35,470 bases of DNA from a virus. Each line of letters starts with the position of its first letter. Within the stretch, counting starts at the first letter, position 1. The translations under genes and the position numbers were made by a program. The notes beneath the pieces were generated by a model that did no database searches, had not been told where the DNA came from, and was given only the letters and a program-made list of their open reading frames with translations. Shown in pieces: positions 1 through 35,470 of this stretch. Where the stretch lies: positions 1 to 35,470 of the IMG/VR virus record IMGVR_UViG_3300013137_000060; one strand, 5' to 3'.

Positions 1-1
1 T

Positions 2-1024
2 ATTGGTGGGTTTGTTGATAAAATAGCGCAAGCAATCCCGCAAATAATCAAGGTTGGCGGCTCGATTCTGCAAGTGTTGGCAACGTCGATTATGCAAAAC
101 ATGCCGCTACTGGTAACGGCGGCATTTGATTTGATAACTCAATTTGGCATGTTTGTTTTGCAGAACATACCGATGCTGTTAGAAACCGCGCTTTCGATAT
201 TGACCACGCTCGCGCTAGGACTGGCGGAGCAAGCACCTGTTCTTATTCCGGCTATCGTTGAAGCAATATTAACAATGGTTGATACGCTTATCAATAACAT
301 TGACTTACTGGTTGACGCGGCGATTCAGCTTACAATGGGTATCGCTCAGGGGTTGATATCCGCGCTCCCGATTCTGGTACAGAAAATCCCGACAATGATA
401 ACCGCGCTTGTTAGCGCGATTCTGACGAATTTGCCGTTACTGATTCAAGCGGCGATCCAGATCGTGATTGCGCTTGTCAAGGGTTTAATTCAAGCAATCC
501 CGCAATTAGTCGCGGCGGTTCCGAAGATGATGGCGGGACTATTCAAGGCGTTTGGAACGTTTGGCAAGCAGATGCTCGATATCGGTAAGAATATAGTCAC
601 GGGAATCTGGCAAGGCATAAGCAATTCGTTTCAGTGGATTAAAAACAAAATTACTGAATGGGTTGGGAGTGTTGTCGGTTTTTTCAAAAAGATACTTGGG
701 ATTAAATCTCCGTCAACTGTTATGGAAAGCGAAGTCGGCGAAGATATGGGAAACGGTGCGGGCAACGGGTTCATCCGCGCATTTCGTGCAACGGTAGCGG
801 GAATCAATCCTGACATGCTCTTGTCCGGCTTGAACGGTGCAACAATATCTCCGAACATCAGCGCGAACCTTTCCAGCGTCGGAACGCTTGCGACGAGCGC
901 GGAGAGAACGGTTTTCGGGAAGAGCGTAACGGTCGGCGCGATCAACTTTAATCAGCCCGTAACTTCTCCGATTCAGACCGTAAACAGAATCAATCGTGAA
1001 CTTGCGGGGGTGCTGTATGCCTGA
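2..1024 (+). CDS. Phage tail tape measure protein, C-terminal part (5' end outside window)
   Basis: The reading frame is open to the left edge of the window, so only the last 340 or so residues are present. Most of the fragment is long hydrophobic alpha-helical repeats built on patterns such as LLxxAAxxIxxALxxGLIxAIPxL, about 25-35 residues per unit. The end carries the element FFKKILGIKSPS followed by a Gly-rich stretch, a characteristic tape-measure C-terminus (FFGI-SPS type). The protein sets tail length in siphoviruses and sits in the tail lumen until DNA ejection. It is followed directly by the distal tail gene, whose ATG overlaps its last codons, the standard TMP-Dit order. Family assignment is confident. 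The total length cannot be known from this window. Confidence 0.9.
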   Translation: MGGFVDKIAQAIPQIIKVGGSILQVLATSIMQNMPLLVTAAFDLITQFGMFVLQNIPMLLETALSILTTLALGLAEQAPVLIPAIVEAILTMVDTLINNIDLLVDAAIQLTMGIAQGLISALPILVQKIPTMITALVSAILTNLPLLIQAAIQIVIALVKGLIQAIPQLVAAVPKMMAGLFKAFGTFGKQMLDIGKNIVTGIWQGISNSFQWIKNKITEWVGSVVGFFKKILGIKSPSTVMESEVGEDMGNGAGNGFIRAFRATVAGINPDMLLSGLNGATISPNISANLSSVGTLATSAERTVFGKSVTVGAINFNQPVTSPIQTVNRINRELAGVLYA

Positions 1025-1868
1025 TAGAAAAGAAATTAAACTGCAAATCGGCACGAACATTATCCAGACCGGAACCGCGTACGATTGGGATTTGATCTCC
1101 ATTCAAGGCGACGAGTACATGGACGTTGACGTGTCCGTGGAAAACTTGGGGGCGCGGGACGGTGCGTATCTGAAAAGCATACGCTACCAACCGCGCTACA
1201 TCGATTTGATTCTACGCTCTGCTCTTTCAACGGGAGCGCAGATCGATGCAACCGAACTGCTGTTAAAATCGTATCTTGACAGCAAACTGTCAACAGAACT
1301 GACGATTTACAAAAACGGCGTAACGCGGGTTGGGTTTGGTTATATCGCGAAAGTTGAAAAGCCGCGAAACCTGAAATGGAATAGCGTACCGTATCTGACG
1401 GTAACGATTATCCTGCCGAATCCGTGGCTGTTTGGCGACGAAAACACGGACACGTTTAAAGCCGAAACCGGATTGATCTCGTTTCCGCTGTCCTTTATCG
1501 CTGACGTTGGCTTGACCGCTGGCGTTGCGGTATCCGGTAATACGATCACGTTCACTGTCGGCGGTCATGATCCGTGCGGCTTCGTCTTGACATTAACCGC
1601 GTCAGGTGCTACAATCAATCCGAAAATTGCGAACGCAGACGGGGACTATGTCCGCGTTCTGGAAACGCTCGCAGATCAAGATGTAGTTGTCGTATCCACT
1701 GTTGAGGGCGACAAGTACACGGAATTGAATGGAGTGGTTTGTAAGTATGACAGGTTATCGGACTTCTTTGGGCTGGCGGTTGGTAGCAATACTATTACTA
1801 TTTCCGCTGATTCTGGCGTTGACAATCTCGTCAAGTCCCTCGCTTGGCGGGAAAGGTACAGGGGATAA
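1017..1868 (+). CDS. Distal tail protein (Dit-like, siphovirus tail family), first copy
   Basis: This 283-residue protein resembles the Dit/phage tail protein family (Sipho_tail type). The N-terminal half has the beta-rich core with the DGAYLKSIRYQPRYIDL element. After the helix-strand segment ending NPWLFGDE, the C-terminal half looks like the family's second, galectin-like beta domain. In siphoviruses Dit forms the hexameric hub joining tail tube and tip. An in-frame GTG at 996 exists, but the ATG at 1017 with the GGGGG run just upstream is the better start and gives MPDRKE. It overlaps the tape measure stop by 8 nt. The gene ends one base before the GTG of the next gene, so the two are translationally coupled. 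A second, dissimilar Dit-like protein lies at 9642-10955. Confidence 0.8.
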   Translation: MPDRKEIKLQIGTNIIQTGTAYDWDLISIQGDEYMDVDVSVENLGARDGAYLKSIRYQPRYIDLILRSALSTGAQIDATELLLKSYLDSKLSTELTIYKNGVTRVGFGYIAKVEKPRNLKWNSVPYLTVTIILPNPWLFGDENTDTFKAETGLISFPLSFIADVGLTAGVAVSGNTITFTVGGHDPCGFVLTLTASGATINPKIANADGDYVRVLETLADQDVVVVSTVEGDKYTELNGVVCKYDRLSDFFGLAVGSNTITISADSGVDNLVKSLAWRERYRG

Positions 1869-1869
1869 G

Positions 1870-3831
1870 GTGGATATTTATCTGCTAGACTCAGATTTTG
1901 AAATCTACGGAAAACCGATTGATACGTTTTCCTCTCTTTCGTATACCGACAAGTGGAGCGAGGACGGGGATTTTAAACTCGTTCTGCCCGTCGAAAAGTA
2001 CAACGATGTAAAAGACGCAGCGTATGTCTATGTCAACGGGCGCACGTTTGAAATCTCAACGATCAAGACCAAAGACCTGAGCGCGAATGGTGAACTTTCG
2101 CTTGCAGGACATAACTTGAATGTCCTGCTTGACCGCGTTGTGATCGAAACACCAGAACGCTTGCAGGGGAATCTTGAAACTGAAATAAGGGCGTTGGTTA
2201 ATTCATATTGCGCGACTGGCTGGCAGGAGATTGACAAGTTCGCATTTGAAACCGTGAACGGATACGCTCGCGCAATCGACGCGAACGCGCCCAGGGGGTC
2301 GCTTGGTGAGTTCCTATACACGGAATTAAATAAGCGCGGATTCTCGTATTCTCTGACGTACAATATCTCGAACGATCAGATAGTGTTCGCTATCCTGCAT
2401 GGAACCGACAGGACGCAAGACCAGACCGCGAATGCATACGCTACGTTCTCCGCGTCTTTGGGTAACGTGGAAAACATGGAATACGAAAGGAATGAGAGCG
2501 AATACTATAATTGTGCGGTCGTTTGCGATGAGGACGAAACCGCGCCACAAACCGCAATCGTTGACTTGTCGAACGGTGAACCGAAACGAACGATTTACAT
2601 TAAAGGTTCAAATGCCTACGACGATACCGAAAACGACGCGCTGTATGTCATGGTTGGAACGTATTCTACTGGCGTTGGATATATCGCATCTTCTACGGAC
2701 GGGCAAACATGGACAAATAGAATGATAACGGGAATTGCACCGTTATGGTCAATCTCATATGAAAACGGAAAGTTTATAGCGGGAGGGGATACCGGAGATA
2801 TCGCCGTTTCAACGGACGGTATAAACTGGACAAAAAAAGAAACCGGAGCTGTTTCTTCCATAGAGGGTTTAACTTATTCTGACGGAATGTATATTATATT
2901 TTCGTCACTTGGTGGTATTGGATACGGATACGATACAGATAGTTGGAATACTGGGTTGACAACTGGGCACGGAAAGATGGTTAATGCGGCATATGTTATA
3001 AATAAGTTTGTAACATATTCGCAAGGCACGACTTCTCTAAACAAATGTACATCGTTCGACGGAGCGTCTTGGACGGTAACTCCGATAGCAATAAGCGGTT
3101 CTCCAACGCAATCTGCAATTTTACGCACTTGCTATGATCGTGGTATTGTTTGCGGTGCGGGACTATGGTATAACGGAACGACATACAAACCGCTTACAAT
3201 TACATCCACGGATTATGGCGCAACCGAAAGCGTAAATATTATCGAATCGCTTTCTGGTCATCGCTTCCTTGACATGGCGGCTGGACTTGGTGTATTCGTT
3301 GCGGTTGGACAAGCTGATATCATAGCGTGGTCAAGTGACGGCGTGGCGTGGACAGAAGTTACACCATCTGGAACATCAGCGGATTGGATTACCGTAACAT
3401 TCGACGGAACATTGTTCCACGCTTATAGTTATTCAACGAAACATCATGCGTATTCCGCAGACGGAAAAACATGGACGAAAACGACATTCACAACGTCCGC
3501 AACTGGAATCGACGCTGTTATTTACGGCGCACCACAACGTCAGTACTCGCTGTATTCAATCGGCTACAACGCCTTGCAAAAGTACAAGCCCGTTGAATTG
3601 ATCGACGGCGAGATTCTACCAACAGCACATCCGCAAATCGGCATTGACTGTTTTGTGGGCGATCTCGTGGACATTGCCGATCCGTCGCGCGGAATACTGG
3701 CATCTGAAATTCTCGCAGAAGCGCAGACGATATACGATGATAAGAACAACGGTATCATTATTCCAAAGTTTGGCGAGAACTATTTGACGCTAAAGAAATT
3801 CATGTTAAAGGAGATCAAACGCCTTGTTTAG
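1870..3831 (+). CDS. Gp37-like siphovirus tail protein with inserted Asp-box beta-propeller
   Basis: Residues 1-255 and the last 100 or so match the ReqiPepy6 Gp37-like tail-tip family: DIYLLDSDFEIYG at the start, LSLAGHNLNVLLDRVV in the middle, and a C-terminal segment like GEILPTAHPQIGIDCFVGD. Gp37-like proteins follow Dit in Firmicutes and actinobacterial phages and probably take the Tal/hub position. Between about residues 257 and 550 sits an insertion with repeated Asp-box-like motifs (STDGQTWT, STDGINWT, SFDGASWT, SSDGVAWT, SADGKTWT), expected to fold as a beta-propeller and perhaps bind surface glycans. Without it the protein would be about 360 residues, the usual family size. The GTG at 1870 is chosen because AGGGG lies 5 nt upstream; longer upstream starts would overlap Dit by up to 140 nt. 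The insert appears AT-richer than its flanks. Confidence 0.8.
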   Translation: MDIYLLDSDFEIYGKPIDTFSSLSYTDKWSEDGDFKLVLPVEKYNDVKDAAYVYVNGRTFEISTIKTKDLSANGELSLAGHNLNVLLDRVVIETPERLQGNLETEIRALVNSYCATGWQEIDKFAFETVNGYARAIDANAPRGSLGEFLYTELNKRGFSYSLTYNISNDQIVFAILHGTDRTQDQTANAYATFSASLGNVENMEYERNESEYYNCAVVCDEDETAPQTAIVDLSNGEPKRTIYIKGSNAYDDTENDALYVMVGTYSTGVGYIASSTDGQTWTNRMITGIAPLWSISYENGKFIAGGDTGDIAVSTDGINWTKKETGAVSSIEGLTYSDGMYIIFSSLGGIGYGYDTDSWNTGLTTGHGKMVNAAYVINKFVTYSQGTTSLNKCTSFDGASWTVTPIAISGSPTQSAILRTCYDRGIVCGAGLWYNGTTYKPLTITSTDYGATESVNIIESLSGHRFLDMAAGLGVFVAVGQADIIAWSSDGVAWTEVTPSGTSADWITVTFDGTLFHAYSYSTKHHAYSADGKTWTKTTFTTSATGIDAVIYGAPQRQYSLYSIGYNALQKYKPVELIDGEILPTAHPQIGIDCFVGDLVDIADPSRGILASEILAEAQTIYDDKNNGIIIPKFGENYLTLKKFMLKEIKRLV

Positions 3832-5221
3832 ATCAGGATTTTTCACGTCCGACAGTTGGACGATCAACGGTGACGGGTTTGCGATTGGGAACAAAGCGGA
3901 GGGATCGGACTTTTTCGCGAAGATCGTTTCCGTCATGGTTCCGGATGGCGTTCCTTACCTTCCGTCAAGCAACCTGTTAATAAGCGCGACCACGGGAATG
4001 ATTCTCGGTGTGGGCGCGGGATTCGCTTTCAAGAACGGCTATCTCGCATGGGAAACGACCGACACAACGATCACGTGCACATCAAGCGAGAGCGAACAGA
4101 CGCTTTATATTTCCGCGAGATTAGATACGGCAAGCGGAGAGTTTACGGGCGGTCAAGTTGACGCGTACACGACCTTTGACGGCGACACGGATATCTGCTT
4201 CGCAATCGTCGTGATTCCTGCAAGCGCGGTCACGATCACAAGCGCGATGATAACGGACGTGCGCGGGAACGCGACTTACTGCGGGTACATCACCGATCAG
4301 CGCGAGTATTTAGAGGATTTGATCGAAGAAATTCAAGATCAGCTTTCAACCGTCATCGGCGGCGGTGTCCCCGACCATGCGAGCACACACGCAACAGGTG
4401 AAGACGACGAGTTGCTTCCGGCTGACATTGGCGCACTTCCCTACGACGCGGTTTCGTCAAATCTGATCATCAATGGGAATTTTTCAGTCAATCAGCGCGT
4501 CGTATCCAACACGGTAACGCTTTCTGCTGGCGCATACGGTCACGACCGCTGGAAAGCGGGCGCGAGCGGTTGCACATACACGTTTGCAACGTCAGAAAAT
4601 GTCACGACACTTACGATCTCGGCGGGTTCGTTGATTCAAGTTGTTGAAGGTCTCAATCTGCAATCCGGAATGGTTTGTCTTTCTTGGACAGGCACCGCGC
4701 AAGGAAAGGTCGGAGATGGAAGTTATTCTGCGTCTGGCGTGACTGGAACCGCAACGGGCGGGACGAATCTCAATATTGAGTTCAACACAGGAACGCTGTC
4801 AAAAGTCCAACTTAACTACGGCTCCGTCGCGCTCCCGTTTGTGCCTATGATTTTCGCGGACGAGTTAATGTTGTGTCAGAGATACTATGAAAAAACATAT
4901 AGTGTCAACGTTGCTCCCGGCACAGATACTACGGATGGGCTTTTTATGACCACTGTATTATCAACGGGAGTTACAAATGGATCACGTTGGCTTTTGGGTC
5001 ATCATCCTAAATTCTTGGTGCCAAAAAGGGTTGCTCCGACTGTTGCTCTGTATATTGTTACTGGAACTGCCAATCAAATAAACGTTTCCGCAACTCCAAG
5101 AGCTTCTATCGCAACGCTTATATCTACAACTGGGTTTACGATCTCAAATAACACTGGGGGAACTGTCACTCCAACGGCCGGAGAGGCCTATGGTCATTGG
5201 ACGGCAGATGCGGAACTTTAA
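3824..5221 (+). CDS. Tail fibre / receptor-binding protein
   Basis: This 465-residue protein starts at TTG 3824. AAAGGAG at 3807-3813 supports that start, which overlaps the previous gene by 8 nt. The first 150 residues are a beta-rich baseplate-attachment-like region, followed by a short helical stretch (QREYLEDLIEEIQDQLS) that could trimerise. A linker (DHASTHATGEDD) follows, then a C-terminal module beginning NLIINGNFSVNQR and containing YGHDRWKAG and the FADELMLCQRYYEKTY element. The latter recurs in distal domains of phage tail fibres and tailspikes that bind carbohydrates. Position after the tail-hub gene and before lysis genes fits receptor binding. The last 100 residues are the likely specificity tip. 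Role is inferred from domain pattern and position. Confidence 0.7.
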   Translation: MFRSGFFTSDSWTINGDGFAIGNKAEGSDFFAKIVSVMVPDGVPYLPSSNLLISATTGMILGVGAGFAFKNGYLAWETTDTTITCTSSESEQTLYISARLDTASGEFTGGQVDAYTTFDGDTDICFAIVVIPASAVTITSAMITDVRGNATYCGYITDQREYLEDLIEEIQDQLSTVIGGGVPDHASTHATGEDDELLPADIGALPYDAVSSNLIINGNFSVNQRVVSNTVTLSAGAYGHDRWKAGASGCTYTFATSENVTTLTISAGSLIQVVEGLNLQSGMVCLSWTGTAQGKVGDGSYSASGVTGTATGGTNLNIEFNTGTLSKVQLNYGSVALPFVPMIFADELMLCQRYYEKTYSVNVAPGTDTTDGLFMTTVLSTGVTNGSRWLLGHHPKFLVPKRVAPTVALYIVTGTANQINVSATPRASIATLISTTGFTISNNTGGTVTPTAGEAYGHWTADAEL

Positions 5222-5230
5222 GGAGGGAAT

Positions 5231-5584
5231 ATGGCAAAACATTATATTATTACCGACGAATTAGGGCGCGTTTTACGCGGTTTTTCGGACGATTTTGAGC
5301 AACCGACCGAAAGTGCAATCTGCATCACCGAAGATGGCGGGCGGCACTTTGAGTTGAACGGCGTTATCAACCCGCCGATGACGGATGAGCTAGGTGTGCC
5401 GCTTTACAAGTTTGATGGCGATCAAGTCATCGAGCGGACGCAGGAAGAATTGGATGCGGACAAGCCTGTTGTCGTTCCGGTGCCGACGGTTGAAGAACGG
5501 CTCGCACAGGTCGAAGAACTTGTTAATGGCACACCGTCATATGGTGAACTGCTCGAAGCGGTGAACATTCTGTTGGGTGAATGA
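5231..5584 (+). CDS. Small tail-region protein of unknown function, possibly fibre-associated
   Basis: This 117-residue acidic protein follows the fibre gene by 9 nt with a strong AGGAGGG ribosome binding site at 5221-5227. The N-terminus (KHYIITDELGRVLRGFSDDFEQP) reads as a small beta domain, and the C-terminus has a predicted helix (TVEERLAQVEELVNG) typical of short proteins next to tail fibres in Firmicutes phages. Such genes often encode fibre accessory or assembly proteins, but there is no diagnostic motif here. Stop and next start are essentially contiguous, so it belongs to the late tail operon. Confidence 0.6.
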   Translation: MAKHYIITDELGRVLRGFSDDFEQPTESAICITEDGGRHFELNGVINPPMTDELGVPLYKFDGDQVIERTQEELDADKPVVVPVPTVEERLAQVEELVNGTPSYGELLEAVNILLGE

Positions 5585-5585
5585 A

Positions 5586-5762
5586 ATGAAAGATATCAGA
5601 GAGATGGCAAAAGAAAGACGGGCTGAATTTGACGCGCTGAAAATCAAAGCGGCTGATTCTGACGCGCTGGTTGCAGAACTGGAAGAAGTGCGCGACAAAC
5701 TTCCGAAAGAGGCAAAAGACCTGTTGGACAAACACGCCAAGAATGCGGGTAAAAACAAATGA
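5586..5762 (+). CDS. Short charged helical protein
   Basis: This 58-residue protein is rich in Lys, Glu, Asp and Ala with a heptad-like pattern (ALKIKAADSDALVAELEEV), so probably one long helix or coiled coil. The start could be GTG 5577 (adds three residues and overlaps the preceding stop) or ATG 5586; neither has a strong ribosome binding site, so translational coupling with the upstream gene is likely. Its stop overlaps the ATG of the next small gene in an ATGA arrangement. Function unknown. Its place between fibre and lysis genes suggests a minor tail or lysis accessory. Confidence 0.5.
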   Translation: MKDIREMAKERRAEFDALKIKAADSDALVAELEEVRDKLPKEAKDLLDKHAKNAGKNK

Positions 5763-5848
5763 TTAGCGCATGGTGGATTATTCCTATCGCTATGACTTCG
5801 GCACTTGCCGGATTCTTTGCTTGCGCGTTAATGAAAAAGTCAGAGTAA
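5759..5848 (+). CDS. 29-residue single-span membrane peptide
   Basis: The short frame begins with the ATG that overlaps the previous stop (ATGA) and encodes MISAWWIIPIAMTSALAG followed by FFACALMKKSE. It is one hydrophobic helix of about 22 residues with a positively charged C-terminal end. Very small membrane peptides in this position are common in Firmicutes phage late operons, but it has no recognisable ribosome binding site other than coupling. Support is stop-start overlap, clean hydrophobic profile and filling of the gap before the next gene. Confidence 0.5.
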   Translation: MISAWWIIPIAMTSALAGFFACALMKKSE

Positions 5849-5860
5849 CTTGGAGGAATA

Positions 5861-6868
5861 ATGGATAAAACCGTTTGGCTCGATGAAGCAATTAAAATGC
5901 ACTATGACGATGGAATGCAATATTCAGAGATTGTGAAACGGTTTCGGCAACACTTCCCCGCAGAAATGCACGAATCCACGATAAACAGGTGCATACGAGA
6001 TGCTGTAAGACGGTCGGAACGTGGAAAACAGATGAAGTCGGTTTCTGTTGTCCGTCCAACAGTAGAGCCAAAACCAAAGAAAGAGACCGTGTTTCAAAAT
6101 CTCGAACCAGATATTATCCCCGCAAAATGGGGCGGTCGCAGGACGATTCGCTTTGCGTTGATGGGAGATACACAGATCAATAGCAAGTACACACAGTTGA
6201 CGCACCTGCACGACTTCTACGATGTTTGCTCTCGTTACGGAATAGATACGGTCTATCACACGGGTGACATTGACGAGGGCGAACAGATGCGAACCGGACA
6301 CCAATATGAGTGTTATACACAGGGCGCAGATGACCACGTTGATGAAATAATCCGAGTATACCCGAAGCGCACGGGAATCAAGACGCTATTTATCACCGGA
6401 AATCACGATGCATCGATGATAAAGCATTGTGGGTTTGATATTGGAAGGGCAATCACCGAGAAGCGTAGTGACATGACATATCTAGGACGAGACTGCTCCG
6501 TTATTCAACTTACGCCAAACTGTTCGCTAGAACTAAGGCATCCGTGGGACGGAACAGCATACGCAATCTCCTACAAGATGCAAAAGATGATTGAGGCTAT
6601 GCAAGGCGGCGATAAACCGAATATCCTTGCCGTCGGACACTATCACAAGATCGAGTATCTTTCTTACAGAAACGTACATGCATTTCAGACAGGAACGTTT
6701 CAGGCGCAGACTCCGTGGATGCGGGGCAAGGGTATAGCGGCAATGATGGGCGGTTGGATTGTCGAGGTTGACGTTGACGGGGACGGAAGTATAAGAAGCG
6801 TCAAGCAGGAGCTTATTCCGTACTACAAGGCTATCAAAGATGACTACAAGAACTTTTCCGCGAGGTGA
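5861..6868 (+). CDS. Calcineurin-like metallophosphoesterase with N-terminal HTH-like segment
   Basis: The metallophosphoesterase motifs occur in order: GDTQ (residues 102-105, in place of the usual D-x-H), GDIDEG (135-140), GNHD (180-183), and GHYHK (259-263). These are the metal ligands and catalytic His of the calcineurin/Mre11-like fold, so phosphodiester hydrolysis is likely. Residues 1-55 (YSEIVKRFRQHFP...INRCIRDAV) look like a helix-turn-helix, suggesting DNA binding. The gene has its own ribosome binding site (TTGGAGG, 5851-5857) and lies in the late arm between tail and lysis genes. The substrate is unknown. It is not next to the Rad50-like ATPase, so it should not be read as that protein's Mre11 partner. 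Confidence 0.8.
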   Translation: MDKTVWLDEAIKMHYDDGMQYSEIVKRFRQHFPAEMHESTINRCIRDAVRRSERGKQMKSVSVVRPTVEPKPKKETVFQNLEPDIIPAKWGGRRTIRFALMGDTQINSKYTQLTHLHDFYDVCSRYGIDTVYHTGDIDEGEQMRTGHQYECYTQGADDHVDEIIRVYPKRTGIKTLFITGNHDASMIKHCGFDIGRAITEKRSDMTYLGRDCSVIQLTPNCSLELRHPWDGTAYAISYKMQKMIEAMQGGDKPNILAVGHYHKIEYLSYRNVHAFQTGTFQAQTPWMRGKGIAAMMGGWIVEVDVDGDGSIRSVKQELIPYYKAIKDDYKNFSAR

Positions 6869-6887
6869 TTGACTTGGGAGAATGAAT

Positions 6888-7607
6888 ATGGAGATATATA
6901 AAATAACCAACGATATAAACGGAAAAATCTACATAGGTCAAACGATACAGTCAACAAAGATGCGGTGGCTGGGTCATCTGCATTCGAGCAAGGATAAGCT
7001 TTCCGCCATAGATTCTGCCATAAAAAAATACGGTCGCGAAAACTTTTCAGTTCAAACGATTGATTATGGTAACTCAATCGACGAGCTAAACGAAAAGGAA
7101 ATATTCTGGATAGCGTTTTTGCGCAGCACCAGCCCGAACGGCTATAACATTTCTTCCGGAGGATTTAACAGGTTTACGAGCGATGAGTCCAAAAGGAAGT
7201 CAAGTGAAACGCACAAGGCGAGGCAAGCGATTCATGGAAACCCTAGGTCGAAGCGCGTTTACCAATACACGCTAGACGGTATATTTGTTGCCGAATACAA
7301 ATCGATGCGTGAGGCGGCTAGGCTGTGCGGTATGCACGGAAACGCAATAGCCTCGGTTTGCAGAGGAGAGCATTACTACTGCGGCGATTACAGGTGGACG
7401 ACGCAAAAAGGCGTTCTTTCCGACGCGCCTACGAAAAGCTTCAGATTGATCGAGCACAACGGCGTGTTGAAAACGATGAAGCAGTGGTCGAATGAGATGG
7501 GCATACCCTACAGCACGTTTCAGATGCGCATAAAACACGGATTGACTGGAGAACGACTGTTCGCGCCCATCGATAGGTCGAAATCACCGACGAAGAGGAG
7601 GAATTAG
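6888..7607 (+). CDS. GIY-YIG homing endonuclease with NUMOD-type DNA-binding repeats
   Basis: The protein opens with the GIY-YIG nuclease signature: MEIYKI, then KIYIG (residues 13-17), catalytic-type Arg in TKMRWLGH, and a Glu in DELNEKEIFW. Residues from about 120 on carry NUMOD1-like DNA-binding units (VYQYTLDGIFVAEYKSMREAARLCG and a second weaker one with MKQWSNEMGIP). This is the layout of free-standing phage homing endonucleases, which cut a cognate site lacking the gene and spread by repair. ATG 6888 is preferred over ATG 6882 because GGGAG at 6876-6880 sits 7 nt upstream of it but only 1 nt upstream of the other. The gene is inserted between the phosphoesterase and the DUF4406 gene. 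Confidence 0.88.
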   Translation: MEIYKITNDINGKIYIGQTIQSTKMRWLGHLHSSKDKLSAIDSAIKKYGRENFSVQTIDYGNSIDELNEKEIFWIAFLRSTSPNGYNISSGGFNRFTSDESKRKSSETHKARQAIHGNPRSKRVYQYTLDGIFVAEYKSMREAARLCGMHGNAIASVCRGEHYYCGDYRWTTQKGVLSDAPTKSFRLIEHNGVLKTMKQWSNEMGIPYSTFQMRIKHGLTGERLFAPIDRSKSPTKRRN

Positions 7608-7609
7608 AT

Positions 7610-7963
7610 TTGCTAATTTATACGGCGCATTGCTTCGGCGGCAAGAAATCAAACATCCGTAAAGCGGCGAAGATCACTCGTGCGCTTCAACTCGCTGACC
7701 AAGAAAATACGTACATCTGTCCCTTGCTTGCATTCTCCCACTTGAAGTATGGAGAACTTGGATATGAACGCGAAATGCAACTGTGCATGGATTTATTGTC
7801 TGAGTGCATGAGCATGGTCGTAGCATCGAAGGTCAGCAAAGGTGTTGGCATGGAGATTGAGTATTGTGAACTCTGGAATATGCCGATTCGGTATCTAAAC
7901 GTTGAGAAACCTATCGGAGGATTCATTGCGTTAAAGGAGTGGTTTGAATGGCTGTCAAGATAG
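7610..7963 (+). CDS. DUF4406-type protein (nucleoside deoxyribosyltransferase-like fold)
   Basis: This 117-residue protein begins LIYTAHCFGGKKSN, then a long helix, ICPLLAFSHLKYGE and a C-terminal strand-helix region. The order resembles DUF4406 proteins, which share the Rossmann-like fold of nucleoside 2-deoxyribosyltransferases and occur in many phages. Catalytic activity is not established for the family. The TTG start at 7610 is decided by an AGAGGAGGA ribosome binding site about 7 nt upstream. The 3' end overlaps the endolysin start by 16 nt. Confidence 0.6.
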   Translation: MLIYTAHCFGGKKSNIRKAAKITRALQLADQENTYICPLLAFSHLKYGELGYEREMQLCMDLLSECMSMVVASKVSKGVGMEIEYCELWNMPIRYLNVEKPIGGFIALKEWFEWLSR

Positions 7964-8763
7964 TGCATGCCGTTGGTGATGAAAACGGCAAAGCAAGGGG
8001 CGGAAAAGCAGGAGATCAAACTGGAAAAGAAATCCTAGTCACCAACTGGTACAAACGTACTGGCGGTTGGGATGTGATGCTCGAATGCACGGATAGAGCA
8101 CTTGCTAAAAGAGCGGCAGAATTTGCGATTCAGATAGCCAATGACGATTCGTTCGGATATGACCAAGATCAAAGAACCACTGGTTTAAAAGCAATTATTG
8201 CGGCTGGAAGTATAGGCGATGCTGTTGATTCTGAAATGGACTGCTCTGCGCTTGTATTCTCCGCTTATATCCTTGCTGGTCTTGAAATCGGAGTTGGCTA
8301 CACTGGCAATCTTGAATCGAGATTTCTCAATACTGGATTATTCGTTGCGCACCGTGAACCACAATATCTGTCAAGCGGTGACTACGCAAGCATCGGTAGC
8401 ATTTATCTGACCTCTGGAAAGCATACGGCAATCGTCGTTTCTGATGGCAAAAAGTCTGGTGCGTATGACGAATCCGATACTTCCGTTGTTGATGAAACGG
8501 ACGGTTCTGGCGAAGCAGATGAAATCGAACCACCGTATGTTCAGATTGTCGGAAAAGTCAACGTTAGAAGTCAAGCGGGAACTTACACAGACGAAGCAAC
8601 TGGCAAAGAAATGTTCTATCCAAGAATCTACAGAGCGCAGAATGAACGGCTTCCGTTTGAAGAATTTGATGATGACACTGGATGGTACGGAGTTATGTCT
8701 CCCGCTGGTGCAGGATTTGTGTCGAACGCAATTCCGCGTTACGCTAAGCTCGTCAAGGAGTAG
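7948..8763 (+). CDS. Endolysin: NlpC/P60-type peptidoglycan peptidase with C-terminal SH3-like domain
   Basis: The N-terminus has the GDENGKARGGKAGDQTGKE element followed by NWYKRTGGWDVML, characteristic of a group of Firmicutes phage endolysins with a Cys-His peptidase domain. The probable nucleophile is Cys99 in DCSALV and the general base His159 in GKHTAIV. After an acidic linker (about residues 170-193), the segment VQIVGKVNVRSQAG onward resembles a bacterial SH3 domain that would bind cell wall. The protein should cleave peptide bonds in peptidoglycan at the end of the lytic cycle. AAAGGAG lies 8 nt upstream of the ATG. The next gene encodes a membrane protein, completing a lysis-type pair. 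Confidence 0.8.
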   Translation: MAVKIVHAVGDENGKARGGKAGDQTGKEILVTNWYKRTGGWDVMLECTDRALAKRAAEFAIQIANDDSFGYDQDQRTTGLKAIIAAGSIGDAVDSEMDCSALVFSAYILAGLEIGVGYTGNLESRFLNTGLFVAHREPQYLSSGDYASIGSIYLTSGKHTAIVVSDGKKSGAYDESDTSVVDETDGSGEADEIEPPYVQIVGKVNVRSQAGTYTDEATGKEMFYPRIYRAQNERLPFEEFDDDTGWYGVMSPAGAGFVSNAIPRYAKLVKE

Positions 8764-8766
8764 AGT

Positions 8767-9183
8767 ATGTGCAAGCCTAAAACAGAACTTACGGATGAGC
8801 AGAAGGAAGAACGGAAGGTTGCTAGACGTGAAAAGCGTTCGGCATTTCGTTCTCGCATGGTTGACGAGTTCAAGAAGATCGTCATTATTGCGCTTTTCCC
8901 GATTTTTGCAGGAACGATTATCTGGTGCATGGTACTGTATACACTGAAAGTAACCCCTACTGTATCCCCGACGATACCGATTGCGGCTATGGGATTTTTA
9001 AGCGGGGCATATTTCGTGTATTGCTCCTCTGCGGCGAAAGAGAAAGACAGTCTCAACAAAAATGGACTCGTAAAGGGAAAAGACGGAGTGATCCAGAAGG
9101 CGGCGGAAACAGTGTCAACGATTATAAAAACCGTGACAGGCAACTCGACTACGACCACCGATGACTCTGATGCAAAAGGCTAA
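8767..9183 (+). CDS. Two-span membrane protein, possible holin-like or lysis accessory
   Basis: This 138-residue protein has a very basic N-terminus (residues 10-30), then two hydrophobic segments: about 38-60 (IVIIALFPIFAGTIIWCMVLY) and 67-85 (VSPTIPIAAMGFLSGAYFVY). A polar tail follows, ending in a Thr-rich stretch. Topology and position directly after the endolysin fit a holin or a holin-antiholin partner. No specific family was recognised. It is the last gene before a strong promoter, so it probably closes the first late block. Confidence 0.55.
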   Translation: MCKPKTELTDEQKEERKVARREKRSAFRSRMVDEFKKIVIIALFPIFAGTIIWCMVLYTLKVTPTVSPTIPIAAMGFLSGAYFVYCSSAAKEKDSLNKNGLVKGKDGVIQKAAETVSTIIKTVTGNSTTTTDDSDAKG

Positions 9184-9212
9184 TTGACCGCTTGCTCAAA
9201 ATGATATATAAT
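9184..9212 (+). promoter_or_regulatory. Consensus sigma-A promoter P4 inside the late arm
   Basis: A -35 box TTGACC (9184-9189) and a -10 box TATAAT (9207-9212) are separated by exactly 17 bp; transcription would start near 9219. It begins immediately after the stop codon of the membrane protein and lies 31 nt upstream of the holin ATG, with GGAAGGAG at 9228-9235 as that gene's ribosome binding site. Late phage genes are usually read from one upstream promoter, so this site suggests the downstream block (holin, second Dit, Tal) is separately expressed. Confidence 0.75.
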
Positions 9213-9243
9213 ATACACGAACAATGAGGAAGGAGTGATTGAT

Positions 9244-9639
9244 ATGAAAGATGTTTTGATCCAATATGGAGTGGATATTCTCGTAGCTATCGTCGTTGCT
9301 CTTATCGGCGTAGTCGGAGCATGGCTTGCGAAGGTTCTCGCGAAGAAGATGGAGTTGTCCAATATTGCGGCGGCGCAGAAAGAAGTTACGACAGCCGCGC
9401 AGGAAACAGTTCTCGAACTCAAGCAAACCGTCGTTGACGATCTTAAAGCGGCGGCTGAGGACAACAAGCTTACAAAAGAGGAAATCGCAGACTTGAGTGT
9501 GAAGCTGCTCACTATGACGATTAAGAAACTGTCAGCTTCCACTCTTAAACTTCTCGCGAGTGCAAGCATCGATATCCCCGCATTGATTAAGAGCGCGGGC
9601 GAAGCGTTTATTGCCAAAAAGTACAAAGACGGAGAATAA
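9244..9639 (+). CDS. Holin, LLH-family-like
   Basis: This 131-residue protein has one strong N-terminal membrane helix (residues 8-30, YGVDILVAIVVALIGVVGAWL). A long amphipathic helical region rich in Ala, Lys and Glu follows, with a C-terminal segment KSAGEAFIAKKYKDGE. This matches the plan of LLH-type phage holins in Firmicutes. It would form membrane lesions that release the endolysin. ATG 9244 is chosen over GTG 9235 because GGAAGGAG ends 8 nt upstream of the ATG and overlaps the GTG. It is the first gene behind promoter P4. Confidence 0.65.
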   Translation: MKDVLIQYGVDILVAIVVALIGVVGAWLAKVLAKKMELSNIAAAQKEVTTAAQETVLELKQTVVDDLKAAAEDNKLTKEEIADLSVKLLTMTIKKLSASTLKLLASASIDIPALIKSAGEAFIAKKYKDGE

Positions 9640-9641
9640 TT

Positions 9642-10955
9642 GTGGCTAACTACAATAGCGGGTTCGTATACAACAAACTTCCGAGCGATGGCGGATTCAT
9701 TTATAACGGCGGCGTTTACGTCGTTACTTTCCGCATATCGGACGAGTTCTGGTCGAGCGACGCAGTGACGCGTCTTTCTTGCATTTCCGTTGTGTACGAA
9801 TCCGCTAGAGCCACCGACGCACGACTGCTTACAACTAGGTATCTCTTGACGGACGAAGTTGAAGCTTCTGACGCAACCGCTACTGCTCGTGCAATGTTCA
9901 GACTGACGGAATCGCTTCGCATCACTGATGCTGTTTCTGCTATGATTGCATCGTTGCTTGTTACGGACAGATTCAAGATGCTCGATAGCGTTTCTCGGCT
10001 TGCTACGCTTATCGCTAAGACGGAAACCGCCGCATTCAGGGATATTTCTTCCGTTCGCGCACTTATCCGCACAATCGATTCTTTCGGAATGTCTGATCTT
10101 GCTGAATTTATTCGGTCTATTATTTCGATTCGAGATACGGCGTTCGCTTCCGATACTGACCCTAAAACCGCGATTGCTGACTTTATTATCGGTGATCCTA
10201 CGCAAGTCGGAGAAGGTGACGATCTTGACGCGGCGTTCGACTGGATTCTTCCTTTCGGTCTTATGGTTGACTGGAAGAACTCTGTGTTCCCAAGAGCACC
10301 CGAAGCAGAGTCCGACGAGATTCAGATTGCGGGACTTGACGGAGAAACGTTAGAGCATACGCGTTATCGCAATCGTCAGTTCAACGTGGTCGCGTGGTCA
10401 GAAGATGATCTGTCTCAAGCCGAGAAGGACGCGCTGATTCGTCAGATTACCGAAATTCTTGACGCGACTAAGAACCAGACCAAGACGCTCACGTTTGCCA
10501 GAACAGGCGTTTCGTTTGACGTTAAGTATGATGGCGAGCTTAATATCGAAGAAGCACCTAGCTTTATTCGTGCGACTATTCCGCTCAACGCTTCTGCTTA
10601 TGGCTATAACCGATTCGAGAAGCAAGTTGACGGTAGCGGCTTAGTTCAAAACTCAGGAATCGCTCGCGTTGGTGTTATCAATAGAATCGAAGGTGAGTGC
10701 ATCAATCCGTCCTTCGCGATGGGCGATGTTGATATCTCTTGGACTGGTACTATTCCGGCAGGAAGCTATCTATTTATCGACCACGGCAAAGAAGTCTGCT
10801 ATCTGCAAGACTCGTTCGGGAACAAGACCAATGCGCGTCAGTATTTGAACGGCGAGTTCGTCAAGATTCCTGTTGGCGGTACGATTATTATCACGGCGAA
10901 TGATTGCACAGAAGCGCACTTGTCAACAACTTGGTACGATAAGTTCCTTTGGTAA
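9642..10955 (+). CDS. Second Dit-like distal tail protein with N-terminal repeat region
   Basis: Residues 1-175 contain about eight degenerate 16-20-residue repeats based on a pattern like hxhTDxhxxxDAV (FRISDEFWSSDAV, YLLTDEVEASDAT, RLTESLRITDAV, LLVTDRFKMLDSV). The C-terminal 250 residues look like a Dit/tail protein core: FGLMVDWKNSVFP, a GLDGETLEHTRYRNRQFNV strand pair, a helix with ALIRQITEILDA, and a beta-sandwich ending LSTTWYDKFLW. The start GTG 9642 follows GGAG by 7 nt and lies 2 nt after the holin stop. It shows no obvious similarity to the Dit at 1017-1868. Codon choice here looks richer in T-ending codons (GCT, CGT, TCT) than in the first tail block. Confidence 0.65.
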   Translation: MANYNSGFVYNKLPSDGGFIYNGGVYVVTFRISDEFWSSDAVTRLSCISVVYESARATDARLLTTRYLLTDEVEASDATATARAMFRLTESLRITDAVSAMIASLLVTDRFKMLDSVSRLATLIAKTETAAFRDISSVRALIRTIDSFGMSDLAEFIRSIISIRDTAFASDTDPKTAIADFIIGDPTQVGEGDDLDAAFDWILPFGLMVDWKNSVFPRAPEAESDEIQIAGLDGETLEHTRYRNRQFNVVAWSEDDLSQAEKDALIRQITEILDATKNQTKTLTFARTGVSFDVKYDGELNIEEAPSFIRATIPLNASAYGYNRFEKQVDGSGLVQNSGIARVGVINRIEGECINPSFAMGDVDISWTGTIPAGSYLFIDHGKEVCYLQDSFGNKTNARQYLNGEFVKIPVGGTIIITANDCTEAHLSTTWYDKFLW

Positions 10956-10985
10956 ACGCTTTAGCACTTTAGCGAGGTAAAGTAA

Positions 10986-13900
10986 ATGTCTAATCCGAGC
11001 AGGACACAAATTGAAGTTTACTCTAAAGCGGGCGATTTGATCGCCTCTTTTAGCAACCCGATTGCAACGCCGGATAATCCTTCTGCCGCGTTGACCAGCG
11101 ATGAACGCAGAGAGGTTATGATTGACCCTACTGTTAAGCTCGTGCAGAATGGGGAAAGCTCGTTTACCTTCAAGATGCTCGTTTCTGCGGAGAAATTTCA
11201 CCTGATTAAAACGATAGGTAATCGCTTTCACGTAAACGGTCGCGTTTATACTGCGCTGACCGACGATGCTATCGTTTATGGATATGAAGGTGAAGATTCT
11301 CGCGTAGCCACTGTAACGCTCGTAGAGGAACAATACACGCTACAGAAGAAGTTTGTCCAAGCGTATAACGTAATGCCGTACAGCAAGGCTCTGGCGACCG
11401 CTGGCGTGGCTTGCGTAGCTTATGACAGAACAGAAAAGGTTGCAGAGATTGCTACGTTCGTTATTTCGTCTGCTGATGCTAATTTCCAGAAAGCATTGCT
11501 GTGGGATATTACGGACACAATCTATATTCTCGAACCGTCTGACACGTGGGAAGAGCCGCCGACCTATATCAACCCCGTTTCAATCACCAAGACGGAAGAA
11601 TCGATTACGATCACGTTCTATAATCTTGGTGGTGCTATTCCACTTGGCGCAACGGCTCTGTTCGGTGCCGGAATTGAATCTATCGATGACCACACGGTTA
11701 CGATTCTTCCGAAAGCGAATAAGAAATATAAGTTGACAATCGACGGCGTTCAGTATGAAGATTCGGTTGTTCTGGACGAACGTGGTATTCTGATGCCTCG
11801 TGGTTCTGGCGGGTATGCGCTGTGGGCTATGATTCGGCACACTGGTTGGCAACTCGGTACGTGCGATATTATTCACGACCAGTTTAATACGACGCAGGTT
11901 GATGCTGTTGCTCAATCAGAAGTTCGCGACTTCACTGGAATTTACGGCACGTATAAGGATTCTAGCAAGTCTTGGGTGTTCGACGTTGCTCAAAGCACTG
12001 ATTCGGCATTCAGACGCGCTCTTAATTGGAAGGTTGGCGATACTCTATATATTGCCGATATTTCCGATGTTGATGACGTTCCCGAATGGACTGACGCTCC
12101 CGATTCTGTGCATATCACGTATTTCAGTGCAACGGATAGCAGGATCACGATTAAGACTGATGGTTCCGGAACGATAGTGAATGATTGCGTTGTTGCGTTC
12201 AGTAATGCTGGTGCGGCTCTTGAAGCGAAGTTCGTAGTTCCGTCTAGCGATGCAGGATTTTCTCTTGCAAACACTTGGGAAGATGGCTATAGCCTATCTG
12301 TTTACGACGCGGTTGGCTGGGCTGACGCGCCTGTTTCCGCTCGTATTCTTTCCGTTATCACGAATGAAGCAGGTGATCTCGAAATCACTATCCTGAATCT
12401 TGGCGGACTGATCTCTGCTGGTGCGACTGTTCGCTTTATCAGCGGAAGCGAAGTTGGCGTGTTCAACTGCGAGACTGATGCAAAAGATATTTTCGAGAAT
12501 ATTAAACTTGTTCAAGAACTTTGGGGCGGTGTTCTTGTTTTCGACAGTTTCCACAAAGTTATCCACTATCGTGATGAAGAAAAAGAAGGAACGGATTTCA
12601 ACACTTGGAACGGCTATACGATTAAGCGCGGGAAGAATCTAACTGCTTCTCCTAGCGTTTCTTGGAATGCCGATATTATCACTCGGCTTTATCCGCTTGG
12701 TTCTGATAAGCTGAATATCGCTCTAGTCAATGATGGCAAGCGTTATGTTGATGACTTCTCGTTCACAGATGAAGTCCTAGAGGGATATGTCGAGCAACCG
12801 AACATCTACGACACTCTTGATGATGGAGGAATGCTACAGCTTCTCTATTGGGCGCAGAGAGAAGTTGCCAAAGTCTGTAAGCCGCGTATGACCGTTAAGT
12901 ACGAAAACAAGGTTGTTGATCGCAGACAGATTGGCGGATATGAGTTTGATGTGTTCGATCTCAACTCAATCGTTAAGGCATATTATATCGATTCTGAGAG
13001 CGGAGAAGAAACGAGCGAACTGCTCCGTATCGTAAATTGGGAATATAACGTTTGGAATCCGCTGACGAATACGACTATTGAAGTAGGCGATATCAAGGCG
13101 AACGTCCGCGATATCTTCAAGCTGATCTACAAAAAGACCGAGGAAATGCCCGCGTTCGATGCAAAAGGCAGAATCAGCGCGGACGATATTTCCGTTGGTT
13201 CTTCTTCGTCTAGTTCCTCGCGTCGTGGCGGTGGTGGCAGCGGAGGTGGCGGTGGAACGCTTGCTGATGAACTTGAAAAACAGATTCAAAGTAATGCGTA
13301 CTTCTATCAGAAATTCGACCAACAATCCGCCGTTATAGGCGCTGTTGCACAATTCGCTACGCAGACGGATGAATACTCCAGAAGCGGTATCGCGGCACTT
13401 GACATCAAGGTTGATGAAACTTCTAGCGCGTTACAAGCATCTGTTCGGCAAACCTATGAGACATTAAGCGGAGAAATAACGCAAACCGACGCTACGCTTC
13501 GTTTGTGGGCAGAAGATTCATTTGCAAGCGCGGAACTAACGACCAGATACAATAACCTCGTTTCTGGCATGGGAAACTATACTTCAATAAAGCAGTTCGC
13601 AGACGCAACCTACGCCAAGACCGAAATCGAAGCGTGGGTGAATAGCACTAGAAGCTATCTGACTGTATCTGGCGGAGCCATTACAATGAGTTCGGGGGGT
13701 CAGTTCGTTGGCGTAGGACTCGGCGCAATCTATCTAAGCGGTAGTTACGTCGATCTCGACGGAGATACGGTTGCGGTTGGAAGCATTGGTTCTGTTATTA
13801 AAATGTGGGGAAGCGAAGTAGAATTTCACTCTATGGACGTGCTTGAGAGCGTAAGCGTCAATACGGTTGGTACTTGGGTAGCTACCCTTCCTAGCGGATC

Positions 13901-14225
13901 ATCTTCTGTTGACGTAGTCCGGTCATCTTCGCTCGAATACTCAGCTTCGAGCGGAACAAACGCAAGGAGCGGTTATATCATAACAAACTGGTCAACGGTT
14001 AACCCTATATCAAGCATCACGTTGACAAAGCAGGTTGTTTCGGGTGTAAGCGTTGTTACTGGCATTTCGGTAGACAGGTTGAATGCCGCGTCTATTTCAA
14101 CGAGCTTCGTTCGTTTCCCAACGGGGATACTTAATCAGACTAGCACACTTGGAAGGACGCAAGTTTCGGAAGTTCAAAGCGTATCAAGGACTACCGCGAG
14201 CAAAACTTTTGTAACGAGAAAGTAA
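10986..14225 (+). CDS. Tal-like tail-associated protein with three internal repeat domains and Gly/Ser linker
   Basis: This 1079-residue protein follows the second Dit, as Tal proteins do. Residues 1-135 and 490-720 resemble the two parts of a phage tail endopeptidase/hub domain (TFKMLVSAEKFHLIKTIGNR; later WGGVLVFDSFHKVIHYRDE and a NWEYNVWNPLTNTTIEVGD segment). Between them are three related units of 75-80 residues (about 157-228, 328-405, 411-488), each with xFVISSADAxF, a Trp-containing turn and a LGGxIxxGATxxF end. Residues 738-758 form a natural Ser-run/Gly-rich linker. The C-terminal 300 residues are helical, then beta-rich (SSGGQFVGVGLGAIYLSG), probably a trimeric tip. AGCGAGGTAAAG supplies the ribosome binding site. 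Peptidase activity is not claimed, as no clear catalytic motif was found. Confidence 0.7.
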   Translation: MSNPSRTQIEVYSKAGDLIASFSNPIATPDNPSAALTSDERREVMIDPTVKLVQNGESSFTFKMLVSAEKFHLIKTIGNRFHVNGRVYTALTDDAIVYGYEGEDSRVATVTLVEEQYTLQKKFVQAYNVMPYSKALATAGVACVAYDRTEKVAEIATFVISSADANFQKALLWDITDTIYILEPSDTWEEPPTYINPVSITKTEESITITFYNLGGAIPLGATALFGAGIESIDDHTVTILPKANKKYKLTIDGVQYEDSVVLDERGILMPRGSGGYALWAMIRHTGWQLGTCDIIHDQFNTTQVDAVAQSEVRDFTGIYGTYKDSSKSWVFDVAQSTDSAFRRALNWKVGDTLYIADISDVDDVPEWTDAPDSVHITYFSATDSRITIKTDGSGTIVNDCVVAFSNAGAALEAKFVVPSSDAGFSLANTWEDGYSLSVYDAVGWADAPVSARILSVITNEAGDLEITILNLGGLISAGATVRFISGSEVGVFNCETDAKDIFENIKLVQELWGGVLVFDSFHKVIHYRDEEKEGTDFNTWNGYTIKRGKNLTASPSVSWNADIITRLYPLGSDKLNIALVNDGKRYVDDFSFTDEVLEGYVEQPNIYDTLDDGGMLQLLYWAQREVAKVCKPRMTVKYENKVVDRRQIGGYEFDVFDLNSIVKAYYIDSESGEETSELLRIVNWEYNVWNPLTNTTIEVGDIKANVRDIFKLIYKKTEEMPAFDAKGRISADDISVGSSSSSSSRRGGGGSGGGGGTLADELEKQIQSNAYFYQKFDQQSAVIGAVAQFATQTDEYSRSGIAALDIKVDETSSALQASVRQTYETLSGEITQTDATLRLWAEDSFASAELTTRYNNLVSGMGNYTSIKQFADATYAKTEIEAWVNSTRSYLTVSGGAITMSSGGQFVGVGLGAIYLSGSYVDLDGDTVAVGSIGSVIKMWGSEVEFHSMDVLESVSVNTVGTWVATLPSGSSSVDVVRSSSLEYSASSGTNARSGYIITNWSTVNPISSITLTKQVVSGVSVVTGISVDRLNAASISTSFVRFPTGILNQTSTLGRTQVSEVQSVSRTTASKTFVTRK

Positions 14226-14233
14226 CGTCAAAA

Positions 14234-14265
14234 GAAGCTGTGATTTTACTCACAGCCTTCTTTTT
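14234..14265. terminator. Bidirectional intrinsic terminator between convergent arms
   Basis: A hairpin pairs GAAGCTGTGA (14234-14243) with TCACAGCCTTC (14250-14260, one unpaired C) around a loop of six bases, followed by TTTTTCTT. On the opposite strand the same stem is followed by TTCTTTTG. It sits 8 nt after the stop of the rightward Tal gene and overlaps the stop of the leftward gene at 14246, so it can end transcription of both the late and early arms. Confidence 0.8.
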
Positions 14266-14662
14266 CTTGCGAATCTATGTATTTGAATATCAGCGACATA
14301 TCTGACGCTCCTAGCCAAGTTCTCGGATCACTCGCTCTGAAATATGCACCAGACGATAAGTCTTCTCTTTCCAGTTTTAAGCACGGGATATCTTGATCTA
14401 CGCTTGAATCCATTAACTTTCTAACAGATTCTATAAAGTGCTCTTTATCCGCATCGCTCTTGTAGTCGAACTTCTGCGGATCATCTTCGTGCGGAAAACA
14501 GCAAATGTCTGAAAACTTTCTTAGTTGCGCCTCGACATATTCGTATATCGGCTTCGTCTGTTCGATGAAATCGAATATCGACTTGTCTACGCCATCCCTG
14601 ACAAACACATGGCTTGACAGCTTCGATAGAACCATCCTACTAGGAAACTCTCCGTACTTCAC
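14246..14662 (-). CDS. Conserved-looking phage protein of unknown function, last gene of early arm
   Basis: This is a 138-residue acidic, mostly helical protein (VLSKLSSHVFVRDGVDKSIFDFIEQ at the start). No known domain was recognised. It starts at GTG 14662 with GGAGGGG 5 nt upstream, inside the 3' end of the SSB gene, and its stop lies in the convergent terminator. Co-transcription with SSB, the MBL protein and RecT suggests a role in DNA metabolism, but this is only by neighbourhood. Confidence 0.65.
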   Translation of the reverse strand: MKYGEFPSRMVLSKLSSHVFVRDGVDKSIFDFIEQTKPIYEYVEAQLRKFSDICCFPHEDDPQKFDYKSDADKEHFIESVRKLMDSSVDQDIPCLKLEREDLSSGAYFRASDPRTWLGASDMSLIFKYIDSQEKEGCE

Positions 14663-14664
14663 TT

Positions 14665-15132
14665 TTACCCCTCCATTATCTCGCCTGTTTCGGCATCAAA
14701 GTACCGCACTTCGTCAGATTCCGATTCTTGCGGCATTTTCTTTTTCTGCGCTTTCGGCTTCGCTTGCGCGGCTTTCTTCTCTGCGACCTTCTTTTCTGAC
14801 TTTCCGGAATTATCTTCTTTGCTTGAAATGAAGAAAATCTCGTCAACCTTTAGCTGGACTTCCTTGTAATCCTCGCCGCTCTTTGTCTTTTTAGCCATCG
14901 AAACCAAGTGACCGTCAATCTGAACGCGAGAACCCTTCTTGCAGTATTGCGCGATTGCTTTTGCTCTTGCTTCCTGATAGCACACTACTGGAAGATCGCA
15001 AAGTTCGTGGATGCTCCCAAACTGCTTCGACCAAATGCAACTGAACACGCAACCCTGTTTGCCGCTTTTCATGTCGAACATCACGGGGTCACGCGCCAGA
15101 AATCCGTCGTAGATCGTTCTATTTACGCCCAT
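14665..15132 (-). CDS. ssb: Single-stranded DNA-binding protein (SSB)
   Basis: This 155-residue protein has an N-terminal OB fold: GVNRTIYDGFLARDP at the first strand, DLPVVCYQEARAKAIAQYCKKGSRVQIDGHL in the centre and a KEVQLKVDEIFFIS strand. The tail is Lys/Ala-rich (residues 120-140). The extreme C-terminus is DAETGEIMEG rather than the usual acidic tip ending in IPF, so contacts with host replication proteins may differ. It coats single-stranded DNA during replication and recombination, next to RecT. The ATG at 15132 is chosen over an upstream frame because GGAGGACG is correctly spaced and its A is shared with the stop of the preceding gene (TAATG). Confidence 0.85.
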   Translation of the reverse strand: MGVNRTIYDGFLARDPVMFDMKSGKQGCVFSCIWSKQFGSIHELCDLPVVCYQEARAKAIAQYCKKGSRVQIDGHLVSMAKKTKSGEDYKEVQLKVDEIFFISSKEDNSGKSEKKVAEKKAAQAKPKAQKKKMPQESESDEVRYFDAETGEIMEG

Positions 15133-15293
15133 TAATCGTCCTCCACGAATTGATAGTCCCACGCCCAATCACAGATCGACTCCGCCACACCACCAGACCA
15201 CTCGCAGAATTTCAATAGCGTCGTAGCGCAAAACGACAATATCGTATACGGAATGATTATTAGCGCGATTCGAAATATGTGCTTATTGCACAT
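15132..15293 (-). CDS. 53-residue membrane protein
   Basis: The product begins MCNKHIFRIALIIIPYTILS, a single hydrophobic helix, and ends in a Trp/Asp-rich tail (SICDWAWDYQFVEDD). GGAGGGA precedes the ATG by 7 nt. The start overlaps the upstream gene by 11 nt and the stop shares a base with the SSB start. A longer in-frame start would overlap the previous gene heavily and lacks support. Function unknown. Confidence 0.6.
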   Translation of the reverse strand: MCNKHIFRIALIIIPYTILSFCATTLLKFCEWSGGVAESICDWAWDYQFVEDD

Positions 15294-15717
15294 TTTCTTG
15301 TCCCTCCGCTTGCTTCTGCTTTTCTCTCCGTGCCAGAAGATTCGCGTACCCAAGACGCATGTCTGACAGGAACTTCTCGATTCGCTTGTCACGCTCGTGC
15401 TTGCTAATTCCGCTTTCATCAATCTTCGATATGTAATCCGTGTAGACCTTTTCCGTGAAGAAGTCAATCCCTACGATGGTCGCGCTTGCAATCGCCTTGT
15501 TCCACGCCTTAGTAACACCACCCGAAACATTGCCATCGATGATCTTGCGATCCAGTTCCGCTTTCTGCTCCGGCGTGAGATTCTTTGTCTTGCGTTCGTA
15601 CTCTCTGCGTTGCTGACGATTGGCGCGGCTCAAAACATCCTGAATAGATTCCATGCGCGGCTGATCGCCGTCTTGCATCCCGCTTTCACTGGGCTTCGTA
15701 AACTTTTCCTTCTGCAT
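15283..15717 (-). CDS. Hypothetical helical protein in the recombination operon
   Basis: This 144-residue, highly charged protein has predicted helices (ESIQDVLSRANRQQRREYERK; SKHERDKRIEKFLSDMRLG) and no known motif. The ATG at 15717 has AGGGGA about 10 nt upstream and overlaps the MBL gene by 32 nt; an internal ATG at 15678 would avoid the overlap but has weaker signals. It lies between the MBL-fold and SSB genes, so a supporting role in DNA metabolism is possible but unproven. Confidence 0.6.
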   Translation of the reverse strand: MQKEKFTKPSESGMQDGDQPRMESIQDVLSRANRQQRREYERKTKNLTPEQKAELDRKIIDGNVSGGVTKAWNKAIASATIVGIDFFTEKVYTDYISKIDESGISKHERDKRIEKFLSDMRLGYANLLARREKQKQAEGQENVQ

Positions 15718-16555
15718 AAATCTTAATCCCCTTCTTGGTTTCTTTTGCTGTAGGATTGTCGGCTATCTCGCTTCTGAACATCTGTACCATTTCCATTATA
15801 TCAGATTCCGTCGCAGAGTGCGATATGTGAATCAGATAAACTTCTCGGCACTGGGATAAATCCTGTCTTCCGATAAACGCGCTCGACGTTTGTGCCGACA
15901 TATGCGATGAAACTCTGCGCTTCTCGACTTCAAGTTGCATTCCTTTGAGCGTTTCCGTTGCATCGTCAATCCGAACGTAGTTGCTTTCAAGCATGTAGAT
16001 CGAGCACGGCGGAAACCTGTGACCCTGAACGGTTGTTCCTTCTACGCCCTGAACTTCCATCCCGATATACGCCGTGTCAGTCGCAATCAGAATCTTATCC
16101 CCGCCTTTGCGCGGTTCTGAAATCAGATACCCGACGCACGGACAATCGCTACCGTCTTGCGCATTACAGTGAACCAATCGGAACGGAACCGCTAGAAACT
16201 CAACCTTGCCGCTTTTCCTGCCCTTGATGGCTATTGTCTTACCGTGCTCGACCGTTTTGTAGTACCTCATCTGAAACGCCGTAGAATCTCCCGTGAGCGG
16301 CTTTGTGTCCGGTGCGTATAAAGTGACCGATGCGGCTGAAAACTCTTTGTGAGCGGCTGTATGGTCTTGGTGGCTATGCGTGGAGAGTACCGCTGTCGCA
16401 GATAACGCTCGATAACCGATGTGGCGATTCACTTGCTTCAATGCGATACCGCAATCAACAATTAGAATCTCTCCGCTATCGGATTCTATCGCCGTACAGT
16501 TTCCGTCGCTACCAGTCTTGCTAAAAACTACTCGCACACGCATACCACCTCTCAC
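15686..16555 (-). CDS. Metallo-beta-lactamase-fold hydrolase (YycJ/VicX-like)
   Basis: The MBL signature is complete: STHSHQDHTAAH (H-x-H-x-D-H), a later His in RLVHCNAQDG, Asp in LIATDTAY, and a C-terminal His in YLIHISHSATES. The opening VVFSKTGSDGNCTAIESDSGEILIVDCG is the usual first beta hairpin of YycJ/VicX-type proteins, some of which act as nucleases. In Clostridia phages a protein of this type often accompanies RecT, SSB and an SbcC-like ATPase, as here, so a DNA-processing role is plausible. The start is uncertain: GTG 16555 with GGAG 5 nt upstream, or ATG 16543, which would begin MRVRVVFSK and lies very close to AGGTGG. Confidence 0.8.
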   Translation of the reverse strand: MRGGMRVRVVFSKTGSDGNCTAIESDSGEILIVDCGIALKQVNRHIGYRALSATAVLSTHSHQDHTAAHKEFSAASVTLYAPDTKPLTGDSTAFQMRYYKTVEHGKTIAIKGRKSGKVEFLAVPFRLVHCNAQDGSDCPCVGYLISEPRKGGDKILIATDTAYIGMEVQGVEGTTVQGHRFPPCSIYMLESNYVRIDDATETLKGMQLEVEKRRVSSHMSAQTSSAFIGRQDLSQCREVYLIHISHSATESDIMEMVQMFRSEIADNPTAKETKKGIKIYAEGKVYEAQ

Positions 16556-16569
16556 GCGCTCTCCGGCTG

Positions 16570-17004
16570 TTAGTTATCCTTCGGCTTCTCGAAATTGATC
16601 GTGACTGGCATCTTCCAATACGAAGAGCCTTCAACGTTCTTCAACATCGTCTGGATAAACGCTTCCGCCGATAATTCGTTGAACTTTTTTGCATCAAACA
16701 TTGCAAGCATTTGTTCCTTAAGCACCGCCTTGTTTTCGTTGATATGGTCAAGAACCATTTCTCTCACAACCGACGTAATCGTCTGCCTCGCAAGGTATTC
16801 GAGATACGGCGTTCCGCTATAACTGCTCGTCGTTACCCGACCCTCCGAGTCAACCTTTTGATTGATTGTCTGATCCAATGCCGCCTTTACCAGCTTTGCC
16901 GGATCGCCCAACGCGCTTACGATTCCAGCACGCACAACGTCCTGAACCGCTGATTCGATATACTTCTCGTCAAGTTTAAGGTCAACTCCGATGATATTTC
17001 CCAT
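16570..17004 (-). CDS. Hypothetical protein between RecT and MBL-fold genes
   Basis: This 144-residue protein starts MGNIIGVDLKLDEKYIESAVQ and has a central helical region (LEYLARQTITSVVREMVLDHI). A GGAGAGAAGAAATA ribosome binding region precedes the ATG. No domain was recognised. Genes of this size and layout commonly sit next to recT in Firmicutes phages, so a recombination accessory is a reasonable but untested idea. Confidence 0.65.
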   Translation of the reverse strand: MGNIIGVDLKLDEKYIESAVQDVVRAGIVSALGDPAKLVKAALDQTINQKVDSEGRVTTSSYSGTPYLEYLARQTITSVVREMVLDHINENKAVLKEQMLAMFDAKKFNELSAEAFIQTMLKNVEGSSYWKMPVTINFEKPKDN

Positions 17005-17018
17005 TATTTCTTCTCTCC

Positions 17019-17852
17019 TTATTCTTCCGCGATTTCGTATTCCGTGTCGATGATCTCGCCGTTCGGTTCTGACGCGACTGCCGCATCCTGATCTGCATCA
17101 GCTTTCGCCGTTTCGCTTTCCAGTTCAATCGCCTTAATTGTCTGACCGAACAGATTGCTATCGTCGGCAGTCCGAATGATCGGCTTCGTGATCTTTGCCG
17201 CGATTGTTTTCTTCACCATGTCGTTGAAGAACTTGTAGTGCGTTGCGGTCTTTTTCAGCTTGCCGTCCTCACCGAACGGTTGCATCTTTGACTGTCTCCA
17301 CGCCTGTTCGATTTCTTCCCAAGACACGACAAGACTTCTCGGCGGCTTGCCATCGTTGTAGTTGATGGTCGCGTATGCGCCGATACACTCACGTTTTGCC
17401 ATTGTTGCCAACGTCGGCTTGTGTTTGATGATTTTGTAGTATCCGTCCGGCTGAATCTCGAAGTCGAAGTCCTCTCCCTCTTTGACTGGATGCGCGATGA
17501 TCTCCTTGATTGTCGGATCGATTCGCATTGCGATAGCCTCGTATCCGTAGTACGACGGTTGCATGGTGCATTTTTTACCATAAGCGATAAAATAGCACTG
17601 TGCTTTGTCCGCTGACGGCGAAAGACCTGCGATTGACATTTCGAGCAGACTCTTATAGATCGACGCTTTGGTACAATTCATAATGTCTGCGTTGTCCTGC
17701 ATAAGCAGTTGAGCGGTTCGGATTGCGTTTGCCGCAGAATAGTTTTGCGGAAGCGTCAGCGATTTATGCTCGACGTACTCCGTGATTGCGTTGAATGCGG
17801 AATCTGCCGCGTCTTTGATGACTGCGATTTCCCCTGTTGGTTTCTGTTCCAT
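17019..17852 (-). CDS. recT: RecT-family single-strand annealing protein
   Basis: This 277-residue protein has the RecT core: ASIYKSLLEMSIAGLSPSADKAQCYFIAYG, then the strand-rich MQPSYYGYEAIAMR segment and RECIGAYATINY, SLVVSWEEIEQAW and YKFFNDMVKKTIAAKI. RecT proteins coat single-stranded DNA and anneal complementary strands during phage recombination. The C-terminal 45 residues are acidic and low in complexity. The ATG shares a base with the stop of the DUF551 gene (TAATG). It lies in one operon with an SbcC/Rad50-like ATPase, an MBL hydrolase and SSB, a coherent recombination set without an obvious RecE-type exonuclease. Confidence 0.92.
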   Translation of the reverse strand: MEQKPTGEIAVIKDAADSAFNAITEYVEHKSLTLPQNYSAANAIRTAQLLMQDNADIMNCTKASIYKSLLEMSIAGLSPSADKAQCYFIAYGKKCTMQPSYYGYEAIAMRIDPTIKEIIAHPVKEGEDFDFEIQPDGYYKIIKHKPTLATMAKRECIGAYATINYNDGKPPRSLVVSWEEIEQAWRQSKMQPFGEDGKLKKTATHYKFFNDMVKKTIAAKITKPIIRTADDSNLFGQTIKAIELESETAKADADQDAAVASEPNGEIIDTEYEIAEE

Positions 17853-18151
17853 TATTTATTTTCCTCCCACGGTTCTGGTCTTTCTTTCCAAGCAACGACC
17901 CTGTGATCGTCTCCGTCTATCGTGACACCTTCCATATCGTCCCACATGCCATCTTCTCGATATGTGCAAACTTCTGTTCCAATGACCATTTCTCCGAACC
18001 AGATCGATTTTATTGTAACATCGTATGGCTTTCGCATATCATCCGGCATACGCTCCGAACACGGAATCCACTTGGCGGAATCCCTCGCGCCGTCTGCATA
18101 TCCGGTTTCGTAAGCCTCTCCGATAGAATTAAACTTGCGTTCTTGTTCCAT
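17852..18151 (-). CDS. DUF551-like small protein
   Basis: The 99-residue product contains KWIPCSERMPDDMRKPYDV, the WI-x-x-x-ERMP-type signature of DUF551, followed by strands and a VVAWKERPEPWEE end typical of the family. These proteins are common in phage early regions and have no established function. Its start overlaps the stop of the upstream Xis-like gene and its stop overlaps the recT start, so it is tightly coupled. Confidence 0.75.
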   Translation of the reverse strand: MEQERKFNSIGEAYETGYADGARDSAKWIPCSERMPDDMRKPYDVTIKSIWFGEMVIGTEVCTYREDGMWDDMEGVTIDGDDHRVVAWKERPEPWEENK

Positions 18152-18456
18152 TAGTCTGTGATCCGTCCTTCCTTGATTCTCTGTATTTCAGACTTCGCTA
18201 TGCGATATTCCCTGTCCACTCGGTGCGCCTTGATGTTTCCTTTTTTGATTTGCGCAATCACGGTGTTCTTAACTAATCCTAGTTCCGATGCCGCTTCGCT
18301 TGGTGTGATATATTTCTCGCTGTTATCCGTTTCTAAAACCACTATGAGTCGCTCTGCTCCTTTAATCAGGTTCTCTGTTTGCGATACCTGTTCGCGCATA
18401 CCTTCAATCATCCCTCTTATCAGACCAACGCTTTGCTTGTCTTTCTCGCTTATCAT
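18151..18456 (-). CDS. Excisionase-like HTH DNA-binding protein, paralogue A
   Basis: This 101-residue protein has an N-terminal helical region (residues 1-45) and a C-terminal MerR/excisionase-like HTH: SEAASELGLVKNTVIAQIKKG, then the wing IKAHRVDREYRIAKSEIQR. The last 25 residues are almost identical to those of the next gene upstream (18468-18662), pointing to tandem duplication. The fold is used by Xis proteins and small phage regulators. Without target data it could be an excisionase for the nearby integrase or a transcription regulator. Confidence 0.75.
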   Translation of the reverse strand: MISEKDKQSVGLIRGMIEGMREQVSQTENLIKGAERLIVVLETDNSEKYITPSEAASELGLVKNTVIAQIKKGNIKAHRVDREYRIAKSEIQRIKEGRITD

Positions 18457-18467
18457 TTTCCCTCCAC

Positions 18468-18662
18468 CTAGTCCGTAATCCTTCCCTCTCGGATTCGTTG
18501 AATTTCGGACTTCGCTATTCGGTATTCCTTTCCCGCCCTATGCGCCCTAATCTTTCCGCTCTTAATCCTCTGAACAATCGTATTCCGATGGAATCCAAGC
18601 ATCTGCGCCGCTATAGATGTGGAAACGTAGTCTGAATCCTCGTAACTGCGTCCGTTGTTCAT
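18468..18662 (-). CDS. Excisionase-like HTH DNA-binding protein, paralogue B
   Basis: This 64-residue protein is essentially only the HTH unit: TSIAAQMLGFHRNTIVQRIK, then KIRAHRAGKEYRIAKSEIQR and the end EGRITD. The C-terminal 25 residues are nearly identical to paralogue A, whose extra N-terminal region it lacks. The ATG at 18662 is preferred to a start further upstream that would run through the preceding gene. At DNA level the two copies differ mainly at third codon positions, so the duplication is old enough for silent drift while the protein is conserved. Confidence 0.72.
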   Translation of the reverse strand: MNNGRSYEDSDYVSTSIAAQMLGFHRNTIVQRIKSGKIRAHRAGKEYRIAKSEIQRIREGRITD

Positions 18663-18666
18663 TTGG

Positions 18667-18897
18667 TTACTCCTTCGGCTTCTTCCCGCCCTTGCTTGCT
18701 TTCTTCTCAACGGGTGCTTCAAATCCGTTTTCGTCAGCTTTCCACGGATTCTTCTCGTTCTTCTTGACTTCGTTCAGCAATTCCGAAAACTGCTGTGCTA
18801 CTTCGGAAACAGGAAGCAGGACTTCTCGATAGCTACTCGCCGCATTCAGAAGGTTCGCGGTTTTCTGGTAAACGTCCAATTTGTTCGCATTATACAT
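18667..18897 (-). CDS. Hypothetical helical protein
   Basis: This 76-residue protein starts MYNANKLDVYQKTANLLN, has a likely helical core and a basic C-terminal tail (PVEKKASKGGKKPKE) that could contact nucleic acid. It overlaps the upstream gene by 8 nt and ends 4 nt before paralogue B. No family was recognised. Confidence 0.6.
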   Translation of the reverse strand: MYNANKLDVYQKTANLLNAASSYREVLLPVSEVAQQFSELLNEVKKNEKNPWKADENGFEAPVEKKASKGGKKPKE

Positions 18898-19126
18898 TCT
18901 TATTTCCCTCTGCTTTCTTTTGTTCTCTTTTCAGTTTGTGTAGGTCTTTTATCGCTGACTCGCTATCACGAATCAGCCGATGATGGTTCTCTCTGATCTG
19001 CAAAATCATTCCGTATGGCAAGTATCGCATATCAGTCAGCATTTTTTCTTCTCGCTTAATATCCTGTATTCGTAGTTCTTCTTGAACGATTGCACGGTCA
19101 ATCTCGTCCAGCTTTACTTCAAGCAT
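18890..19126 (-). CDS. Short coiled-coil protein
   Basis: This 78-residue protein is mostly long helix with a heptad-like pattern (LDEIDRAIVQEELRIQDIKRE; later SAIKDLHKLKREQKKAEG). It overlaps the end of the Rad50-like gene by 8 nt and the start of the following gene by 8 nt, so translation is probably coupled. It may be an accessory of the coiled-coil ATPase, but that is inference from position alone. Confidence 0.6.
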   Translation of the reverse strand: MLEVKLDEIDRAIVQEELRIQDIKREEKMLTDMRYLPYGMILQIRENHHRLIRDSESAIKDLHKLKREQKKAEGNKNV

Positions 19127-21068
19127 CAGCCCTCACGACCATCGTTTTCGTCCAAACATTTCCGCAATTCTGGCAAGTCCACTTTCCGTCAAGCGATCTG
19201 CGTCCTGCGTGATTTCCGCACTTCGGACAGTTTTCTTCAATGCGGAACAGCAAGATTGTCTGCGAATCAGCGCTTGCGCTCTTGGCGTACCCTTCGTAAT
19301 CGATGCTCTCTGTGTTGTCCGAAATAATCGGCAACGACACACCGTATGCTCTCTGGAATGCTTCAACGATATACAGCGATGCAATATACTTTGTGCTGTA
19401 TGAAAGATCGTTGTACGGCGTTCCGTTGAGCAGGATGTTGCAACACTCTTTGACCTCGCCCGTGCTCTTGACGAACTTGAAAAGGTCAAATGTCAACCCT
19501 GTTCCTGCAAAATGAATCTGTACAGCACCTTGCGCGATTTCGCACTTTAGCTTGATGAACTCGCCAACGTTGTCGATCTTCTGTTGCAGTTCTGATTTTG
19601 CTTGTGCGTCAAGTGCGTTCTGCTGTTCTAGCTCCACAATCTTCGCTTCGCATTCGTCGTTGAGTTTGATGATCGTGCGAATGTCTGCATACTTGTCGCG
19701 CTCAATCTCGATGGCTTGCGCTCGTTCAAGGAAGTCTGGCATATCCGCGTTGACGTTGAATCCTGCGATTTCCTGTTGGAGCGTGAAGATTGCGGAATCG
19801 ATTGCGTCCGTCCTGTCCTTGTCCGGCGTTGGCTTTTCGGGCAGAAGATCAATCTGTTTTGTCAGTTCATTAAGACGCTCCTTCTCTTTCGCAAGATCGT
19901 TTTCCAACGCCTTGACAGACTCCAGCGCCGCTTCGTAGTTCTCTTTCTTCTTCGCTTTAACACGCTCCACGGATTCGGCGGGTAGCTTCTGCGAGCAAGC
20001 GGCACAAGTATCTTTGACTTCCGTCTGATACGAAATCAGCGCGTCGTTGGTTTTGAGTTGAATCGTTCGCTCTAGGTTCTCAACGATTCGTTTCGATTCC
20101 AGAATCTTACCGTCAAGTTCGCGCACCTTTGCTTGCCAAGCAGATTCACTTGTCTGGAAATCCCGAACAACTGCCGCCTTCTTCTCGTTCAGTTCTTGCA
20201 ATTTCTGCAACTTCTGCGCTGCCACTGATTCTTTGTTCTTCTGCTTGAACGCCTTGTTTTCTTCTTCGAGTGCTTTGATAGCATCCGTGCATTCAGCGAT
20301 CTTCTTTTCAACAAATTCCGGCGTGACGGTTTCAGTCAGATTGCGCATGTTTGACTGCTGTTGGTTCACTTTGACAGGGAAATCAGCAATGCGCTTGACC
20401 AGTTCCGCTTCCTTGCGCTTCAAGAAATCCAGATACGCCGACGCTGTTTCGTAACGCGGCAACTGCTCTGCTAGGTCTTTGAACTGTTCAACTCGTTCCA
20501 TTGTAAGCGCAAGATCACTCGGCAATGCTTTTTCGTCAATCAGCCCCAGCAGAAGTTCTCGACGCTGTTGCCAATCTGATTTACCCGCTTTGCTCTGAAT
20601 GCCCTCCGTGAAATACCGAACCAACGAAAGGAGTTTGTAAACGTCCTGCTTGCAGATATTCGTTTCAACCCACTGGTCGAACGCTTTTACCGTGCAAGGC
20701 GTTCCGTTAATTGCGCATTCGGTGGCATATTCGCCAGTAAACACGCGCTCACGGTTATAGGCGGCTTTGTAGACACGGCTCAAAGTCACGGGCTTATCGG
20801 GCTTTCCTTCTTCTCGAATCAGGCATTCAAGCGCGACAGATGGCGAGATTCCATCTTTTTCCATTCCGATAGGAACGATTGTGAATGTCGATTCTCCCTC
20901 GCTTGTTTTTCCAGTCAGACAATACGCAAGTGCATCTGCCAGACTGCTCTTTCCAGTTTCGTTATCACCGCTGACATAGGTTGCTTTCTCGCTAAAATCG
21001 ATTTCCTTCTCTCCGTTAAAGCACTTGAAGTTGTCGATCTTGGCGGACTTGATGACGAATTGCTTCAA
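19119..21068 (-). CDS. Rad50/SbcC-like AAA ATPase with zinc hook and C-terminal zinc ribbon
   Basis: This 649-residue protein has the SMC-type plan. Walker A is GDNETGKSS (residues 34-42), long coiled coils flank a CAAC hook (about residues 353-356), and the signature-like motif LSYSTK lies near 555. A Walker-B-like strand, LPIISDNTESID, lies near 580-590. After the ATPase domain a CPKCG...CQNCG zinc ribbon (about 614-635) is appended, which SbcC/Rad50 proteins normally lack. It probably acts on DNA ends with RecT, the MBL hydrolase and SSB. The start is TTG 21068, decided by GGAGG 7 nt upstream. It is the second gene behind promoter P1. Confidence 0.85.
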   Translation of the reverse strand: MKQFVIKSAKIDNFKCFNGEKEIDFSEKATYVSGDNETGKSSLADALAYCLTGKTSEGESTFTIVPIGMEKDGISPSVALECLIREEGKPDKPVTLSRVYKAAYNRERVFTGEYATECAINGTPCTVKAFDQWVETNICKQDVYKLLSLVRYFTEGIQSKAGKSDWQQRRELLLGLIDEKALPSDLALTMERVEQFKDLAEQLPRYETASAYLDFLKRKEAELVKRIADFPVKVNQQQSNMRNLTETVTPEFVEKKIAECTDAIKALEEENKAFKQKNKESVAAQKLQKLQELNEKKAAVVRDFQTSESAWQAKVRELDGKILESKRIVENLERTIQLKTNDALISYQTEVKDTCAACSQKLPAESVERVKAKKKENYEAALESVKALENDLAKEKERLNELTKQIDLLPEKPTPDKDRTDAIDSAIFTLQQEIAGFNVNADMPDFLERAQAIEIERDKYADIRTIIKLNDECEAKIVELEQQNALDAQAKSELQQKIDNVGEFIKLKCEIAQGAVQIHFAGTGLTFDLFKFVKSTGEVKECCNILLNGTPYNDLSYSTKYIASLYIVEAFQRAYGVSLPIISDNTESIDYEGYAKSASADSQTILLFRIEENCPKCGNHAGRRSLDGKWTCQNCGNVWTKTMVVRADA

Positions 21069-21083
21069 TGGTTTTCCTCCTTG

Positions 21084-21338
21084 TTAATATGTTCCATCTA
21101 TATCGCATGGCATCGCGACTTCCAACGCAGGTTCTTCGCTAAACGGAATCGGTCGATTATTGATCTCGCGCAACTCCGTAACCAACTGCGGCAAAATCTG
21201 AAACGCACAATGACCGTCGTTTTCTCCGAGCACGAAAATACCGCAAAGCGTCCCCCTACATCTTTCGTTGATAGGAAACTGCTGAAACGGACAATATTTC
21301 TCTTTTGCTCTCTTGTTTATATCAAACTCACTTGGCAT
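21084..21338 (-). CDS. Small Cys-containing protein, first gene behind promoter P1
   Basis: This 84-residue protein has cysteines spaced as CPF...RCRGTLCG...HCAF, which could bind a metal. GGAGGTAAG precedes the ATG. It is the first gene downstream of promoter P1, about 20 nt from the predicted transcript start. No family was recognised. Confidence 0.65.
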   Translation of the reverse strand: MPSEFDINKRAKEKYCPFQQFPINERCRGTLCGIFVLGENDGHCAFQILPQLVTELREINNRPIPFSEEPALEVAMPCDIDGTY

Positions 21339-21363
21339 CGCTTACCTCCAAATCTATGTGCTT

Positions 21364-21392
21364 ATTATATCACGTTTACTGTTGTTGGTCAA
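21364..21392 (-). promoter_or_regulatory. Early promoter P1 (sigma-A type)
   Basis: On the minus strand TTGACC (21392-21387) and TATAAT (21369-21364) are 17 bp apart, with TG just before the -10 box (extended -10). The spacer begins AACAACAG and the -10 is followed by AAGCACATA. The predicted start of transcription is near 21357, about 20 nt before the first ATG at 21338. The core, spacer start and downstream bases closely match promoter P2 at 27405-27433. The site lies within the last codons and stop of the gene at 21376-21669. Confidence 0.82.
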
Positions 21393-21669
21393 CTGGTTTT
21401 TGCTTTAGCTCTGCGACCCAAAGGCTTTTATTTTCTATCAATCGCATTACTGTTCTGAATGGCATGGAGATAATAAAGCCGATGTGATAAGGCTTGTACC
21501 CGAACCAAATCCACTTCTCTTTTGCAAGCTGTTCTGCCGAAACGATTAGAATATCGCTACGCCTATACTTTTGCTTGCTCCGAAGATAAGTGTGATATTT
21601 CACGATCTTTTCGCACTTGTCGCAGTAAATTGGATCAACCGTCTTGCATGTCGTACACGGCTTATTCAT
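21376..21669 (-). CDS. Small protein with N-terminal zinc-ribbon-like Cys pairs
   Basis: This 97-residue protein begins MNKPCTTCKTVDPIYCDKCEK, two CxxC pairs expected to bind zinc, followed by a region with aromatic residues (WIWFGYKPYHIGFII). Its final codons read VDQQQ-stop and coincide with the -35 box and spacer of promoter P1. It overlaps the upstream glycosyltransferase gene by 8 nt. Function unknown. Confidence 0.65.
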   Translation of the reverse strand: MNKPCTTCKTVDPIYCDKCEKIVKYHTYLRSKQKYRRSDILIVSAEQLAKEKWIWFGYKPYHIGFIISMPFRTVMRLIENKSLWVAELKQKPVDQQQ

Positions 21670-22738
21670 TCTTCTTCTCGCTCCACTTCTTAATAATCCG
21701 CATTGCGTTTTCGGGATTGTATGCGGTTTCTCCGATGATGTTGCCTAGCTTGTTGAATTTCTGATCTGCCGCAACCAACAAAGCATGAGCCGCAGAACCC
21801 ATTTCATCCTGATCGCACAGACAACCGTACAGATAATCGAAGTCAGGATATTCGGGCAACAGATTGATCGCCATGACGTACAGAGCAATGAACTCGTTGT
21901 AGTCCTCTTTCCCGATGAACCGACCAACCATCAAATTCCGAAGCATCTGCGCTGAAAGCTCGCGGTCGTTATCAATCTCGTTCAGCAGTTTTCGTTTCGC
22001 ATCCGTTCTGACCCGATCTGCGGCTTCAAATTGACCGTCTAGGGATAACGCGCATGCGTACTGCTCAATGCACCGAAGCGACTCTGGATGTTGCTCTACG
22101 GCTCTCTCTGCAAGCGTGACGCGCATCTTGGACTTTCCCGTGCGTTCCAGCGCTTCTTTTGTGTATCCGTAATGGTCGATGTAGATCGGTTCGTCTGTGG
22201 TTAATACTCTAAGTGGAATTGCTCCGTCAAGCGTATCGTTCCAAAGCTGTTCGTGCAAATCTCCCGTGAAGAAATATTTTCGATCTTCTTCGACTCGGAT
22301 GATGCGCGGATTGACGTTTTTCGCTACGGTCTTGATCGAGCCATCGTCGTTCCTGTTTCGGATTGTCACGGCAAGAGCGTCAACGTCCCGAAGATTTATG
22401 CTTCGCTTGAAATAGTCCATTTTGTAAAGCAAACCATCAATCGATTCCTCTGCAATAATCTCGTCAACGTCCGTGAAAATCAGCCAATCTGTATCAAGCG
22501 GAATCAGGTTCAGCACAAGGTTCCTAGCTTCTGCAAACGAGAAACTATCCGATGGCATATCCGACTCAAAGACTTCTGCTCCGAGTGCCGCCGCAACTGC
22601 TACGCTCTTATCGTCGCTTCCAGTGTCGAGAACGATGATCTTGTTGGCAATCTTACGCACATTCTCAATCCATCTCGGAAGCGTCGATTCCTCATTCTTG
22701 CAGATCGCAAGCGCGACGATGTTAAGATTCTTGTTCAA
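21662..22738 (-). CDS. Family 2 (GT-A) glycosyltransferase, paralogue 1
   Basis: The 358-residue protein starts with the GT2 pattern VALAICKNEESTLPRWIENV and IIVLDTGSDDKS, then FTDVDE with the metal-binding DxD (residues 90-92), and FTGDLHEQLW further on. The C-terminal 150 residues are helical and TPR-like, as in SunS-type transferases. It would transfer a sugar from a nucleotide donor; the acceptor (protein, cell surface or phage DNA) cannot be told from sequence. It overlaps its paralogue upstream by 17 nt, so the two are probably made together. Confidence 0.82.
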   Translation of the reverse strand: MNKNLNIVALAICKNEESTLPRWIENVRKIANKIIVLDTGSDDKSVAVAAALGAEVFESDMPSDSFSFAEARNLVLNLIPLDTDWLIFTDVDEIIAEESIDGLLYKMDYFKRSINLRDVDALAVTIRNRNDDGSIKTVAKNVNPRIIRVEEDRKYFFTGDLHEQLWNDTLDGAIPLRVLTTDEPIYIDHYGYTKEALERTGKSKMRVTLAERAVEQHPESLRCIEQYACALSLDGQFEAADRVRTDAKRKLLNEIDNDRELSAQMLRNLMVGRFIGKEDYNEFIALYVMAINLLPEYPDFDYLYGCLCDQDEMGSAAHALLVAADQKFNKLGNIIGETAYNPENAMRIIKKWSEKKNE

Positions 22739-23831
22739 TGATTCCCTCCTTGATTTTTACCGCATACTCCGTCCAATAATTAAGCACTTCTTCCGCTTTT
22801 GCTCTGACAACCATTGTTTCGCCTACGTAACCGTCTGCATGTTCGTAACTCGGCAGCAGACTTAACGCTGATTGCATAGCCACTTGCGCCGTGACATAAA
22901 ACCCGTGATTGTTCGCCCAAAGACCGAGCAGATAATCCCAATCCGGCACTTCTGGATATTTTGCTTTTGCCAGAAGATAGTAGCCGAAATACTTATCGTT
23001 GTTCTCTCCGTCTACTTGCTGTGCCTGAATCAAAGATCGAAGCATGCGCACTACGAGTTCCTTATCTGTGCTTGCAAGGATTTCGTTAATGCGTGTCTCT
23101 CTGACTTCTGTTGCCGCATCCAAATCGCCCGACATATACAGTGCTTCGGCATAATGCTCTGCAATTCGCAAGTCGGTCGGATTCGCATCAAGAAGTCGTT
23201 TTGCAATCTCTGCGTTCCTCTTGCCCTTTGATCCGTCAGACAGCGCAGATTCAGAGTACCCGTAATGGTTCAGCGCGATAACAGGATTCGTCAGCATGAG
23301 GTTCTGCTTGTCTTTTCCTGCGATTATGATCTGTTCGTGCAAGTCACCTTCAAAATGAAGCGTGTTCACGCCGCGCCAACGAAGAATGCGAGGATTTCCG
23401 TTTCGAGACTGCATGATGACGTTTCCGCTATCGTCGATCGTCCGAATCTCACACATCACACCGTCGCATTCAGGTCGTTCCTCAATCACTTTCGGATTGC
23501 GCGTGATGGCTTGAATAATCGGAATGCTTTCTTCCGTGAACACTTCGTCAATGTCGGTGAAGATGACCCAATCGGCGCTCTCTGGTACGAGCTTCAATGC
23601 TTGGTTTCGCGCCCGTGCAAATGAGAACGGTTCGTTTCCGGTTTTCGTGACATATGAAAACGTGTTGATGCAAAATCCTTGCGCTAGGAACTTCGTTTCA
23701 TCTGTCGATCCAGTATCAAGCAGGTAAACTTCGTCCGCGATCTTGCTGACGTTTTCGTGCCAACGCGCCAGATTCTTTTCTTCGTTTTTACAGATTCCGA
23801 GTGCGACTACGTATGGTTTGTTGCGTTTCAT
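22722..23831 (-). CDS. Family 2 (GT-A) glycosyltransferase, paralogue 2
   Basis: The 369-residue protein shares the layout and motifs of its neighbour: VALGICKNEEKNLARWHENV, VYLLDTGSTDET, FTDIDE with DxD at about residues 93-95, and FEGDLHEQI. A helical C-terminal region of about 170 residues follows. Clear similarity over the full length shows tandem duplication followed by divergence. AAAGGACG precedes the ATG, which overlaps the stop of the upstream gene (ATGA). Two transferases acting in sequence or on different acceptors are both possible. Confidence 0.82.
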   Translation of the reverse strand: MKRNKPYVVALGICKNEEKNLARWHENVSKIADEVYLLDTGSTDETKFLAQGFCINTFSYVTKTGNEPFSFARARNQALKLVPESADWVIFTDIDEVFTEESIPIIQAITRNPKVIEERPECDGVMCEIRTIDDSGNVIMQSRNGNPRILRWRGVNTLHFEGDLHEQIIIAGKDKQNLMLTNPVIALNHYGYSESALSDGSKGKRNAEIAKRLLDANPTDLRIAEHYAEALYMSGDLDAATEVRETRINEILASTDKELVVRMLRSLIQAQQVDGENNDKYFGYYLLAKAKYPEVPDWDYLLGLWANNHGFYVTAQVAMQSALSLLPSYEHADGYVGETMVVRAKAEEVLNYWTEYAVKIKEGIIEQES

Positions 23832-24193
23832 GTTGCGTCCTTTCCAATCAGCTCCGCGAGGTCGAGCGCGTTCCCATTTTCCTTAACTTCCGCAAGTATC
23901 GATGTTTCTTGAACGTTTCCGAGCTGTCTGCCGTTCGCATCCTCAAATACGACAACCGAGCCGTATTCAAAGTTATTCATCGCAACGGCTTTAACCGCTC
24001 CGCGCTCGCTCCACCACTTAAAGAACGCCATCTGCGCCTCGGTGAATCGCGGGGGATCAGATAAGTCAATTTGATCCGGAGCACGGTGTAAATGCGTGGC
24101 GCAAACCAATTTAACATCGCAAAAATCGCAATATCCTTTTTGACGCAAGCACTCCCCCTGCATCTCGCCCAGTGTAATATCCCGTCGCTTCAT
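23828..24193 (-). CDS. Small protein with central Cys cluster
   Basis: This 121-residue protein carries a CLRQKGYCDFCDVKLVCATH element (a likely zinc site) near residues 15-35, then ARWW-like aromatic residues (FFKWWSERG) and a C-terminal beta region. ATG 24193 (MKRRDITLGEMQ) is chosen because longer versions overlap the upstream gene completely; GGAG lies 11 nt upstream. The stop overlaps the glycosyltransferase start. No family name is assigned. Confidence 0.6.
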   Translation of the reverse strand: MKRRDITLGEMQGECLRQKGYCDFCDVKLVCATHLHRAPDQIDLSDPPRFTEAQMAFFKWWSERGAVKAVAMNNFEYGSVVVFEDANGRQLGNVQETSILAEVKENGNALDLAELIGKDAT

Positions 24194-24198
24194 TCCAC

Positions 24199-24387
24199 TC
24201 AATTCTCCTGCCTCGCAATCAATCCGCAACCGTTTGATTCCTTGTTCCATATCGCGCATCTTTCTTCGATGCAAAAACCATATCCGTTGCTCGCGAAAGA
24301 ACCAGATTGCGTTTTTGATTGAAATATAGCATCGGCAATCCACATAAACGGGCACTCGGTGATTACGGTCTTTTTTTCATTTTCCAT
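24199..24387 (-). CDS. Small Cys-rich protein
   Basis: This 62-residue protein (MENEKKTVITECPFMW...) contains the cysteine run ECPF, GFCIEERCAIW and GCG, suggesting metal binding. The ATG at 24387 overlaps the 3' end of the preceding small gene by 11 nt, with GGTGA 6-7 nt upstream. Longer upstream starts would run through that gene in another frame. It ends 5 nt before the next ATG. Function unknown. Confidence 0.55.
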   Translation of the reverse strand: MENEKKTVITECPFMWIADAIFQSKTQSGSFASNGYGFCIEERCAIWNKESNGCGLIARQEN

Positions 24388-24514
24388 CTCTTTCACCATC
24401 TTTCGTCTTGTGCGGCATTCTTCCGATCGCAAGCCCAAACAACCAAAGTTCTCGTCCGGCGCGTTGCCCTTCAAAGAACTGCATCTTGTCTAGAATTTCA
24501 AAAACATCCGTCAT
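24377..24514 (-). CDS. 45-residue protein with FEGQRAGRELW motif
   Basis: The short frame encodes MTDVFEILDKMQFFEGQRAG followed by RELWLFGLAIGRMPHK and ends in TKDGERDGK. A FGQRAGRELW-type core recurs in small early proteins of Firmicutes phages, which supports a real gene. AAAGGAG lies 9-10 nt before the ATG, which overlaps the preceding stop in an ATGA arrangement. Role unknown. Confidence 0.6.
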   Translation of the reverse strand: MTDVFEILDKMQFFEGQRAGRELWLFGLAIGRMPHKTKDGERDGK

Positions 24515-24672
24515 GTTGTAGCTTCTCCTTTCGGCTCCTGTGCGAGTGCGGCGGCAACTTCTGCTTCGGCTAGGTAATAGATAGGCTTTAACACGCCCGT
24601 TTGATAGTCAAGCATAACCAGCGAGAACTTTCTTACGTCAACCCATCCGCCTTTAGTGAGCAACTTTCCCAC
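24511..24672 (-). CDS. Short frame, possible frameshifted C-terminal part of the upstream gene
   Basis: A frame with GTG at 24672 encodes about 53 residues (GKLLTKGGWVDVRKFSLVML ... IYYLAEAEVAAALAQEPKGE) and overlaps the gene at 24633-24917 by 40 nt in the -1 frame. The YYLAEAEVAAAL segment resembles the C-terminal YFTREEAEAAL-type helix of longer phage proteins whose N-terminal part resembles the upstream gene. No convincing ribosome binding site is seen. It is either a coupled small gene or the detached end of a frameshifted gene. Confidence 0.4.
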   Translation of the reverse strand: MGKLLTKGGWVDVRKFSLVMLDYQTGVLKPIYYLAEAEVAAALAQEPKGEATT

Positions 24673-24917
24673 TCAACACCGCTCTGGTCGGTTCTAATTC
24701 TCCCTCTCGGAAGATATATTCGATCTCCGATCCTGCACGGCACCACCACCAATCTCCCCTCGCGCTCTGCTGATGCGAGTTCGCGGAGGCGGTCTAGTGG
24801 GATATCCTGCATTATTTCAAGTCGCTTGCAATCAAGTTCGTACCGCTCTAATGCTTCCTGCTGAATTGCGTCAAGGCTCTCTTGCGTAGGTTCTTCAAAC
24901 ATTGACATATAACTCAC
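24633..24917 (-). CDS. Small phage protein, possibly truncated by frameshift
   Basis: This 94-residue protein has an N-terminal helix (QESLDAIQQEALERYELDCKR) and the element REGRLVVVPCRIGDRIY, found in a group of Firmicutes phage proteins that normally continue with a Cys-containing region and a C-terminal EEAEAAL-like helix. Here the frame ends soon after VEWESC, and a matching C-terminal segment appears in the -1 frame at 24511-24672. The ATG overlaps the stop of the preceding gene (ATGA). Confidence 0.55.
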   Translation of the reverse strand: MSYMSMFEEPTQESLDAIQQEALERYELDCKRLEIMQDIPLDRLRELASAEREGRLVVVPCRIGDRIYLPRGRIRTDQSGVEWESCSLKADGLT

Positions 24918-25240
24918 CGTTCACCGATCCTTTCCAGCATGTGCGCCCCGCAATGCGGGCAAAAATTAGGAAACCATTCGTTTCTTTCCCCATCTAGTGG
25001 GTTTCCCATTTCGCAAACAGAACACATATAAAACTTTGCTTCTCTGCCCGATTCATATTTGTACTTTACCCACCCTCCCCGCACGACAGGCTCAACGTCG
25101 GCGGCGGGAATGGCTTCGATAACCTCTGGCGCAATCACGTCCAAGAATACAAACATATCGACAGTTTTTGCGGCTTTGGTCATTTCTCTGAATGTTTTTG
25201 TCGCTTCGCCGCGCTCGATGTACTCTTTCTGTTCGCTCAT
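24914..25240 (-). CDS. Small zinc-ribbon protein of the phage early region
   Basis: The 108-residue product starts MSEQKEYIERGEATKTF, has the common ADVEPVVRGGWVKY middle segment and a C-terminal zinc ribbon MCSVCEMG...FCPHCGAHM. This layout is widespread in Firmicutes phage accessory proteins of unknown function. Stop-start overlaps join it to both neighbours. Confidence 0.75.
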   Translation of the reverse strand: MSEQKEYIERGEATKTFREMTKAAKTVDMFVFLDVIAPEVIEAIPAADVEPVVRGGWVKYKYESGREAKFYMCSVCEMGNPLDGERNEWFPNFCPHCGAHMLERIGER

Positions 25241-25380
25241 TGGTTCGATCCTCCTTCGATCTTCCTTCGGGTTCTCTCTCGTTTTGCCGTCAGCCGCTTA
25301 ATGAACTTGTTCCCCCACCAGAACGGCATCCAGTCGTTACGAGCAATGGCAACGTGATCTTTTCGGTTTGAACGCTTCAT
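25237..25380 (-). CDS. 47-residue basic protein
   Basis: The short frame encodes MKRSNRKDHVAIARNDWMPF followed by WWGNKFIKRLTAKRERTRRK, strongly basic with a Trp pair. CGGAG lies about 8 nt before the ATG. Both ends overlap neighbours by ATGA, which is the main support. A nucleic-acid-binding role is possible from charge only. Confidence 0.5.
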   Translation of the reverse strand: MKRSNRKDHVAIARNDWMPFWWGNKFIKRLTAKRERTRRKIEGGSNQ

Positions 25381-25580
25381 TTTTCGCTCCGTTCCAGCAC
25401 CGCGATAAACCCGCATGCAAGGATCACGCTCTCGGCACTGTATAGCTTCCCGAACCATCCAATAACAACATTGAGCACTAACGCCGCGTTGCTGATCGCA
25501 GGGGTCACAGAGCTTACGAGAATCAGCGTGAATAGGATGGCCCCGCCGACGATCAGATACCATTTAAGTGCGGTTTTCAT
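25377..25580 (-). CDS. 67-residue two-span membrane protein
   Basis: The product begins MKTALKWYLIVGGAILFTLIL and has a second hydrophobic segment around ESVILACGFIAVL, with a short charged end (ERSEK). ATG 25580 overlaps the upstream stop by ATGA, and GGAGAGAAAAC precedes it. Longer starts would run through the upstream gene. Function unknown. Confidence 0.6.
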   Translation of the reverse strand: MKTALKWYLIVGGAILFTLILVSSVTPAISNAALVLNVVIGWFGKLYSAESVILACGFIAVLERSEK

Positions 25581-25918
25581 GTTTTCTCTCCTTCCGTGTA
25601 CGGGCTGTTGAGGAACGCTCTTATGCACTCCTTGCAGTCCTTGTATGAGCTGCATTCTTCAATCGGAATATCCGTAACGCGACAGAATTCAGTGCAGTTC
25701 AACCATTCAACCTTCTCCTCGACCGTCATCTTGTTGATGCGCTCGTTCCACGTCAGCGGCGCGTTCTCATGTCGGGTTTGCTCGGCGCGGAGAAGTTTCA
25801 ACGCAAGTTCGTATGCATCAATTGTGACACGCTTTCCGTAATGTGTTTTCATGTAATTAACGCTGTCCTCGACAATCTCAATCGCCCGTTCGATTTCTGC
25901 CCGTTCGATTTCGTTCAT
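25577..25918 (-). CDS. Small protein with C-terminal Cys cluster
   Basis: This 113-residue protein has an N-terminal helical half (EIERAEIERAIEIVEDSVNYM, then AYELALKLLRAEQ) and a C-terminal cluster LNCTEFC...ECSSYKDCKECIRAF, a likely metal-binding element seen in short phage proteins. The stop and start overlap neighbouring genes by 4 nt each. No function is known. Confidence 0.65.
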   Translation of the reverse strand: MNEIERAEIERAIEIVEDSVNYMKTHYGKRVTIDAYELALKLLRAEQTRHENAPLTWNERINKMTVEEKVEWLNCTEFCRVTDIPIEECSSYKDCKECIRAFLNSPYTEGEKT

Positions 25919-26130
25919 GCATCCTCCTTGTGTTCGCGCTCGTAGGCGGCGATGGCAGTCTGGATGTGTTCCCTATAGCCAGACGGAATCCATCCGAGTT
26001 TTCGTTTTGCGATAATCAAGTCCTTTGTTTCCGTAATACCGTATGGCATCGGAAACCCGCTAAATGCAATAACGAACTCACATCCATCATCCCGCAGCCT
26101 TTTCAGCTCCTCGTGGTCTTCCCTAGTCAT
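25915..26130 (-). CDS. Hypothetical 71-residue protein
   Basis: The product begins MTREDHEELKRLRDDGCEFV and has a compact alpha/beta look (IAFSGFPMPYG; KRKLGWIPSGYREH). GGAGGTAACCC precedes the ATG, which overlaps the preceding small gene by 8 nt. No family was recognised. Confidence 0.6.
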   Translation of the reverse strand: MTREDHEELKRLRDDGCEFVIAFSGFPMPYGITETKDLIIAKRKLGWIPSGYREHIQTAIAAYEREHKEDA

Positions 26131-26275
26131 GGGTTACCTCCACTTGCTCCTTGTCTAGAAACTCCATCACAGCAGGATCGAAGTCGTCTTCCCCGTATTC
26201 TCCGCTGTGCAACGCGCTCGAAATCGCCGACGCGCAAAACGCCTTGTCAATCTGAATCCGCTCGTAGTTCGTCAT
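26123..26275 (-). CDS. 50-residue acidic protein
   Basis: The frame encodes MTNYERIQIDKAFCASAISS and continues through an acidic region (SGEYGEDDFDPAVMEFLDKE). Its ATG overlaps the preceding stop (ATGA), GAAGGAGCAAGCG lies just upstream, and its stop overlaps the next ATG by 8 nt. These coupling signals are the main support. Function unknown. Confidence 0.55.
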   Translation of the reverse strand: MTNYERIQIDKAFCASAISSALHSGEYGEDDFDPAVMEFLDKEQVEVTHD

Positions 26276-26394
26276 TCGCTTGCTCCTTCGATCAGTTCCC
26301 TTATCTTTTCTATCGCCCTATCGGTCACCGGATTCTGTACTCCGTTGTAAAGCAGAGCGTCCTCAATTTCTTTGATCGCTTCCGCATAAGTCAT
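26272..26394 (-). CDS. 40-residue helical protein after the integrase gene
   Basis: The frame encodes MTYAEAIKEIEDALLYNGVQ and a second helix ending IRELIEGASE. GGAAGAAAG precedes the ATG, which lies 13 nt after the integrase stop, and the stop overlaps the next ATG. It is a small two-helix protein of unknown role, co-transcribed with the integrase. Confidence 0.55.
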   Translation of the reverse strand: MTYAEAIKEIEDALLYNGVQNPVTDRAIEKIRELIEGASE

Positions 26395-26406
26395 AATCTT
26401 TCTTCC

Positions 26407-27339
26407 TCACAATTCTACCGTCGCACAGGCGGCTTGCCTTACATCATTTCCTACGCCTACGTATCTCTTGATCTGTCCAAGACCACTATGACCAAGCTGT
26501 GCGGCTACAACATAAATGTCCCGCGTGTTCTCGTAAAGCGTAGTTGCAAATGACTTTCTTAGTCCGTGAGCCGATCTTCCGCGTTCTTTTAGATTCGATG
26601 CTTCAAGGTACTTGTCCACGATATTATTAATCGCTCTAAGACTGATCCTTGTTGACTGTTGCGATAAGAACAGCATGGGGCTTCCTGCGTGGTATTTGAG
26701 CGATTTCCTGTGATGACCAATATACTCGGACAGGATTCCCGCAACACCCTCTGAAAAGTAGCAGTACCGTTCTTTGTTTCCCTTTCCGTGGATAAGCACA
26801 ACTCGTTCAGAAAGATCAACGTCAGTCAGCTCAACATTGCACAGCTCGTCGCGCCGAACTCCTGAACCAAGAAACAGATACATGATCGCAATGTCGCGCA
26901 TATGAGCAGTCTCGTTCACTGATACTCCGGTTCTCACTACGGACAGGAGATCGTCGCGCTCTGAATGATTGATAATCGACGGTTCGACTTGCGGAATCTT
27001 TGGTGCTTTCAGCATGTGAAACGCCTTATTAACAGAATCAGGAGCGGCTTCTGCATCTTCGCAGAGCCAACGGAAGAAGCACCGAACCGCCTTGATTTTC
27101 CTTGCGCGAGTGGATGCTTTCATTCCGTTGTCTGCTAAAGTTTTCGCGTATGCGTTTGCGTCCGGCTTTCGGAGGTCTGCAATTCGTTTGTCTGCGATCT
27201 CTGGAATGCCAGAAAAGATCACAGCCATTTGACGAACGTCACCAGCGTACGCCGTTATGGTCGTATTCGGTTTTCCCTCAACCTCCGCGAGATACGCCGA
27301 AAATCGGTCAATATAAGACAGCAGTTCCTCTTTCAGCAT
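26407..27339 (-). CDS. int: Tyrosine recombinase (integrase / XerC-D type)
   Basis: The 310-residue protein has an N-terminal SAM-like core-binding domain (SYIDRFSAYLAEVEGKPNTT; ARKIKAVRCFFRWL) and a complete catalytic set: Arg162 in GVRRDEL, Lys186 in GKGNKER, His258 and Arg261 in HGLRKS, His284 in LGHSG, and Tyr293 in IKRYV. It should cut and rejoin DNA at specific sites by a covalent phosphotyrosine. Its size and motifs are close to XerC/D, so chromosome integration or dimer resolution are both possible. It is the first gene behind promoter P2, with GGAGG 7 nt upstream of the ATG. No attachment site was recognised beside it. Confidence 0.92.
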   Translation of the reverse strand: MLKEELLSYIDRFSAYLAEVEGKPNTTITAYAGDVRQMAVIFSGIPEIADKRIADLRKPDANAYAKTLADNGMKASTRARKIKAVRCFFRWLCEDAEAAPDSVNKAFHMLKAPKIPQVEPSIINHSERDDLLSVVRTGVSVNETAHMRDIAIMYLFLGSGVRRDELCNVELTDVDLSERVVLIHGKGNKERYCYFSEGVAGILSEYIGHHRKSLKYHAGSPMLFLSQQSTRISLRAINNIVDKYLEASNLKERGRSAHGLRKSFATTLYENTRDIYVVAAQLGHSGLGQIKRYVGVGNDVRQAACATVEL

Positions 27340-27404
27340 ACGCGAACCTCCTTGTGTGCGGGAATTATTGCTTTGTTTTGTCCCGCTGAATTTGTTATGT
27401 GCAT

Positions 27405-27433
27405 ATTATATCATGCTAGTTGTTGTTAGTCAA
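27405..27433 (-). promoter_or_regulatory. Early promoter P2 (sigma-A type), near copy of P1
   Basis: On the minus strand TTGACT (27433-27428) and TATAAT (27410-27405) are 17 bp apart, again with TG before the -10 box. The spacer starts AACAACAA, and the -10 is followed by ATGCACATA. Predicted transcription starts near 27398, about 59 nt before the integrase ATG. The first part of the spacer, the extended -10 and the CACATA downstream match P1. The site lies in the last codons (LTNNN-stop) of the gene at 27416-27640. Confidence 0.82.
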
Positions 27434-27640
27434 GGGTTTTCCTGTCAAATATGCCAAGATTCCCGCTTTACAGTCCGCGCCAGACATGTTCTTGCATCCC
27501 ATCTCCCGTCCTTTGCCATAAACGCAATAACAGCAGGACGCTTTGAGCAGTTTTTCGGCTAGTTGGTCGGGGGTTGACAGAACAAACTCACGGTATGGCG
27601 TGATAGTTATCGTGATTGCGTTGTCTGAAAATTGTTCCAT
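27416..27640 (-). CDS. Small Cys-rich protein ending inside promoter P2
   Basis: This 74-residue protein has an N-terminal beta segment (AITITITPYREFVLS) and a Cys-rich middle (KASCCYCVYGKG...GCKNMSGADCKAG), consistent with metal binding. Its last codons overlap the -35 box and spacer of promoter P2. Its ATG shares a base with the preceding stop (TAATG). No named family. Confidence 0.65.
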   Translation of the reverse strand: MEQFSDNAITITITPYREFVLSTPDQLAEKLLKASCCYCVYGKGREMGCKNMSGADCKAGILAYLTGKPLTNNN

Positions 27641-28050
27641 TATTCCCTTTCCTCCAACGGTGCGTAGTCGGAAAGTAAGAGGGGTTCGGAATCGTAAAAA
27701 GATAGAATCTTTTCAAGAAATCCGTCACGCCTATCGCTGTAATGATGATCTTGATATTCAATCTTCCAGCAATAATCTTCTTTTATTGGTTCATGCGTGA
27801 ACAGATAGCAATTTCCATCCAAATCCTTAGCGGCATAGTTATATCCGTTTCTTTGTTCCTCTCGCATCCACGCCAACTGATCTGGCGTGAACGGGTTCGG
27901 CGCGGGTTCGGACAATTCTTTGCGTAGTCCTTGTAACGAAATCGCCCATCCTTCGAGATTTTTAGCCAACATTTCTCTGTTTGCGATAATCTCCAAATGT
28001 GCTACAAATTCAACTGCCGTCATATCCCTCGGCGCTTTTTGTTTAATCAT
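27640..28050 (-). CDS. Hypothetical protein with aromatic C-terminal domain
   Basis: This 136-residue protein has an N-terminal helical half (DMTAVEFVAHLEIIANREML) and a C-terminal half rich in Tyr, Trp and acidic residues (NGYNYAAKDLDGNCYLF; DYCWKIEYQDHHY), probably a small beta domain. It overlaps both neighbouring genes by a few bases. No domain was recognised. Confidence 0.6.
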   Translation of the reverse strand: MIKQKAPRDMTAVEFVAHLEIIANREMLAKNLEGWAISLQGLRKELSEPAPNPFTPDQLAWMREEQRNGYNYAAKDLDGNCYLFTHEPIKEDYCWKIEYQDHHYSDRRDGFLEKILSFYDSEPLLLSDYAPLEERE

Positions 28051-28219
28051 TCTTCTTTTCCTCCTTCAACCATTCGATTTCTTTTTCGATTGCTTCTTTT
28101 CTCGTTTCTGCTTCTCCCGCAAAGTCTCCGATGAAAACCATTCGTTTAGAGTACTTGTAGAATGCAGACTTGATTCGCGTGTTTGCTATTTCTTCTAGCA
28201 TGGATTCTAGGTTGGTCAT
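28043..28219 (-). CDS. 58-residue helical protein
   Basis: The frame from ATG 28219 encodes MTNLESMLEEIANTRIKSAF and a charged helix (ETRKEAIEKEIEWLKEEK). Start and stop overlap neighbours by 4 and 8 nt. An earlier in-frame start would overlap the upstream gene by 46 nt and is not needed. GAGGAGGAATCGAA upstream supplies the ribosome binding site. Function unknown. Confidence 0.55.
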   Translation of the reverse strand: MTNLESMLEEIANTRIKSAFYKYSKRMVFIGDFAGEAETRKEAIEKEIEWLKEEKKND

Positions 28220-28602
28220 TTCGATTCCTCCTCTTGGTACGCCAGACGCTCTTTCGCCCAATTCAACTGTTCAATAAAAGAGTCAATGCTTCCCACTTGG
28301 TAGAACCTGAACGCGGTAATCGGCTCCTCTAGCTCGTCGCGTATCTCGCGTTGTGTTCCAACCTGTTCTTCTATGCCGTCCGGAATATAGTTGACCGAAA
28401 TAAACGCACTTCCGTCTAACATCGTTCCAGACCCAACGGTCAGGTGCGACTTCTCGTTTGGCTTCGTGAAATTGATGCACTCGACGGTATCTTCGTCCTC
28501 GCCGCGCGATTCTCGCATTGCGTTAAGACATTCATCGAATTGATGAACTTCGTCCAGAACCTTCGCAAAATACTTGCAGATTTTACCGATCAGTTTCTTC
28601 AT
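28216..28602 (-). CDS. Hypothetical acidic protein
   Basis: This 128-residue protein has a basic N-terminus (MKKLIGKICKYFAKV), an acidic central region and a segment TVECINFTKPNEKSHLTVGSG that reads as beta strands. The ATG overlaps the stop of the YopX gene (ATGA); GGAGGAAAAAGA precedes it. No domain was recognised. Confidence 0.6.
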   Translation of the reverse strand: MKKLIGKICKYFAKVLDEVHQFDECLNAMRESRGEDEDTVECINFTKPNEKSHLTVGSGTMLDGSAFISVNYIPDGIEEQVGTQREIRDELEEPITAFRFYQVGSIDSFIEQLNWAKERLAYQEEESK

Positions 28603-29078
28603 TCTTTTTCCTCCTTCACGTCGAAGATTGTTCCGATGACGATGCAATCTCCGTTAAATATAACGTCAAACCAATTTGATTCAATCTGCGCATCGTAATC
28701 TTCGCGCAAACGCATGCATCCGTTGTGATGCTCCACTACAAATTTCCTCTTGAACGCTTTCATTGGATTTCCGTCCTTGGAGAAGAATTCATTCCACGAG
28801 CAGCACTCGACAATATCCCCCTCGAAAATCTGCTTTCCGTTCTTGTCAAGCAGTCCAGTGAATTGGCCGATAGTTTCTGGGATAACCTCACATAATGGAA
28901 ACGTATGCTTCATTCCGTTTTCGATGACAATGGGCGGCTGAATCCAATCGTAAGATTTACTATCGCCTCCAACAAAGTAGCCATGAACCCAACATCCCCA
29001 AAGCTTTCGTCCGTTCACGATAACCGCTTCATTTAATTTAGGATTTTCAAAAAACCCCCTGAATAAAATCTCTCGCAT
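28599..29078 (-). CDS. YopX family protein
   Basis: The 159-residue product begins MREILFRGFFENPKLNEAVI and contains CWVHGYFVGG, CEVIPETIGQFTGLLDKNGK and FEGDIVEC, the consecutive signatures of the YopX family found in many Firmicutes phages. No biochemical role has been established for the family. ATG 29078 is selected over GTG 29087 because AAAGGGTG lies about 6 nt upstream and MREILFRG is the usual start. Confidence 0.88.
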   Translation of the reverse strand: MREILFRGFFENPKLNEAVIVNGRKLWGCWVHGYFVGGDSKSYDWIQPPIVIENGMKHTFPLCEVIPETIGQFTGLLDKNGKQIFEGDIVECCSWNEFFSKDGNPMKAFKRKFVVEHHNGCMRLREDYDAQIESNWFDVIFNGDCIVIGTIFDVKEEKE

Positions 29079-29093
29079 AAAAATCACCCTTTC

Positions 29094-29735
29094 TTAGTCA
29101 AACTGACTCGTGTCGCATAGTATTTTCCAGTTCTTGTCGTAAACTTTACAGTATTTCACATCGTCCGAAAATCGCAAGTAGATTCCTGTCAGCGGCGTAT
29201 ATCTGTGCGTGAAGTCTCCGCTCTGTGCTTCAACGAACGACCTCATTGCAAACTCTGCCGCTAAAGCATCGCACGCTCTGACACTCGCTTTCGGATTGTA
29301 CCCCGCAAACTCGTTTGGCTCTAGGAGCACATATCTGATGCTGTCTGAAAATCCGTCCTGCGTTGTTCTGTTCTGTACCACTTCACAAGCAACTATCTGC
29401 GTTATCCATGTTGCCTTATCCGACACGCATGACCGTCTGAATCTTGCGAGGCATCTAAACTCACCATCGTCGTATTCGCATGCATCAGCCCACTCTGGCG
29501 TTTTGGTCGGTTCTGGCGTACTTGGTCGTTCGCGTGGCGTGAGTTCTGGCTTTGGTGTTGTGAGCGGCTCTTCCGATTCCAATTCAAGAGTTACTGGTTC
29601 TGGCGTTGCAGTCGGCGTTGCGCTTGGCTCTGGTTCTGCGGCTAAAGTGTATGCGTTCATTCCAAGCAGGTATGCCATTTCACACAGAGCAACGATTACA
29701 AGTGAGTAGACGAAGTATGAGCGGTATCTTTTCAT
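29094..29735 (-). CDS. Membrane-anchored protein with Pro/Thr linker and SleB-like C-terminal domain
   Basis: The 213-residue protein starts MKRYRSYFVYSLVIVALCEM, an N-terminal membrane anchor or signal. Residues 34-80 form a Pro/Thr/Glu-rich spacer with repeated TPEP-like units, as in wall-spanning linkers. Residues 100-205 (IVACEVVQNRTTQDGFSDSI, YVLLEPNEFAGYNP) resemble the cell wall hydrolase/SleB-type pattern VVxNR...F...Vxx...EF. The family's catalytic Glu region near the domain start is not clearly present, so activity is uncertain. It lies in an early operon beside dnaB rather than with the lysis genes. An alternative is a surface-exclusion or host-envelope protein. Confidence 0.5.
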   Translation of the reverse strand: MKRYRSYFVYSLVIVALCEMAYLLGMNAYTLAAEPEPSATPTATPEPVTLELESEEPLTTPKPELTPRERPSTPEPTKTPEWADACEYDDGEFRCLARFRRSCVSDKATWITQIVACEVVQNRTTQDGFSDSIRYVLLEPNEFAGYNPKASVRACDALAAEFAMRSFVEAQSGDFTHRYTPLTGIYLRFSDDVKYCKVYDKNWKILCDTSQFD

Positions 29736-31357
29736 TCTCCCTCCGTAAATTCTTCCGGTATTTCCTCTTGCGGCACTTCTGTAAACTCTTTCTTCTCGCC
29801 GCCCCTGTCTTTTCTGAACCTTGCGTTTCTCGGATGCTCGCCCTCGTAAAACAGATAATGTTCACCATCCCACCTGATTGTTTCGATTGTTCCTGTTTGA
29901 CTGCCCTTTGATTTCAGGATGTAAAATACGGTTTCCGATGGATCGCGGCTCGGATCATCTTTGTACGGTAAACTCGGGCAAATGATAATGTTTGCGTCCG
30001 CTTCGATTCCACCCGACTCTTTGAGATCAGACATATTCGGTCGCTTGTCTTGTCTACTATCGATTGACCGATTGAACTGCACGACGACCATTACCACGCA
30101 ATCAAGTTCTTTCGCGAGAATCTTTAGCTTGCTACTGACTTGCGCGACTTCTTCCGCTCTTGATCCTGCTCTGCGTTTTCCCGATTGCGTACTGCTAGTG
30201 TCGATCTGTCCGATGTAATCAATGACCACCAAGTCCAGAGTCTTTTCAATCCGCTTAATCGCCTTGCATTTCGCCCTGATGTACTCTGCCGTAACGGACG
30301 GTGAATCGTCAATGTAGAGTGGCTTGTTCTGCAACTTCTCTGCCGCGTCCATGAACGCCAGACAAAAAGATTGACCCATTGTGCTTTGTCTGAACCGTTC
30401 AATCTCTGACCCGCTGACCAATGACATTCTGGTTTCAAGTCTTTGCAGAAACGCAACTTCGCTATCGTCCATTGTTTGAATGTAAACGACGCGATCTTTT
30501 TCGAGAAAGTTGTCCGTGACGTTCATTGCGAAACTACTCTTGCCCTGTGATGGTCTTGCCCCGACTACAACCACTTCTCCGCGCCTAAATCCGCCCTTTA
30601 GCAGCTTGTCAATCTCTGGAAATCCAGTTGAGAAGTCAGCAGCTTTTGCGTCACCCATTTCGATTGCGGCTTGCATTGCTCTCATTCCGACTCGCTCGAC
30701 TTCGTTGATTCGGCTCGATTCGATTTCCTCAACGGACGCTTGCGCGATCTTAACGTAATCCGTTCCGCCACCCATTGCATCGCGGATGACTTCGTTGCTT
30801 GCCTTTATTGCGCTTCGTCGGTTACTGTGACCCTTTACAATGTCGATGTAGTACTTGACATTCGCCGCCGTTGGTACAAACGTAACAAGATCGGTCAGAT
30901 AGAGTATTCCGCCGACTAATTCAATTTCTCCGCGATGTTCCAGAACCTCTGTTACCGTGACAAGATCAACCGCTTTGTTTTTCGATATGAGATCTTTAAT
31001 CGACTTAAATACTTTCGCGTTTGCGGGAACGTAGAAATCTTCTTCTGACAGCAGAACGCAAGCCAATTCACAAGCATCCGCGTCAATCAGCATAGAGCCA
31101 ACCACTGAACGTTCAGCGTCTCCGCTATGGGGCAACGTCAGTATTTCTTCTGGTTCAATGCGTCTTGGAGTTTCCAACTGCATCGGTTCGTACCGTCTGA
31201 CCGCTATAGGCTCGTCTGGAATCGGAATTTCGTCTTGCGCGTCAGTTTGTTCGCTCTTGGAATTAAATCGCTCTACGGGCTTCTCCTGCGGTCGTGTCGG
31301 TACTGGTTTTACAGGTTCTTCGCTGTAGAGCATGGCTTCAAAGTCATCGTATGGCAT
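29732..31357 (-). CDS. dnaB: Replicative DNA helicase (DnaB-like)
   Basis: The 541-residue protein has an N-terminal extension of about 75 polar residues, then the DnaB N-terminal domain (PHSGDAERSVVGSMLIDADA). The RecA-like domain has Walker A GARPSQGKSS (about residues 264-273), Walker B LDLVVIDYIGQID, and MVVVQFNRSIDSR with the family's sensor Gln and Arg. The hexamer unwinds DNA at the replication fork. Downstream tail residues are acidic. A probable G39P-like loader, a methyltransferase and the initiator lie just upstream, forming a self-contained replication block. The stop overlaps the next gene's ATG. Confidence 0.9.
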   Translation of the reverse strand: MPYDDFEAMLYSEEPVKPVPTRPQEKPVERFNSKSEQTDAQDEIPIPDEPIAVRRYEPMQLETPRRIEPEEILTLPHSGDAERSVVGSMLIDADACELACVLLSEEDFYVPANAKVFKSIKDLISKNKAVDLVTVTEVLEHRGEIELVGGILYLTDLVTFVPTAANVKYYIDIVKGHSNRRSAIKASNEVIRDAMGGGTDYVKIAQASVEEIESSRINEVERVGMRAMQAAIEMGDAKAADFSTGFPEIDKLLKGGFRRGEVVVVGARPSQGKSSFAMNVTDNFLEKDRVVYIQTMDDSEVAFLQRLETRMSLVSGSEIERFRQSTMGQSFCLAFMDAAEKLQNKPLYIDDSPSVTAEYIRAKCKAIKRIEKTLDLVVIDYIGQIDTSSTQSGKRRAGSRAEEVAQVSSKLKILAKELDCVVMVVVQFNRSIDSRQDKRPNMSDLKESGGIEADANIIICPSLPYKDDPSRDPSETVFYILKSKGSQTGTIETIRWDGEHYLFYEGEHPRNARFRKDRGGEKKEFTEVPQEEIPEEFTEGE

Positions 31358-31585
31358 TTATACCTCCGCTTGTGTTTCTCTCCAAAATGTCAGCGTGTCA
31401 GAATTTTTGTTCCTTTGCGCACAACACGTTATCCCTCTGAATTTTCCCTTTACGAAACTTGTAATATAACAATACGATTTTCCGTCACCAGAAACCCGAC
31501 CATCCGAAACAACGCCTTGCGCGAGAACTAGAATCTCCGCCATGCTCAAGTCCGAATCGTTGTTAATGATTAGCTTTTCTCGCAT
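31358..31585 (-). CDS. Hypothetical 75-residue protein
   Basis: The product from ATG 31585 begins MREKLIINNDSDLSMAEILV and contains short strands (SYCYITSFVKGKFRGITCCA). GGAGGAAGAA precedes this ATG, which is why it is preferred to TTG 31597. The stop is immediately adjacent to the dnaB start. It overlaps the preceding small membrane protein by 23 nt. No family recognised. Confidence 0.6.
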   Translation of the reverse strand: MREKLIINNDSDLSMAEILVLAQGVVSDGRVSGDGKSYCYITSFVKGKFRGITCCAQRNKNSDTLTFWRETQAEV

Positions 31586-31703
31586 TTCTTCCTCCAATCC
31601 TCACAATCGCTTTAATAATCGCAATCCAAGCCACAAAGAGTCCTATTACCGCCGCAAGACCTATCGCGCTGATGCAGATGATTCCGAGTTGTTCGGTGGT
31701 CAT
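31563..31703 (-). CDS. 46-residue single-span membrane protein
   Basis: The frame encodes MTTEQLGIICISAIGLAAVI followed by GLFVAWIAIIKAIV and a basic tail, one long hydrophobic helix. GGAGGAAGAAAA precedes the ATG, which overlaps the helicase-loader stop (ATGA). The good ribosome binding site and coupling support a real gene despite its length. Function unknown. Confidence 0.6.
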   Translation of the reverse strand: MTTEQLGIICISAIGLAAVIGLFVAWIAIIKAIVRIGGRNARKANH

Positions 31704-32089
31704 TTTTCTTCCTCCACTTTCTTTTCCTCCACCTTTTTCTTGAACGGATTTGTTATTCTTCCATTTTCGTACATCTTCCGAGCGGTTTCAAGTAACACGT
31801 TAGTTCCGTCGTTGACGTAGCTTTCTTGCACTGATTCGATCCGCAGACGTTGGTCGATTAGCTCTTGCTTCCAGAATTTGTAAACGTCAGCCGCCGCAGG
31901 AACACGAGTATTATTTCTGAACCAATCGACCATGAATCTTTCGGCGCATTCAAGCGGAACGTCAGCCAACCCCTTGCTCCACATTTCGATGGTTGCCGCT
32001 TCTCGTCCTTTCAGCTTTTCAAAAAACAGATCAGCAGGAAAAGATGCTTGCATCTGCGAGAAGAATGTCCGTGTTTCTTTGGTGTCCAT
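31700..32089 (-). CDS. Probable helicase loader (G39P-like)
   Basis: The 129-residue protein has the pattern expected of phage loaders of the G39P type: an N-terminal helical part (FFSQMQASFPADLFFE), then MWSKGLADVPLECAERFMVD and a NNTRVPAAADVYKF segment, followed by a charged helical tail. In SPP1 such a protein delivers the helicase to the initiator at the origin and holds it inactive. The gene lies between the initiator and dnaB, as expected. Similarity is at motif level. Confidence 0.55.
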   Translation of the reverse strand: MDTKETRTFFSQMQASFPADLFFEKLKGREAATIEMWSKGLADVPLECAERFMVDWFRNNTRVPAAADVYKFWKQELIDQRLRIESVQESYVNDGTNVLLETARKMYENGRITNPFKKKVEEKKVEEEK

Positions 32090-32100
32090 TGCATTGCTCC

Positions 32101-32934
32101 TTAATCTTCAAAGTTCAATCCTTGCTGTTGTGGTTTATAGATTTCCTCTGGCGCGAATAGCGGTTGCATCGCTTTCTCGCGCTCTAGGCGTTCGCTTGCC
32201 GCTTTGTAGTAGTCCTCTGAAATTTCAAACCCGATATAGTTTCTTCCGAGTTTTTTTGCCGCAACAAGCGTTGTCCCGCTACCAGCAAACGGATCAAACA
32301 CAGTATCCCCGTATTCACTCCATGTTCTTATGTGGTCACTTGCTAGTTTTTCTGGAAATACAGCAGGATGTCCTGTTTTATTGTTCTTTTCTGGCGCAAT
32401 ATCCCAGATGTTATATCTCGCTCCAAAATCTTTTACTTCTTTGCTTTTTTGAACGGTTGATAGTGCTTTTGTGCTTCCGTTTACTTGACGCTCTGTTCCG
32501 TGAATGCTTGTACCGCGATAAATATTTCTCCTGTCACAAATCAAATTCGCAGTTTTCGGCTTTCCCTTGCTAAATATGAACATATATTCAAACTGCTGTA
32601 TGTATCTGTTACTATGTTGAAAAGGACTTATTTTCTGCCATATCATAGTATCGTGTAAGCAAAACCCATATTCAATGAATTTTAATGCTTGCCTGAACGA
32701 TGTTCCGCTTTCGGATCCATTTATCATCTGGTCGTTCACAATCCACACAACAACGCCGCCATGCTTTGTGATTCGGTAGAGCTGTTCAATAACGGTTTCA
32801 GCGTCGAATAAAAACCCCTTATAATCTCGCAATCCGTCATAGGGTGGAGAAGTTACCGTCAAATCAATGCAGTTATCTTCTAACTCCCGCATAGCGTCCA
32901 TGCAATCCATGTTGTAGAAACCCGAAACGTCCAT
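32101..32934 (-). CDS. Site-specific DNA methyltransferase (amino-methyltransferase)
   Basis: The 277-residue product has the catalytic motif TSPPYDGLRDY (residues 28-38) ahead of the AdoMet motif DPFAGSGTT (about 214), the order of beta-type amino-methyltransferases; the SPPY form favours N4-cytosine but N6-adenine is possible. A central region contains WIVNDQM and IQQFEYMFIFSKG. No restriction enzyme gene is adjacent, so it is probably an orphan phage methylase protecting DNA or marking the origin. ATG 32934 is chosen since it is the first Met after the preceding stop with GAGGT just upstream. Confidence 0.85.
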   Translation of the reverse strand: MDVSGFYNMDCMDAMRELEDNCIDLTVTSPPYDGLRDYKGFLFDAETVIEQLYRITKHGGVVVWIVNDQMINGSESGTSFRQALKFIEYGFCLHDTMIWQKISPFQHSNRYIQQFEYMFIFSKGKPKTANLICDRRNIYRGTSIHGTERQVNGSTKALSTVQKSKEVKDFGARYNIWDIAPEKNNKTGHPAVFPEKLASDHIRTWSEYGDTVFDPFAGSGTTLVAAKKLGRNYIGFEISEDYYKAASERLEREKAMQPLFAPEEIYKPQQQGLNFED

Positions 32935-32935
32935 G

Positions 32936-33937
32936 CTATACCTCAATCTTTTCAAAGTCTATTTGTTCAAAGCGTCCTGCCTTGTTTTGGAATTTGGGAA
33001 CGGCTTGTTTAGAGTAATCCGGCGCGTTGATGTAGCTTTGGAACTTCGTGGCGTTGAATAGGGTTTCAGGACGCATGTACTCAACCATATCGGTGTCTTT
33101 CCACTTCAACCACTGATTGTCGATAACACGCTTGAAATCGTCGAACGTATATCCGTCGTTAAGTCTAGCGCGAATGAACTTCCTGTTAGATTCTGCGCTT
33201 GCTACGTATCTGCCGTTAATCTTCACGTTGAGGTAAATAATCGTGTCACTGATGGTCGATTCGTCTTTCAAGTCTGCATCAGATTGCGATGCGGTTTTCT
33301 TTTTTTGTATTTTTTCTATATCAGTACCTTTTTGATTATTTATATATTTACCGTTATTATTTTCTTGAGTAGTAACGTCTAAAGAGTTAGTTGGAGTAGA
33401 TACGTTAGTTACGTTCTCTTCGCTAGATGCGTTATATATATAATCATCCGGTAAGGAGCTAGCGTTTTCGGCTTCGTATACGGTATGTATACCATATGGA
33501 TACGGTATGGATACGGTATGGATACGGTATGCTATTTTGATTTTTGCCGTCTCTCTGTCGTTGAAAACATCAACTAAGCAATCGTGAAATTCGTCATTTT
33601 TTACCGATTCAATCTCTTCAAAAAGCGCGGAATCCAACTTCGGAGAAGAAGTCCAGTTGTACTTATGCCAATTTCTGACAAATAATTCACTCGTAGAATT
33701 GTCGAAACGAGCAATATCGTACTCCTTGTCAAACCGCTCTAATATGCGCTCTACCGAATCCTTGCTGTATCCAAGATCAGATGCAATTTGACCTATGCTG
33801 ATCTTGAAGCACCCGCATAAGTTGGTATATTTGTTTGTTAAAAGGTATAGCATAAAATACTTATCTTCCGGCGAAAACTGATCGCATACCTTTGTGTCCG
33901 TCCAGAATGATAAATAAACGTTTCTACATGTAGCCAT
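32936..33937 (-). CDS. Replication initiator (winged-helix N-terminus, phage conserved C-terminal domain)
   Basis: The 333-residue protein has an N-terminal replisome-organizer-type segment with a winged helix (CGCFKISIGQIASDLGYSKD, SVERILERF). The middle region (about residues 125-225) is polar and low in complexity. The C-terminal domain contains IIYLNVKINGRY, NRKFIRARLNDGYTFDDFKR and ATKFQSYIN, typical of the phage replication C-terminal domain. It should bind origin DNA and recruit loader and helicase, whose genes follow. The polar middle region is encoded by the repeats and AT-rich DNA described separately, which suggests the origin lies inside this gene. Confidence 0.78.
   Translation of the reverse strand: MATCRNVYLSFWTDTKVCDQFSPEDKYFMLYLLTNKYTNLCGCFKISIGQIASDLGYSKDSVERILERFDKEYDIARFDNSTSELFVRNWHKYNWTSSPKLDSALFEEIESVKNDEFHDCLVDVFNDRETAKIKIAYRIHTVSIPYPYGIHTVYEAENASSLPDDYIYNASSEENVTNVSTPTNSLDVTTQENNNGKYINNQKGTDIEKIQKKKTASQSDADLKDESTISDTIIYLNVKINGRYVASAESNRKFIRARLNDGYTFDDFKRVIDNQWLKWKDTDMVEYMRPETLFNATKFQSYINAPDYSKQAVPKFQNKAGRFEQIDFEKIEV
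33300..33440. other. AT-rich segment in the initiator gene, possible origin unwinding region
   Basis: This stretch, which encodes the Asn/Thr/Ser/Lys-rich linker of the initiator, is markedly AT-rich: TTTTTTTGTATTTTTTC-type runs, ATTATTTATATATTTA and GTTATATATATAATC. It directly borders the short tandem repeats at 33479-33530. Iterons next to an easily melted AT-rich stretch inside the initiator gene is the arrangement known for lambdoid and several Gram-positive phage origins. Its function here is inferred. Confidence 0.5.
33479..33530. repeat. Iteron-like tandem repeats with GGTAT/ATACC palindrome (putative replication origin)
   Basis: Three perfect 11-bp direct repeats TGGATACGGTA run without gaps at 33497-33507, 33508-33518 and 33519-33529. 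Next to them TACGGTATG and the inverted pair GGTAT-GT-ATACC (33482-33493) repeat the same core. Eleven bases is not a multiple of three, so the repeats are not a by-product of a repeated peptide and must be selected at DNA level. Their place inside the initiator gene beside AT-rich DNA marks a likely origin. Confidence 0.7.
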
Positions 33938-33938
33938 A

Positions 33939-34655
33939 TTAATCCTCCCTTATAATCTCGGCAGTTCTCGACCAAATCAATAGATCGTTTTTTAGGTTTT
34001 TAATAATAGCGCAATAAGAAGCTTCGGCACATTCGTAAGGGTAGTTAAAAATATCACTTCCGCTGAACTTTAATATGGTGCGTCCGCTCACTTGCATGTT
34101 ATTGCTTTTTCTGTTTCCGTTTGATATTTGCACATTCGTTTTCTGATGAAAATCTTTTCCGTCACATTCGACAAAGACGCTTGAAATAAAACTATCATCA
34201 TCGGAATAGAAGTTTAGTTTCTCGTCTATTTCAGATAAATAAATTCTGAAAGAAAAATCTGGGATATAATTGTATCCGCTTACAGAAATATCTTGCTGGT
34301 TGATTACTTCGATTGATATTCCGAGAGTGTGATATAAATATTTCTCATGGACGATGGATAAAATCGCAATGAAAAATATCTGTTCTATTGGTGATTTGAT
34401 TCGATCTAACATTTCTCCGTCAAATCCGTTGTATAGAACATCAAAAAAATCAATAAGCGCGGATGGATTCAGTAGCAACTGCGCGTTTTTTATTAAGTGT
34501 AATGCTCTATCGCATATGTTTGGGTTGCGCCTTTTGATTTCGTCGCACAATTCATCCATTGAACAGTCTTGATCATAATGACCACTAAGTATTCGGAATG
34601 CCTCTGTAAACAATTCTTCACTATTGCGGACGGGGCGGGTGTTACTTTTAACCAT
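33939..34655 (-). CDS. Vsr/DUF559-like PD-(D/E)XK nuclease
   Basis: The 238-residue protein has an N-terminal helical part of about 85 residues and a C-terminal restriction-endonuclease-like domain. SPIEQ carries Glu91, DFSFRI Asp133, FVECDGKDFH Glu163 and Asp165, and NGNRKSNNMQVSGRTILKFS an Arg and the last strand. The order resembles Vsr/DUF559 nucleases. It would cut DNA, but target and metal use are unknown. AAGGAG precedes the ATG. The gene appears AT-richer than most neighbours, suggesting recent acquisition. It lies second in the early operon, before the initiator. Confidence 0.65.
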   Translation of the reverse strand: MVKSNTRPVRNSEELFTEAFRILSGHYDQDCSMDELCDEIKRRNPNICDRALHLIKNAQLLLNPSALIDFFDVLYNGFDGEMLDRIKSPIEQIFFIAILSIVHEKYLYHTLGISIEVINQQDISVSGYNYIPDFSFRIYLSEIDEKLNFYSDDDSFISSVFVECDGKDFHQKTNVQISNGNRKSNNMQVSGRTILKFSGSDIFNYPYECAEASYCAIIKNLKNDLLIWSRTAEIIRED

Positions 34656-34657
34656 AT

Positions 34658-34825
34658 CTACTCCTTTTTAAGCTTCAATCCTTCTCGTTTAATCCTATCG
34701 ATTTCTTCCTGCGAAATCTCCCAATCTCGCCCGATCTTAACGCAGTTGATCTGACCGTTCTTGATCCATCTTTGAACGGTATTATGATGCTTACCGAGCT
34801 TTTGAGCGGCTTCTTTCATGTTCAC
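34658..34825 (-). CDS. Small excisionase/MerR-like HTH protein, first gene behind promoter P3
   Basis: The frame encodes MNMKEAAQKLGKHHNTVQRW, IKNGQINCVKIGRDW and EISQEEIDRIKREG, a complete excisionase-type HTH of 55 residues. GTG 34825 has AGGTGG 8 nt upstream and is preferred; ATG 34819 would drop two residues. It resembles the two paralogues at 18151-18662. Being the first gene of the operon it may be an early regulator. Confidence 0.7.
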   Translation of the reverse strand: MNMKEAAQKLGKHHNTVQRWIKNGQINCVKIGRDWEISQEEIDRIKREGLKLKKE

Positions 34826-34845
34826 TTTATACACCACCTAACACT

Positions 34846-34874
34846 ATAATACATTATGCGAAACAACTTGTCAA
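34846..34874 (-). promoter_or_regulatory. Early promoter P3 (sigma-A type)
   Basis: On the minus strand TTGACA (34874-34869) and TATTAT (34851-34846) are separated by 17 bp, giving a predicted start near 34839, about 14 nt before the GTG of the HTH gene. It lies in the only untranslated gap of this part of the window, between the antirepressor gene and the replication operon. Its spacer differs from P1 and P2. Confidence 0.75.
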
Positions 34875-34896
34875 GCGAAAATATACACTATCCCGC

Positions 34897-35470
34897 TTAA
34901 CGAACAGGCTTCAACCCATACTTTTCTTTGAGCAACTTCAAAATTCCGTCGATACCTTTCTGGTAGACAACGGTCTTGACGTTTACAAATACACCACCGT
35001 CAGGCTTAGTATATTTGCTCTCGACGCACTTGAACCACTTTAGGTCTACGTAGTGTTGCATCGGAGTGTTATCGTCGCGCAAGACTTTCTGTTCGCGCAG
35101 AATTTCAAACAGTCTATTGCGACCGATGCCGACATTCAGAATTTTCGCAACCGTTGCCATTTCGATGGTGTCGGAACTTTCGATCACAGCGTCATAAAAA
35201 TCTGCCTTTGGAAGCATCGCGGCGTTCTTGGCTTCGAGGGCAAGTCTTGCGTCGCGTTCCTGCTTCAGCTTGGTTGCAACCTCAATCAGCAGATCGGGGT
35301 TGTCGAGTAGTTCATCCTTTGCGTACATGCCGTGCTTGCGAATAGACGGCAGAACATCGTGAGTAATCCAACGCTTGAAATTGCGAAGTGCTTCGATGCG
35401 TAATTTTACTGCAATATCGTCAATTCCTCTTGCGTTATTTGGTTCCATCGTAAAGAGCATGTGATAAAGA
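34897..35470 (-). CDS. Phage antirepressor (BRO-N end plus KilA-C/ANT domain), 5' end outside window
   Basis: The frame is open through the right edge, so the start lies beyond it. The visible part begins with the end of a BRO-N domain (LRNFKRWITHDVLPSIRKHG) and continues through a short helix to an antirepressor C-terminal domain: EMATVAKILNVGIGRNRLFE, REQKVLRDDNTPMQHYVDLK and VYQKGIDGILKLL. Such proteins inhibit phage repressors or act in early control. It ends 23 nt upstream of the promoter P3 -35 box. Confidence 0.85.
   Translation of the reverse strand, partial: LYHMLFTMEPNNARGIDDIAVKLRIEALRNFKRWITHDVLPSIRKHGMYAKDELLDNPDLLIEVATKLKQERDARLALEAKNAAMLPKADFYDAVIESSDTIEMATVAKILNVGIGRNRLFEILREQKVLRDDNTPMQHYVDLKWFKCVESKYTKPDGGVFVNVKTVVYQKGIDGILKLLKEKYGLKPVR

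Follow-up and report, generated by a model that had tools for sequence, protein, structure and literature searches.

Two pairs of tail-tip genes, each a Dit followed by a hub, occur in the virus record IMG/VR IMGVR_UViG_3300013137_000060, one directly behind the tape measure (TMP) gene and the other behind the lysis genes. Which pair is native to the phage, and how did the two come to lie together? The sequence, a virus fragment of metagenome type, is a single contig, and the window analysed here is its whole stretch of 35470 bases.

Gene layout and the two Dit-hub pairs

The window begins inside the TMP gene, and genes to the left of TMP lie outside it. Forward-strand genes extend to position 14225. 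From 14246 the reverse strand carries replication and regulatory genes, including those for RecT, an integrase, a DnaB helicase and a KilA-C antirepressor. A search among phages with the DNA of window positions 1-14400 gave no near match. The features discussed are listed below with their profile matches (E values) and, where relevant, their counterparts in the nearest relative, IMGVR_UViG_3300048836_000098 (hereafter R).

2-1024, +, C-terminal part of TMP, cut by the window edge (phrog_5493, 2.9e-33; phrog_58, 9.1e-26)
1017-1868, +, Dit1 (phrog_33, 2.6e-17; PF22768 SPP1_Dit, 2.4e-11)
1870-3831, +, hub 1, Gp37 type, in the Tal position (PF14594, 8.3e-29)
3824-5221, +, tail fibre of a type unlike the lineage's (phrog_4492, 2.2e-34)
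5231-5584 and 5577-5762, +, two small genes behind the fibre, no homologue in R
5840-5861, no strand, edge of homology with R (exchange point or false join)
5861-6868, +, metallophosphoesterase-like gene (PF12850, 3.4e-4, below cut-off); same place in R, only the N-terminal part R-like
7610-7963, +, nucleoside 2-deoxyribosyltransferase-like gene (phrog_355, 3.8e-8); 65% identity to R
7948-8763, +, endolysin-like protein (PF25309, 2.6e-48); 56% identity to R
8767-9183, +, small membrane protein; homologue in R, 54% identity
9184-9212, +, promoter TTGACC-17-TATAAT (11/12); counterpart in R
9241-9639, +, probable holin (weak match to phrog_13712, 2e-4)
9642-10955, +, Dit2 (phrog_33, 2.5e-12, residues 218-437), with a MANYNSG start and a long N-terminal extension
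10986-14225, +, hub 2, Prophage_tail type, in the Tal position (PF06605, 7e-12; phrog_3475, 2.5e-21)
14237-14256, +, terminator-like hairpin after hub 2

The TMP-Dit-hub-fibre order that the first-pass annotation had read at 1-5221 is borne out by profile matches to all four genes. Hub 1, directly behind Dit1, matches PF14594 with 101.1 bits against a curated cut-off of 26.2. Its Gp37 domain lies in two halves (1876-2556 and 3550-3777) with a large insert between them. The insert (2556-3550) contains repeated 'S.DG..W' motifs, perhaps forming a beta-propeller, and one part of it resembles a protein of Stenotrophomonas jumbo phages.

The second pair, proposed in the same annotation as Dit-like and Tal-like, also stands: a profile search of 9642-14225 returned a Dit and a hub, and not unrelated decoration or fibre proteins. 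Besides its phrog_33 match, the predicted model of Dit2, of moderate confidence at residues 200-437 and not confidently modelled at 1-179, has SPP1 Dit (2x8k) as its best match in the PDB (E 5.6e-9, probability 1.00), followed by other Dit or baseplate chains. Hub 2 begins 30 bases after Dit2 ends and matches PF06605 with 46.0 bits against a curated cut-off of 31.3. Its model has a mean pLDDT of 37.6, too poor for a fold search, and a sequence-profile search of the PDB gave no match; its identity therefore rests on the profile matches and on its place after a Dit. No cell-wall hydrolase family was found in either hub at E<=0.001, and the term 'hub' is therefore used here in preference to 'lysin'. 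Three repeats of about 75 residues occur at two places in hub 2 (residues 155-232, 325-412 and 412-488); they are also present in R, and in the profile alignments the remaining relatives lack these regions. A search with hub 2 among plasmids found no near match.

Both pairs are present and intact, and they are mutually unrelated in sequence, as had been claimed: pairwise comparison gave E 0.25 for the two Dits and E 0.19 for the two hubs.

The nearest relative and the edge of homology

R (73.7 kb) was the only close relative recovered in the Dit2 scan. From the phosphoesterase gene onwards it is collinear with the window, gene by gene (DnaB 90% and integrase 82% identity). It encodes one Dit, one Prophage_tail hub and no Gp37 hub, and this sole pair occupies the position of the window's second pair, behind an endolysin, a membrane protein and a holin. 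Dit2 is 76% identical to the Dit of R, and hub 2 is 72% identical to its hub across 856 residues. Dit2-hub 2 is thus orthologous to the only pair in R. A tandem of two related glycosyltransferase genes (21662-23831) is likewise present in both phages.

Left of the phosphoesterase gene the correspondence ends. Nucleotide similarity to R starts at position 5852 (74.4% over 125 nt, E 8.6e-17), nine bases upstream of the phosphoesterase start codon, and comparison to the left of this base gave nothing significant. In place of TMP-Dit1-hub 1-fibre, R has a TMP of another class, a 209-residue protein and another fibre. The TMPs of R and of the Ruminiclostridium hungatei DSM 14427 prophage (L007) belong to phrog_4211, in contrast to the phrog_5493/phrog_58 class of the window, and BLASTP found no match to the window TMP in R. 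None of the left-block proteins matches R, except for a 33-residue motif that is the only stretch common to the two fibres. A GIY-YIG homing-endonuclease-like gene (6882-7607), absent from R, lies 1 kb from the edge of homology. The phosphoesterase gene was considered as a marker of a donor tail and rejected, its relatives of 57-73% identity lying in other gene neighbourhoods, away from tail tips.

Codon style follows the same division, and the difference in codon endings noted in the first-pass annotation was confirmed by a codon comparison. T-ending codons account for 0.35 of Dit2 and hub 2, compared with 0.24-0.28 of the left block and 0.21 of the early genes of the window; in R the fraction is 0.33 in the Dit and hub and 0.31 in the fibre genes. 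T-rich endings are characteristic of late genes in this lineage. Codon usage of hub 1 and the fibre is close to that of the window's early genes (JSD 22-23 x 10^-3).

Since the only pair of R shares its position, promoter and codon style, Dit2-hub 2 is the native pair, and it is the left block, in the usual place for tip genes, that looks foreign. The earlier suggestion of a module imported from another phage is therefore plausible as regards an import, but it was attached to the wrong block: orthology, position and codon style rule out Dit2-hub 2 as the imported one.

Promoter and transcription unit

The sequence at 9184-9212 ranks best of 12 promoter candidates in 10 kb, about as many candidates as shuffled sequences yield (12.8). 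R, however, has a counterpart (TTGACT-17-TATAAT) at the same place, before its own holin. The gene behind the promoter had been called a holin; the match to phrog_13712 agrees with this, although it is weak, and the product is not homologous to the holin of R. With a promoter before the holin in both phages and a hairpin behind hub 2, holin, Dit2 and hub 2 appear to be transcribed together in the window and in R. An alternative tip expressed at another time had also been proposed. The promoter, however, stands before the single tip of R as well; it belongs to the lineage as such and gives no sign of timed alternative expression.

This bears on the idea of a working two-tip phage, in which both pairs would be made, yielding either two sorts of particle or one composite tip, so that the phage could use more receptors or switch between them. 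Both pairs are intact, and tip 2 has its own promoter and terminator with no sign of decay. On the other hand, the promoter of tip 2 also drives the only tip of R, the window lacks the TMP class, the 209-residue protein and the lineage fibre that all accompany Dit2 in relatives, and no other record examined has both pairs. We regard this explanation as improbable. A slightly lower probability still is given to its more specific form, in which an imported Gp37-type tip in the main operon and a native Prophage_tail-type tip under the lysis-linked promoter would yield two types of particle that differ in their receptors. Both tips may be in use, the intact genes being the one piece of positive evidence for this.

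Comparison of the window with R gave a dN/dS of about 0.11 for Dit2 and for codons 1-760 of hub 2, similar to the 0.08-0.19 of other genes. Dit2 and hub 2 show no relaxed selection, as would be expected if an exchange were recent; with dS at least 1.5 for the tip genes, near saturation, these values mostly reflect time before any exchange.

The separate tip unit with its own promoter had further been proposed to be a satellite-like block that remodels a helper phage. That oddity is the one feature in favour of the proposal. R, however, carries its own terminase, portal, head protease and major head protein genes in addition to tail genes, the tip unit lies inside a collinear phage genome, and the window itself has integrase, DnaB, RecT and antirepressor genes. 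Given the full structural gene set of R, we rejected this reading and consider it barely credible.

The wider lineage and the rarity of the combination

Scans with Dit2 alignments yielded 25 related records, one of them the R. hungatei prophage. A Dit was found in all 25 and a single Prophage_tail hub in 24, while a Gp37 hub above cut-off was found in none of the 25. In Gram-positive siphophages the tip genes usually follow TMP and precede the lysis cassette (PMC6115969). This lineage departs from that order, its tip genes often being behind the lysis genes: in R and many of the 25 records the sole Dit-hub pair comes after the fibre genes. In L007, L010, L015, L032 and L041, TMP is separated from the fibre and Dit genes by holin and lysin genes, and in L033 and L037 by at least a holin. 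No lysis genes were seen in this interval in L014, L038, L039 and L044. A Dit behind the lysis genes is thus common in the lineage but not universal.

Other variations were seen at these loci. Five relatives have tandem Dits before one hub (L014, at 9623-11410, and L030, L031, L041 and L042). In some relatives fibre and Dit are separated by a tyrosine recombinase gene (L035, 8478-9491; L036, 210-1223; L041, 8795-9694), a possible fibre switch. In L037 (10001-11064) the Dit is split across two overlapping frames, by a frameshift or a sequencing error.

The reverse comparison started from Gp37 hubs in 391 sampled genomes of Clostridia, the class of R. hungatei, of which 53 had matches; 64 loci were taken. 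A Dit was present within 20 kb of 59 of these loci, two Dits at none, and a Prophage_tail hub above cut-off within 20 kb at none; some of the contigs were short, making this a lower bound on sensitivity. On the counts of 0/25 and 0/64, the combination of a Gp37 hub with a Prophage_tail hub is rare. No paper on two Dit-hub pairs in one phage was found in the open-licence literature.

Such rarity could also arise if the record were an assembly chimera, in which the left arm of one phage was joined to the R-like right arm of another from the same sample and no phage has both pairs. The source is a metagenome-type fragment, and the combination occurs in no other record examined. In simulated viromes, chimeras make up to about 5% of contigs of at least 10 kb (PMC5610896); this combination was picked for its oddness, and the share of chimeras among such cases would be above the simulated rate. 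Against a false join, the transition falls at a gene boundary, with intact genes running in the same direction on both sides, and codon usage of hub 1 and the fibre is near that of the window's early genes, as for phages of one host. Near-equal codon usage would, however, also fit a false join between two phages of one host. Overall, we judge a chimera unlikely, while giving it more weight than any other competing explanation.

A proposed exchange of the left tail arm

The explanation we favour, with a probability of roughly 0.52, is that a foreign left tail arm took the place of the original one, with the crossover at a gene boundary, and that the native tip stayed behind, beyond the lysis genes. 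The starting point would be a temperate siphophage lineage with its Dit-hub pair behind the lysis cassette and fibres, away from the TMP gene. A left structural arm comprising at least TMP, Dit1, the Gp37 hub, the fibre and the two small genes would then have been replaced by that of a different siphophage. The exchange would end on its right side near base 5850, and the native holin-Dit2-hub 2 unit would have been retained, being beyond this point. Particles would probably use tip 1, whose TMP came along, leaving tip 2 as a stranded or spare part. We infer that the exchange took place in nature.

Several observations argue for an exchanged arm. R has its single pair where the window has its second, and its gene order follows that of the window from the phosphoesterase gene on, with homology beginning nine bases before a start codon. 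Lysis genes separate TMP from Dit in R, L007, L010, L015, L032 and L041. The left block departs from the lineage in TMP class, in fibre and in codon style, and Dit2 and hub 2 have the codon style of R's late genes. Finally, Acutalibacter phage Fontainebleau and Butyrivibrio phage Ceridwen both carry TMP-Dit-Gp37-fibre as a standard module. Counted against an exchange, scans with TMP, hub 1 and Dit2 found no second contig with both pairs, and those with TMP and hub 1 gave distant or no matches, with no donor phage among them.

Where the tip genes stand behind the lysis genes, a lineage can exchange its tail arm yet keep the old tip, and phages with two tips could arise in this way. Provided that the join is real, whether one phage carries and uses two unrelated tips becomes directly testable.

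Comparison with known systems

The R. hungatei DSM 14427 prophage (L007/L029) and L010, L015, L032 and L041 resemble the window in having a MANYNSG-type Dit followed by a Prophage_tail hub. Unlike the window they have one pair only, and their Dits are 22-31% identical to the window's. Fontainebleau and Ceridwen show the order and families of the left block (TMP, Dit, Gp37 hub, fibre), but their lysis genes come next, as usual, and no second Dit or hub is annotated. The lactococcal 936 phage Phi4.2 has dual receptor-binding proteins (PMC6315561), and is similar in that one phage carries an extra tip component. It differs in that the second receptor-binding protein is borne on one Dit-Tal baseplate, whereas the window encodes a second Dit-hub pair.
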